Assembly (NCBI RefSeq): GCF_019649055.1
Contig: NW_026570243.1
Location: 124,001-188,000, forward strand
Origin: Paramacrobiotus metropolitanus
Taxonomy: Eukaryota > Tardigrada > Eutardigrada > Parachela > Macrobiotidae
Length of the DNA stretch: 64,000 nt
Direction of reading: 5' to 3'
Shown: positions 1 to 64,000 of the stretch, in pieces
Numbering within the stretch: the first letter of the stretch is position 1
Layout: every line of letters begins with the position of its first letter
Made by a program: the position numbers and the translations under genes
The notes under the pieces: model-generated
What the model was told of the DNA's origin: nothing
The model's database searches: none
Seen by the model: only the letters and a program-made list of their open reading frames with translations

Positions 1-14
1 TCAGATTCTGTGAT

Positions 15-609
15 TTCCAAAGTAGGCGCGCAGTCGGCCGCGTGATCGCCATTATGTGGATCGTGGCCCACGCCATCGCCCTCACATCTGCCACCATCAC
101 AGCGTTACCGCCCGGCAAGCGCAATACACCAAGTTCAGTTTCATTATCCAAGCAACTCCCTCAATTGTGGAAAGTATTTCGGAGAATTTCCAGAAGATCC
201 TCGGACTCGTGTCGTTCCTCATCACCTCGACCTCCGCATCCACCTCAAACCGCAGCGGTACGGGTGGTCAACCAACGGGTTCCAGTAATCCCACGGACCA
301 GAGCGGCCAACAAAATTCACAGCCGGTAGGCGTTCCAGAACCGAACGAAGTCCGGGAGAGGGAAGCAGCGCAGGAAAACCAGGCGAATTGTTCATGGGCG
401 TTTTGGGAGTGAGCATCGTCATCTGCTGGGGTCCGTATGCCATCTACTTTGGTTTCCAGAATGTGTTCCACTACTTTAGTGCCCAGGCCATTGCCGTGGC
501 TATAGTGCTGACCACCTGCCAAAATAATGCTGACCCGATTTTGCTGTTCTTGACCGTGCCCAAGTGGAGGAAAGCCGTTACTCATTACTTTGCACGGAGC
601 AGGGTCTAG
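15..609 (+). pseudogene. 3' part of a rhodopsin-type GPCR gene (cut by the window edge)
   Basis: A G-protein-coupled receptor of the plasma membrane; ligand unknown. Near the left edge the frame reads an intracellular loop 2 and a TM4-like helix (VIAIMWIVAHAIAL). From about 385 a different frame reads TM6 with the CWGPYAIYF motif and TM7 with NNADPILLF, then a short basic tail ending at the TAG at 607-609. The Ser/Gly/Gln-rich third loop between them (about 150-380) is open in yet another frame, and I see no clear introns that would join the pieces. The gene is therefore either frameshifted or has introns I could not place. ADPILLF stands where NPxxY is usual, as in the receptor at 34963. The family is sure; the gene structure is not. 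Confidence 0.55.
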
Positions 610-633
610 AAGGGGCAATTACAACAAATCATG

Positions 634-956
634 GGCCCAGACTCAAACTCTGACTCTGATTCTGACTACTCAAAGTCTGACTCTGATCGCTCAAAGTCTG
701 ACTCTGACTACTAAAAGTCTGACTCTGATTCTGAAGGTTTCTTAGGTTTTTTTAGGTTTCTTAGGGTTTTCTTAGGTTTCTTAGGTTTCTTAGGTTTCTT
801 AGGTTTCTTAGGTTTCTTAGGTTTTCTTAGGTTTATTAGGTTTCTTAGGTTTCTTAGGTTTTTCTTAGGTTTGGACAGTCAGAGTCAGACTTTAAATGGT
901 CAGAGTCAGAGTTTGAGCGGTCAGAGTCAGAGCTTGAGCGTGGGCCCAAATCGGCC
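634..956. mobile_element. Foldback element with 9-bp TSD (MULE-like), copy 1
   Basis: The left end reads GGCCCAGACTCAAACTCTGA and the right arm is its inverted, imperfect counterpart (CAGAGTCAGAGCTTGAGC then GGGCCC). CAAATCATG is duplicated at 625-633 and 957-965. The arms are short tandem CTGACTCTGA-type repeats and the centre (about 735-875) is a TTAGGTTTC array. There is no coding capacity. A second member of the family, also with a 9-bp duplication, is at 7856-8464. A 9-bp TSD with long arms points to a non-autonomous Mutator-like element; the superfamily is inference. It lies just downstream of the GPCR stop codon. Confidence 0.75.
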
Positions 957-965
957 CAAATCATG

Positions 966-1745
966 CCAGCAATCCGTAGACGTGCGTTGAAGAATGAGTG
1001 ATGTGCTTTTGAATCGACGTGCAAAAAGTACCTTATAACCTCGCAAAATTTCTTTAAGTCGTATCGAATTCCGAAATATACTGAAAGTTCTTGGCATTCC
1101 AGACATGCCTATTGCTACCGCTGCAGCTCGGAAACAAGCTAGTTTATAGTTCATCTCGGTAGCTGGTAACCCATTAACCTGCTGTGTTTTGCATACACAG
1201 CATGGTAGAACTCAATTTCAAATGGTATTTTCCCTCACATTAGCATCCTAACTCCAAGTTGACAGATGCGACAAGTGACGTTTCTAATAATCTTTCGTTT
1301 ATAACGACGGTATTTCCAATGAAATGTAAATGATGGAGCATCGCAACGTTTGCACTACTTCCTGTGCTGTATAAAGGATTAACGGTTAAGCTTTTATCAG
1401 TGCCTAGGCAAATACATCATACGGTTTTCATCCTCCGCCATGATTTCATAATATGCCATTCCGTATGTGTATGCAGTCAGTGCAGCCTTGACGCTTTCTT
1501 TTCCTCGCAGCAGTGTATTCCCAGCATTTGGTAATCCCCAGACAACGGGCACTTCTGCAGCGCCCAATGAGCCGCTTAACGTCATGACTCAATTAGGTTT
1601 TGCATACTTATCCAGTTCTAGGATAAAACCCTTAATCCATGCGTTGCTGGTGCTAAAGTGGAACGAAGACCGGTTGGTACTTACTGAAACGGTTGACGGG
1701 AGATTTCCAACAGCCCGGTATAAATACTGAAACTGAGTGAATTTT
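966..1745. other. Intergenic, no gene recognised
   Basis: This gap lies between the foldback element and the GPCR gene. A TATA-like TATAAAGG is at 1370-1377, about 370 bp ahead of the downstream start codon, and could belong to its promoter or to an unseen 5' exon. No protein family is visible in either strand. Confidence 0.3.
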
Positions 1746-4700
1746 ATGAACATTATCATTCTTCCGGCTTGTCAACTAATCTTGCCTGACCAATTGTGTA
1801 AAATGCCGGTTATCCAGTCAACATGGACTGCACCGATGGTCAACTTCACTGACCGCCCGTCTGCTTGTGTCAATTTTACCGCTAATGGGATTTGCAACAA
1901 TTTGTCGCTAACAGCTACAGCGGAACCGTACATTTATCTCGAGCATAGCTTAGGTAAAACAGTGTATAAACTGAGCATCGTTGAGAAAAGCTGTAGAAAG
2001 TGTACGTTATCTCCCATTTAATAGGCTGGACGTTTATTGCCGTGTTGGTTATTGGCGGTGCCGCGCTAATTGGAACACTGGGTAATCTGTTGGTACGTGG
2101 TACTGCTGTGCGAAACTGTATTGGATAGCCATTCTTTCCCAAAAATAAAGTGCAGGCTTTTTCGTTCTGAACAGATCGTCCTGGCTGTGTGCTTAGTTAA
2201 GGTAAGAAATACAAATGTGATACTTACCGAAGTTACATGACCAGAAATAGCAAATCCAGAAAACTCTCAACGCGTTGTTCTCATGTATTGCGAATGTGAA
2301 AGTATCAATATTGTAGCCTCTGCGCACAAGCGGCAACGTGTTCGTGATCAATTTGGCACTGGCGGATCTGGTTATAACCGCCTTTATCGACCCTTTTAAT
2401 GTCGTGGGTAAGAAAGTTAAACGCGTACGTTTATATTTTTAATAATAAAAGCATGTGTTCGCCGATATGTCCAAGAATTCACTTTTATACAAACTCTATA
2501 CGTAGTCTTTACGGAATTTTCAGAACAGTTTCCAGAAAATATGGTGCATAATGCCAATGGTATATCGGTAAAGCTAAGATTTATTGGATAACGGTAAATT
2601 TCTTAATAAAACTTGGGAAGTTCGAGTATACATAATATTCAGCAAATGATGTAACCTTGCAAAAACAGGACCATTGTACGAACGACAAACAATAAATCGT
2701 ACTGACTGAGTGAATGAGTCTGAGAGAATTCTTAGAGTGCTGAAATGCTGAATAAAAAAAACCACCGTACAAAATATAATTTATCTGTGGTTGGTTATGC
2801 TCTAATTAGGAGCTGGGGCAGGCCGGAAAGTTCTACTTCATAACGGTACTTTGTGCGGGTGGATTGCAAATTTCTGCGCACCAGCATGCATATCATCCAT
2901 GTGGAATATGTAAGTGCGAGTATGTTCATCCGGCTCAACTTGGGGCGACTCCCGAGCCGGGTCCCTACAGTTGCTTTAATAATGATGTACTTAATACTCT
3001 GTACTTTCGTTGTATACCTTGAACCATAATATTACTAAACTAAGTAGTTTAGTAATATTATGCTTGAACCTATATTTTTTCTGTTGGGCAATAGGTGCGC
3101 CATCAGTCTCAATAGGTAAGTAATTGGTTCACATCGTTAAAAATTTAAGTAAGGCGTCGTGGTATTTTTTATCGTGATGATAGCATACGCAAGAAGGAGT
3201 TAATTATTGAAACAAAACTGGGAATACAAAGACGACATGCAGTTTCCTAACAGTATAGCATTAATGATGACTTTGTTCCAGATATGTCTTAATCTGCAAA
3301 CCGCACCGGTACAATTCGTTCTTTACGTTTCGTACGTCGATTTTGTGCTGTGCTAGCATCTGGATAGGTGCTCATTTAATTCATATGCCCAATCACATCG
3401 GTGAGTGCTATTGACTGTAATCCACGGCATAAAGATGCAGATTACCATTGCGGCTTTTCCATTAAACACTATACATCGCAAACAAGCGCCTCTTTGCTTA
3501 AAAGCGCGCGCGTGAATCGTGCGCTCCTGGTATTGTATCTGTATGTTGCGAAATGGGCGTTCGTTACCGAAGTGACGCTGATTTTACCACTAATGTTTGG
3601 TTTGTCAGTATGCTGAAAATACTGGTAGTACCTTGAAAACATTGAGTGCTGTGTAGTGTGTACTGGAAAACTTCTATTGAATCTGTCCGGTTGCGTTCAA
3701 GGTTGGGGGATAAACCGTTTTAATACGGACTACTACATTTGCACGTTTGATATGTAAGGTGCAACCTTTCGTTCTGCAGACTATACTGATGATTTTACAA
3801 TTGTGGTTTGTTGTTGTAGTTCACTGCATTCTTACGCCATATTCTTCAGTAAGTTAACGGCCCGGTTAAAAGGGTTCTGTTTGCCTTTTTTGTCCTTTAT
3901 CATCACTTTCATTGATTAGCGTTCTTGGGTGTGCTCTTGCCTCTGGTGGGCGTTTTCTACGGTTACATGTGCATCTTCCTCAAAGTGCGCAGTGTGAAAG
4001 CCCAATTGCGTCAACGCGGAAAATCAGGGTCAAGAACTGCCACTGTCGACTCCCAGAGAAAAATGGAACACCAGGGAGCAACTTCGAAGCAACTTCGGTT
4101 CGGGTGGAACCGTCGAAGGTAGACAACGGTCACGTCATGGCGACCAGTTGGAAAACACGCATCCCCAAGCGTTCGGGGTTCACACAGGACAGGATGATGT
4201 CAATCTGGCCAAGACGCTGTTCAAAGCGTTTCTGCTGTTCTTTATATCTTGGTGAGGATTTTGGTTTTCAATTTTACAATCCCGGTACATATACTTGCTT
4301 TTTTAGTATTTCCGGAGAGAGAACCGTATTAGTAATATTGTAGGGTTTACAATGCTTTTGTAGACCACCCATAACTTATTCCCATGCTGATGTCGCCATC
4401 CATACGTGCTGTACCATAATATACTTAACAAGCAGCCTCTACGCTCAACGACAGAGAATCTCTGACCTTATTTACGCTGCAGCCGCAGGCATCGCAGAAT
4501 TTGCCTGGCAGCACAACTAAACCTGCAGACAACAGGTGCTGCCTGGTAGTCAGCCAGCAAGGAATGTTAAACAGCAAAAGTAGCATTTGAATAGAAAGCA
4601 CCAAATGGGGGCATGACGTTGCGTGGCCCATCGTTCAATGGATACTAACGCTGCTTTTGGTTTTTATTTTCAGTTTTTTGCTGTCTAATTTTCATTCTTA

Positions 4701-5815
4701 TTAACGATACGTCAGGTATCACTTTTTGTCTTTATGGTTTGCGTTTTGCTTAACAGTATTAGTCGTTGGCTTTCGGTTATTTTTCGTTAGTCACCGCCAG
4801 GCCCGTAGCGAGACCCCTCGCCCATTTTCGAAAATGTACTTCTCCCACAATTTTTATTCGAAAATTTTTCTGAATACACCATTAAACTCGCCGTGAAATT
4901 CTGTACAAAACGGTTGAGGCCGATTTTCGAAATTCGCTTTCCCCCCAAGTCGGAATCAGCGGGCGGTCGCTGTTACGACAGCGTGCCTTTTCGGGAATTC
5001 CCTTGCGCGTTTTCAAAATTGTACTCCTTCCACAATTTTCATCCCATAATTTTTCTGAATGTACCATTGAAATCGCCGTAAAATTCTGAACAAAATGGTT
5101 GAAAGGGATTCTTGAATTCCGTTCATCGGAAAATTCGTCTTCCCGGGCGGTCGCCAATACGACAACGCAGTTCTTGGGGCATTTCCCCCTGGCCAAGGGG
5201 AATAACCCCAAGGCTGGGGTGTCGGATTGGCGACCGCCCGTGGATGTCGATTTTTGGGGGTAAACGAATTTCAAAAATCGGCCTCAACCGTTTTGTTCAG
5301 AATTTCACGGCGAGTTCAACGGTGTATTCAGATAAAGTATCCGATGAAAATTGTGGGAGGAGTACATTTTTGAAAATGGGCGAGGGGTCTCCCTACGGGC
5401 CTGGTCACCGCTAAAAGGCAGGCTGCATATTATTCTAGATAGTACTCTTTCATGTATGCCTAAAGGATTCCGTATTCTATTCTGTAGGTTTTTGTGCGTT
5501 ATTTTTGTCCTGGCTCACCAACCGACCAGCGTACCCGGGTGGTTGTACGTTCTGGGTATCGTTCTGGCTCACGGCAATTCAGCGTGCAATCCCATCCTGT
5601 ATGGAATGACCAACGACAGATTCCGCGACGGCTACCGTAAAGTCCTGGGTTTTGGTCCAAAACACGTGACACCGACAACAAATGGTACAACTCGTGGCAC
5701 TGTTGGAGAGCTCGGTAACCTAACCGACAACAATTGTACCACCAGTAACCAAAACAAGAAGTTGCGTCGACAACCGTCATCGGCAGCGGAATCAGCAACG
5801 CTGCCGGATGTGTAA
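1746..5815 (+). CDS. Ten-exon rhodopsin-type GPCR
   Basis: Plasma-membrane receptor, class A, about 450 residues. Exons that fit GT-AG and phase are 1746-1953, 2025-2092, 2317-2407, 2810-2909, 3095-3115, 3282-3367, 3657-3753, 3820-3848, 3920-4251 and 5488-5815. They give an N-glycosylated N-terminus, TM1 with GTLGNLL, TM2 with NLALADL, TM3 ending SMWN, an NRY motif built across the 21-nt microexon junction, a TM4-loop-2 exon with the conserved Cys (YYICTF), TM5 (LGVLLPLVGVFYGY), TM6 and TM7 with NPILYG. NRYVLICKPHRY resembles the Tre1/moody-type receptor group. One base is out of frame in the third loop near 4021-4025, where an AAAA run sits: a sequencing error, a real break or a missed intron. 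The last intron contains the MITE at 4797-5404. Confidence 0.75.
3025..3062. repeat. Perfect 38-bp palindrome in a GPCR intron
   Basis: Two 18-base arms (CATAATATTACTAAACTA and its complement) are separated by AG. It lies 32 bp upstream of the microexon at 3095-3115, so as RNA it would form a hairpin beside that acceptor site. Any effect on splicing is inference. Confidence 0.8.
4797..5404. mobile_element. Foldback MITE with 6-bp TSD in the last GPCR intron
   Basis: The ends are CCAGGCCCGTAGCGAGACCC on the left and its near-exact inverse on the right (GGGTCTCCCTACGGGCCTGG). TCACCG flanks both ends (4791-4796 and 5405-5410). The arms run about 190 bp each with scattered substitutions. The interior has no coding capacity; short open frames here are by-products of the inverted repeat. 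It is wholly inside the intron 4252-5487, so it leaves the reading frame alone. Confidence 0.8.
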
Positions 5816-6529
5816 ATCGAACAATTTTTGGCCGATAAAGGAGCAAAAAATGCAGTTTTCTACCTTACTGCACATAGTAATCTTTCTCATGCGATCGATG
5901 TTAGGATCAAGGTTTTTCACCTCAAGTAACAGTTGGTCCTTTCGAACCTATCTGATTTTATAAATTCTGTTTTTTAAACATCGACACCAATTACTTAAAT
6001 AGATTGTCGAGATATGTTCAAGTAGGTGTTGAATTAGCATCTTGCAGCTTGATCTACATACGTGCTGGTGTTCTTTGCAAGCAAACTAGGCGACAACCCG
6101 CATATATTTTCTAGCATACCTGGACCGAATAAGAAACGGAATATCAGTAGCTTGTGCTTGATTTTTCCCGGATGTGCTGAGGCTCTTTTTTGGAACTCCA
6201 ACCGATAACGCCTACCACGTAATCACCTTTAGGGTCGTCTCTTATGAAACTGCATAAATTATCCTGGCTGGCCAGCTTTCCGGAAGTTATTGAATCAAGC
6301 TTAACTAAAAGCGAGTAACGGAAAATTTCAATTCCCAAATCAACGTGATTCTGCATTTGATCATATCTATAATTATCACATTTACAATTTTATACATATG
6401 GATATGACTATGTGTACGAGTACTATGCAGTTGTGTATTTGTCGGGAAGTTTTGAACACTCCGCGACTTGCGCCTGTTCTTACATTCAGTTCACAGAAAG
6501 ATTTCACAGTAAATCCAAACACGATCACA
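5816..6529. other. Intergenic, no gene recognised
   Basis: AT-rich DNA between the GPCR stop codon and the retrotransposon remnant. No motif, repeat or family is recognisable. Confidence 0.3.
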
Positions 6530-7846
6530 TTAAGCATCAATCGACAAAGGCGGCCTAATCGCAGGGAAAATTTGGTCTAAATTTGCCCCTATCGGTGCTG
6601 TTCCCAAGATTAATGCCGCATTTCCTCGTTGGATTTCGATGCTTATTCGCTGGCGGAGATATTCCGTGGCTCGTTTTTCGCCGGTTTCCTGCCGTATCAT
6701 CTGGCCGAATTCCATTATCGGGCGGGCAGCATCCGGTCTGGGCGGTCCGAGCGTCTCAAACCAAGAGCACGAAACACGTAGTCCTGACCGATATTTCTCG
6801 ATCTTGTACTGCTCGTCCTGTGCTGCTGCTGCTCCCGCTCTTGCGGATGTCGCTATGATGTGCGAAATAGCCATTGTGTTGACGCAAGTAGCGTCCCAGG
6901 CCAGCATCTGTCCTGTCTCCCATGGTGTCAAGGTAACGCCATCGGGCGCTTGCTGTCTTTTGGGAAGATAGTTCAGATACCTTGTGGTTTTAATTCGCTT
7001 TCGAAGCCGGCTGATGCGAGGCTGCCCTTTACAATGGCGTTCAGGCACTTGTGCGTAGGATTCGGCCGCGGCTTTTCTTGCAGCTCAAGCCATGGTAGCC
7101 ACGGGCATCCGCCCACTCGCCGCAAACACAGCGGTGTGGGGTGGTTACCGTTGCTCCAAGGCGTAAACCGACGGCGATTGGTACCGCAGAGTCCGTAAGG
7201 AGGTTGTCAAGAGAGGCAGCCGGAAGAGCTCCCAGCCATGCTCCAGTGCTCCGCTATCATTCGTGCTCACACCTCGCAACCGAGCCTGTTCGGAGATATC
7301 AGTACCGTCTGACGTTCGTAACCGTTCGGCGGTGTTATGAATTATGGGATGGTCCCATACTTTCTGGACTGGTCGCGCGTCTACGGGTGAGAGGTCATGT
7401 TCGGTTATCTGTTGCCATTCTGCAGCAGAATCACGACAGTAGAAGTCCGGTAGGAACTCGATAATTTCCGATACTAGTGTAGCAACCGAGTAAGCCGAGG
7501 CCAGAAAGGCCGGGAGGGCAAGCTTCTCGACGCTCCGAATTCCGAGACCGCCTTCTACGATTGGGAGAGACGCCTACATCCACATTTCATCAGTAATGTT
7601 GACGTTGGTGATGGAGGTTAAACAATGACGTATCATGTCATCAAACTGGCTCAATAGCGCCTTTTGTTGGTAACATCGGCTGGCGCGCAGTTTGTAGCTC
7701 AACCTGATTGCGCCCATACTGCACCTCAACAAGAACAGGGCTTGGTGGGCCGGTATTAACTTCAAAACATCCGGGCAATTACCTCCGTAGCACTGATGAG
7801 TGCACCCGCAACCGCATCGTCATGGACTGGTGCACCGAAATAATGT
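6530..7846 (-). pseudogene. Decayed non-LTR retrotransposon, end of RT and C-terminal cysteine region
   Basis: Read on the minus strand from about 7830 down, the pieces are in the usual order for a non-LTR reverse transcriptase. First comes a stretch ending PAHQALFLLRCSM, then LGIRSVEKLALPAFLASAYS, then AVGLRLGATVTTPHRCVCGE with a zinc-type region ending HGLSCKKSRGR. The terminal block has PDGVTLTPWETG, WDATCVNTMA and ISIEIQRGNAALILGTAP, and ends at the stop at 6530. The order and motifs fit the C-terminal part of animal retrotransposon polymerases. The frame changes several times (near 7040-7080 and 7765), so it is dead. The upstream part continues at 8474-8655 beyond an inserted foldback element. 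Confidence 0.7.
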
Positions 7847-7855
7847 AAATCTTTC

Positions 7856-8464
7856 GGCCCGCGCTCAAGCTCGGACTTGGACTACTAAAACTTGGACTTG
7901 GACTTCACTTGGACTCTAAAACTCGGACTCCGCTTGGACTCTAAAACTTGGACTTCACTTGGACTCTCAAACTCGGACTCTATGACTTAGACTTGGATAT
8001 AGGTGTTTCTCATGTCTTCTTACGTTTCTTCATGTTTTCTCAGGTTTCTTAGGTTTCTGAGGCTTCTTCGGTTTTCTTAGGTTTCTTAGGTTTGTTGGGT
8101 GTTCTTAGGTTTCTGAGGTTACTAACATTTTTTAGGTAATCTAGGTATTCTTTGGTATTCTGAGAAAGCTAACAAACCTAAGAATCCTAAGAAATTTAAG
8201 AAACCTAAGAAACCTAAGAACACCAAAGAAACCTAAGAATAACCTAAGAAACTTAAGAAACTTAAGAAACCTAAGAAAAAATGAAGAAACGTAAGAAGAC
8301 ATAAGAAACGCCTAATTCCCAGTCCAAGTCTTAAAGTCCAAGTTTTAGAGTCCAAGTGAAGTCCAAGTTTTAGAGTCCAAGTGAAGTCCAAGTTTTAGAG
8401 TCCAAGTGAAGTCCAAGTCCAAGTTTTAATAGTCCGAGTCCAAGTCCGAGTTTGAGCATGGGCC
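7856..8464. mobile_element. Foldback element with 9-bp TSD (MULE-like), copy 2, nested in the retrotransposon
   Basis: The left tip is GGCCCGCGCTCAAGCTCGGA and the inverted right tip is GGCCCATGCTCAAACTCGGA, the same tip type as the element at 634. AAATCTTTC is duplicated at 7847-7855 and 8465-8473. The arms are tandem TTGGACT / AGTCCAA repeats and the centre is a TTAGGTTTC array meeting its own complement. Reading across the duplication rejoins the interrupted retrotransposon frame, which confirms the insertion point. Confidence 0.85.
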
Positions 8465-8473
8465 AAATCTTTC

Positions 8474-8655
8474 AGCTGGAGACATTGCAGGTCTGGGTAA
8501 CGGTTTGGCGTTCTTCTTCGGAGCCTCCGATTACCACTAGCTCACATTTTGCTATATTCAGCACAAGTCCGCGTTCTCGTAGCGCCTCTTGGAGTGAGCA
8601 TAATCATCGAAAACATCTTCAGGGTCTCCGCCAAGCGCATCGTCGTACATGAAGG
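8474..8655 (-). pseudogene. Reverse transcriptase fragment with the catalytic YxDD region
   Basis: On the minus strand this reads a degenerate F-MYDD-ALGGDP core followed, after a frame change, by GLVLNIAKCELVVIGGSEEE. That is the catalytic Asp-Asp turn and following KCE segment of non-LTR reverse transcriptases. It is the same dead copy as 6530-7846, separated only by the foldback element and its 9-bp duplication. The 5' part of the retrotransposon is not recognisable beyond about 8655. Confidence 0.6.
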
Positions 8656-11035
8656 TTTCTTTTAGTTTAGACTTTAGGCGCTTGTGTGGTCCGATAGTTG
8701 TCAGGTATTAGAGTAGCGGGCCGCGAACGAGTAGCAAAAGTTTTTTAGCGACGGAAAGCGTACCATTAACCAATCGTACGAAGCGGTCAGTTTCATAGTA
8801 AATAACCATATGACAAAAACGATATAACTAAAGCTCGAATACAAAAAATAATTAATAGTAATATCAATAAAAAACAACAACGTTGATGATAATAACAACT
8901 GTATTCAAATGCCCTAATTTCTAAAATTTTACCTAATTCTAGCTTTTGATTTTTAGATAAATTATAACGTCTACGAACCAAGGGATGCGTTTAGTTACGT
9001 GCACACTACATACATAGACAATGTATACGCACGTAGTCCCTACCTTAGAGATAAGTAGAGTGTTATTTTTGCTTTTAAGTTTTAGTCAATTTTTACTTTT
9101 ATTTAAGTTTTACTTTTTTCGGGGGGAATCAGTATTAAAGAAGGGTGGGTGAATTCCCCGTCCAGTGAAATGGCATTTCACTCATCACTTCTTATATACG
9201 TAAATGTCGCGTTTTCTTTGTTTATGCAGAAATGCAGAAGTCTCAAATTGGATGTTGCTGTTCCGTGTTTCTGTTATAATGCAGCACTTTCCATATAAAG
9301 GACGATGTACTGTGTTCTTGTTTAAATATAACAGCCACCAGAATAATTATGTATAAAAAGTTGCTGTTTCAGTCTCTTCAGAAATGCGAGAACAATAACA
9401 AGTGCCGTATAAAGTACAGATACAACAGGCGCCGCCATACATGTAGTAAATGTAGTGTTTCCATTAGAAAGTTACAACTGCTAACATAATGCGCTGTTTC
9501 CGTTGTTCAGTAAAAGTACGATAAAATACAGATTGTTGCTGTATCTGTTTTTCTTTTTAGTACAAAAAAATTGTTAAGATGCATGAAACAGCGTACCGAT
9601 CATGTCAAATCTAATGGCTAGCCAGTGCTTCAGCTATCCCAATGGCATTCGACAAACATTGTATCTGTAGCCGGCACACGTTTGTTTAAAATTGCAAAGT
9701 GCAGTACCTGTACCTGTATTTGCTGTCTAGTCTAGGGTTCAAGATTAAACGAGGCACTGTGATATCGGCCGAACCATCATGGTTGTGTAATTACTTACTG
9801 GCATTCTGCCACTAATTTCATAGTACAAAAATTTGGAACTCGATTTAAAGTGAAAACTAGTATAAGGTGTTGTGAGATAAGGTGGCAAATAGGCGGCCCG
9901 GTTTCGGTTTATAGGAAATGACTCGGCAGTGTCAGAAGTCTCACTATGAACCGATCTTCGAATTTCTGATGTATCGTAAACGCGCATACACATTATGAAA
10001 TTACTTTTTATACTGATCCATTGTTTTAATTTAGCATTTTTTATATTTTCAAATGAATTTTAGACATTTTAAAAATCGTTTTCAAATTTAAAAAACGGTG
10101 GCCCTGTGGTTCGGTTCTAAGAAAAATCTTCAAGTTTGGTGTGTTCATTTATGTGCAAAAACCGAATATAAAGCTCGTTTAAATAAAAAACGTTTCAAGT
10201 CATTTTTACCTATCTCAGTTTCCACCATGATCCGCCAACCGGATGTTGTGCGCACGGCGCACAAACGATTCTTTAGCCAGCATATGCTAATCTTTTAATT
10301 ACTCCATGCCACAAAACAGCGCAAAAGGTGTTTTCAAGTGCACGAATTTTGGACTCATCGTGCTGAATTTTATAAGAATCCAGAATAAAATCGCTGGTGA
10401 CCCAAAAGGTCATGGGTACTCCCCGTTTAAGAATTGTCAGATGTCTTCCAATAAAAATACGGGCTCGCTCCGCTCGTCCGCTTGATTATTTTGTAAAAGC
10501 ATGCTGCGCCTTCAGAACGTTTGCTGAATACATTGTGCATGTCTGAGGTATGGACGAAAGTTTCGAGGTTGCACGAGACGACTCTGCCATCCGCCAAACC
10601 GTATTGGCTGCAAAATTCTTGGTATGCTGCCAGTTGCTACAATAATTAATTTTTTCGGTTACATGAAATCGATTGCCACGATTTTCATTTTGTAAGAATA
10701 TGCCGCACCTTCCTAAACGTCGTTAAAAATATTGGGCAAATTAGCAAACAGATGGGATCTGAATGATCTGATTGTGAGTCGCGGGCTTATGCAACACCAT
10801 AATGTTTACAGTACCGGCGCTTAAATAATCAGATAATACGCGGATTAGCTAGTGTAGACAGAAAACTGGGAACAGCAAATACGCTGCAGGCGGTTTAATT
10901 GTAGCTGAAATACTTAAATAACCATGAAAGCATACTAAGCATCTCTCATTGCACCTGCGACCGTGAATTTTTACCTCGTCTTATAAAATGCACCTCTGCA
11001 TCACGAAGCTGCCAATAAACTATTTGAGGATCAAA
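8656..11035. other. Long AT-rich intergenic stretch, no gene recognised
   Basis: No credible coding exon is visible on either strand. GTAGCCGGC at about 9669 matches the tip of the foldback family at 13800 and 40983 but has no visible partner nearby. Confidence 0.3.
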
Positions 11036-12236
11036 ATGAATTTCGCAGGTGTTATTGCGTTAACAGCGTGTGCGCTGTTCTCGTGTGCGGTAGCTGCGAG
11101 AACATGCGAACAGCAGAAGGCGCAATGCGCTGAGCTACGCCGCGGCGAAGACGGATTTCACGAGCGGATGCTGCCACCGAAAAACAGTCCACTCTGGCCT
11201 GCATCCGCGGCGGATCTGCAAAAATATAAAACGTTTGCTGATCAGTATTGTCGGTAAGTATACAAGTGCATATAAGGAGAAGAATTCCATTATGTTTGTC
11301 ACAACCCGGCGGATGTATGATGTATGACCTTGCGGCAAAATACGTGCTGAATTCCAGTGCGTTTAATTTAATAACTGCCGCGCTCTGCCGTAGCGTCCTA
11401 CTCCCGCCGGGTGACGGTACCATGTGCGGGGAATAAGTGGCAATGCTGTTGCACGCCCTTTTTCTTCCTAGTAGCAGAATATGGTACTGTGGGCCGCGCA
11501 ATATATCTTTTTACCGCTGCATGCGTTTATATAGGTGGAGTACCGACCTGGGCAACTGCCGAAAATCCTTGTATACAAGTTGTCCCGCTGTCTACAAGGA
11601 TGACGTGCCATCCTCGGGTGGATGGTACGGTGCTGACTATTCTCTTGCCTTTGGTGGACTGTGTAATACCACGGTGGGTCCGGTGAAATTCTTCCGCGCT
11701 CTCAACCATTGTGCCAAAAAGGATGCCGAAAACTTCCACTTCTGCTGTGATCTAGAAGCCTTTGCCGATAACGGACAGAACGAAAATGCGGCGGCTGGCC
11801 ATAAAAATTTTTGCGAGTAGGTTAGCTACAGAATGACGTCTAGATACTGTTTGCAAAATACATTCATTAAGAATTATTCATATGTTTTTACAAGCTTTTC
11901 ACCGTATAAGAAATATTCAAGTTACTTTTCTTGATAAAGGCGGATAACGAGATGGCAGAACGTAAGCCACATGTAGTTTCTGTGCATTCCGCTGCGTGTA
12001 GAAAAACTGTCGTTGCTTTCCGCGTATTACGTAATTAGACGGCTCCGACACTCGTTAGTGAATGCCTAACTCTCGCAATATTGTTCCGTTTTGTGTTTTC
12101 TAGCAAATTACAAACGAAGCTGCGCCTTTTCGATGGCAACGTAGGCCTGGTTGTGAGATCCAAATGCGGAGAAGACGCTATACAGGCATTAAAGGACGGA
12201 TACCAGCAGATGCGCACCGCCCACTGTTCCAAGTAA
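11036..12236 (+). CDS. Secreted cysteine-rich protein, unrecognised family
   Basis: Three exons in consistent phase, 11036-11253, 11535-11816 and 12104-12236, give a 210-residue protein. The start at 11036 opens a signal peptide (FAGVIALTACALFSCAVAA) and no other membrane segment follows, so export is likely. The mature part has about fourteen cysteines, among them CEQQKAQC near the start, NCRKSLYTSC and HFCCD in the middle, and a C-terminal HCSK. Such spacing suggests a disulfide-stabilised extracellular protein. I do not recognise the family; it could be a lineage-specific secreted protein. Donor sites are GTAAGT and GTAGGT, and acceptors are TATAG and TTCTAG. Confidence is high that this is a gene and low for any function. 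Confidence 0.7.
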
Positions 12237-13020
12237 CCAAGCCACCAAGGCATTCGTTTCACCATCTGGATTTTGTATCTCCCTTGTAGTGGACGATAAT
12301 TCCGGCTTAATCTACTGATAGTTGTTAAGCTTCGAATTACCTGGATATTCTGATGCGTTAGTTGAGATTTTTTGCAATAACTCTGAGTCCGAATATCCAA
12401 ATACAAATACCTAACTCTTCAACAAGGCGATGAAATTATAAACATGCACTTGAACCGGAAGTCCTAAATTTCATTGTGTAAAATGTTTAGGAACAAAGGG
12501 AAATCCGCTTAATTCGAAACTGAGAACGGTATTATTTCTTGCAGCTCGGCTGTATTATTTATTGTAATCATAATATTGGATCATAATACTGCAAGCATCT
12601 TGAAGCTGCCGGCGCAAGTTGGAACATCACGTGCAGCTGGCAAGCAGCAGGCGGACGCGCGTACAAAAGTGCGCACAGCGGCCAAGGTCAAATCGCCGGC
12701 AGAATTTTCTGCCGCTGAATTTTTGTGTGGTCAAAACGCCGGCAGAAATTTTTGAATTTTTTCAAATTTAAGCATAAACTGTATAGTCATAATTAATTAA
12801 AAATACTTCTGTTTGTACACGGTGTTTAAACCGTGTATTACATAGATTCGGGCACTCTACACTGGCATAGTTATGCAAGTACAAATAGCTGTATCGGCAT
12901 GCTTGTAGGATTACGTAGACTGCTTCCACATAACGCCCCGAAGAGTACGAGTATAACAAAACCGTCCAAAAGTAACAAACAAGGTGCTAAACAATACCAT
13001 TATCGCAATAACACCGAAGA
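12237..13020. other. Intergenic, no gene recognised
   Basis: A small inverted CCGGCAGAA / TTCTGCCG motif is near 12695-12755. Nothing else is recognisable before the integrase remnant. Confidence 0.25.
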
Positions 13021-13799
13021 GTGATCTGGTCTGATTACTTTGAAGCCTTACCTGAGAAGACAAACTTCATCGAAGACTGTCCAGATTCATCCGCGACGGA
13101 TGGCCAAGCGCTGCAGGCGACCGACAGAAGGCCTACCAAGCGACTGAAGCGGGAGTTGGTATTGGTCAACGGATGCATTTGTTGGGAAAAGCGAACAGTC
13201 ATCCCGGAAAACCACCGTCCCGCCCTCCTAGCACATTTGCATGACGCGCGCATGGGCGTCAGCAAAATGAAAGCGGAAGCGCGCGGATGCTGCTGCATGG
13301 TGGCCACTGCTGGATAAAGATATCGAGCGACTGGCGGCCGGTTGCCGCATATACTCAGAATGCGCCAAGGAGACTGCGAAAGTTCCATTTTCCCAGTGGG
13401 CCGTGCCGGAAGCACCATGGAAGCGTGTTCATATGGACTTCACGGGTCCGTATCAGGGAACGATGTTACTTATCATAGTGGACGCCCTGTCAAAGTGGCC
13501 AGAGGTCATCCCTAGGAAACACGCCACAACAGATGGGGTAGTGGAAGCGTTTCTGAATCTATTCAGTCGCTACGAGGACCACTGGGTGCTGTGAACACCC
13601 CCTTCACGACTGGGCTGCGATGAACAGCCGGCTGAATTTAAGCCGTTTGCATTTAGACTGTGACGACAGTAGCGTTGCGAGCTACGGCTAACCGGCTGTT
13701 CTTCGCAGCCCAATCGTGTAGGGGGTGTTCACAGAATCACAGCACCCAGTTGTCCTCGCATGTCATATGTTCCGAAATCGTCTCCGACAATGGGGCGCA
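13021..13799 (+). pseudogene. LTR-retrotransposon integrase, 5' part (dead)
   Basis: This encodes the zinc-binding and first catalytic part of a Gypsy-type integrase. The first frame has VLVNGCICWEKRTVIPENHR then LLAHLHDARMGVSKMKAEAR, the classic HHCC-side motif. After a frame change near 13310 comes VPEAPWKRVHMDFTGPYQG with the first catalytic Asp, then VDALSKWPEV and LFSRY. A MITE at 13573-13758 interrupts it. EIVSDNGAHV with the second catalytic Asp follows, and there the 13800-16527 element cuts it again. The rest resumes at 16528. Frame changes and two insertions make it a pseudogene. Confidence 0.75.
13573..13758. mobile_element. Small foldback MITE inside the integrase
   Basis: The arms begin CGAGGACCACTGGGTGCTG and continue TGTGAACACCCCC on the left; the right side is the inverse with a 6-base difference beside the tip. 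The inner core, 13590-13733, is a tighter 144-bp palindrome whose arms also share CTGGGCTGCG and AACAGCCGG. I could not identify a target duplication. It disrupts the integrase between LFSRY and EIVSDNG. Confidence 0.65.
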
Positions 13800-16527
13800 T
13801 GTAGCCGGCAGATATATCAACCAGTTGATTGTAGATAATCTACATGTTAGCCCGTCAGGGAAGTAGATTTTCGTCAATAGATCTGACGAACTGCATCAAT
13901 AGGCCTGCCGACCTGAGCCTATGCTTTGTCTATGGGACCGTCAGTAGATCTGCCGAACCCGCACAACTGTGAAATATGATATCCTTGAGCTTGATGAGCG
14001 CATGGCGGCTTCATATTATACCTGCTGTACGTATCGCTTTCAGTTCAAATACGGTAATACTGGCGGATGCAGGCTTCTGGCAGCAACCATCGCAGATTGT
14101 AATTTAATTAGTATTTTTACTGGAATTGTGTCTAATTCTACGCGCAGGATTTTTGCTTAATTTCGGTACTTACATATTACATAGCGTATAAAAACAATGT
14201 CAACTGCAACACATTGCTTAATATTCAATACTTATTAGACAGCGCATGTGTCAAGTGTTGAACAATTAACTGAGTGATTTAATTTAAAGAATGATAAAAC
14301 GTGCAATCCGCAGACGGGCGACTGCGCATTTACTTAACAATTTCGTTGAGGAAGACAGCAACGACAGCACTGCTGGCGGAGTGTTATACCTGTTAATGTT
14401 TTATGTTAAGCAAACACAAGCACCCGCTATGCATTTTTTGATAATTGAACCACAGATCAGACGAAATGCATCAATAGGTTTCACGGACCTACCCTATGCT
14501 TTGTCTATGAAAACGTCAATAGAGCTGCCGAAACGGCTTAACAATGAAACTTGATACCTTTGAAAACTCCATGCCGGCGTCAACAGTTCGGCCGAGCGGG
14601 AGCATTTAAGGTACAGCCGCACTAGCACATTGTGCCAGCGCTAGATAACCAGAGCCGGGCGCTATGTCTTGTCCCTTCGTGTTGATTTCATGGTTTTCAT
14701 CCACTTTTTCTCAAAAGACCGGTGTATCTCTAAAGTGTGAACGCGGCTATTAGACATCTGGTATCATCGCGAAATGTGTTAATATCGTGGAAATATATTT
14801 CTACTAATTATTTCTACGTTTGCAAATGTTATGCTTGCATTAAAATTAACCGTGGAAGTTTAATCTGACCATTGTAGGCGTTGAGCTAATTAAAAAATAA
14901 CTGCGTCGCTTCCTGAGCTTAATTAGTTTCCGCTTGATTTGTGCAATGAAATAATTTTCTCAAACTTGGCCTATGTGCTGAATAATACCGATTGTGTTAA
15001 ATGGTAAATATTAAAAATTATTAGAAATAAAAAGTAGTAAAAAACAGAGACAAGTATAAAATTGCCAAAACTTGCGGCTATGACATTTGTCAGACGTCCG
15101 CGTTTATTATATTTTGAACTTTGAACAACGCTTTTTTGAGTGGAAAAAGTAGAGAAGAAATGGCACGGTCGTTTGTCTTCATATCGCCGATACAATGGGC
15201 CAACGCGGTGATATCTTTAAGGTACAGCTCGGCCAAACTGCTGATGCCGGCATTCAGATCAGTAAGGATATCCAGTTTCAATGTTATGCCGGTTTGGCAG
15301 ATCTATTGACGCTTCTATAGACCAAGCATAGGCTCGGGTCGGCAGGTCTATCAATGCAGTTCGTCAAACCTGTTGACGGACATCCAGTCGCTTTTTGCCT
15401 CATGTTAAAAAGGTGACATTTCGAGCACAGCAGCAAATATAGCAATTAAGCCGTTCCAGTCCAAAGTGTACTTACATTGCGTTATTTTTTCTAAATTTAT
15501 ATAGTAGTAGTTTATTCGTGTGTTGCATGTACTGGATTGACGGTTATGTTTATGTAGGTTAGCACAGTAGCGTCCGGTCACTGCTTAAATCGTGCTCGAT
15601 AATTTGGGCAGGAAATAAGTGTTGCTTCCCGTATTGTACGTTGAGGTATCCTTGCGAAACTTTCGTTGTGGAGTCTTAGAAAATAACCAACCCTTTCAGT
15701 GCTACCGCAGTTACTGCTCAATAGTTAGATCAAATTCGCAGTTCGGTTTAACTACTCGGGAGTTACAATGCGATTGCCTCACGGTGGGCTGATTTGCGAG
15801 TACATTTAATTCTATAATACGAGTATTCAGACTTCACTGTAATCAAAATAAAGTACTACAATTTTACATTAAACGTTCAACAGTTCTGACATAACTTTAT
15901 TTTGGACGTTCGTAGAAGGTTGTAATTACAGTAAATACTAAATAGTGAATACCCTTTAATCGTGTTGTTTGTACGCCAACGTTGAAAAACAGACAGATGT
16001 TCCGATACTCGATATTAGCGGAATAATGCCGTTAGAACACAGTCAGAATTATTCTGGACTTCTGGTTATGACATTTCAGAGGACAGGCAGCAATGCGTTT
16101 TAAAATTATAGCTTTGTGCCCCACTCTTATTACTGAGAGAAAAATATTACTTCGATTTTGCGCTGATTGTCAGATATTTGCGCTCTGTATTCACTGCAAA
16201 CAACTACAGGTGTGCTGATTTGAAATGTGAAGGCGCAACAGGAATAGCGAAATGCTATTTTTCGTCTAGCGCCGCGCCGGTACATAGCTGCATATGTTCA
16301 GGCTCGGCCGAGCTGTATTGTAGATGCCGGCATGCTGTGCAAGGATATCAAGTTTCACTGTTTTGCGGGTTCGGCAGATCTGTTGATGTTTCCATAGGCA
16401 ACGCACAGGCTCGGGTCGGCAGGCCTATTGATGCAGTTCGTCAAATCTATTGACGAAAATCTACTTCCCTGACGGGCTAACATGTAGATTATCTACAATC
16501 AACTGGTTGATATATCTGCCGGCTACA
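13800..16527. mobile_element. 2.7-kb foldback element with 6-bp TSD, tip TGTAGCCGGC
   Basis: The left end TGTAGCCGGCAGATATATCA is the exact inverse of the right end at 16508-16527. GGCGCA flanks both sides (13794-13799 and 16528-16533), and joining the flanks restores the integrase frame. The terminal repeats extend about 190 bp. Within the element a roughly 130-bp module (containing GGCAGATCTNTTGA and CATCAATAGG-type motifs) occurs four times: two copies face one way (about 13870-13990 and 14450-14600) and two the other (about 15200-15380 and 16320-16460). No transposase or other long coding region is visible, so it is non-autonomous. The superfamily is unknown to me. Confidence 0.8.
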
Positions 16528-16740
16528 GGCGCAGTTTACACTGGAACCGTTTGCCCAATTTGGTGCTCAGTTCGGAATCAAGCGCATACGGACGCCTCCG
16601 AGACATCCGCAGTCCCAGTCCAACGGACCGGCGGTCCAACGGAGAGGACGGAAAGTTACTTCCAGTTGCTCTGCGCCAGTTCCTAAGCCGCTGCCGGAGC
16701 GTCACATATGCGACGGCGGGCGTAACGCCGCCGTAACAGC
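16528..16740 (+). pseudogene. LTR-retrotransposon integrase, 3' part (dead)
   Basis: Continues the integrase core broken at 13799. The frame reads FGIKRIRTPPRHPQSQSNG, the segment before the catalytic Glu of retroviral-type integrases (usual form HP-Q-SNG-x-E). The expected Glu is replaced and the frame decays a few residues later. Together with 13021-13799 this is one dead copy. Confidence 0.65.
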
Positions 16741-18063
16741 TGAGCAATTCATCGGTCGGAAAATGCGGTTTACCATGGATTTGCTGGTGATCACAACGAG
16801 AGAGAGTAACCGCCAGCGGCATCAACGTAATTTTAACCAACACACCAAACCAAAGATTTTCCAAATGTTTTTGAGTGGGGCTTTCCCAGTGGGGGAGGTG
16901 TAATAGTGCATGACGTTTACATAGCAACCAATACAGCTGCAACTGTAAGATCGTGTAAACATGCAGGGTGCAACGTGGCGCGCCAAATATAGTAAGTATA
17001 TTAATAATTTGTAATTTTGTACGATAAAATGGGACAGTGGATGCCCGGGAAGCGCGTTTCTATACCTCTTTGCAGCGCTTCTGTCCTTTGTAGTTTGTAA
17101 TCGTTCTTTGTCCGCTTGCTTCTGCTCTGGAGATTAACCTGTCCCGGAGCAAGGGGAAGGATGTAGATAAGATTGGATATCATTAGGTCGTATTCGTCGT
17201 TACGAGTTTGTTTGTCATTACGAGTACCTGTAGTATTGTGAATTCACAAGCAGCGTTGTGCTGAAACGGTTCAATAATAATAAATACTGTACCCACCCAC
17301 CATATCAGAAAAACTCCATTCCGTTACCTGTCATTTTCCACAAAGAAAATCATTTTCTACGATTTTATTAACGAAATGGCCATTTTTTTATTGAAAAATA
17401 AGGGTGGAATAATCAAAAAATGAATTTTCTAGACATTTTTCAAGGCTTCTAATCCAATGTTTTCATTTTTCAAAAACAAACCGGGCTTGGGAAAAACGGG
17501 GTTCGAAAGTAAAAGCTATGTTTTTTTGGAAAAATTCCTATAAAAATAATTTTAGGCGTAGATATGGATTAAAGGAAATGCCGATCGAATAAAAATATAA
17601 AATGCAATGAAAAGATTGTTTGAAAGATCGTTAACGCTACATCAGCAAAAACACTAATATTTCAATAGCAATTTCTTGGCTTATACGATAAATTAACTAA
17701 AACAGAAAGAATATTAAAAAATCGTTTAGGATTATTTTCTTATCCATAATCGTTTTTTATCCATAACCATTTTATAAAAAATCGTATAGGATTATTTTCT
17801 TATCCATTATTGTTTCATTTGCAAAATGACCCGAAACTGCTTGAATTTCAACAGGAACAGGAGAGCCATAACAATGGGAATTTTTCTTAGCAGAATATTG
17901 TGCAGAACATTTCAGAATTTGACATTTGTGCAGACAAGTTAATAAAAAAAACCGAAAAAATGCAGCTGCAAAATTCTCGTTAAACTGCCAGAATACAAGA
18001 AGAGGTCATGATCCTGTCAAATGTAGGAACCTGCAATCAACGATCAACTTGGCGATTATCCGT
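16741..18063. other. AT-rich intergenic stretch, no gene recognised
   Basis: About 17280-17930 is very AT-rich. A near-duplicate TTATCCAT(A/T)A segment occurs around 17740-17810. No coding exon is visible. Confidence 0.3.
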
Positions 18064-21000
18064 TCAGTCGCCGCGGAGCAGATTGAGCACATCGTCCGGA
18101 TAGTCGTCCTCGTCGCCGTCCCCGGGTGGCCGGATGTTCTCCTGGGAGACCGCCTCGTCCCGTCCCTCGTCGTCGTCCGTGTCGCACAGGTCGATCAGCG
18201 GCGGTGTCGGCGCTTTCGGAGGGGGCGGCGGGGGCGTGGCGTCGATGTAGCGGTTGTCCAGTTCGCTGTTGATCACCTCAGATTTGCTGCGCTTCAGCAC
18301 TGCTTTTCCCGCCCCGGTCGCCGGGCTGGCGTCGTCCTCGGGGCTCTTGCGCTTGCTGCAGCCGGGCGATGCTACCGGGATACCAGCAAATAAATTAGAT
18401 CGAATTAATACGGATCTTTAAATAAATTATTACTAAGTTTTTCAAATTTGTTTCGATTTACTAACCTTTAAAATTATTTTTTAACATTTTTTTTTACCAC
18501 GACCAAACGAACGAAAAGAGCCCTTTTAGTTCCTGCTTATTTTGTTCTCATCTTCTCTTATACGATTTCACTCATTCTGCTATTCCAGTGTAATTACCTG
18601 CTAACAGAAATCAGGCAGTATAATTACCTAACAATAATTTGCTTCGCTGTTTTTCCACTGATATTTCGTACTTATACATACTGCCATTCATTTCATTTTA
18701 CACTAACGTATTTTCACCAATACTAATTTTCAGATAAATATACAACAACTCACATTTCATGTGAAAAATTAATAAGGCAGGTAATTATTTAATAAGCTTG
18801 TATCAGAAGTACAGCAGCGGTATTTATTTTAAATAGTTAAAAAAGACATTTTCCCAATAACTGTTGGATAAAATTGCTGTGACAGTAAGTAGCCATACCT
18901 GTGCCGGGTTCGCTGCGATGCAGACTGCCCTCGGGCTCCTCGGTGGTGCTGGACTGCGCGTCGATCCCGTCTTCCACCCGCTCATCCTTATCCACCTCCA
19001 CGTCCACGTCGCTGCCGGCGCCGGCGTCCGCCGCTGCCTCTTCCTGTTCCGCCGCCGGCACCTCGTTGTCCTCCTCCTCAACGAGATCGTACTCGTCGTT
19101 GGAGAAGTCCGGTTTGTTGGCGCCCGGATCGGCCTCGTCGCGCTCCACCACCAGGCCCTCGGCGCGCAGCTTCGCCTTGTACTCCGCCAACCGGTCCAGG
19201 AAGCCGCTCCGGACCTGGTTGATCAACAGGTGCTGCTCCAGGTGGGAGTCGCGCGGCAGCTGCGGCTCACTGCAATCACAGCGTACAAGGGAACAATTTA
19301 GAAAAAGGAAAATTAAATTCAAGGAACATCAACATACATAATGAAATAAAAAAAAACGTAAATAACAAGATAAATACGAATAAATCAATAAACAATTAAC
19401 AAAACAAATGAGCAAAAGATAGAATTTTAGCGCCTGGTTGATTTAGCTAAATAGGCGCAATAGGCGTGGTCCATTCAATTACTAAATCAACATGCGGTTT
19501 CAATAAGATAATTTACTGCAAAAAAACATAACTCAATTTTTTGCTGCTTTTTTCACTCAAAGACATAGATTTCAGAACGACCGTTCTGCGGAGAATTTGT
19601 AACAAATCACCAATAAAACTACCATAAAATTACTTTGTAACTACCAATAAAAACGCCCATTTTAAATTCTTTTCATTAATTTTGTCATTATTGTTGTCTT
19701 TATTTTTTCACATTATTTTTAGTCCACTGAAAACCGTAACGCAATTTCGGGACAACAGTCTGCCGGAACATTTTCAGAAACCTAACATAAAAAAAATTGA
19801 ATATTTACGCTTTTATATATTTTTTTACCAAGTATTTTCTGTACATTACTGACTCGGAGCTGTAGGTGTATTTGGAGACGACGGTCCTGCGGAACCTCTT
19901 GGCGCGGTACTGCTTTACCGCGCAGTGAAAACGCGGAAACACGTCCTGGACGTCCAGCGGCCGGCGCGTCTCCTCGTGGCGCAGGCGCGGCTGCTTCTTC
20001 TCGGCGGCGATCTTCTGCATGATGGTGCGCACGTGCTCCACGCTGTAGCCCTTGCGGAAATCGGCCTTCTGGCCGGCGCGGTGGGCGACGGCCACCTGGT
20101 CGTTGTCGGCGAAGGACTTCTGCACCATGCGCGTCAGACACTGGTCCAGCCGGTGCACGCCGCTGCCTTTATAGACGAACGGCGGCATCTGGAAGCCCCG
20201 CGGCGCTCTCTCCCCGCTCTTCTCTTCTTTCTCCTTGTCCATTTCCGTCAGTTTGACGATCTCCTCCAGACAGGCGCCGCTGCGCTTCTTCCACTTGTCC
20301 TGCTCTATTTCATCAAGCTCAGTTCAATAATGGCAAGTCAATACTGCCGAGTATAAAAACACAGCCACAGGTAAAGGAATAAATAAGTACCTAATATAAA
20401 TACTGTAATCAAAGGTAAATAAACACGGGAATAAAGGAAATAAATAAAATTAAATAATCCAGAAATCAAATCAAGTTACACAGGACCAAGACAAAACAAA
20501 ATTGACAACCGAAGAATTCAAAATAAATAAAATTCAACCACAAAAGTAAATAAAGTTAAATCACAAACATAAAGAAAACGGCTAACAGAAATAAATAACA
20601 TAACAACCAAAAATCGAATTAATCAAAAATTTCAAAACAAAAAACGAAATGAATTCAATTCAACACTCAAAAATGCAAAATCAAAGGAAATTAAATTCCA
20701 AAAATTCCAAGAACATAGTCTGTGGATGCCGTTACCATGGTGCGATGGCAGGCCGGCTCGTCGTTCATATCCATCTCCTCGCGCTCGAGCGCCATCACCT
20801 GTTTATCGCACTCCCGCGCCCACTCCACCAGCTTCCCCAGACGCAACTTGTCCGGGCCCTCGGCCATGGCGTCCATGAACTTCTCCACCTCGGCGTAGTC
20901 CTCCGGCTCGACCTCCTCCTCCTCGTACACCTCTTCCTCATCGTACGCGTCGCCCTCGTCCTCCTCCTCCGCCGTATCGTAGGGCACATCGTACTCCGCC

Positions 21001-21362
21001 GGGATGAGGGCGTCCAGGTCGCGGGTGTGCAGGTACCGCTGAAAGTAATCCTCCGTCATCTCGGAGGCCCGCGAGGAGGGCCGGTCGGCTACGGGGAGGC
21101 CCCCGGAGGTGCTGGGGATGGGGGCCGCCTCGGTGGTGTCATTCAGCGCGGCGGGGGTAGGGGCGCGGGCGGTTAGCCCGGCGGGCGCCCCTCGAGTAAA
21201 GCGTGGTCCGGGGGACGGGACCTGTCGGGGTTCCTGTGCGGGGGGTCCGTGCGGGGGCAGGGCGCTGCTGCGCTTGCCCATGACCTTGCGGCGCAGACAG
21301 GCCGGACCCGGGAGACAGGGCGGGAAGCTGCCGATGATCTGGATGTCGTCATCGTCGTCCAT
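18064..21362 (-). CDS. DAXX-like nuclear protein (histone H3.3 chaperone family)
   Basis: Four GC-rich exons, 21362-20736, 20317-19854, 19269-18899 and 18371-18064, keep phase and total 590 codons. The start opens MDDDDDIQIIGS, a SUMO-interaction-type motif. A helical part follows (LVEWARECDKQVMALEREE, PPFVYKGSGVHRLDQCLTRM and EPQLPRDSHLEQHLLINQ) with the order and spacing I know from the DAXX helical-bundle and histone-binding region. A long acidic stretch comes next, as in DAXX, and near the C-terminus LIDLCDTDDD is a second SUMO-interaction-type motif. If the assignment holds, the protein works in the nucleus as an H3.3 chaperone. The identification is by eye from short motifs; the exon structure is more certain than the name. 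The second donor is an unusual GTCAGT. Confidence 0.6.
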
Positions 21363-24300
21363 ACTGGTCCGGGTGTTGGCGATGGCGGGGATGCTGATTC
21401 GGTTGCTGGAATTGTTTAGCTGCTTAACTGATTCAACTTGATTTAATTCTCTTCGACGTCTTCGTATTCGATCTGCTTTAGTAAACCGAGATATATGAAT
21501 ACCTTCAATTAAATTATTAAAAATAAATACCCTCAAACATAGAGACTCTATTAGCGAAAAGCCACTTTTTCTGTATGGCCTCAATCGTATCTCACATAGG
21601 CTTGTTTTGTAGAGAAAAAAATCTGAAACTTTTTAGTGTTTTTGAATAAATCGAAAGAAAAAGATTTCTATTCCAAAAGGAAGGAATGATGGGAATATAC
21701 GTCCCACAATAGGGTCTACGAGGAACCGCATTTTTAGCCGTGCCAGCCCGAATATGAGCCGATCTCCACTGCATACTTAAAGCATGGGGCCAGCCACAGA
21801 AACTCGTGTGCGGTAGCCCTAATGTCTTAATCATCGCGACAGACGATTTTAGCTCATGTTCTGTGGCTTCCCAAAATTCTAAAAAGATGTAACAAGCTAG
21901 ACAACTCAAAATTTTTGAAAGTATGTATCAAGTTTTATCAGTTTCAGTAAGGCAGACACGCTCAATGCAAGTTTATCAGTATGCCGTTTGCCAGGGAACC
22001 TAACGTACAAAACACCAGATTTCACAGTTCGCACTTATTTCAAGACCCGGAGTTTCCCGGGGAGATTTTCATCCCAAAACTGAATGAAATCGAAAGATAA
22101 TGAAGTTTACAAACTTTTGGATTTGGTAAAGTTGTGGTAAATCGTCCTAGTTCAAAAGATAAATGCAACAGAAGAGCAACTTTTGTATAGTGCGACTGGG
22201 TCTACAACGTTTATAGCGGCTCAATGTAGTGGTACTCTGGATAAGCCATACACCATTCGATAGAGAATTAAATTCTCTTTCTGATTGGTGCGTTTTAAAA
22301 TAAGACCAATTAGAAAGGCGTGGGGCAGGGCTACCACAAGCCGAGGCATGCATTTTCTCGGTACGAAGCACGGGATTCGAGCCGAAATAGTGCACAGTGT
22401 GGTGCATATACCTACGCTGTCGTAGAGTCAAACAGTCAAACTTTAAAAGAGATCAAATCCAACCTGCATGACAGCTAACCAAAAAATCAAATTAAGTAGA
22501 GAAGAAAAGAAATAAAAATAACACTTTATTAACCTAAGAGATACAATAAAGCAATCAATTAATTATCAACCCCAGAAATTCACAATAAATACAGTTAAAC
22601 GAAGATACTGGGTATGTCACTTACAGGGATTAAATTTGTCCTGATTTGTGCTGTCTTCAACTGCAAGTACTCAACAGAAAATACACACTTACATGGTGAC
22701 GTTAGACTTAGAATATGGGGTCTCCAGCGTCATCCTTGAAATTGAAGGGACTGCGCATCAAGGCTGAAGGCATGCGGCGCATCTGCAAGCAGCAAGCCCA
22801 TCCATATCATAACAACATGAGATCGACGCTTATGTTGGCAAAAAAAAGACAGTACTTTGTGCGTTGGCTTTCGAGTTTCGATCTTTGCATTATTAGGGGA
22901 ACAGAAAAATGAACCTAGTGAACAGTATTACAGTCACAGCTTGCCAAATACCTGCTTGTGCTGACAATAGCCTGGTGATGATCGTCATCCGCACTTGCCA
23001 ACATCAGCCCGTTGCTGGCGTTGCAGATTCTTGCGCAATTCGGAACACAGAACAGTATCACAGCCAATTTCCCAATTTAATGGCGACTCTAAAATTAAAG
23101 CAGTGAAAGAAAGCACTATAGGTTGGAACTTGAAAGTTCTACGCTCTATGAAGAATTCCGGGAGGTCGAAGAACGATAAACTTTTGGCGCGACGACAGAC
23201 CAGGTAGAAAGCAGACAACTCAACAGATGAGAAAAGGCAAAAGCGAAACAAGTCATTCATGAATTTCCGTAATTGACGATTCTCGCCAGGATGGCGCCCC
23301 GTGGCGGTTGAGAGCCGTACGCCCACGCTACGCCCAGAAGTCATCGTAGGCCATAGCAACACGTGCTTTTCCTGGCATTGTTTAAACAGCGCGAGTTCGC
23401 ACACTATTCTGCTTACTAATGCGGCAATTACATAAAAAATAAAAGGACACTAAGCTCTACCAATTGGGCGACACATGCCTGATAAAAAGTGAATGTGCCC
23501 CGTAAATTGTGCGGCGATGCCGATGGCCGTGGTATATCAGAGCGCCTCACGTGCGACTGTTTTCGCGTGTTACATGGCGCATGCGCATTTCCCCTTTTGG
23601 CGCACTGCGAAATTCCTGTAGTTAGTGACGTCAAAATGACACACTGCCAGTCTGCAGTCCCGGCGAGAATCACGAATTATCCGATTTGCCAACTGTGTGG
23701 AAATCGAACCCGAAATTATTCGGGTTGAGTTATGAGGCGAAACTGCATGCGCGTGGTGGGTGGGTAGTGAGACTGCGTCGGTGCCGGACATGTGCCCGCC
23801 ACCGTAAGCGGCTGCACACGGAACGCCCGGCTTTTTAATTAATTAATTTTTTTTGAATAATTAGATACAGTGTGGAAACAGGAAATCCCAGTAGAAATTC
23901 AACACGAGTACGAGCTCGGTCATCGTGGACAATCCTAATGACGTCATATAGATAGTTATACCAAATTAACGTTTTCTTGTGCTAATCAGACCAAAATGTG
24001 CGTCAGCCGAATTGCACTGTGGTTGAATTGCACTGACGGCCGCAAACCTTTGGCCGAAAAAACAAACCTTTGGCCGAAATGAACGTGGCCGAAATGAAAA
24101 CAACCGAAGTTATCGGTAGCCAAGAAAGGCTCCAAAAGTAAGTATTCCTGAAAACGATTTCAAATGGCGTGACTTATTTGCTCGATCTCGGCTCGATTTC
24201 GATTCTTTCAACAACGCTTTCAACGATTTCGATCCTTTCAATTGTTGGACATCATGGTCCTCATGGTCCTGCCGACACATACTGCTATAAAGAACTAAAT

Positions 24301-24696
24301 TCGCCAGTTCCTGGCACAGCATCAGATGTGTTTGGAAGTTAGCTGGAAACTTCGTAGCTGTTTACATCCGGTCATCAAAGCCAATCAATGTAAAGATAAC
24401 CATTCGATATGTTAAAAAAATTGTCTAGATATACAGAATGCAAACGCTTTACGCGTATGCAAATTAATAAGTAGTACTAAAAGATAATTCAACATGACTG
24501 TAAGACAACACCGGCTTTTCCTCCTAACTTAAGAAGAAGCGAGTGATAAACTAAAAGACAGTTTTACTGCCTAGTTTCCAAAAACAAAATAACGCCGTTA
24601 CACTCCAATTTTCAAACCGAATGCAAACTTCTGTTGCAAACCGATATTCTTCCCATTTAAACGAGACCTTCACTACATGGAGTGAGAAGGGCCAGT
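21363..24696. other. Intergenic, no gene recognised
   Basis: Minus-strand open frames at 21592-21909 and 22147-22431 are uninterrupted but match nothing I know and lack splice or start signals I would trust. The 23430-23830 part is GC-richer without clear content. Confidence 0.25.
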
Positions 24697-25289
24697 TTAT
24701 CGGCATAGTCCAGGAGTAGTCGATATATTATCCATGGCAATGCCACCATGACCTTCGAAAATCCCGTGTCTACCTTCGAACGTTAGCGTGAAGTCTTTCA
24801 TGGTATCCACTCCCACGGGCATTTGAACCATTTGCTGCTCCCACTGGCGCGTTTCCCGGCCCGGAAGTGCAAACATCTCCAGATTGGATATCAACCCACC
24901 GTTCCCACCGGTTATCATAAGATACAGGTCACCCGGATTACTGCCCTTCATATATGTCCAAAATTTCAGGCACAGTGCATCGTCCGGGCTTTGACGGATG
25001 AATTCCTTGGTAAGTATCGTTCCGCGCGCGGGAGTGGCACTCGTGTTGAAGTAGAGGAACAGTCCTGTGGAATTGATTGTGCTACTTTTGGTATTTCAAA
25101 AATCAGGCAGAATTAAAGAACCTTTACCGGAACCGGCCTGCGTCAAATCATCTACCGGGATCGCCAGATTAACATCAAATGCAGGGCTGGAAGCGGAGAT
25201 CAGATTCCACTGGTAGTTTGGACGCAAACCATCCACTGGACCCCATCCACACGTATCACCATCGTCGAACGAGCATACGCTTACCACTA
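24697..25289 (-). pseudogene. MAM-domain terminal exon with an in-frame stop
   Basis: One MAM domain (extracellular adhesion-type module) reads through on the minus strand. It begins after an acceptor at about 25290 with CSFDDGDTCGWG, and continues with SGKGSLILPDF. After a TGA in the same frame it goes on with STGLFLYFNTSATPARGTIL, ALCLKFWTYMKG, GGLISNLEMF and IAMDNISTTPGLC, ending at 24697. The TGA near 25096 is the only break, so this is a recent pseudogene, a very short unseen intron or a base error. It is downstream of and parallel to the MAM gene at 28077-31128, so it probably arose from a tandem paralogue. Confidence 0.6.
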
Positions 25290-25360
25290 ATTAACACAAT
25301 CAATTAATAAACGCTGTTACTATATTAGCCTGTATATCACTATTATTATACGAAATGGTT

Positions 25361-26283
25361 ACGCGCGAGAGCATCTCGCGCTGTGAGTTTTGGCTGCGCG
25401 CAAGAGTTTTCGGACCGAACGAAATTAAAAATAAAAAAGTACAAAGTATTTAGTACTCTGCAGTATATAGTATATGTCATGTCATGACAACCTGTAAATG
25501 CTTTAAAAGTCACCTTTGTACATGAAGGTAAGTATCATAAAGTACGAAAGTACCATAACATCGAACCGGCATTTCGTACACTGCGCTGACCGGCGTTTCT
25601 GTAATAATTAGCCACACAGTGACACGAGTAATTAAGATCAGCGACAAATTCGAATCATACGCTGCGGCTTTGCGCGCTATCGAGGAATGGAGTGAGTCCA
25701 CGCATCAAGTCTTTATAAATCCCGGTGGCAATGCAAAGATTCAAAAACGCACCCACTGCACGACACCTTCCCGTACAGTTCCGTGAAACTGGTATGCAAG
25801 AAAGCCGGCATCTATCGTACCAACGGTGAGGCTCACTTCCGACGAAAAATACTATCACTATCATTATGAAGAGCGACTGTCAAGCAGCTATCCGCCCGAA
25901 GTTGGTCAACGGAATGTTGGAAGTCATCCATGTGCCGGCTGCAGAAGACCACAATTACGAGGTGTCGCAGGCGCTAGCACAGCATTGCCCTGAAAGGAGA
26001 CGGCTTTTCGACACGGAGGAGAAGACCGTGGAGCAGCTGATCCCCAGTCGACGGCAGGTGATGTAATGCCTATAATCCGCCGGCGGGGAATGCCCACCGG
26101 CTTCCGAACGACTGCGGTGTGACTGACTTGATGCCAACTGACTGAAGCTACAATTATAATGCACTATAAACAACTCCAGAGCTGAAATTATGTCGAAATA
26201 TATTAATTATATTCATAAATAGAGGCGCCGAAAAACTCTCGCGCGTAGCCAGAACCCATAGCGCGGGAGTATTCTCGCGTGTA
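25361..26283. mobile_element. Diverged TIR element
   Basis: The left arm (CGCGCTGTGAGTTTTGGCTG then CGCGCAAGAGTTTTCGG) is mirrored on the right (CCGAAAAACTCTCGCGCGTA, GCCAGAACCCATAGCGCG). Arms are about 55 bp and roughly 80% alike by eye. TATTAGCCTGTATA occurs just outside both arms (about 25324 and 26299) as a direct repeat. An open frame at 25866-26066 lies inside but I do not recognise it; it may be a fragment of carried host or transposase sequence. Confidence 0.5.
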
Positions 26284-26427
26284 GACATGACGATTATTAT
26301 ATTAGCCTGTATAAATTGTTTAACAACTGCTTTGATATATTAGCGCTTATGTTTATTGTTACGTATGTTAGGGTAGGTCGTTAGGTATGTTGATTGTAAA
26401 TATTTTCCGATAAAAAATTTTGACTAC

Positions 26428-26841
26428 CTAATTTCCCAGAAATTTTTCGTTTTCATGTGTTTCTTGAGAAGTGGGAAGCAGATAGTTTTTATACTCATTT
26501 AGTAAGTGTGTTCCTTTACCGGTGATATATAAAATTATTGGCCAAAACAGTATATTAGTATTACGGGCATTTCTCATTGGAATTTTAATGACTTTACCTA
26601 CAGTATCGCGCGGTTGTTTAACAACGAAAGCACCGAAAACAGCGTTAAGTGTACCTGTAAAAGTGCATATTATTATTGGTTCAATAACAACATAATTATC
26701 TGTAAATATTATTTGTTGAAAATGAAGTCCCGGGAAAAATACCGAATAAATACAGAGCCACCAAAAAAATCCACATCTTCGGAGCTGTTGTAGGACTCGT
26801 ATCAGTGGATTCAGTGCACGAATAAGTTCACGCCCGGCCAA
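26428..26841 (-). CDS. Possible exon of a multi-pass membrane protein, unrecognised
   Basis: An open frame of up to 137 residues holds an N-terminal NPLIRVLQQLRRCGFFWW and two or three hydrophobic stretches (WLCIYSVFFPGL, IEPIIICTFTGTLNAVF, ILFWPIILYIT). The layout recalls the start of chemoreceptor-type proteins, and a short FxPGL-x2-Q-x2-F motif is shared with the minus-strand frame at 33065-33304. There is no ATG in a good position at the 5' end, so it would be an internal exon. Weak evidence. Confidence 0.2.
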   Translation of the reverse strand: MAGRELIRALNPLIRVLQQLRRCGFFWWLCIYSVFFPGLHFQQIIFTDNYVVIEPIIICTFTGTLNAVFGAFVVKQPRDTVGKVIKIPMRNARNTNILFWPIILYITGKGTHLLNEYKNYLLPTSQETHENEKFLGN

Positions 26842-27504
26842 GTTCTACTGTAGCAGCAGAGGTGGTGCGAGTTGATTTAGTGTAATGAAGACACAAACAA
26901 ATGCGGCGAGCAAAACCAATAGGTACGGCAGTTACTAAATTACGGAATTTGCTTGTATGAGGACGCTGCATATGCTGCTCAGCTTAATGGCTGCCGTACA
27001 AATAATAGGCGTACATTGCTTCATTAAATATAAATACCGCGCATGTTAAAACTATTTGAATGCTTTATCGTTCTTACGCTTGTCAGATGATAGCATTCGA
27101 GCAAATCTATGGTCAAGGTTAACGTCGGCCTATCATATCTCTCCTAATGCCCGCAATTAATTGCAACAAAAGGCCGCTGACGACAGATTGATGGCTCCCG
27201 ATAAAGCATAGTAAATAAGTTAACAGAGACGGTAGTTTGACGTCAATCTGCTAAAACGGTACAGATAGCACATGGCGCATTTTTATTTGAATAATTACAA
27301 AATCGATCAGAGCAGACGCCTCGTGAATAACCATTCGGCGTACAAAATAACCAGGTAATCCGTAATATTTAAATATGGTAAAAAGTGCAATTGCATTGAC
27401 CAGACCACTTTCATTTGCCGAAAAAAGGAGCCCATCAAAACTTTCAGTTTCATGAGAATGCAAATCGTCAGCCGTAAAGACAAACCGACATTAGTCCGCT
27501 CTTT

Positions 27505-27790
27505 TCATCCAAGTGCAGCTATTCGCTTATAAAACTGAACGAATACTGTGCGACATTGCAAGTCAACGGACGCAGCACGAAACGAAACGCCCAATTCACC
27601 CGACTCCACCACGTTCACATTCTCGTCACCCACATTTAATTGACCCTTGGAACATGTGATTCTGGTGGCAAAGTTTGTGTGCCGGATTAACTGGCCGTGC
27701 GCAGCAGCCATAAATGCAAATCTCGCAAATGCTTTCGGCACAGATACGTGCTGTCGGTGATGAATACGGCTTCAACGGCGTCCGTAGTAA
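27505..27790 (-). pseudogene. Broken copy of the last exon of the MAM gene
   Basis: On the minus strand this repeats the end of the terminal exon at 28077-28589: YLCRKHLRDLHLWLLRTA, then after frame changes ATRITCSKGQLNVGDENV, ESGELGVSFRAASVDLQC and TVFVQFYKRIAALG before a stop. Nucleotide identity is high throughout. At least two frame breaks and a missing 5' half mark it as a decayed partial duplication, immediately downstream of its parent. Confidence 0.75.
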
Positions 27791-28076
27791 GAAGAAACAA
27801 TAAGAATATTGTTTGCGCAACGTGAATTGTTATCGATCGTGGTTATCGTCGTTTGTCAATTGTCACTAGGATAAAATACGACAAAAATGCTTTGTGATGA
27901 AATTTAGATACTGTAAAACAATTTAAATGTTCAAATCTGGCGAATGAGCGTGACTGCACTAACTGGAGTACTTTTGTTTGCTCAGAAATCAAAAGTAAAA
28001 AAAAACGGTTCATTATACAGCGAATTAAGGAAGACTATAAATCATTAACGATCGTGGCATATGGGCATCATCTCTG

Positions 28077-31000
28077 TCATTTTTTAGCCAGCGCTGCCAT
28101 TCGCTTCAAAAACTGAACGAAAACCGTGCGGCACTGCAGGTCGACGCTTGCAGCACGAAACACCAGTTCACCCGATTCCACGACGTCCGGATCCTCGTCA
28201 CCCACACTGAACTGACCTTTCGAACATGTGATTCTGGTTGGCAAAGCTGGAGCACCGGATCGACCAGTTGCACCGGCCGTGCGCAGCAGCCAGAAATGCA
28301 GATCTCGTAAATGCTTCCGGCACAGGTACGTGCTGTCGGCAATGAATACGGCTTCCACGGCTTCGGTAGTCTGGAAATCCGTCTCATCCATGTCGATAAA
28401 ACCCTTCTGGCAATGACAGTCTATCGGGGCCGGTTCGTTTGCAGGGACACAGGTTTCCGGTGCGCTTGTTGTCTTCTCATCTGGAGATGGCGTGGTCAAC
28501 AGTTGCGGCACAGTGGTTAGTGTGTTTTCGGCGATGGAAGCAGGATATGTCCCCGAATCGGTCAGCACTGTGGGCAACGTAGAAATCAACTGTGAAGAAC
28601 TTGTTGCTGAAAACGCATCAATAATAATCTTATTTGTAGGTTAGTGGTCGCAAAACATAACACGAACAATACTTATGAAAATTATCATGAATGTACAATG
28701 TACGACAAAAGAGGTTGAACCGATCAGTCGGTCTGCGGTTCAAAATAACCCATAGACTTAAGCATTGATTGCAAGCCAAACGGTTATTCGCACAGATCCT
28801 ATGCTGTGCCTACGAGAAAGCAAACTGGCTAGAATTTCTGTTGTTCGCCATAAACAGCCACAGGTTTAGTATCAAAAAGTTTAAAATTTTTTTCTACACC
28901 TTTTGATATGCAACTAGTATAGCTGCACTTTGATATTCACGGAGCGCGAGCGTCTGAAAGTAGTGAGTAAGCGTCCAAGTTTTAGTGGTGGCGTGTCGTT
29001 GCGAGGTTATTTTGAACCGCGGACCGACTGATCGGTTCAACCTCTTTTTGTCGTACATTGTACAAGCGTTAAGCTTACATGTTTCGAAGCATGAATGCAT
29101 GAATACTTCTGTGAATTATGACTTGAATTTACCATCGTTGGAGCATTCGCCGCGTCGAAGTTCATATTCATCAATGGCAACAGCAGCGAAATAAGGACTG
29201 CTGGCGCCGCGCGCGCGAGAGCGAGCTTGAAAAGCTATCTAAAAATTTGCAACCGTTTTAGTCATACTTTCGTTACAAGATCAGCGTGGTGCGCGCCTCA
29301 CTTGGTATGATCCAGTTGTACGGAAAGAAATGACATTTTCCATCCACACGTCCGTTGCGTTGCCCCTATAACGCACGAGATCATTCCCGTTTCGTGTTAC
29401 AATGATTTCCGCAACCTCGTCGGTTTCAAAATACATCCAAAAACGGATACAATAATCCACAGGCAGAGAATTATCCGCGACGAAAACCCATGGAGTCTTG
29501 ATCGTTCCTTGACGGTCATCGTCAGCGTCCGCGCTTACATCCGCAAATAGAAAGAAGTCACTTTCTAAAAACATAAGAGTACGAGCATCAAAATAAACTA
29601 TGGGGCGTAGTCCACTTTCGCAATAGCCGTTCTTATGGCAGCTGCTGCTGCGCGCGTTTCAGACCGGCGTCTCATATGTGCGCACAAATGGTGAACCATT
29701 GTGACGCACGATACATTTATCTTGCGACGAAATACTGCAGATATACCATATTTATGATCAACTATATTTAAATCTAATTTATGCAAGTTAAAGATCCACT
29801 GACGGGTGTTTTCTGTGCGGTATGGTACAATCCAGGCATCGTCCCCGTCTGTAAAGGTTTGGTGAGCTCGAATCCAGCGAATGACGGTGGAGAGCGAAAC
29901 CGCCGATGCGACAGTCCAGCCACAAAAGTCGACATCGAAACTACAGGACTGCACAATGGGGTTCGAAAGAATGGTTATCGGGTTCGTCGTAGACGTTGCA
30001 GCAAGATGTGGAAGTTTGGGACATTTATCAGCACTGGACACCAAAGTGTGCTGAATGTTGTCAATGGCTATGCCATGCAGTCGGTCAGAGAGCGGCTGGT
30101 TTTGCTCATTCACGATTGCTTCCAGCAGCAACTGAAAGCAAATTAGCTGGTGATGCGGATGTTTGGTTACAGGTTTTTAGCACATCCGGTATGTCATCGT
30201 TATTTTGGTTATTCTGTACAAGAGAATCGTACTTACCGTCCATACTGCTCCGGTATCCAGATAGATTTGGCCTTTTTGCCAGGTGCCAAAATTGTTTTGT
30301 CCCAGGGAGCTCCACACCAACGTGTAGTTCCACTCATTAGCTGCATCAATCAAATTGTACAGCCACACGGTCAGATCCCCAACGTGTTCTTCAGTGATCA
30401 GGTAATCAAACTGCAGGCAAACACTACTTGGCTCATTCCCCTCAACGGGGTCATGACGCAAAATACTCCAGGTTCCAGACGGGGTGGCATCATGAACCGG
30501 TACGTAGAGGAAAACACCGCGATCGACGGAATCGTCAAGACTAGGGAGAGTAGCGGCCGTTCCGAATTCAAAGTCCAGCATTTGTGGGCCGGAAAAATCG
30601 TAATAGTTTTCCCAGCCACACATTCCATGCTCGAAGTCACAATCTATGTAATACTAATCTTTAATTGCAGCGTCTTTAAATCAAATACAATCTTTAATTG
30701 CATCTTTAAACTTATGTAATACAAAACTTCAACTGCATCTTTAAACTTTGGCGTCCAGCTTTAAATATTAATTTTAACAAAGAGGAAGACCGAGTGCTTA
30801 TGTGTGCATCTCTTTACTGCAGTTTAATCCCAGTTTTTAACAAAGGACCGGCCGGCTACGTTAAATGCTCCTGTCCAGGTCAGGGCTTCCTCAAAATAAA
30901 TTTTATATAAACATCATTCAGTATTTGGTCTTGAGATTCCAATACCTTCTCTTCGAAGTAACTATATGACACAATTTCACAATTTTTTTAGGTGTGGCAC

Positions 31001-31128
31001 GGAAGTCCACATTTGGGCCTATAATAAAATTTTCAGTGTAAGCACTTACATATAACCGATGCACGTACCTAAATCGCTTTCTTCTAAATGTAGAGCCACC
31101 GACGCCGGGGCAACGCCATTCAGCATCA
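28077..31128 (-). CDS. MAM-domain extracellular protein (5' end not found)
   Basis: Five exons fit GT-AG and phase: 31128-31069, 30643-30237, 30131-29804, 29564-29302 and 28589-28077 (stop). The first MAM domain starts CDFEHGMCGWENYYDF and continues with PSSVCLQFDYLITEE and HGIAIDNIQHTLV. The second starts CSFDVDFCGWT, has IKTPWVFVADNS and YCIRFWMYFETDE, and is cut short at its C-terminus. A Thr/Pro-rich linker follows, then a cysteine-containing tail (CHCQKGFIDMDE, CRKHLRDLHFWLL, RITCSKGQFSVGDED) that I do not recognise. MAM domains act in cell-surface adhesion or extracellular matrix. An upstream exon with a signal peptide must exist; 31322-31579 is a candidate but not convincing. The intron 29301-28590 holds a foldback element, and a GTCAGT donor is used once. 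Confidence 0.7.
28692..29064. mobile_element. Foldback element in a MAM-gene intron
   Basis: The left arm begins TGTACAATGTACGACAAAAG and the right arm at 29003-29064 is its inverse with about two differences over 58 bp. The centre (about 28755-29000) has no coding capacity. No convincing target duplication is visible at the 28692 and 29064 boundaries, so the true ends may differ by a few bases. Confidence 0.75.
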
Positions 31129-32099
31129 CTGAAAAACGCACAAGCTACATGACCAATAATAATAATTTTGTTCGTAGGTGGTAAGGAACAAATGCCATAC
31201 AGTAGTGCTGTATACATTTGCATACGATTTTTAAATTAACATTTCGAGAACCGAATTCCGGACAGGAGCACCCGCATACACATTTTGTTATTAAAATACA
31301 TCGGATTCTGATTTACAGTTGCTAATTGTTATTATTGAACGATAACGTACTTAACAGAAACAATATACGAGGGTAAGACATTTTCAGGCGTAAGCTGTTT
31401 TGCCACTTTATGCGTGGGAAACTGGTTAAAGCGGCGGCTTGTACGAATTTCCCAAAGCATAAGTGCACAAATACGAACAAGTGTAAAATAGACACCAACC
31501 CAGCTCGGAATACATGTAGTTCGGTCAAAATTTTGAAATCGCTTCTAAACATATGCTGATCATGATATAAATAATGCACGTCGCTGCTGTTCGCTATACC
31601 GCGTAGTTACGGCTTCCCCGGAATTTATCGTCTCGGTTTTATCCATGTTGTTTCAATTGCTTTCCTCTGCAAAGAACAGCGGAGAATCATCTTTTGTAGT
31701 TCCGTATCTTTCACTTGTTTAAGCGGTATCAAGTTCTTATAGCAATCCTCCAGAATTATTTAGCAACGAGTTTAAGAAGTGCAATAGTTTAGATAAAACC
31801 ATTGTACTTTCGAGATAATGACAACAATGTCTTCGGCAAACAGAATTTTCGTGCTCTTGTAGGCTAAGATTGTTCAGACTTAGGTTTTTTATGTGCAGTG
31901 TGTGATGCCTACAAGAATTCTTTGTTGTGTTTGATGAAGTGCAAGGCACAATAGTGTTAAAATATCATTGATCAATAAAAAGTAGTCATTAAGCATCACC
32001 GTACAGTACAGGGTGTTTTCGCGCGCTTGCCATTCGGGACCTGGCAGTGTTATACACGATCAGCTCATACAATGGTAACTACGCATATATATCGGTGAC
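31129..32099. other. Intergenic or upstream MAM-gene region
   Basis: A minus-strand open frame at 31322-31579 includes a hydrophobic stretch (LVSILHLFVFVHLCF) that could be a signal-peptide exon of the MAM gene. The case rests only on hydrophobicity and position. Confidence 0.2.
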
Positions 32100-32705
32100 T
32101 GGCACGGGTGGTACTAATCAGTGTTACTGGTACCGGTAGTGGCACTATGTAATGGTACCGGTAGTGTTAGTAAAAGTGGTAATAGTTATTACTGGTAGTG
32201 GTACTGGTTGCGCTAGTGATATCGCCGCAATGGTACGTAATGGACCACTTATGAATCATTTTTATGTATTTATCATGTTATTGTTAAACGACGGCGTTAC
32301 GTCGGATAAAAATTATATTATGACAGTCAGCTGTATCAGCGCGGAAGTAATCAAAGCACTCGGAAGATTGAAACCACTGCGCCTCTTTCGCTGTTATGGG
32401 AAACCGTCGGTGCCTTGAAATAATACTTGTTAAAGTAAATCGTTATTCGAATCATTTTGTACCAGCCTTGCGGTTCGGTATCCGTTAAGATGTCATATTG
32501 TGTTACTGGCGTAAGTATCACAAGCGTGACCATCACCCGTACCAGTTGCTTTACGTGATACCCCTAACCAGGGCCGTCGCGAGGTCCGAGGGTAGGGGGG
32601 CGAGCCAGCGCCCCCCCCCCCCTCGTGACGGCCCTGCCCCTAATACTGCCAGTACCAGTAGCATTACATAGTATTACTGCCAGTACCAGTAACGTTAATT
32701 AGTAC
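32100..32705. repeat. Degenerate GGTACCGGTAGTG / TACCAGTA inverted repeat region
   Basis: 32100-32215 is rich in GGTACCGGTAGTGG-type units, and 32640-32700 is rich in the complement (CCAGTACCAGTAGC). The two halves face each other, as in a decayed foldback element with simple-repeat arms. A hAT-like MITE sits in the right half (32569-32636). Confidence 0.5.
32569..32636. mobile_element. 68-bp hAT-like MITE
   Basis: The ends CAGGGCCGTCGCGAGG and CCTCGTGACGGCCCTG are inverted repeats. The flanks CCCCTAAC (32561-32568) and CCCCTAAT (32637-32644) are an 8-bp target duplication with one difference. CAGGG tips with an 8-bp TSD are typical of hAT elements. The centre holds G and C runs. Confidence 0.7.
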
Positions 32706-33064
32706 AACCCGATTGGCACTCATTGTATGTACAGAGGGTGATTTCGCAATATGCTTCCAGCACGGACACAAAGTTGCAGTAATTCTCTCCCTTGTTCTTT
32801 CCTTCAATTTTTGTCGCTTAAAAATACTTCAATATGTGCTTTATAATTCATCATTATTTGAATTCGAAAAAAGAAGTAAATGGCACTCAAAAGTGATTTT
32901 AAAGCGGAACGCCCAGTTTCCCAAAGTGGAACAGATTTTTGACGAGGAAATCTTTTTGCCAGTTTCCTTATTTTCTGAAATTTGACACAGACCGTCGCAA
33001 TCGGTGAGGCGCAGATGTAGCTTCTTTATTCGGACGGGAGATACGAAATTCCATGCTGCCACTT

Positions 33065-33304
33065 TTAAATATCGTAATAACAAAAAATCAAAATTTGGTA
33101 AAAAACGGAAACAAATGATGTTTGTTTTCCGAAACTATTTACCGGGACAACAATGCAGCGCATGTAATCCCTCCCAGTGTTAAAACCACCGTAGATGTCT
33201 ATACCAAAAAGTCGCTTAAAAAACTTCTCAGGAAAAACAATCTGGATTTGCAGCCCGGGGAGGAACGCAAGGGGAACAGTCAAAATGGCTATCTTCCAGT
33301 TCAT
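33065..33304 (-). CDS. Possible membrane-protein exon, unrecognised
   Basis: A 79-codon open frame starts at an ATG (MNWKIAILTVPLAFLPGL) with one hydrophobic segment, followed by QIQIVFPEKFFKRLFG. The LPGL-x-Q-x-Q-x-VF pattern loosely resembles the frame at 26428-26841. No splice partner was found. It could equally be chance. Confidence 0.15.
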   Translation of the reverse strand: MNWKIAILTVPLAFLPGLQIQIVFPEKFFKRLFGIDIYGGFNTGRDYMRCIVVPVNSFGKQTSFVSVFYQILIFCYYDI

Positions 33305-34962
33305 GAAACTATCAGGACGTACCAGTGCCTAGAATCTCACGAAGCCAGATGTTTTCTGAAGGCCACATGATGTGACAGTTCACTAAAACCGGCACCCATA
33401 GATTATGAATTGATGACGATTTTTTAGCTAATTTTTAACGGAAAGCATTGGAAAACGTTTTACGAATTGTTACAGTGTTGCGCACAGACCCTTGTCGGTT
33501 TGCAAAATCCCACCGTATTCTAAATTGTTTTCTGTTTCTTAAAGTTAATTTGTTATGATCGCTAAAAGAAAGGGCTTTCAAACTTAACGGCTCTAAGAAT
33601 AAAATATGCACGGAGAGGACGGCAATAAATTCATAAAGAAAGTGGAAGCATATTGCAAAATCACCCTCTGTACAAGTACCTATGTACCAGTACTATGGAT
33701 TATTATGGCTGCATGCGTTGACTTAATAGCTGGACAACATTTTCTTATGTTAATACAGGGTACACTACTCCAACAGTAATACAGTTCAAACAGTTAACGC
33801 AGCACAGTAAATAAACAAATATCAATACGCAAACCACGAGGACATCGCTAATAATATCTGATTCGGCTATTTATTTTTAAGCCACTTCATACAAGGTCAC
33901 GCTGCACCAAGGTCAGTGCTGCACCGCTGTAATTGTACTCTTTTTGCTGCAGAATAAACTACTGTTCTAAATAATTACCTAGAAGCCAATAAACCTTCAT
34001 CCTTAATATTCTTTGACAGTGAATTCGGAACAACTGAGATATCTATATTTGAAGAGGAAAGCCAGCTTTTGATATGCGCTAACTGTGCGCTTGTTATTCT
34101 TGGTAACCACCAAATTTGTGAGTCACAAAAGTAGTTTGAATCGTCACAACGGTGGAGGCCTTTGATACTGAAAGCGAAAAATTAATTATAACATCACTTA
34201 CATCAGTAACAACTTCTAGAACGGAATTACAAAAGCAGTTCTTCCCAATTCTTCCCGATTACAGAAGCAGTTGCAGTTGAAGCATTACTGTAAACTTCCC
34301 TAGTTTATTCATGTCTTCGCAGATAAAAGTTCGGTTTAATTGAGGCGGCGTTCTTGCACTTTATCACGCTGCCAATGCTGTCCTACATTTCAGAATTTAG
34401 GTTCCTGCGTATGTAATTACCTATCTGTATGAAAAAGTGTCTTGTTACATTCTCAAAGACATACCGCGTTTCCGCGGAAGTTGACATTCTGCGAAACCAA
34501 CAGCGTCATAAAACCAGAGTCAATTATCGCTTCTCGTGTTATCCTTGCTGAATACATCAAATTTTCTAACACGTTTCCGTTTGAAGATGACAGCCGCAGC
34601 AGTTTAGGATTTCCCCAGAGCGAAGGCCTATAACTACGCTGTCTCAAACATGTACACCAACATCTCGGCACTGAAATTAATTTTACCATGGTGCTGCCTT
34701 CTTAAATTACCTTCAGTCATTTAGAAGATACCGTAAATAGTAATTATTCGACCTATGTTCCCTGTAAAAGGTCGCTTCCTCAACAGCCGAACAGACCCAG
34801 AGAAGAAGAGACTGCATATCCTTTACGCCACTGGAAAGGAGGCAAATCCTTTTTTCCCAATTCGCAATCTTGCATAGGTGTTAGTGAGTTGTACGATTCT
34901 GCAAGAAAAATCTTTGCCGGACCACTGAAGAAAGAGATTTATTCGTCCTTCATGCAACAGAG
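33305..34962. other. Intergenic, no gene recognised
   Basis: No repeats or coding exons are recognisable. This is the presumed 5' flank of the GPCR at 34963. Confidence 0.25.
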
Positions 34963-35964
34963 ATGTCCGATAATCGATCGTTGGATTTTTCAACAGTCGG
35001 AGTAAATTCCACCCTGATTACGGCAAATACAAGCGAAAACTCTCTTTCTATCGGTTTGCTCAGCTCCTCAATCGTGGCGCTACTGTGTAACTCAGGAGTG
35101 CTAGCTATTCTGGTTCATGGAAGACGACAACAAACACCTTTTGATGTGTACATCATGGCCCTGTTATTGAATAATATTATCTACGTCGGCATAGCCAATC
35201 CCCTACGAATCGTCACCCTGTCAGACACTTCATGGTGGAGTGGACGCGCAACATGCTCGATTACCCTATATTTCAATTATGCCGTCACAGCCTTTACGGT
35301 ACACATTCATCTGCTTGTCAGTGTCGTTCGCGGATGGGCACTGTTTTGGCCGCTATCATATAGAGCGCGCCACACTTCCGCCCTCGCCTGGCTGTTGTGT
35401 TTGTGCATGGTCATTTATTTGCATATTGTACTGCTGCCTGGTGTAATTATGGATGCCATTTATTACCGAATTCCAGCTAATAAAGGGTGCTTGCTGAATT
35501 CTACAGCGCAGCCTACCTGGTACATGTTTATGACCGTTGGTGTCTATGATGTACCCAAGCTGATGATTCTCGCATGTTATCCTGTATTCTTATGGAAGGC
35601 GATACGCCGGAAAACAGTATCCGTTGCTCGAACAGGTGCAGCCAGTAAGACCGGAAGCAGCGGGAGGCAGCCGACAGCCCCATCCCTCCCCCAACCGCAA
35701 GAACGTTCGCGACCGTTTCTGTTGCTGACGTTGCTGACCTTGTGCGCAGCAGTCTGTTGGATTCCGAGCATGGTTTACTTTAAATTACTGGGTTTCATAC
35801 CGCCAGCAAGACTAATATCGTTTCGAATTATGGCAAATACTTTCTTGAGTCTGCAGGCGTTGCTGGATCCGATATTGCTTTGTATAAGTTTTCGCAACCT
35901 GAGCAGCTATTTAGTTGTGTTGTGGAGAAGTTGTAATGAGCGGTTAAGAATGGTCGCAAACTAA
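34963..35964 (+). CDS. Single-exon rhodopsin-type GPCR, tardigrade-type
   Basis: Plasma-membrane receptor of 333 residues, uninterrupted, ligand unknown. The N-terminus carries several N-glycosylation sequons (NRS, NST, NTS). TM1 has LCNSGVLAILVHGRR, TM2 TPFDVYIMALLLNNIIYVG with Asn where class A receptors have Asp, and TM3 ends VSVVRGWALFWPLSYRARH, replacing the DRY box. Loop 2 is LPGVIMDAIYYRIP with GCLLNSTAQPTW, TM6 LCAAVCWIPSMVYF and TM7 LLDPILLCISF in place of NPxxY. The second loop and the W-x6-P-x3-R stretch match, from memory, a receptor family strongly expanded in eutardigrades. Lack of introns contrasts with the GPCR at 1746-5815. A receptor with changed activation motifs may couple weakly or not at all; that is inference. 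Confidence 0.85.
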   Translation: MSDNRSLDFSTVGVNSTLITANTSENSLSIGLLSSSIVALLCNSGVLAILVHGRRQQTPFDVYIMALLLNNIIYVGIANPLRIVTLSDTSWWSGRATCSITLYFNYAVTAFTVHIHLLVSVVRGWALFWPLSYRARHTSALAWLLCLCMVIYLHIVLLPGVIMDAIYYRIPANKGCLLNSTAQPTWYMFMTVGVYDVPKLMILACYPVFLWKAIRRKTVSVARTGAASKTGSSGRQPTAPSLPQPQERSRPFLLLTLLTLCAAVCWIPSMVYFKLLGFIPPARLISFRIMANTFLSLQALLDPILLCISFRNLSSYLVVLWRSCNERLRMVAN

Positions 35965-36950
35965 CAGCCGATGGGATGATCATCAACAGGACTAGAAAAT
36001 GTCGCACCACTGCTAGATTATATCATTCTTGGCTTGATAAAACTGCGCTCATTTTCTGTGTCACTACACTTAGGACGAAGGCTTTGTCGAAAAAACTTTC
36101 GCGCATATCATGCTTTTACCGGGCACCAAATCGATGCCGTGAAGCTTTCGATCGGTAGTCACGGGATTTGTGCCCTTCCTAGTAAAAGCAACCTTCGTCG
36201 TCATAGCTTTTTGTACAGCTGAATTAGATAGAAAACAGGAAACAGCAAATTAAGTTGAAAATCTACCGAAAAATTAGCGTTGCCCATGTACCGTACTGTC
36301 GTGTCAAATTTCTCCTGCCGGATTCTGTAAATATGAACTTCTCAACATGCCGCCAGTAAAACTACAGACCTTCCGGAAAATCCAGAGCATGTTGATTGAA
36401 TTTCAAGGGCTGATTTTTGTGTGCTTGAGCATCATTAAAGTGTACCGTTACATATTAACTTGTTGGCCGAAACTTTTTGGTTTGCTGGTTTTATTGTTGA
36501 GTGTCATCAACCATCTTACCAGTCACACTGCCCTATGTTTGCTGTTTTAATTTACACCCTAGCGTAAAAAAGATTATCAGCCTAGCGTAAACAAGATTTA
36601 AAATGTAATCATCATTATAGAATGTTCATGATTGTCGTGCCGCTGGCCATACCAAAAGACAGGACTTGCTGCTGATGCCAACAGTTACAAACCGCATTAG
36701 CAAACCGCCAACGTCAGTGTGTTTCTGCAGTTCTTGCACGGTACATAATACAGCTAACGTTCGCAAGTTCTTTCCTTGCAAATCACTTGAATCCCGCCGT
36801 AAAATTAAAGGATATAGATTAACGCTTTTAATATTTCGATGTTAATCAGTACGGTACAATGATACAAACAACGCCAACAACGAACAGTATAACAGTACCG
36901 TGACGAACAGCACGGATGCCTGCGGATTTCGCATACTGGATCACACTTTG
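35965..36950. other. Intergenic, no gene recognised
   Basis: Short open frames only, such as 36347-36550 with a hydrophobic C-terminal part; none has a family signature. Confidence 0.25.
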
Positions 36951-36969
36951 ATCGCGCAGCATCCGGTTA

Positions 36970-38105
36970 AATATCTCTGCTGGCCTAACCATTGCTCCTG
37001 CTCATCTGCACGGTGGGCAACACACAGAGGCTCATTGTACTGCCGCGGGAGGGAGTTCACAGTGTCAAATGGATCTTCCTCATGACACTGGCCTGCTGCG
37101 ATCTGATGATATTGTACGGCTATTAAATGTGCCGTTTTCTTATCGCATTATTTGTCAAGTACATGACGTACAGTAACTGTTTGTGGACCTGTAATCAATT
37201 TCGATAGTAACAAGCAATAAAAATTAATGTGTCGTATTCTTGTGGGTTGTGGGGCTCTCCCGAAATAAATTTGTCCGCGTATATGGTACATTTAAGGACG
37301 ATGATTTGTATGACCATTTCATCATTGATACAGGTGGGCGCAGTTCTTTCCTTCAAGAAGGGCATTTGCGGTGCCTGCGCATTCCTGGAGGAAAGTTTTA
37401 ACGATCTCCGATTGGTAAGTATTGCTGCGATAATCCAGTTAATCTATGGCTGGGTCGCCCAAATCGGTAAAATCAGTACGGAAGTTGACTGTGGTTGAGA
37501 TGGACGAGATCAACAGTGTGTTAGCTTGCTTCGGGAAGATTTCCGTATTGCATAGTATGCATCCACTCACGGTTGACTGTCAAACAAAGGTTCTTAACAG
37601 CCGGTTGTCGCTTAGACTTGGCCGTTAAAACTCGAACTCTCGCTCGTCGTTTAAATTTTACTTAATACAGCCCCGAACGACTCTTCTAAAATACGACAGG
37701 AAAAATTCAGAAGTTTTCGGATACCATACTGGAAATACCTAAAATACTATATTTAGTGACAACTGATTTGAGGTACAGTTATTTTCATTTATTCGAAAAC
37801 TTAGCACAGGTTCGCAAAGTGAAGTGGTTTCTAATATTCTGGTATGCAAACGGATTTTAAAATTCTGATCTTCTGTACAGAAACCGTAAATTTGCAATAC
37901 TGGCAACGCTGATTACGGGCACGCAGTTCACAAGGAAGCAACTACGAATATCAATTTGGGACTTTTGGCATTTTTGTGCAGGAATCTGGTGGCATTCAGC
38001 ATTGAGTTCGTTGCCGCCGTTGCATTCCCGGTATGGTACCATGGTATTCGGACCAGCGTGTCCAGAACCATCCGCGCCGTGGTGTCTAACGTCTATTGCT
38101 CATAG
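36970..38105 (+). pseudogene. GPCR-like exon fragments
   Basis: Three pieces look like exons of one receptor. Around 36990-37110 a frame reads PLLLLLICTVGN then WIFLMTLACCDLMILYGY (TM1-TM2 type). The segment 37333-37420, between an acceptor (TTGATACAG) and a donor (GTAAGT), reads GAVLSFKKGICGACAFLEES. The segment 37982-38105, after TTGTGCAG, reads NLVAFSIEFVAAVAFPVWYH and ends TIRAVVSNVYCS with a stop. I could not join them in phase, and TM4-TM6 are not found, so it may be a decayed or much shortened receptor gene. Confidence 0.35.
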
Positions 38106-40982
38106 CATTACTTTTCTTTCTTACGCTTTAAATGGGCCCTTCATACACTATTCCTTCTCTATTGGCTTTTGAAGCCAAGCAATGTTAATTGACATCAAGA
38201 TTTTTGGAAATTACAATCAATTCGGGTACGTTTCCCCAAAATTTACCATAAATAACCCGTCAACGCGCGCAGTTAACCATAGCGAACTTTTAAACGCTCT
38301 TTGTGACTGTCCGACACCTTGTGCATTCGGGTTTCCCAAGAAGTGAGCCTGTTTCGAATTACACCGAGATCAAAAGCAAAACACCCCATAATAAAAAACC
38401 GCTCAACCCAACTACTAGAGCCCTTAACGAGCAGCAAAAGTGTTTTTCTACTTGCTCAATTGAGCTTCTCAAACTTTTTTGCTCGCTCAACTCGCTCGTA
38501 TTTGTTATGGTCTAAGTTCGACTCGCTCGTAAGATCGGCAATAACAGTTTTTCATACACCAAAATTAAAATTTTTGCGCGTTTGGCATTTACTAAAAATG
38601 CCTTTTTCGCTAAGGTCCGGTCGATGATCGTTCTACTTCACCTCTATACTGGCATCCTTGATCCTACTTTGACAATTTCGCTTGTTTGCCAACAGAACTT
38701 CCTAGATTCGAAATCAGATTCCATTTTACTAGCTTTAATTGTAAAAACTTACAATATAAACAAATATAAACATCCCCACCCCTGGTTTAGGAAGCATTAG
38801 TGATACCGTAAAGCGAATCGTACAGTTGAATCTCTAAGTTAGCTACCGGTTTGTCGCTAGTATCATGTTGACAAAAAAAAATTATGAAAACTTTGTCGCG
38901 CGAAGCTGACAGTGGATTATGGCTTTTAAAGCTCTGTTTGGGCAGTTTCTTGTGGTAGTTTCTTCCGTTCTCACAACATGATGCGGGCAATTCTGGATCA
39001 CTTGCTTGTACAAAATGTTACAGGTGATGTTTTGTCACGGTCAGAATTATGGATGTACCGTATTACGTGCTATTCGGACTTCGCACACAAACTGTTCGGC
39101 GTGTCTTACGAATTATCTATGCACTGCAATAATATTCGATAACATTGTAATTGTTTATCGGTACTGTAATAATTATTTATTTTGGAGTTCATTGTACTAA
39201 TGTGCTTCTTAATTATTCAATACTCCATAAAGCAGTACGAGTATAGAGTATTGACTGTTAATTATTCAGTACTTGTACTGCTTTATCGATGGTTTAGGAT
39301 TAGCTTTATCGAGTGATTGTTATGGTATACTTGGCTTCATTGTACGTGATTGAACGATTTGTTTGACATATTCCGGTATGATAGCACAAGCGAACGTGCA
39401 TTATACTAAATTTACTACGTATATATGTTGCTGTGTCGCGCATCCGTTCAAATATTAGTTTTTAGTACAGTGGTATTTTTTATTAGCCGACATTAACAGC
39501 CACCACGATGGCAAAGAAACGTTTTCCGGACTATACATGAAATGAAAATTAAGAAATTCTGAATGAAAATTAATCTAAGACGAATCTTGTTTGCAATTCA
39601 ATCAATAAAAATAACGAGAGTGTATTTTAGGTATGCCACGAATCACCAAATTATCGAATCGGACAATTTTATGGCTGTATTAAAAATAAATTCGATAAAG
39701 CCGTATGAACGCTGAATAACTAACTGAAGCAAAAAAGAGTTTCCGGCACTGTTGTCGGGACCGATTCAGAAACTTTTCTACAGTCGAAATTACCAACCAA
39801 AAAGTGTTTTCATCTTTGTTTTGGTGTCCATGGTAGTAGTTGGTGTTTGCGTAGTGGTAGGCTTCTTGAACGTAAGAACGTCATTTCCATTATACGGGTG
39901 GCTCAACCCGTCTGACGCACTTCTGTTATCGCCTCTAACCAAGAAACTGCCGCGTCCGGCGTCGAATTGTCTCGGATTTCTTGCATTTTCAGGATCTTGG
40001 AAAAAGCCAAAAATAAGGGTACAGTACCTCCATTCAAACTAGCCACTAATCATTCATTTAGTTACCTAATGCTAAAAAACCATGGTTTTATCATCTACAA
40101 ATCAAATGTAACTACGTATGTAAGTCCTTGTAGGATTAACTTGGCAAAAACCCATTTGCATGAGTTTTGGTGCTGCCGATCTTTAACACGCTTTGCATCA
40201 ATCTTGGAATTTAACAAACGTTGTACAGATGCGTAGCATACACACGCAGCACTGTACATACAGGTACATGTTGCATTTCTGGATTTACTTTTTTTTAAAA
40301 ATAAGAATGCAGGACAAGAATTTCTGAAAAAAAAGAGAAAAGAATATGCGCAAATGAGAATTACCTGAAAATGCCTTGTGTCCTTGAATCAGGACGATGA
40401 GCACAAGATACGCATTTTTGGAGGCTGACAATGTGATAAGGTCAATGGCTGACACTAATAATCGCTGCGAATATGACTGTCGGTCGGGTAAATAGGATGT
40501 CAGCAGCTACAGTAATCAAACGTAAGGTCCCTCTAAGGTACTCGATACTTAGTGTTGCGTCGCCCTGACTTGAAATTTTCCTTTTAAACCTTTCCAATGC
40601 TACTGAAAGCTGTCATTTTTCTAATTTCTCGGTATGAATTGTGGGCTGGTGCGACAATTTTACTGACATCAGCAATGTCTTGGACTTTGACTTGACAGTT
40701 TCATGGTATTTCATCTTGCAAAAGTTTTGTTTTTGTGGTACATACATCGCACAGCTGCAACGGTGCGAAATTACCTCGATTTTTCAAGTGGAAAGTGGCG
40801 CTACGATGCCCTATCCAGGTATAGAAGCTACTGGAAGAATTTACAGATCTCGATCCAGGACTGACTTACTGACAAATGTCTGAAGTGAACACTATTTTTG
40901 CGCCGAGTAAGCATACGCAGTGGAGAAAATTTTGAGTGCTTTTCTGATAAACGCAGTATGTACCGGTATGTGTGTATACGTT
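38106..40982. other. Intergenic, one possible exon
   Basis: At about 39774-39871 an acceptor (TTTTCTACAG) is followed by a frame with a strong hydrophobic helix (FIFVLVSMVVVGVCVVVGFL) and a GTAAGA donor, as in a signal-anchor exon of a type II membrane protein, but no neighbour exons are seen. AT-rich inverted TAAAGCAGTAC / GTACTGCTTTA copies lie at 39229-39286. Confidence 0.25.
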
Positions 40983-41095
40983 TGTAGCCGGCAAGAATGT
41001 TAACATGTTCACGGTTCACGCTGTGAGCATATTTGCCGGGCGAAAATGCTTGTGAGCATTTTTGACGGGCAAAAATGCTCACGAATGAAACCATG
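40983..41095. repeat. Palindromic repeat with tip TGTAGCCGGC, left copy
   Basis: Begins TGTAGCCGGCAAGAATGTTA and includes hairpin units TGTGAGCATTTTTGACGGGC / AAAATGCTCAC. Its inverse, about 95% alike over roughly 105 bp, is at 62673-62778. The first ten bases match the tip of the foldback element at 13800-16527. Confidence 0.75.
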
Positions 41096-41413
41096 CATGT
41101 CATGCGCTGATTTACTCTGCATCCTATATGGAATTATATATTCCTACATTCTCAGTACGCGAAGGAAGGCTTTAATGGATTGGGACTTAAAACGTCGGTC
41201 GCATAAAAATTAGTCTTTCCTAAAAAAACGGCCAATTTTATCATTAAGTTTTAAAGCAATTTCTGTATATGGTCAAGCGAAATGCTACGCGCCAAAGTTT
41301 CATGGTTGCAGCACGACCACACAGCTATCCGGCTGTTCCTCTTACGCATTACGGCATGATGATATTATTCTGATAATACAATGTATCTTATTTATTATTC
41401 ACTACGGATAGGT

Positions 41414-41650
41414 GATTTTGCGAGCAGAACAGGATAGACGTTAATTTACTGAATGGTACCGGGCAGAGATGCTCACGCATGCTACTTTGTGCAGTAATCG
41501 GATACCGCTGATGCGAGCCGCACTTGTAAGCAGAAGATCAGGGGCACTGCCACTCTGCCGTCTCGGCGGGGCAGCCAGTGGTCCTGAACATCGGAGCCGG
41601 GCGGAGATGTTCACGTTTCATCACCGGAAGCGATGTGCATTTTGCGAACT
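41414..41650. repeat. Repeat module with CCCGGC / TGTTCACG motifs, left of the Polinton
   Basis: This stretch (CAGTAATCGGATACCGCTGA, ATCAGGGGCACTGCC, GCCGGGCGGAGATGTTCACG) is the inverse of 58510-58795 and is also related to 61680-61880. It lies just outside the left Polinton boundary, so the Polinton was inserted into a pre-existing inverted-repeat region. Confidence 0.6.
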
Positions 41651-41751
41651 CGTTACCCGTTACGTCATGGTTCTTACGCGGGTGCAGCTTGCGCGTTGTT
41701 TAAGGGAAGTAAGTAGTATGTCAATAGGTCCGGCAGCATCTCTGATTGGTC

Positions 41752-41903
41752 AGACACGCCCCCTTCTCTGATTGGTCAGACACGCCCCCTTCTCTGATTG
41801 GTCTGAGCCGAACCTAACGGTCTGAACCGGGCCGAGGCCGAACCGAGACCGGCCGAACCGAACCGGGCCGAGACCGAACAGACACCGACCGAACCGTACT
41901 TTA
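41752..41903. repeat. Left subterminal tandem repeats of the Polinton
   Basis: Two further copies of the CTCTGATTGGTCAGACACGC unit follow the TIR, then a run of variable GAACCGGGCCGAGACC / CCGAACC units. The right end has a different array, so the long TIRs typical of some Polintons are here reduced to 40 bp plus unrelated tandem arrays. Confidence 0.7.
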
Positions 41904-41981
41904 CCCCCTTTCTTTTGTTTATTTTTCCCCACCCTCTTTTATTTTGTTTTCACCGAATAACAACGAACAAAGTAAAACAAA

Positions 41982-43160
41982 TCAGACCGCATGAACATAC
42001 ACAGGAGTAGCAGTACAATCTTTGACAAAAATACAATTTCGGTTAAATTTCTGATGGTCATTGTATGGATCTCCCGGTGTCCAGTTGCTCATTGTAAACC
42101 GACAGAAATGACATTTAACTGTATCATCAGATCCGGTGTAGTACAGTCCGATCCTCGCCATGGCGCCGGCAGAAGGCAGGAGGTGTGGCCAATTTTCAAA
42201 AGTACTGAGTGGTCCGTTGGGGTCGTGCAGTGTGGAAACGTACTTGTACAGTTCTTCGGCTAAGGTATACACCTGCTCCTGGCCGTCCCAGATGCCCACC
42301 ATTTCGTCAGGTATACCTGAGAATCCGGACCAGGCTCCTGCAATGGCACAAGCCATGGTCCCAATGGCATCGGTGCATCCTCCGGTTAACATTGCCGCAT
42401 GAAGGGTGGTTTCAAAAGGGGAATCGCTGCGGCGACCAATAGCAGCACAGTAAATGGCAACGGGAACTGCGTCCAAAGGGCTGGTGCCAACGCCAATGGC
42501 TTTGAACAGTTTTTCCTTTGGTTCAGCGCGTTCCGCGTAGTCCAGCACCATCATCATACGTGTATAAAATTTCTGGCGTACAGAATCGGGGAGAGACTTG
42601 CTAGTGTATTCAACAAGAGCGGCGAGAAACTCAAGTTCCTTCATCTTTTTATTCTTTAGAACCAGACTGATGGCGTAGGCCTGCAACTGTGCCCCAGCGG
42701 CGGCATCATTGGAAGAGTGTGTGAGTCGGGCTACACGGTCTACAGAGAAACTCATCTGCTCCGTACGATTGTAGAAGTACAAGGGAAACGCTGTTATCCA
42801 AGTGGCAGCGTTACACTCTGTGCCCCGGTTGCGGACTGTCGTAGCAGCAGCGGTCCAGTCTTTTGGGGGAGAATGTTTCCAACTTGTAATAATGGTGGTC
42901 AGTTCACCAAAGGCTTGGCGTTTAGTGTAGTTGTAGTAAAAGGTTTGGCTACACTCTCGTGCGGCATTCTCCAAAGAAAAGAAGCCGGTATCCAGTAGAG
43001 ACTTGGCGTAAGCGTGCGTTATTAAGAATTTCTCCCAGTAAGTCGAGACCTTGCTCCGCACTCCCGCCAAGTTCATGTGGCAGGAGGTAGGGCGTCTCAG
43101 GGGTGTTCCGATGCATTCTCCGATCAGAGCGCCTAATAAACAACCTTTGTACTGATCCAT
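41982..43160 (-). CDS. ADP-ribosylglycohydrolase fused to a BIR domain
   Basis: 392 residues, uninterrupted. Residues 1-312 follow the ADP-ribosylhydrolase (ARH/DraG) fold: GCLLGALIGECIG near the start, RVARLTHSSNDAAAGAQLQA at about 143, VPVAIYCAAIG at 233 and TGGCTDAIGTMACAIAGAWS at about 259. Such enzymes remove ADP-ribose from proteins and use paired acidic residues to hold magnesium. The usual GGDTD is GGCTD here (Cys262, Asp264) and the N-terminal GD is GE, so activity is uncertain and binding without hydrolysis is possible. Residues 316-380 form a BIR zinc domain: TFENWP, IGLYYTGSDDTVKCHFC and H369-x6-C376. BIR domains bind caspases or their antagonists. I know of no standard protein with this pairing. 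A polyadenylation signal in this direction is at 41923-41918. It faces away from the PC4-like gene across a shared promoter region. Confidence 0.8.
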   Translation of the reverse strand: MDQYKGCLLGALIGECIGTPLRRPTSCHMNLAGVRSKVSTYWEKFLITHAYAKSLLDTGFFSLENAARECSQTFYYNYTKRQAFGELTTIITSWKHSPPKDWTAAATTVRNRGTECNAATWITAFPLYFYNRTEQMSFSVDRVARLTHSSNDAAAGAQLQAYAISLVLKNKKMKELEFLAALVEYTSKSLPDSVRQKFYTRMMMVLDYAERAEPKEKLFKAIGVGTSPLDAVPVAIYCAAIGRRSDSPFETTLHAAMLTGGCTDAIGTMACAIAGAWSGFSGIPDEMVGIWDGQEQVYTLAEELYKYVSTLHDPNGPLSTFENWPHLLPSAGAMARIGLYYTGSDDTVKCHFCRFTMSNWTPGDPYNDHQKFNRNCIFVKDCTATPVYVHAV

Positions 43161-43224
43161 GGCGTTCAGAATTGCGAATGAATTCCCATTCCAGACAGCT
43201 AAGATAGACCACGTCGTTTTCAGA

Positions 43225-43490
43225 AATCAAACTGGCGCTGACCTAGATTCTTTGTTCCTTGCCTAATCCAAACTGTCGCTGACCCGCATTATGTCTTATT
43301 CTCTCTGATTTGACAATGAGCAATCCAAACTGGCGCTGACCTAGATTCTTTGTTCCTTAGCTAATCCAAACTGGCGCTGACCCACATTCTGTCTCGTTCT
43401 CTCTCATTTGACAATGACTAATCCAAACTGGCGATGACCCACATTCTGTCTTATTCTCTCTGATTTGACAATGGTTGATCCACACTGGCG
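43225..43490. promoter_or_regulatory. Divergent promoter region with tandem ACTGGCG repeats
   Basis: Five or six copies of a unit with AATCCAAACTGGCGCTGACC (some with GGCGATGACC) and TCTCTCTGATTTGACAATG are spaced about 43-55 bp apart between the ARH-BIR gene and the PC4-like gene. The core ACTGGCG is the half-site of the palindromes upstream of the IAP and DNA polymerase genes. Role as factor-binding sites is inference from position and repetition. Confidence 0.6.
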
Positions 43491-43556
43491 ATGACCACGT
43501 TTTCTTCAGTTACTACGAATTCTCCACAGTCAGTGTTTCGGCACTGCGCTTTCAGA

Positions 43557-44234
43557 ATGGATTTTGACCTTTCGGAATTAACTTTTACTCCAGCGCAACG
43601 GGAATACTCTTCTGGATCTTTTCATATAAAGTTTCTAGATTCTGGAGAAATTCAAATCATCGGCTTTCGTTGTTACAAGAAGTCTTTGTCACTTTCGATC
43701 GCGGAATTTTTGCATATCCTCAGTTTTGTACGTGATGATTCGTACAACATACCTTTTTCGGTTGACGGCGATCGTTGTCACAACAAATCCTCGTTCACGA
43801 AGGATTTCGGCAATGGCTTATTGGCGAAACGCATAACTGTTAACGGGGTCACTGTCATTCAAATCGATCGTTTCACAAGTACCGACGCGAATTCTGATAG
43901 TCGCGCGAGAATTCCTAAAAAAGGAATCACTTTATTGAGGGATCTAAAGTAAGATGATTTACGGCGTTCACTGGCATCCATTCAGAACTTTAATTTTCAT
44001 CCGTTACCCTTGGAATTCCATCACGAATGCGCCTCGGCCATTGTTTCGGTTGCCAACGACCAAACGAATGGTGACGTGTGGAAAATTGCACAGGACGAGG
44101 CTTTGTTTTACCGCTTAGAAACAAAGTACATCGATATACTGTCCAAATACAGCGTCAATGACATCACTGGCGCTCCATCGCCAGTCGAGTTCTTTCGCCA
44201 GTGGAATTTCAGCATCGTAAGTCTTCAAGCGTAA
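43557..44234 (+). pseudogene. PC4-like transcription cofactor, interrupted by an in-frame TAA
   Basis: PC4/Sub1 proteins bind single-stranded DNA and help RNA polymerase II start. Here a frame starting at 43557 (or 43491) carries one beta-strand repeat (SFHIKFLDSGEIQIIGFRCY) and then a PC4-type core: KRITVNGVTVIQIDRF, a variable loop, and RIPKKGITLL, matching the PGKKGISL signature of PC4. A TAA at 43950-43952 follows at once, but the same frame goes on with LRRSLASIQNFNF and runs to 44234, so the natural protein was about 225 residues. Possible splicing over the stop (37 nt, GTAAGA to TTCAG) would shift the frame and is not favoured. The assignment rests on one strong motif and fold-like spacing. 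Confidence 0.5.
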
Positions 44235-44289
44235 CTACATTTCAAAGAACATTTAGTTTGATGTCGACCGCTCTTCTGTTCACATCAAA

Positions 44290-44736
44290 ATGGCTTCAGT
44301 ACGGGCTTTGGAAGTTTTGGGGGTGCATGAAGATTTTACTATCTACAAAATCAACGCTGTAGTTAGTATGTTTTGGAACCCGAAGGATGTTTGCTTCTTT
44401 CTAGTGTTCGATGCCAAACCGGACGGTTCTGGGTTGAAGAAGGCCATGGACAAAGGAGTTCGCCTGGCTTATGCCGATATCAACAGCATGTTAGGGATGA
44501 TTAGAAACGGGACACTGCAGGATTGTATGGACCGCGCCATCGTTGACAAGAGCGCTGAAAAGTTTTCTCTGCCGGGTCAGGGCTGTGTGGATGTTACTGT
44601 CAGCATCCACCCGAAATACGGACGCATGATTCGTTTCTCTCAACCTCGGCGCACCATTCAACTACCATATCAGGGATTCATCAATCTCATGGAGGAAATC
44701 TACATCCAGCACTGGGGACGGGATATTGTTGTCTGA
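44290..44736 (+). CDS. Unrecognised Polinton ORF, possibly a second PC4-like protein
   Basis: 148 residues, uninterrupted, in a good start context (AAAATGGCT). The N-terminal half (YKINAVVSMFWNPKDVCFFLVF) looks like beta strands followed by a helix. The C-terminal VDVTVSIHPKYGRMIRFSQP-RRTIQLPYQGFINLMEEI resembles the strand-strand-helix end of PC4, without the KKGI signature. It stands between the PC4-like and TBP-like genes in the same direction. Function is not established; a role in DNA binding or transcription is a guess from context. Confidence 0.5.
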   Translation: MASVRALEVLGVHEDFTIYKINAVVSMFWNPKDVCFFLVFDAKPDGSGLKKAMDKGVRLAYADINSMLGMIRNGTLQDCMDRAIVDKSAEKFSLPGQGCVDVTVSIHPKYGRMIRFSQPRRTIQLPYQGFINLMEEIYIQHWGRDIVV

Positions 44737-44850
44737 CTGGATGCTTCAATTTTTATTAGCATATCTTACTTAGCATTTACTCTGTTCTGTTTGTTGTGAA
44801 AAGAAAAAAGGCTTAGAAGCCATTATTTGTGACAGTCTTAACTTGAAAGG

Positions 44851-44860
44851 TATATAAAGG
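44851..44860 (+). promoter_or_regulatory. TATA box of the TBP-like gene
   Basis: TATATAAAGG, a consensus TATA box, stands 35 bp ahead of the first ATG (44886) of the TBP-like gene, which leaves a very short leader; the ATG at 44898 in GCCATGG context may be the main start. A TBP-like product controlling its own TATA promoter is an inference. Confidence 0.6.
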
Positions 44861-44885
44861 TTCCAAGTTGACACTGTCGCAATTA

Positions 44886-45437
44886 ATGCTCGTAGCCATG
44901 GATATACGTAACGTCATTCTTTCCGTCCAATTCGACAAAGCGATTTGTTTGGAGAAAGTTTGGAAATCATTTCCACTTAATACAAAGTCCGTTAAAGGAT
45001 TTAATGCTGTCACTTTAAGTTTACAAAACAAAACGTTCTGTCAATTATCCCCTAATGGTAAGGCTATAATAAACGGTGCTAAAAGTATTACAGGGTCGTA
45101 TTTACTCCTAAAATGTTATCAAATGATGCTTTATACTCAAGGCATAGAGTTAAACATTAAGGACAGCAGTGTCGCAAATACCGTTTGCACGTACAAGCAT
45201 ACACACAACGTTAACTTGGTAAATCTTTACGAAAAAGCAAAAAACTTCTCCGTGCAACGTCTACTAGAACCAGAGCTGTTTCCAGCACTAAAATTAAGGC
45301 TTTCGTACGCTACCATTCATATTTTCCATACCGGTAGCTGTGTAGTCCTTGGTTGTACTTCTTCGGAGCAAATTCTAGAAGTTTTTGAATTTGTAATAAA
45401 CCTCCTAGATTCTTCAACTGAAAACTCCAGAATCTGA
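44886..45437 (+). CDS. TATA-binding-protein-like factor
   Basis: 183 residues, about the length of the TBP core, with two TBP-type half repeats. The first reads IRNVILSVQFDKAICLEKVW, FNAVTLSLQNKTFCQLSPNG and GAKSITGSYLLLKCYQMML. The second reads VNLYEKAKNFSVQR, EPELFPALKLRL, IHIFHTGSCVVLGCTSSEQI and FEFVINLL. EPELFP-x-L with VSGK-like hairpin and GA/GC-x-S after it are hallmarks of the TBP saddle. TBP places RNA polymerase II at TATA promoters. The stirrup phenylalanines seen in true TBP are not all visible, so DNA specificity may differ. It lies between PC4-like and ATPase genes and has its own TATA box. Confidence 0.65.
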   Translation: MLVAMDIRNVILSVQFDKAICLEKVWKSFPLNTKSVKGFNAVTLSLQNKTFCQLSPNGKAIINGAKSITGSYLLLKCYQMMLYTQGIELNIKDSSVANTVCTYKHTHNVNLVNLYEKAKNFSVQRLLEPELFPALKLRLSYATIHIFHTGSCVVLGCTSSEQILEVFEFVINLLDSSTENSRI

Positions 45438-45540
45438 AACAATAACGGAATTTTTCAAAGTCAAAATCAGGAGTTTCTTGAAAAAAATTTTTCATAGATA
45501 AAGCATACAAATAGCGGTTTGAAAACGGAGTTTTTTAAAA

Positions 45541-46165
45541 TGGAAAAGGTGACTTTTGATTTCAGATTTAAAACTCCTTGTTCGCTTTATATTTCTGGTC
45601 CAACTATGTCCGGAAAATCGACATTTACGATGCAGCTTTTCCCAATAATTTCACACCTGCGCCCATACGTATAGTATATGCGTACGGTACATGGCAAGAG
45701 GCATTCAGTAATTTTGATAAGTCCATCGAGCTGCTGCCAGGAATGGATAAAATCTTGGAAGATGAAAATTTTTTTGATAGAAATACGCCTACGCTACTTA
45801 TTCTTGATGACCTCATGGAAGAAATATCAAAAAACGCAAAGTGTTCGACAATATTTACCAGAGATGTGCATCATAAAAATGTTTCCGTTATCTTTATATC
45901 GCAAAATTTATACAAACAAGGCAAAAGCATGAGAGATATCTCTCTTAACTCACAATATTTAATTTTATTTAAATCTGTACGTGATGTACAACAGATTAAA
46001 CTACTTTCTCGCCAGCTAGGTATGCCGCATTTGTGTGATGCAAACAAAAAGGCTATAAAGGAACCTTTTGGTTATTTGGTAATAAATCTTCGTCCTGATA
46101 CACCTGACAAGCTAAGGCTACAGTCAAACATATTTGACTACCGAAAAATATACGTGGAAAAATGA
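45541..46165 (+). pseudogene. FtsK/HerA (A32-type) packaging ATPase with a frame change
   Basis: This ATPase pumps the element's DNA into capsids. From the ATG at 45541 the first frame reads through YISGPTMSGKST, the Walker A motif, and ends at a TAG about 45 codons in. From about 45640 the next frame (+1) has APIRIVYAYGTW, TLLILDDLMEE (Walker B), VIFISQNLYKQG (sensor) and LFKSVRDVQQI, ending at the TGA 46163-46165. Together they span about 208 residues, the normal family length, so one extra base near a CTTTTCCC stretch (45632-45642) breaks the gene. Programmed +1 shifting or an assembly error are alternatives. The stop overlaps the next ATG (ATGA). Confidence 0.8.
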
Positions 46166-46482
46166 ATCCAGAAGACGTTCTCAGTATACTACGCGCTTTG
46201 GAAATTATGAATCCACGACAGCGTAGATATTTTTTACAGGTTGCTTTTAAAAAACAAATTTTAGCAATTGAAGAAGCTTGTTTAAATTTGGTGAAGCAAC
46301 CAACGGCTTTGAGTAAAGTTGATTTAGCCAGAGCACGACGTTTTGCACCGATAATTAAGCGTTTAGCCGACAGAAAACTTTCACACGTTAAAAAGCGAAC
46401 AATTTTAGCGCAAAAAGGAGGATTCTTAGCTGCTCTACTTCCAATTCTGGGAACACTAGTTCCATCATTTATAACAAAATGA
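46162..46482 (+). CDS. Small basic Polinton protein, candidate virion component
   Basis: 106 residues, uninterrupted. A basic helical N-terminal part (MNPRQRRYFLQVAFKKQILA) precedes RARRFAPIIKRLADRKLSHV-type basic stretches, and the end is a glycine-hydrophobic tail GGFLAALLPILGTLVPSFIT. A short basic protein with such a tail is regularly found between the ATPase and integrase or capsid genes of Polintons and adintoviruses; it has been likened to adenovirus core or cement proteins, but I cannot confirm homology. Start and stop both overlap neighbours by 4 nt (ATGA). Confidence 0.65.
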   Translation: MNPEDVLSILRALEIMNPRQRRYFLQVAFKKQILAIEEACLNLVKQPTALSKVDLARARRFAPIIKRLADRKLSHVKKRTILAQKGGFLAALLPILGTLVPSFITK

Positions 46483-47447
46483 AGACCTACGTTCTTGTAC
46501 CTGAGTCCGAATTTTCTGCACCCGGCAAGACCAAAGCCACCTCATGGAAAAAGGCTGAAGAATTTCGTAGTGCCATGACTCATGATTGGCTGACTCGTGC
46601 CGCGTATCAGACTAAGTCTGCAGACTATGAACCACGGGTTATGAGATCTGAAGTTAACGAACACAAACCAAACGTGCCTTCGCAAAGGAACTATGGTACT
46701 CAAGCTGCGCCTCTTTTTACTGATGGATCAACACAAGCGACCGAACCTCCGGTTATTCAGTATCTACCAAGTGAGCCAGTATATTTCCAAAGTGAGCCCA
46801 CAACACAATATATTGAACGCGAACCTATTGTGCAGTATATCGAGCGCGATCCCGTTGTGCAGTATATCGAACGTGAACCAGTTGTACAATACGTACCACA
46901 GTATGTACCTAGAGAGACACTGGTAAAACATGTGTATAAAAGTCCACGCCCCAAGCCAATATCCAAAGGGCAAAGACCAAAAAAGAAGCTACCATCCTCA
47001 CCCATCTTAGAGTTTCCGGATGATGGGTCTTTAGAGTATGTACCTCCCGAATACGAACCACTTCCCGTGTCGCTACCTACAGATCGCATCGACGTTGTGG
47101 TTGCACCGCGAAGCTCTGGTCCAATTACACGCAGCAAAAAAGCGGCTCCGTATAAGGTTCCCGATAGAAAAGCGATTACATCCAGGGCTTTACCGGCCCC
47201 TTCGACTTCACAGGCCTTATCTGTACCGGAAAATTTAAAAGCTTTGCCCGCCCCATCAACTTCAAAGGCTTTACCAGCGGCTCCGACAGCCAAAGCGTTG
47301 ACCTATACAGAACCAACGGAAACACGCACCCTCAAGAATGGCGTTGAAAAGAGCTATGACTTATTAAGGCGTAAAACCACAAAATCTACGGGTCCTCCTA
47401 AAAAGAAGCAAAAGACACAGAAGGGTGGTTGGCTCAGCTACGCATAA
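46479..47447 (+). CDS. Polinton structural-type protein with EREP repeats, unrecognised function
   Basis: 322 residues. It opens MKTYVLVPESEF, similar to a protein beginning MK-x-YVLVP that I associate with other Polintons and adintoviruses. Residues about 90-150 contain four degenerate QYIEREP-type repeats; residues 155-320 are Pro/Lys/Ala-rich and look disordered, with a second set of repeats (ALPAPSTS). The last residues KGGWLSYA recall the KGGF motif of the upstream small protein. Probably a virion-associated or core protein. The stop TAA shares an A with the integrase ATG (TAATG). Confidence 0.6.
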   Translation: MKTYVLVPESEFSAPGKTKATSWKKAEEFRSAMTHDWLTRAAYQTKSADYEPRVMRSEVNEHKPNVPSQRNYGTQAAPLFTDGSTQATEPPVIQYLPSEPVYFQSEPTTQYIEREPIVQYIERDPVVQYIEREPVVQYVPQYVPRETLVKHVYKSPRPKPISKGQRPKKKLPSSPILEFPDDGSLEYVPPEYEPLPVSLPTDRIDVVVAPRSSGPITRSKKAAPYKVPDRKAITSRALPAPSTSQALSVPENLKALPAPSTSKALPAAPTAKALTYTEPTETRTLKNGVEKSYDLLRRKTTKSTGPPKKKQKTQKGGWLSYA

Positions 47448-48478
47448 TGGCAACACTGGACGATATTTATTTAGATGCTTCTAATCCTGGTAGTCTGGGA
47501 GGCATCGAGCGTTTGTACCGGGAAGCGCAAAATCATGGATTTTCTCGTCAGCAAGTGGAAGAGTATTTGCAAAGCAAAGACGCTTATACTCAACATAAAC
47601 CTTTTCGGTCGAAATTTAAACGTCGAAAGATTTTATCATTTAATATTGGTGACCAGCACCAAATTGACTTGGCAGATATGCAAAAATTTGCGAATGACAA
47701 TAAAGACGTTAAGTATTTACTGACTTGTGTCGATTGTTTTTCTCGCTACGGCTGGGCCGAGCCCGTCAAATCAAAGAAACCCGAAGAAATTATTCGTGCT
47801 CTGTGTAATATTTATAAAGAATCTGATCGACCACTGCGCTGCCAAAGCGATAACGGTAAAGAATTTGTGAATAAACAACTGAAAAACTTTTTTACTGATC
47901 ACAATATCAGGTTTTTTACAACAAAGAACGACGATGTTAAATGTGCCATGGTAGAGCGATTTAACCGAACAATTAAGGAACGTCTTTACGTGTACATGAC
48001 AGAGAATAATACTTACAAGTACCTCGATATTTTACCTGAGATTTTAAAATCATATAATAATTCTATTCACTCTAGTACTGGGTTTGCCCCCAGTCAAGTG
48101 GATGTGGATGAAGCGCGCATTATCCGTCAAGATATGATAGAAGAGCCACAAGCAAAAAATCCTATTTTTCAGGTAGGGGATCACGTGCGTATAGCAAAAC
48201 GCAAGCAAACGTTCGAAAAGGGATACGAAACCAATTACACTGAAGAAATTTTTAAAATTGTACAAGTTAAAAAACGACAGAATCATTACATCTACGCTTT
48301 GGAGGATCTAGGAGGTGAAAAAATTGATGGAGATTTTTATGCCAGCGAACTGTCAAAATTTATTATGGTCGAGCGACCGTTTCATCGTATATCACGTATA
48401 TTAAGGGAGAGAATGTACAAGGGAAAACAGCAATACCTTATACGTTGGTACGGTTACGGTCCCGCTTACGACTCTTGA
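47447..48478 (+). CDS. Retroviral-type DDE integrase with chromodomain (ends at an early TGA)
   Basis: Inserts the element, giving the 6-bp TSD. Catalytic residues are visible in order: QIDLADM (first Asp), CQSDNGKEF (second Asp) and AMVERFNRTIKERL (Glu). The segment VDCFSRYGWAEPVKSKK and YNNSIHSSTGFAPSQVD are typical of Polinton integrases. After a basic SH3-like part a chromodomain begins (ISRILRERMYKGKQQYLIRW-YGYG) and stops at TGA 48476-48478. In the same frame eight more codons run to a TGA at 48500-48502 that overlaps an ATG in the standard ATGA manner. The early TGA thus stands where chromodomains have Trp and trims only nine residues, so function could be partly kept. Confidence 0.85.
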   Translation: MATLDDIYLDASNPGSLGGIERLYREAQNHGFSRQQVEEYLQSKDAYTQHKPFRSKFKRRKILSFNIGDQHQIDLADMQKFANDNKDVKYLLTCVDCFSRYGWAEPVKSKKPEEIIRALCNIYKESDRPLRCQSDNGKEFVNKQLKNFFTDHNIRFFTTKNDDVKCAMVERFNRTIKERLYVYMTENNTYKYLDILPEILKSYNNSIHSSTGFAPSQVDVDEARIIRQDMIEEPQAKNPIFQVGDHVRIAKRKQTFEKGYETNYTEEIFKIVQVKKRQNHYIYALEDLGGEKIDGDFYASELSKFIMVERPFHRISRILRERMYKGKQQYLIRWYGYGPAYDS

Positions 48479-48498
48479 GAAAACAAAGAAGATCTAAA

Positions 48499-48990
48499 AT
48501 GAGTTTTTATATGACATGACACTACCGTCTTCCGCATCTCACAATATTTATCCCGCAAATCGTTGTGGAAAATTCACAACTTTGCTAGCCAAAGGTATTG
48601 ATCTTGATGGAAACTGGGAAGTCGGTCTTTCCGAAATTATTTTACCACCGATGCGTCTCAGGTTTACTGAGGGTTTGGCAGTGCTAGTTAAAACCACGAC
48701 TACGCCGAGACACAGTCGGTATTTAAATAAAGAGTCATACAATGACGAGAATCAACTAATTCGGAAAATAAACCTTCTACTGCGTGACAAAGACACCATC
48801 TTTGGACATATTGACGTGACTGGTAGCTCCGCACCGCTGGTGGTAAATCCTGATGCCGAGCTCACGTTTCAGGGATCAGAGTATACGAGGGCGCTGGGTC
48901 TATTGCAAGAGCACTTTTACGCCGGTGCCGGTGGTCAAACGTACCACTTACGACCGGGCAAGGTGAGTCGAGCCATTTATTCTATCTTCC
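48499..48990 (+). pseudogene. Penton (minor capsid, single jelly-roll) protein, C-terminus lost
   Basis: Forms capsid vertices. The first ATG at 48499 reads MSFYMT and then a stop caused by a 5-base duplication (ATGAC twice, 48511-48520), but a restart at 48516 reads TLPSSASHNIYPANR, FTTLLAKGIDLDGNWEVGLS and AEIILP-type sequence, which is the Polinton penton N-terminus. Later GSEYTRALGLLQEHF and the strand leading to IYSIF fit. After about 48985 the frame turns into sequence unlike any penton, and the adjacent frame already reads capsid-protein sequence, so the penton C-terminus and probably the first capsid codons appear deleted. Confidence 0.7.
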
Positions 48991-50273
48991 GGCGACTCTT
49001 ACCGAAAGGTGGAATACCCGCGATTATGATATCGGGCCAACGCAAGCCCCGTCGGACACACCAACGATTATGTTTTTACCATTGCTCCGTGTCAAACTGA
49101 ACTTATTAGTTTGGCAGATGTCCGATTTTCTTGTGATCTGTATGTAACTGACTCTAAAGGGGATATGCCCACGGATGATGCCTGCCTGACAACCGTAAAT
49201 AATATTCTCGATAGTTTATTTGAACAGGTAATTGTCACTCTGGGTGGTCGTAATATTTCTGACAGCAGCTCCATGTACCATATGCGGGGGTACATTGAAA
49301 ATCTTCTAGGCTACACTAAGCAAGCGCAGGCTTATCAATTACAACTGTCTGGGTTTGCCATGGACACACTACTGTGGAAGCAAGATCCATATTACGAAGC
49401 CAAAGTTAACAATGAAAAGATCTTTTTTAGCAAAGGAGCAGAGTTAAGACGAATGTGGCTTCGAGCGTGCCGCCCACTGCAATTATCAGGAAAGCTGCAT
49501 TGTGATTTGTTCCAACAGGACAAACCACTGATACCAGGTGTCGAGTTGAGCATAAAATTAATGCGTAATAAAAACAGTCTAGTCTTTATGACGGACAGTG
49601 ATTTATCAAAGCCAAAATCTGTAATTATCAAAAACCCTCGTTAAAAATTAGAAAATACGAGCCATCGCCCGATTTTCTAGGGGCTTCAACTAAGCAATTA
49701 GTTACAACAAATGCCAAGTACCACATTGAACGTGTTGCTATGCGGCAAACTACTCTGTTTGCCGGACAGCAGCAACATATTTGGCCCAATCTTGTTATCG
49801 GGCAGTTACCCAAGGTTATGTTGTTTGCCATGGTACCGAGTAGGGCATTCAATGGGGAATATACTTCGACGCCGTATGCTTTTAATCATTTTAGTTTGGC
49901 TTACTTGCATGCAGAAATGGACGGGCAAATATTTCCAACTCGGGGATATAATATGGATTTTGAAAACGGGGCTAGTTTGGAGCCGTACGAAGGACTTTTT
50001 GATACACTGGAGCGCCTTCACGAAGGTTTTGGAGAGCTACCGTTCGACAGATCTGATTATAATTTAGGTGGATTTTGTATTTATGGCTTTGATTTTACGA
50101 GAGGGCATACAGGACGTGGTGCTATATCGCTCATTCGGCAAGGTAATTTAAATATGAGCATGCGTTTTGCCAAACCATTACCAGAAGCAGCTGTATGTAT
50201 CGCCATGCTAGTTTACGATAATATTATTGAAATAAACAATAATCGACAAGTACTTTTTGATTTTGCACCATGA
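48962..50273 (+). pseudogene. Major capsid protein (double jelly-roll), broken into three frames
   Basis: This is the hexon-like protein of Polinton capsids. Pieces in order: a segment in frame 2 from about 48985 to 49070 (LPATLTERWNTRDYDIGPTQ); a segment in frame 1 from about 49070 to 49644 with NDYVFTIAP, EQVIVTLGGRNISDSSSMYH and RGYIENLLGY; and a segment in frame 3 from about 49630 to 50273 with TTNAKYHIERVAMRQTTLF, YAFNHFSLAYLHAEMDGQIF and CIYGFDFTRGH. Frame changes lie near 49070 and at a run of five A (49630-49634). The ATG is not found, apparently lost in the fusion with the penton gene. The stop TGA overlaps the protease ATG. Confidence 0.75.
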
Positions 50274-50770
50274 ATAATTTAGAAATTGAGAAATCCCTTC
50301 TTTCGGATCCCAAAATTCGTGAAATTTTTGTTGGGGTTTTTTCTAGTAACACTATACCTGAAAAACAATATCCCGGTGCATATATCGTAAACACAAAAAA
50401 AACGGGGAGTCCCGGCGAGCACTGGGTGGCTTTTTTCTGCGTTCGTCGAAACGTGCTAGAAGCGTTTGATTCGTATGGCCGTAATCCTGCGGAATATTCG
50501 CCGGATCTTGCAGAATGGATGGGAGATGATTACATCATTATGTCCAATACTACAAGACAAAACACCGACAGCACCGTATGCGGCCAGTACTGTATGTTTT
50601 ATGTATTATTGCGATGCTACGGTTTTTCGTATAAGGATCTGATGTCGGCATTCACCAAGCATAAAGGGGTGAACGATAAATTCGTATGCAAATTTATCAA
50701 TAAATTTTTCCGTATAAGCACAAAACTAAGAGACAACGAATTCATAAAATCACTAATAAATCATGGATAA
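50270..50770 (+). CDS. Adenovirus-type cysteine protease (C5 family)
   Basis: Matures virion proteins by cutting them. 166 residues, uninterrupted. The catalytic triad is visible: His51 in GEHWVAFF, Asp67 in EAFDSYG, and Cys104 in VCGQYCMFY, with Gln97 placed for the oxyanion hole. The spacing fits adenovirus and Polinton proteases. Its ATG overlaps the capsid stop and its stop lies inside the next gene (8-nt overlap), so it belongs to the virion gene block. Confidence 0.9.
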   Translation: MNNLEIEKSLLSDPKIREIFVGVFSSNTIPEKQYPGAYIVNTKKTGSPGEHWVAFFCVRRNVLEAFDSYGRNPAEYSPDLAEWMGDDYIIMSNTTRQNTDSTVCGQYCMFYVLLRCYGFSYKDLMSAFTKHKGVNDKFVCKFINKFFRISTKLRDNEFIKSLINHG

Positions 50771-50981
50771 ACCTACAATTAAAGAGATAATTTCTATTAT
50801 TTTTGGAATTCTCATCACCATTTTATTACTGATTTTTAATATTTTAGAAATATGCGGCCACTTCGCTAAACCCAACGTAACTCGCATAACGGAATCCAAC
50901 CGGCTGACAAAAGATGTACTAGATGTAATGCTGAGTGATGACTCATCGCCAGTACCAACTGGCGATAGCAACAATATATAA
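50763..50981 (+). CDS. Small single-pass membrane protein
   Basis: 72 residues with one hydrophobic helix (IISIIFGILITILLLIFNIL) near the N-terminus and a polar tail. The start is 8 nt inside the protease stop region. Small membrane proteins at this place occur in Polintons, but I cannot name a family. The 3' end of the frame runs through the palindrome and TATA box of the IAP promoter, so either the gene or the promoter constrains those bases. Confidence 0.55.
   Translation: MDKPTIKEIISIIFGILITILLLIFNILEICGHFAKPNVTRITESNRLTKDVLDVMLSDDSSPVPTGDSNNI
50946..50981 (+). promoter_or_regulatory. IAP promoter: palindrome plus TATA box
   Basis: TCGCCAGTACCAACTGGCGA (50946-50965) is a palindrome with two mismatched centre bases, and ATATATAA follows at 50974-50981. 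The IAP ATG is at 51019. The same arrangement stands before the DNA polymerase gene at 52048-52080. Confidence 0.65.
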
Positions 50982-51018
50982 CGTTCGAGAAGCGGGGAAT
51001 GAACTTCATTCGTTCAAA

Positions 51019-51753
51019 ATGGCGCGACCAGATATGACAATTGTTGAAAACCGTGTTCGGTCTTTTATCAGTTGGCCATGGCCTTTGACGGCTCCATCCA
51101 GACTGGTACTTGCCGGTCTGTTTTTTAAGCAGTTTCCCGATGAAGTCGGTTGTGCATATTGTGCGTGGACTGCGCATGACTGGGAAGGGGATGAAAACCT
51201 TGTCCTGCGACACGACATGGAAGCAACCGACTGTCCCAGAGTTGGATCTTTGTTACACTCCCCAATAGCTGATGTTAAAGCGAGGTTCGCTACATTTTAC
51301 AACTGGACATTTAAACAACACCCCCGAGAAATGGCCGAAGCGGGATTCTTTTTTACTGGACCAAAGGATCGGGTCCAGTGTTTTTCTTGTAACATTTATC
51401 TGGAAAACTGGCAGGTTGAAGATATTCCATGGGAGGAACACGCGCGTCATGGTGTTGGGTCGTACAACTGCAGCTTCGTGAAACAGGAAAAAGGATCACA
51501 ATATGCGGAAGAAATCATCGCCAAAGCCTTTGCGAAATCGGAGCAAGTGGCCACCGCGGCGGCTGCCGTCTACGCTGAGCGTAAAGAGACTTCAGAGAAG
51601 CCGCAATGTACTATTTGTTTGAATGCTGATATAAAGTGTGCTTTTCAACCTTGTGGTCATGCAGCCTGTTGCGATGCGTGTTCTATGCGTATGTATCATT
51701 GTCCTATTTGCCGCACTCGTGTCTGGGAGTGCAACACAATTTTTATTTGTTAA
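51019..51753 (+). CDS. Inhibitor of apoptosis protein, BIR-BIR-RING
   Basis: 244 residues from an ATG in AAAATGGCG context; the frame is open further upstream but that would run through the promoter. BIR1 spans about 12-76 (Cys45, Cys48, His65, Cys72), BIR2 about 88-154 (FYNWTF, AGFFFTGPKDRVQCFSC, Cys151). RING at 197-232 has CTIC, CGH, CC-x2-C and CPIC in C3HC4 order. This is the layout of baculovirus IAPs and of insect DIAP-type proteins: BIRs bind caspases or their activators, and the RING is a ubiquitin ligase. It would delay death of the host cell. BIR2 has a longer His-to-Cys gap than usual (EHARHGVGSYNC). An AATAAA lies at 51776-51781, inside sequence almost identical to the 3' flank of the ARH-BIR gene. 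Confidence 0.9.
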   Translation: MARPDMTIVENRVRSFISWPWPLTAPSRLVLAGLFFKQFPDEVGCAYCAWTAHDWEGDENLVLRHDMEATDCPRVGSLLHSPIADVKARFATFYNWTFKQHPREMAEAGFFFTGPKDRVQCFSCNIYLENWQVEDIPWEEHARHGVGSYNCSFVKQEKGSQYAEEIIAKAFAKSEQVATAAAAVYAERKETSEKPQCTICLNADIKCAFQPCGHAACCDACSMRMYHCPICRTRVWECNTIFIC

Positions 51754-51764
51754 ATTAAATGCTA

Positions 51765-51825
51765 CAAAACAACCAATAAAAAGAAAGGGGTGGGGAAAAA
51801 TTAACAAAAGAAAGGGGGTAAGATG
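51765..51825. repeat. 3' flank shared with the ARH-BIR gene (inverted copy at 41902-41950)
   Basis: GTGGGGAAAAATTAACAAAA then GAAAGGGGGTAAG here matches, inverted, GTGGGGAAAAATAAACAAAA then GAAAGGGGGTAAAG downstream of the ARH-BIR stop. Roughly 45 bp with two or three differences. It suggests that both BIR-containing 3' ends come from one source. Confidence 0.75.
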
Positions 51826-51878
51826 CGTACATGTTCAAACATGTGTGGCGACCAATAGCCGTGAATGGTAGACGGTTA

Positions 51879-52046
51879 TCGCCAGTCCAGCTGAATGAGA
51901 CTAGACACAAACTAGGTCAGTCGCCAGTCCAGCTGAATGAGACTAGACACAAACTAGGTCAATCGCCAGTCCAGCTGATTGAGACTAGACACAAACTAGG
52001 TCAATCGCCAGTCCAGCTGAATGAGACTAGACTTAAACTAGGTCAA
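51879..52046. repeat. 42-bp tandem repeat, four copies, upstream of the DNA polymerase
   Basis: Units start at 51879, 51921, 51963 and 52005, each with TCGCCAGTCCAGCTGAATGA and GACTAGACACAAACTAGGTC. Each unit carries the CGCCAGT half-site and ends at the complete palindrome at 52048. Because 42 is divisible by three, an uninterrupted frame crosses it (SPVQLNETRHKLGQ repeated), which I take as incidental. Confidence 0.85.
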
Positions 52047-52047
52047 C

Positions 52048-52080
52048 CGCCAGTACCGCTGGCGATCAAAATTATTTAAA
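52048..52080 (+). promoter_or_regulatory. DNA polymerase promoter: palindrome plus TATA-like box
   Basis: CGCCAGTACCGCTGGCG (52048-52064) followed by TATTTAAA at 52073-52080, then the presumed first coding exon at 52136. Spacing of palindrome to TATA (8 bp) is the same as at the IAP promoter (8 bp). Confidence 0.6.
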
Positions 52081-52135
52081 AGCCGTGCGTCGCTCTGCCT
52101 AAATCGCAGTTGGAGCTTATTTTTGGACGGTCATC

Positions 52136-55100
52136 ATGGACGACTATCAGCTTACGGATGTTGATCGTATGGACACTGATGCTATTTTCGACGAAGGGTC
52201 ATGGAATCTTCCACCATCGCCACCGTACATTATCACCGATGCGGATCGTCAGGATACCGATGCCATACTTGCGACTGGTGATTGGGATGATTGGGTGAGT
52301 GACGTTTGAAGATAAGAATAGTTTTTTTTGTTAAAAATAGCTTAAATTTCAATGCTCGCTTATCTGGATTTCTTTTTTTTGTTTTTTTTTGAAACGATCG
52401 TAACTGATAACTACTATAAATTTCAATACCTCCATTTCAAAGTAAATATTTTTTGACAAATAAAAACTAGGAGGAAACGTTTTTTACCACCAGTCAGCGG
52501 TTGTTTATGCGATAAAGACTTCGAATAAAAATTATAATCATCGACAAAAGGCGGTCGTTTGATCCATTTAGAATATTGGAATCAAAACCTTCTGGTAGAT
52601 TGTAGATTGCTAAATATTTAAGATAGTTAATTTATTTAAGTCATTTGCAAATTCGATAATGATTTACTTTTTTCCACTTGGAACAAGCATTTGCTGATAA
52701 CAAATGCAAAAAAAAGTATATAATAATAATATCATATATAAATATCAGTAAGCTGATACACTGCGTCCTGGTAAATAATTAAACCATAAAACTATTGTTT
52801 TTAATAATCAGCGGTCTTTCGCTTTATACGTCACTGGCCTTTCTAGAATAGTATAATCTGTTGTGACCGACACTAAAATTCTGATTCATCTATTGACAAC
52901 AGTAATCATCGATGCCAGTCAGTCTTTTGACCTACTTAGAACAATAGTTTGTTTTTGTCGATACTGGATTGTGAATACGGTTCTGTCCTAGTTAGAACAA
53001 TAGTCTTCGACGCCAGTTAGTCTTTTGGCCTAATTAAAATAAAAGTTGTTTTGATGCGCATCAGCTTTTGTATAGACATTTGTCCTAGTTAAAACATTAC
53101 TAGAATAACACAACATACTGAGAACTTACCAAATTCCGACGATCTAGGTGGTAAGGAACGCTGACCAGGGAGACGCGGGGAAAGCGACGGGTGGTGCCAT
53201 GGACATTGGTATTCCAGATGCGGTTTCGGGAAAGCCACTGGTAAGCTAATAAAACATTAAAATAAGAACGACATTTTCTCAATAAAGCCGAAAAGTTAAT
53301 TTTTTACAACTGGTTGTTTTCGCAAAACAAACAAGTCGGTTTTGTACAACAATTATAAGAAAAATTACGTAATATGCAGGTCACTATTACTTTACATGTA
53401 TTTGTAATTAATAAGCCATTCTTCTTGTAATACATATTATATTTCTGTAGGCACTGGAAGAAATCAGTGATATTCCGGATTTTTCAGCCCTATTCAGCCT
53501 GACTAAGAACAAAGAGCGCCAGTTCAAGAAATTCAACAGCACCGAGTACGAGTACCGTGTGGAAATCGCCGCCCTGCCGCGTATTCATTCTCAGGAAGAA
53601 ACAGTCTTGCTTCTGCCTTTACTGCTGGAATCCATATTGAGTCTCTGCGTGGCTCAGTTTCAACCATCTGACCGTGTTATCATTTCCATTAGCTGTGCGT
53701 CGCTGGAATTCCCAATTTACTTGTCTATGCGGAAATTGTCGGACTTCAGTGTCGACGACCTTGTTGCTGTATGTACCAAGGCCAACTCCGGGCGGATGGT
53801 GCTGGACGATACTTTTTCAATCCGGATTTTTCGCACTATTATGCCGAGTGGTGGTAACTGGAGGTTTTTACATCGTCACGTAGCGCGCGACGCCAAACGT
53901 TTCAGCACGTCCATTGTTACTGTCCGTGTGCACAATAATTATTGTCTACCAGCAGCGCTGTACTTGGGCAAGTACCGCTTGACGCATGATGTTCAAGGAA
54001 CGTACAAAAGCCAGTGGAAGCACCTCTACAGTGAGAAAGGAATTAACAAGCTGACAGGCCATGCCCGAGAAATTATCCAGCTGTCTGATTTACCGTTGGG
54101 ACGGTGCTACAACCTTAACGACCTGAGTGCCATCCAGGAAGAATGCTTTCTCGAATTCCAGGTTAAAGTTATTTCGGCGGATCACGGCAATACCTTTATC
54201 GCCCGTGTGCCGGAAAAGAAAACAAAGGATATGAAGGAAATCTTTGTCTTGTTGGAGAAGAATCACTTTGACCTCGTGACTACGGTGACCGGTATTTTCA
54301 ACTCGTCATACTTCTGCTCAGAGTGTGACAAGCCGTACAGTCACAAGGAGCGGCATCGATGCGGTGGGAACTGTCGCTTTTGTTATCGGTCAGTTAGTGA
54401 ATGTGTGGAAGGGGTGGTTGTTCGCTGTGGCGACTGCCGCCGTACGTTCAACAACCAGGAATGCTTCACCATCCACAAAGCTGTTCGCCGTAACGGAAAA
54501 ACCTATTGTTCCCAGATGTTTTACTGTAAAGACTGCCGCCGCTTTGTGAACTTGACACGTCGTCCAAATGGTAACCACCAGTGTGGGGAGATGTTTTGCA
54601 CAGTTTGCCGTGAGTGGGTTCCTCAAGCCACGCATAAGTGTTTCATAAAAGTCCTTCCAAAGCCTTTACCGACCTTACCAGATAAACCAGAGCCGCCGAA
54701 GCGATACATTTTCTTCGATTATGAGACGTACAATGATCCGGGCAATGGACATACTCCAAGTTGTGTTGTGGCCCAGTACGAAGACGGTACGGAATTCCGA
54801 TTTCCGGCGGATGGTCAACCAATAACCAAGGATGTCGGACAGAAGTTCGGAGAATGGCTGTTTTCAGAGCAGCACAACCATCATACCATCATTGCGCATA
54901 ACTTCCGGGGATATGACGGGCACTTTCTCCTAAAGCACCTTTTGGACAATAAACTGCGCGGTGTGGAAGTCATCAAGAGGGGAACCCAGCTTCTGGAGCT
55001 GCGCTACCGTTCGTTAAATATGTGTTCCCGTGACACACTGAATTATATGCCTATGAAACTCAGCAGTTTGCCCAAAGCAGTTGGTTTGGAGGTGGAAGTA

Positions 55101-57297
55101 AAAAAGGGCGATTTTCCGCATCACTTTAATCGACCTGAGAACTGGGATAAAGTGCTGCCGTGGCCTGAACCGGAAATGTACGTTTTTGACGGTCTAAAGA
55201 AGAACGATAAAGAAGATTTCCTTAAGTGGCATGCCGAAACTAAAGCCGCTGCGGGGGGACAGTTCGACTTTCGTGCAGAAATCATGTCGTACTGCTCGAA
55301 TGACGTCACCGTTCTCCGACGCTGTGCCCTCAAGTTTGTAGAGGATTTCATCGCTCTCACTAATCTGAACCCGCTGGACAGTATCACTATGTCATCCGCC
55401 TGCAATAAGTATTACCGCACGTTCCATCTGGAACCTGAAAAGTTAGCTGTGTTGTCAGCTCATGGCCCCCACCGCAACCGACGCACCAGCGTTCAAGCCA
55501 CGCAATGGATGGAGTTGCTGAATCGAGACCTTGGTGGGCGCATTCAGCACGGACGAAACGGCAAGGAAGTCCACATCGGACCGTACTTTGTGGATGGTTT
55601 TGATGCTAGTACTCGTACAGTTTACGAGTACAACGGCTGTGTATTCCACGGGCACCCCGAATGCACTGAACAAGATGATCGGTCTCCTTTCTCTCGTAAA
55701 AAGATGAACGAAGTGTACGAGGAATAACTGGATCGTGTACGTTACCTAGAGGATGAGAAGTATGAAGTAGTTACAAAGTGGGAGTGTGAATGGATAAAAG
55801 AGCGCCAAGAAACGGATACCGCTGCCTTTCTCTCTGGACAAAGACTGCGGGAACCACTAAACCCGCGGGACGCCTTCAAAGGCGGGCGTACCAATGCCAG
55901 TCGCTTGTACTACGCAGTAAGAACAGGAGAAATGATTATGCATTTCGACGTCGTCAGCCTGTATCCTTTTGTCAACAAGACAAAGACTTATCCCATTGGA
56001 CAGCCAAAAATCATCCTGTCAGACTTTGCGGATGTCAAAGATTATTACGGACTGATATCCTGCAAAGTGTTACCACCAGCACAGTGCTTGTACCCTGTTC
56101 TTCCAGCCACGATAAACAAAAAGTTGGTATTCGCGCTTTGCCGAACGTGTGCGGATATTAAGAACAAGGAATTCTGCAAGCACAGCGATGCCGACCGCTG
56201 CCTCGAGGGGGTGTGGACAACCCCGGAGCTCCACCACGCCATCACCAGAGGATACACCGTGCAAGAAGTGTATGAGGTATGGCACTGGGAAACCGTGGAG
56301 GCTGGCGTTTATGCTGGGTGCATTAACAAGTTCCTGAAAATAAAGATGGAGGCTAGCGGATGGCCAAGCTGGTGTAAGACACAGCTGCAGAAGGATGAAT
56401 ACCTTCGTCAGGTCAAGGAACGTGAAGGAATCGATCTCGACCCAGCCGCTATGATCTACGATGCCGGCCGACGTAACGTGGCCAAAAACTGTCTTAACTA
56501 CCTGTGGGGCAAGCAGGAACAGCGAGATGATATGACTATGACCAAATTCGTCTACAAAACCAAGGACTATTTGGACATGATCCGTTCCAAGGCCGTTGAA
56601 ATTCATGATGTCTTTGCCATCAACGAGGACTGTCTCATGGTGACATATTCTAAGGGAGAAGACTACAACGAGGGTAGTAACGCTACAAACGTTGCCCTGG
56701 CCGCATTCACCACCGCCAATGCTCGCCTAATCCTACTGGATATGATGGAAAAGCTGGGCGATCGCCTCATGTACTATGATACTGATTCAGTCGTCTTTCT
56801 CACCCGCCCCGGGGACTGGGTGCCGGAGACGGGCAGCATCCTGGGCGACTGGGACAACCAGTTACAGGCGGGTGAGAGCCACATTGTGAAGTTTGTGTCG
56901 TGCGGCCCAAAGGTTTACAGCTACGAGACTGACACTGGTCGGATCGAATTAAAGGTACGTAGACGTGCAGTAAATATGTATGTACAGTATCTATAATATT
57001 TATTGTTCTTAGGCGAAAGGCCTTACCCAAAACGGGTACACAGAGGATATTTTGGATTTTAATGAAGTCACCAAGTCCTTCGCCCGTACTGGACAGACCT
57101 TGGACTTCGACAAACTGAAGCGTCTGTTGGACGGGACAGAATCCCATGTTCAAATCATTTATCCTGAATTCATCAAGCGGAACGGCAAAACACAAGAAAT
57201 TAATACTGTTTGTTTGTTTAAGAAGTTAAGAATGGTTTATGACAAGCGTATGTTGCTTCCCGATTTCACAACGCTACCTTTCGGTACTAAGCAATAA
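52136..57297 (+). pseudogene. Protein-primed DNA polymerase B, spliced, with one in-frame TAA
   Basis: Replicates the element from a terminal protein primer. The main exon, 53451-56954, carries a Cys-rich zinc region (CSECDKPYSHKERHRC, CKDCRRF, CTVCREW) and exonuclease motifs IFFDYETYND and IIAHNFRGYDGHF. Polymerase motifs follow: HFDVVSLYPF (A), a KNCLNYLWGKQ motif B and YYDTDSVVF (C). A 58-nt intron, 56955-57012 (GTACGT to CTTAG), separates the final exon 57013-57297. Two upstream exons in matching phase are likely: 52136-52294 (MDDYQLTDVDRMDTD, donor GTGAGT) and 53148-53240 (donor GTAAGC); they are less sure. The TAA at 55725-55727 lies between the exonuclease and polymerase halves, after NEVYEE and before LDRVRYLED; one C-to-T change of CAA would explain it. 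Total near 1346 residues, normal for Polintons. The AATAAA at 57293-57298 overlaps the true stop. Confidence 0.85.
56955..57012 (+). other. 58-nt intron in the DNA polymerase gene
   Basis: Starts GTACGT, ends TTGTTCTTAG, contains in-frame stops, and its removal joins the IELK and AKGLTQNGY segments that are continuous in Polinton polymerases. This is the clearest intron in the element. Confidence 0.85.
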
Positions 57298-57735
57298 ACA
57301 AATTGTTTTATTCACATTCAACTTTATTATTGGAACATTCGCGGCTGCTTTGATGTTTGTTACTGTTTAAACCACATGCATTATTTATTAGTAAACATCT
57401 TCGTTGTTAACTGCTGTTACTACAAAAAGAGGCTAAGGAAGCCCAATCCTTGCAACTCACCAGCAAGAAACTCTGTGTTCATGTTGGTGTGGTTGTGAGT
57501 ATTGACCAACATGGCCTATGCATTTGTCGTCTTGATAAGCCGTTATTCAAAAACTAGTTTTGTATATTTGACGCTTACGCGAACTTTTCGGTACCATTGG
57601 AAAACTGCTGGATGAAATTTGCCTGTGGTTATTTGGATAACAAACAATGCGATTACTGTGATAATTGGTCTAATTGGCCTGATTCAATGGTGCACGGGTT
57701 AAGTAACCGCCGACCAGGTAATCTTCACGGTGGGC
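57298..57735. other. Polinton right non-coding region
   Basis: Between the polymerase stop codon and the right subterminal array. Only short frames without any family signature. Confidence 0.4.
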
Positions 57736-57996
57736 TGCCATATCAGCGGTCCTGTCTCGGCCTCAGTCTCGGTTTAAGAGCAAGCAGCCAGACTCGTGGC
57801 CCTGTCTCGGTCTCTGTCTCGGTTTAAGAGCAAGCAGCCAGACTAGCGGTCCTGCCTCGGTCTCAGTCTCGGCTTAAGAGCAAGCAGCCAGACTAGCGGT
57901 CCTGTCTCGGGCTCAGTCTCGGTGTTGGAGGTGGAGTCAGCCAAGCAGAGTAGGCAGCCAGACTAGCGGCCCTGTCTCGGCCTCAGTCTCGGTTTC
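57736..57996. repeat. Right subterminal tandem array of the Polinton, about 50-bp period
   Basis: Units with AAGAGCAAGCAGCCAGACTA and CCTGTCTCGGTCTCAGTCTC recur with GCAGCCA at 57784, 57834, 57884 and 57954 (steps of 50, 50 and 70). It abuts the 40-bp TIR. Unrelated to the left array apart from CGGTCTC-like words. Confidence 0.8.
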
Positions 57997-58509
57997 GACC
58001 AATCAGAGATGCTGCCGGACCTATTGACATACTACTGAAGTAAATAGCCGGGTACATCACACCAAATCCGTGCATATGCGCGAAAATTTTCTTGCGCACA
58101 CTCTCAAGAACAGTTGACCTTTGCCAGTGATTTCTTCTTGCATATTGCGTAGGAGTGTCGCCCCAAAAAGACTGTAAACATGGGACTATATTCCGAGGCT
58201 GCTATGTTTGGGAAAAAAACGGTTTAAACTCGTGCTCGCACACTCCAAAAATGTCCCTTTTATTTTTATCTATCGTTTGTCTATCGTTCGAATTTTGAAT
58301 ACATTGTCTAACCCTTGTTATTCGCTGTTAAGGTATAACAAGGGAAAAGCATCTGAACCCATTGTTATTGTGCACCGCAAGTCATTTTTTTACTTTCGAC
58401 CGTTTTTGCTCCGAGTACAGGTAGGGTAAATTATACTTTTAAACTGGGTTAATTATTATTAACACTCTTTTAAAGCTTTTACATATGAAACGTTAGTTTT
58501 TGGATTTAT

Positions 58510-58795
58510 TTTCAAAGCTAACATCTGTAAACGTGTACATCCCGGCCCGGCATGCGTGCTCACAAACGTGAACATCCCCGCCCGGCATCCATGTTCACGA
58601 ATGTAATGGATACTGGCAGCATATATACAAGTACAATACACTGTATAGCACCGCCGATTGACAGTGCCCCTGATTTGCTTACAAGTCTGGCTCAATCAGC
58701 GGTATCCGATTGCTGCACAGTAGCAAACGTAAATGTGGACAATAAACATTCACCAATTCATCGTCTATCCTCTTCTGCTCACATAATTTCCTCAT
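58510..58795. repeat. Repeat module right of the Polinton, inverse of 41414-41650
   Basis: Contains CGTGAACATCCCCGCCCGGC, CATGTTCACGAATGTAAT, CAGTGCCCCTGATTTGCTTA and TCAGCGGTATCCGATTGCTG. These are inverted counterparts of the module left of the Polinton, and 61680-61880 is a second copy in this same orientation. Confidence 0.65.
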
Positions 58796-58974
58796 GATAA
58801 AATTAATATTTCTGCATTGGGAAACAAACAATAGGTACTTTCAGTTCTGACTGCCTTATGATAATGCAGCCCAACGGGCTCTGCGTCATGCTCCTATGTG
58901 TCATTCAGAGATAACGCAAGCGTTGTGCATTGGTTTGTTGCAACAGTCAACACATGCCCACTTTATAGTAGCAT

Positions 58975-59018
58975 TGCCCAACGGTAAATCTACTCTCGAC
59001 TAGATTTTCCGTTGGGCA
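58975..59018. repeat. Hairpin, 18-bp arms
   Basis: TGCCCAACGGTAAATCTA faces TAGATTTTCCGTTGGGCA across eight bases (one mismatch). Looks like the core of a small MITE; outer CGCAAGCGTTGTGCATTG and CATGCATTGCGCG are weaker inverted flanks. Confidence 0.6.
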
Positions 59019-61679
59019 TCGTTGACTTATCCATGCATTGCGCGTGTTACACGGTGTACACGGTGAGTGCAATGCAAATGCACTGCATTGCACGTTAATG
59101 CTGTTATACTGTACTGTTATCGACGCTGTGATAACAAATTTAGATTTTAATTACGAACGCAGAGAGATGCCTATGCTACCATTGATTTAATGACTTCGAG
59201 ATGGCATTCATTACTAATTAGGTGGTAATTTCGTGCAATAATTATCAATTAAGCAATATTAATGCTAACTAGGTAGTCATTCAAGACGGCAGTAATTAGC
59301 TTTACCAATGTATTGCAGATACGAATAATTAGATCTACAGTAACATTTTCGCGATCCTTTTTTGCATGGGCGATGGGAAGACGCATAAAGTACATGCACT
59401 CGGTTGTTTATCATCAGGCTGACTTAGTGTAAGTTCGGTCATTCACTTATCGCGGCAGTGACAGTTGTTATGTTATCGCATTATTGGGTAGTTTTTTACG
59501 CGCCATTTGTTGTTACTCACTGCCACTTGGCTTTTGGTAAGTCTGACTTGCGGTAAGCCAGCAGAAATGAATCTCTATAATAACCCATAACGTATTGCAC
59601 ATAAAGACAGCCTCACAGGAAATCTTCTACCGGATGCAGTGCTGCCTTATCTAAACGCATTACTGTGGTTCTTTTGCAGTTATCGAATTTCGATGGTAAT
59701 ATTTCGCGTTGCCATAAATAAATTAGTTACCTCTTGTACTGACTACTGAACTGCGGTCGTGAACATGGTAGCCGGGCAGGAATGCTCACGTTTTGTGAAC
59801 ATGGGTGCCGCGTGCATTTTTCACGTTTGTTTGCATCTGTAAATGCATACATTCTGCAAGTACCTACAATTTAATTTAATATCGTTGATAAACATTGCCG
59901 TTAACATAAAATAACTTGACGACAGTTGGCATTACAGAATTTTATTATGTTGGTTTTCGTTTCTATCAAAACAAAAATTAAAATAAATATAAATTCATTA
60001 GCTGTCATATGATGCGACTGGTATCAAAATGATGCGTATGTATCAAGTCATTACTTTTACTGCCGTTGTAACGCCACACTAAATACGTATAGAATGGACT
60101 TTAGGTGACTGTATAGATACAGACTGTAGATGTAGAAGAGCATTGGAAAAAGATTGGAAGCGGCAGCACGGCACTGGCAGGGTACCATAAAGCACCATCA
60201 ACAATAACTATTAACAAATCCTCTCTCCAGTCTTCCTGATTCATCTCTGCACCGTGCATGCATACGATTATATGTAAGCAAAAACAGCACCGTGCAATTT
60301 AAGAGCATCGTCTCGTTAGAGTAGGATCCTGCCTGCTCTGTACAAGTATTCATTGAGATCAGCTGTGCCGGTGGGTTTATGTCAGCTCAAATGGTAGTAA
60401 AGTGAATGAATGAACTTACGGCGTGGATGCTTTATAACTCTGGAGATCCACAGTAGTTCATTGCGAATAAACAGATCCTTTGGTTTGCAATTTACAATAC
60501 AACACAAGGTGGTTTTTAGCGGGTAACTAATCGGCAAATTTTGGAGCAATTGTCGGCAAATTAGTTATATCGGCAAATTAGTTTACGGCTTAGGTACAAA
60601 ATGTTTATTCCTAATTGGTTTCCAGTTTTTAAAACGAGAATGTTGCCACCCGGCACTTACGTTCACAAATTTGTGACCTTTCCCGCCAGGCGCCCGTGTT
60701 CGTGAGCCCAATTCAACTGACTTGTTGCTAAAAGGCAAGTCAGATAAATATTCTTTAAAAAAATATAACAAGCCAAAAAACTTAAGCTTTCGCAGCCGTT
60801 GAAGAAATTTATAATAAAACATGAGAAAACCACCCTTAGAAACCCAGTAATTTGGAATGGTAACATGGCTCTTCAAAATGACATGTAAAATTATTAAATA
60901 ACTGTAAAAAACCAAAGCATTAAGGTAGGAATAGGCAAAACTCAATAGGCACACATGTACCAAGCTACATGTAGAAATAGGGAAAACGTATTGACAGGAT
61001 GTGTGTTCATTGGAGTACTGGTGCGTTCGCGCGGCGGCTGTACATTAAAGTAGGCAAGGAAGAAGAAAAGTTTTAGTGGGTAGTCTGAATCAGCAAACAG
61101 ATGGGTAGTTTTAGCCAATCACATATCTCGAAAACTAAAAATTCGAGCATATGTATTATGTGCCTTCTGACATTAAATTTTGCAGAGACTCAGTTCCGCA
61201 TAAACATACTCCTGCACCTTCCGTAATGCTTTTTGCGTTCTATAAAGTCAAGAAAAAATGGAAAAAAATGAAAAATGCTTGTGAGCATTTTGAAGGGCAA
61301 AAAGCTCACGAGTTTAATCGAAATTTGATATGTGAGAATTTTATGGATTGACAGAAATATGTCTGACATATTTGAAAAAAACTGTAACGATGTTTAGGCG
61401 GTGTTATTTTTGTTATTTTTCTAATAATCGGTGCAAAATCCATGAAATTCTACGCTTAATCGATAAAACGAGCGACTAGTCCGGGGGGAATACAGCGCAG
61501 TTACACCCGTGAGCATCCATAATCGACCATCAGATATCCAAAACTTCTTATTTACAAACGTGAACATCACCGCCCGGTACACACTTTCATAAACTTAATG
61601 CAAATTTGTACTATGTACATATATAATTTACATGCGCAAAGTACGAGGATTAACCTTAGCAGAGTATAAACGCAGCAGT
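59019..61679. other. Intergenic repeat-rich DNA, no gene recognised
   Basis: Scattered CCCGGC / GTTCACG or GCTCACG palindromic motifs occur near 59768, 60640-60710, 61275-61310 and 61560-61590. No coding exon found. Confidence 0.4.
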
Positions 61680-61880
61680 TTATAATGAGAGCGGTTCAAT
61701 TACCATCGTCTACCGATTGCCGTGCAATTACAAGCGGGAACATCCCGGCCCGGCGCCCATGTTCACGAATGTAATATGAACCGCCGCCATGTAGAGTAAA
61801 AGCGCATCTGATTTGCATACAAGAGCGGCAAATGTTAGCGGTATCAGATTACCGCATAGATCTTACAACTTAAGCATCCC
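61680..61880. repeat. Second right-side copy of the CCCGGC / TGTTCACG module
   Basis: Shares GGAACATCCCGGCCCGGC, CATGTTCACGAATGTAAT, and CATCTGATTTGCATACAAG then GCGGTATCAGATTACCGCA with the copy at 58510-58795. Confidence 0.6.
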
Positions 61881-62672
61881 TTTCCAGAGTCCGTGCACAC
61901 AATAATATGAGAAAACATATGCGTTATTCATCGGTCTTCCGAAGTAAAAACAAGCATCATCTGCTTTTTATGTTGCACAGCAGTGCACATTGATAGACAA
62001 GCGTGAAGTGTGCTCTGTATACTTCTGCTTTGCGCTATGCTGCATGTTAGATACAAAATAACACGAAGACCTGGCCAGGTGTAAATCACCATGCTGTGTA
62101 CCTATGTAAAACACAGCCGGTAAACGGGTTACCTGCACCGTGATGAAACTTATCTACGCCCAAGCGACATGCATAATTGTCTCAAAAACCTCCGAGCGCG
62201 CAACATCCGCTTGTTCAAAACAGAAAATGGAAATTATTGTAAAAGAAAATGTAAACGGTTAAGTGCGTGTCAGAAACAGAGGTTTACTTTGTCCTTTGCG
62301 ATTGATAAATATGTACATAGGTGATTCTGAATAACAACCTGTGCCGTTGTACTTCCTCAAAAAGTGCACTGATATTTTCTTTTTGAATTTGTTTTAAACG
62401 GGAAAATGTTTTGGACCTAGTTTTTTTTAACCCAATGTAAGCATACAAATCAGAACCTGAAAGCAGTACAAAATAGTGTCTCGTTGTGCGCGAAATGGAT
62501 CAAGTGTCAGCAGATGTAAACACACTTAGTACCGTTGCCGGGACACGTACCTTAATTATTGTATTTTCAGCGAAAGTGTATTTCAGCAGCAGAAACTCAT
62601 ATTCACAATCTTCTCTGAAATGTGGTGTCTTAGTCATTTTCCAGGAAAAATTTGCATATAATCTGTATAATA

Positions 62673-62778
62673 CCATTTGTGAGCATTTTCGCCCGTCAAA
62701 AATGCTCACAAGCATTTTCGCCCGGCAAATATGCTCACACCGTGAACCGTGAACATGTTAACATTCTTGCCGGCTACA
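62673..62778. repeat. Palindromic repeat with tip TGTAGCCGGC, right (inverted) copy
   Basis: Inverse of 40983-41095 with about five differences over 105 bp; it ends TAACATTCTTGCCGGCTACA. The six bases outside the two tips (TACGTT before 40983, TCGCGT after 62778) do not match, so these may be ends of two different copies. Confidence 0.75.
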
Positions 62779-64000
62779 TCGCGTGAGCTCTCAACTTAAC
62801 CGACGGAAAGATTGGTCCTACAATTAAACTGTTATAGCGAGGCTTTAATTATCAGGTTAACATTGGAAATGCCCACCCGAGCAAAACAGTTCATGGCCAT
62901 GTTGAACATGTGGCTGATATAAACGGTTGAACATGTGGCCGAACACATGTAAAAATATTTAATAATAATTAGCAGCGTAATAAGCAATAACAGGCATTAT
63001 AGTAGATACAAAAATGTAAACGGATTCTGTCCAAGAACCACGAGCGCGCGCAGTTCGCTAATTCCGAACTTTCTGAACTGCCGGAGCTCTTGGTGATTGG
63101 CTAATTAGTCGATGAATCATTTAATCTCAGATAACTCAGCAAGATATGACTTGTAATACCTTATCGAAAAATGTATATGATGTGTTACAAATGTCGGATT
63201 CCACATGACCACAATCCGTCAATAAACGCATGGTGTCGTGTGACACCAATGGGCATGGATGGTCATGAAGTACGGGCGGCTGCAGTGTCGACCGATGTTT
63301 TTATATACGTAATCAGCATACGGTCTTGTAGATTCAGACTTGAAAGTTACAAGCGCCATATGGTTTTGGCTTCGAAAAACCCAGCCAAAAACCTTTGTTG
63401 ATAGCCACCACGGGTGGTCGTTTCTTGTTCCAAAAGTTATCCGTATCCGGTCAACAAAGCGTTCAATAAAGCCGAACGCGATAGTCATGCTTCCGATTCT
63501 ACCGCCACTACTATCAATGTGTATGGCATGGTTGCACTGCAGTCATCAAATCGCGGCCAGTTACGGTATCGTTTACTATAAAAGTGACGGTTGTCATTGA
63601 TTAGCAACTCCACCGCAGTCATGCCGGTTATAGCGCTTATCAAATTCACCATGCTGACACACACAGCTGTTGACGTCGTGTGATTCAGCGCTGAATCGCC
63701 ACCGACCACTACTGCAACAGGAGCATCCACTACAACTTTCTATGCCACCCGTTACGATAGTTGTTGTCATACCCATACGTTTTGCTAACAATACGTGGTT
63801 TTCGCTTTTTTGATTATAGGGTTCGGTTAAGTACTCACTGCAAAATGTTTACCTTTTTTATTGTTTATTGCTCACAGTGGTCAGTTTTTGCTGACCAGTC
63901 CAATATCCCTGTTTTGTAATACTTTTGGAATACTATCCGCTGCGCATTTTCGTTTTTGTTAATTGGGGTTCGCATAATTACTATAGAATCACATGTCATT
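62779..64000. other. Right edge, no gene recognised
   Basis: Open frames around 63219-63488 and 63485-63730 on the minus strand have no recognisable family or splice support. Confidence 0.25.

Follow-up and report, generated by a model that had tools for sequence, protein, structure and literature searches.

Among the closest known relatives of the protein reported here is human ARH3 (ADPRS; PF03747), whose residue numbering is used below for all ARH positions. The binuclear metal site of this fold has seven ligands, which we take to be E41, T76, D77, D78, D314, D316 and T317, and the positions of H182 and F143 presumably contact ADP-ribose. ARH2 (ADPRHL1), a vertebrate heart protein without a BIR domain, is an ARH-fold pseudo-hydrolase. 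BIR domains are a feature of the baculovirus and insect IAPs and of XIAP, cIAP and NAIP. Among virus-like elements, most intact vertebrate Mavericks carry extra genes that flank the core modules (PMC8097293), and the part of that account considered here names no ARH or BIR gene among them. The locus analysed here lies in a 64,000-nt stretch of the Paramacrobiotus metropolitanus genome (the window), in which the following features were placed:

41410..41751, left terminal inverted repeat of weak conservation, containing a 40-nt perfect arm (41712-41751)
41905..41935, minus strand, purine-rich 3' motif of 31 nt, 46 nt beyond the stop codon of the fusion
41982..43226, minus strand, ARH-BIR fusion frame, TGA stop included, first Met at 43160
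43227..43496, stretch separating the fusion from the rightward genes, made up mostly of 98-nt and 57-nt tandem repeats
44847..45437, plus strand, TATA-binding-protein (TBP) homologue (PF00352, E 1.7e-18)
45572..46165, plus strand, candidate packaging ATPase resembling poxvirus A32 (PF04665 below its cut-off, E 0.0091)
47402..48478, plus strand, retroviral-type rve integrase (PF00665, E 2.7e-11) with a chromodomain-like end (PF00385, below cut-off)
48498..50273, plus strand, three overlapping frames without family match, in the place expected for capsid genes
50261..50770, plus strand, cysteine protease of adenovirus/ASFV type (E 2.8e-4 against ASFV S273R, residues 42-154)
50935..51753, plus strand, IAP with two BIR domains and a C-terminal RING by Pfam, the RING above its cut-off
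51787..51817, plus strand, second copy of the 31-nt motif, downstream of the IAP stop
53451..56996, plus strand, DNA polymerase B (PolB), viral/organellar (protein-primed) type by profile (each of its two pieces matches PF03175 in a separate search)
57997..58792, right terminal inverted repeat (58529-58792 pairs with 41410-41642, and 57997-58036 with 41712-41751)

Of the features of a Polinton, the element has the predicted PolB, rve integrase and adenovirus-type protease. The protease frame had no match in a Pfam profile search, nor did any of the three frames in the capsid position, one of which also returned nothing meaningful from the PDB (best E 0.53). An outer 105-nt inverted repeat (40983-41087/62674-62778) was provisionally not accepted as the Polinton end because the inner repeat pair gives a 17.4-kb element. 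Near the ends of this inner pair two 6-mers are shared, neither of them positioned like a target duplication. In the open reading frames of the window PolB is split by an in-frame stop, and this copy of the element therefore looks defective though its fusion frame is intact. Compared with the vertebrate Mavericks, as far as the same part of PMC8097293 describes them, the tardigrade Polinton has the TBP and the 31-nt motif as extras. Relatives of the TBP also lie near other fusion loci, and it is Polinton-borne here. The 31-nt sequence is a conserved gene-end motif, being found in addition after PolB in another element and after a 150- to 168-residue protein in further elements.

The fusion frame is open from stop to stop over 414 residues and places an ARH3-like domain (residues 28-308) ahead of a single BIR (residues 340-402). 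The first domain covers positions 1-287 of the PF03747 profile (E 5.4e-34; 118.6 bits against a cut-off of 26.2), a full-length match from which an ARH fold is predicted, and the second matches PF00653 over positions 2-70 (E 2e-15, cut-off 22.9), with C372, C375, H391 and C398 as the zinc ligands of the window copy. The original prediction of an intact ARH frame running into a BIR with C-x2-C and H-x6-C ligands, in the same Polinton as a BIR-BIR-RING IAP, is thus borne out. The zinc-binding BIR is shared with the baculovirus and insect IAPs, XIAP, cIAP and NAIP, and the element's own IAP resembles these in its BIR-BIR-RING layout; unlike them, the fusion contains a single BIR and lacks a RING. 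It lies just inside the terminal repeat and points outward; the integrase, on the opposite strand, is some 4 kb away. The repeat-rich region behind the fusion may serve as a two-way promoter.

This arrangement is not confined to the window. Twenty open fused frames of P. metropolitanus, including the window copy, were aligned and fall into three clades, the other 19 being 33-95% identical to the window copy; such a number of diverged copies within one genome takes the fusion beyond chance. Both domains exceeded their Pfam cut-offs in all seven fused proteins that were scanned from this set (window, L043, L045, L061, L062, L065 and L071). Of the 56 fusion-related loci, 36 have a window-type integrase no more than 30 kb away, at a distance of 3.68-4.58 kb in 31 of those 36, and 47 have either an integrase within 31 kb or a relative of the TBP within 5 kb. 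As to whether other Polintons hold both genes, which the original prediction had proposed as a check, the window-type integrase and an IAP are both present within 30 kb at 27 of the 56 loci. Conversely, no fusion-related locus occurs within 31 kb of 42 of the 78 integrase loci or of 20 of the 50 IAP loci, and the gene is therefore dispensable for the wider element group. In six informative pairs of copies (dS at least 0.39) dN/dS is 0.12-0.18, with 0.11-0.16 for the ARH domain and 0.09-0.28 for the BIR, and both domains are under purifying selection in these pairs; among 12 pairs of low dS (0.011-0.155), three gave 0.59, 0.74 and 0.96, each on few changes. With synteny among the support, the fusion is shown to belong, as a standing accessory gene, to a group of Polintons in P. 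metropolitanus.

The pairing of ARH and BIR in one chain was found in P. metropolitanus and nowhere else by protein searches of limited sensitivity, which reach close relatives only and scored 8000 candidates in two cases and 4508 in a third. These results, together with titles and opening lines of abstracts in which no ARH-BIR fusion is described, fit the earlier statement that none was known. Two copies are entered at NCBI as tardigrade proteins, one under the name 'ADP-ribosylhydrolase ARH3-like'. Viral contigs returned a single distant match to the ARH part (24% identity, query residues 27-310; L076) and nothing in a search for the integrase pattern; phages gave no match for the fusion or the cysteine protease, and from PHROGs the fusion query retrieved only an ADP-ribosylglycohydrolase family and the IAP query nothing.

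ARH3 chains are the best solved relatives of the ARH part (best E 1.6e-17 with the window copy; 1.3e-25 with a copy from clade C), and it is at the metal site, besides the attached BIR, that the fusion departs from them. In all 20 aligned copies D314 is replaced by Cys, D78 by Lys and T317 by Ala or Gly; E41 is Lys or Arg in 19, and D77 is Glu in 18 and Lys in two. D316 is the sole ligand position identical throughout, and six of the seven are changed in the window copy. By contrast, an ARH gene at C40 retains TDDT and GGDTDT. The alignment shows that the predicted metal site has been lost through changes fixed across the three clades. That the altered site is in turn conserved among the copies suggests that the domain has become a pseudo-hydrolase in a new role and has not simply decayed. 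It may be likened to pseudo-hydrolases of the ARH2/ADPRHL1 type, in which the ARH fold is kept without catalysis, and from which the fusion differs by its BIR.

It is therefore suggested, with about an even chance of being right, that the fusion acts by binding and not by catalysis, and in this way disturbs cell-death or ADP-ribose signalling in the host. Through its altered pocket the ARH fold would bind a host ligand or protein, the BIR would dock a second partner, and the protein might thereby hold, mask or compete for components of this signalling, while the separate BIR-BIR-RING IAP would act alongside it as a death inhibitor of the ubiquitin-ligase type. The two genes had been predicted to form a paired anti-defence module; the recurrence of both and the constraint on both domains are in keeping with such a pair, whereas its proposed hydrolase activity does not fit the metal site. 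It had further been predicted that the BIR would steer the protein to a caspase or IAP-related partner, as it may do; the peptide groove on which this would depend is unevenly retained (see below). Points against the binding-protein reading are the mixed retention of the ADP-ribose-contacting positions (H182 in 19 of 20 copies, the F143 position lost), the lack of clear conservation in the BIR groove, the three higher dN/dS values at low dS, the many integrase and IAP loci that lack the gene, and the failure of the fused BIRs to form one group in most bootstrap trees.

Given the constraint on the BIR, it is possible, if unlikely, that this domain is the working part and the ARH fold a carrier or steric block, so that the protein would compete like a truncated IAP at caspases, IAPs or TRAF-like partners. 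The zinc site is conserved (C372 in 19 of 20 copies; C375, H391 and C398 in all), and PDB matches of the fused BIR include XIAP, cIAP1/2, DIAP1 and NAIP. However, the ARH domain is equally constrained in the same pairs, and 71 of its 302 columns are invariant, seemingly more than an inert carrier needs. Read by eye on the XIAP alignment, with roles assumed for the groove residues, the IAP-binding-motif groove appears to be retained in part in clade A and seems to be missing from clade C, which has Lys at the position of XIAP W323. A derivation of the fused BIR from the element's own IAP was not adopted: in a weakly resolved tree of 48 short domains (62 columns, long branches) the fused BIRs form two groups apart from BIR1 and BIR2 of the elements' IAPs, and of 200 bootstrap trees just 4% unite them in a single group. 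The common 3' flank of the two genes was likewise rejected as proof of such an origin, because the 31-nt motif also trails PolB and the 150- to 168-residue protein.

Somewhat less likely is an ADP-ribose reader or shield, in which Lys/Arg at E41 and Lys at D78 would take the place of both metal ions, so that the pocket would go on holding ADP-ribose and would mask marked proteins without cutting. These basic residues are near-universal among the copies, and T315 is retained in all 20 and H182 in 19 alongside the invariant D316, but the adenine-side positions vary between clades, the F143 position being lost and the 147-152 loop differing when the copies are read against the ARH3 alignment. The fuller form of this idea, a permanent reader docked by the BIR onto the cell-death machinery, is doubtful; if true, one viral protein would link ADP-ribose signalling with apoptosis control.

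More doubtful again is a role in structure, replication or superinfection, or a gene captured by the host, unrelated to cell death. The accessory regions of vertebrate Mavericks (PMC8097293, in the part considered) and the two tardigrade entries at NCBI are compatible with it, but the copies sit in multi-copy elements rather than at one host locus, and 31 of the 36 with an integrase are 3.68-4.58 kb from it. The original prediction, an active ADP-ribosylhydrolase that the BIR delivers to strip ADP-ribose marks made by host PARPs, was rejected and is very improbable: the domain is complete by profile and keeps D316 and H182, yet the 20 copies do not carry the ligand set of an active hydrolase. 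An assembly chimera of two host exons can be dismissed, given 20 open fused frames in separate places and three clades and no point in its favour.

The preferred reading of a non-catalytic binding protein carries a caution, that a Pfam match to ADP-ribosylglycohydrolase is not evidence of hydrolase activity, and offers the testable claim that a viral ARH fold may serve binding and not catalysis. Selection has maintained, across diverged virus-like elements, a domain pairing that the searches made here found only in P. metropolitanus. The fusion adds to the case that Polintons carry host-interaction genes as viruses do.

The original prediction placed an ARH-BIR fusion and a BIR-BIR-RING IAP in a single Polinton, and this arrangement was confirmed by Pfam, which found the domains at both frames. 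The features of the element are as follows.

41982-43226, minus strand: ARH-BIR fusion, with residues 28-308 matching PF03747 and residues 340-402 matching PF00653
50935-51753, plus strand: IAP, with two BIRs and a RING by Pfam
44847-45437, plus strand: Polinton-borne homologue of the TATA-binding protein (TBP; PF00352, E 1.7e-18)
41410-41751 and 57997-58792: inverted repeats, element span about 17.4 kb
41905-41935, minus strand: 31-nt purine-rich motif, 3' of the fusion
51787-51817, plus strand: 31-nt purine-rich motif, 3' of the IAP

The element surrounding the two genes also encodes an rve integrase, identified by Pfam, and a protease related by sequence comparison to ASFV S273R. The DNA polymerase B (PolB) at 53451-56996 is a single frame in two pieces and, given the in-frame stop between them, this Polinton copy is probably defective. 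No capsid gene was identified by sequence within the element, and a search for a 6-bp target duplication gave no clean example. Tandem repeats of 98/57 nt lie between divergent genes at 43228-43496, and others of 42 nt (51878-52061) and 50 nt (57745-57923) lie outside the named genes.

The assembly searched (169.8 Mb, 533 contigs; the window is C23:124001-188000) contained at least 101 matches to PF03747 (110 of 110 candidates scored) and at least 106 to the fusion protein (101 of 317 scored), these being lower bounds on pieces that include unfused ARH and BIR-only matches. Twenty open fused frames from both searches were aligned, leaving aside stop-bearing frames, short pieces and some open frames (e.g. 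on contigs C1 and C183). Three clades were distinguished by identity to the window copy: clade A comprises that copy and seven frames at 84-95%, clade B two frames at 63-64% and clade C ten frames at 33-35%. All seven of the twenty proteins scanned with Pfam carry both domains. Besides the window's own protein, the protein searches, which are sensitive to close relatives, matched the fusion to two P. metropolitanus entries only, namely P0003, 'ADP-ribosylhydrolase ARH3-like', with PF00653 and PF03747, and P0002, 'uncharacterized protein LOC129595870', with the ARH domain only. Apoptosis genes occur in adintoviruses. Among the leading results of literature searches by title and abstract start, none dealt with a fusion of ARH and BIR or with Polinton-borne IAPs, and no title concerned TBP in Polintons. 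Maverick is named in the repeat libraries of two other tardigrades (PMC11071193), and the accessory regions and TIRs of Mavericks are covered (PMC8097293).

Selection was estimated as dN/dS by the Nei-Gojobori method for 21 chosen pairs of fusion genes. Six informative pairs, with dS of 0.39-1.63, gave whole-gene values of 0.12 (window-L034), 0.18 (window-L036), 0.15 (window-L043), 0.18 (L036-L043), 0.12 (L061-L067) and 0.12 (L062-L067), L-numbers denoting genomic copies; in these pairs the ARH part alone gave 0.11-0.16 and the BIR part alone 0.09-0.28. In twelve pairs with dS of 0.011-0.155 the values spanned 0.11-0.96; three exceeded 0.5, but these rest on few changes. The three pairs comparing clade C with A or B were saturated. 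The fusion is real, conserved and unusual in architecture.

For the ARH metal site, positions were counted on an alignment with human ARH3, in which the metal ligands are E41, T76, D77, D78, D314, D316 and T317. The window copy has R44 at E41, W64-E65-K66 at T76-D77-D78 and C284-T285-D286-A287 at D314-T315-D316-T317. Across the twenty copies, the E41 position is K in 10, R in 9 and E in 1; T76 is R in 10, W in 9 and S in 1; D77 is E in 18 and K in 2; and T317 is A in 10 and G in 10. The D78 and D314 positions are K and C respectively in every copy, and D316 is always D. The ADP-ribosylhydrolase activity originally predicted for the fusion is not upheld by these alterations; from sequence, the site looks dead, and the function of the protein is something that we infer. 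Given that C284 and K66 are fixed across clades only one third identical, the alignment points to a single ancestral altered ARH whose altered site was retained. Five unfused ARH frames (L009, L010, L012, L014 and L015) are altered differently, with K at E41, D at D77, V or A at D78, D at D314, N at D316 and T or V at T317. An ARH gene on C40, in exon-like pieces, keeps TDDT and GGDTDT, and therefore the canonical form is present in this genome.

L009, L010 and L012-L015, which include the five frames above, each hold an unfused ARH in a single open frame; a GGDTN motif occurs in the five aligned, and copies of like score lie on C15, C31 and C44. Another repeated unit (L072, C3:831500-833500) carries an unfused ARH of 393 aa, with SGT, by eye, where TDD is expected, and about 9-14 kb away (L073, C3:841300-847000) are single-BIR, double-BIR and RING frames. 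Similar pairs of ARH and BIR matches occur on C17, C53, C88, C111, C148, C165, C218 and C19, and ARH and BIR genes seem to have travelled together more than once.

In the fused BIR, the zinc ligand C372 is kept in 19 of 20 copies and the other three ligands in all. Aligned with XIAP, clade A keeps the Trp and an Asp near the anchor position, together with a deletion of one residue; in clade C the Trp is replaced by Phe and W323 by Lys. On this comparison the groove for IAP-binding motifs may be partly kept in clade A and lost in clade C. In a low-resolution tree of 48 BIRs (15 fused; identical rows removed, 62 columns), the fused BIRs fall into two clusters, separate from those of IAP BIR1 and BIR2. 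A single fused cluster is recovered in 4% of 200 bootstrap replicates, yet no well-supported branch stands against a single origin. As the tree does not unite the two fused clusters, the BIR may have been joined to the ARH either once or twice.

Of the 20 aligned fusion genes, 19 are followed by the 31-nt motif in slightly varied form (one inserted base in L036, L038 and L039), and in L063 it is shortened. It follows 12 of 14 IAPs inspected by eye, being a rearranged part in L083 and absent in L087. With up to three mismatches it occurs at 105 places in the genome, versus none for the pattern read backwards; among 100 listed places, 42 follow fusion genes, 25 follow IAPs and 33 lie elsewhere. 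Among eight of the latter stretches, inspected for the preceding gene, it lies 10 nt after PolB in one (L094), after a protein of 150 to 168 residues in four (L088, L089, L092, L093) and after frames of 101 to 104 residues in two (L091, L095). The motif includes AATAAA-like and G-rich runs and is probably a shared transcript-end signal.

Linkage was assessed at 56 fusion-related loci, typed from the fusion-protein matches by merging pieces and setting aside short fragments and rows with an unfused ARH or a BIR alone; a few match the ARH part only (e.g. C54, C18, C51, C151:267613). Fifty IAP loci were typed from the matches listed (174 matches; 142 of 349 candidates scored), excluding other listed rows, some of similar identity, and 78 integrase loci from 123 matches (114 of 1146 scored), rows at or below 42% identity being dropped. 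Since they cover the scored and retained matches, all the counts here are lower bounds. An integrase lies within 30 kb of at least 36 of the 56 loci, an IAP of at least 30 and both of at least 27. The nearest integrase is on the opposite strand within 12 kb in 33 of the 36 loci that have one, at a gap of 3.68-4.58 kb in 31. The IAP lies 7.7-9.3 kb from the fusion, inside the element, in 11 of 14 cases in clades A and B, and 18-24.5 kb away, toward the other end, in 13 of 16 in clade C. For TBP, 62 relatives were hand-picked among 150 scored matches (23-100% identity, possibly including host TBP); 45 of the 56 loci have one at a distance of up to 5 kb, and an integrase or TBP relative is present at 47. 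Neighbouring genes are syntenic too, as in the clade C copy L026, where the genes after the fusion are relatives of TBP and of a 159-residue protein.

At eight of the 56 loci (C32, C37, C58, C13) a second, inverted fusion copy lies nearby. Three such pairs (C32:91744-106668, C37:526411-546639, C58:660624-673233) are 10-18 kb apart with no integrase or TBP match nearby; none of the scored integrase matches falls there, and in the inner flanks examined the usual neighbours are present only in pieces. It is possible that these pairs are non-autonomous derivatives. Finally, 42 of the 78 integrase loci and 20 of the 50 IAP loci are without a fusion-related locus at distances up to 31 kb: the fusion is one accessory gene, present in part of this element group.
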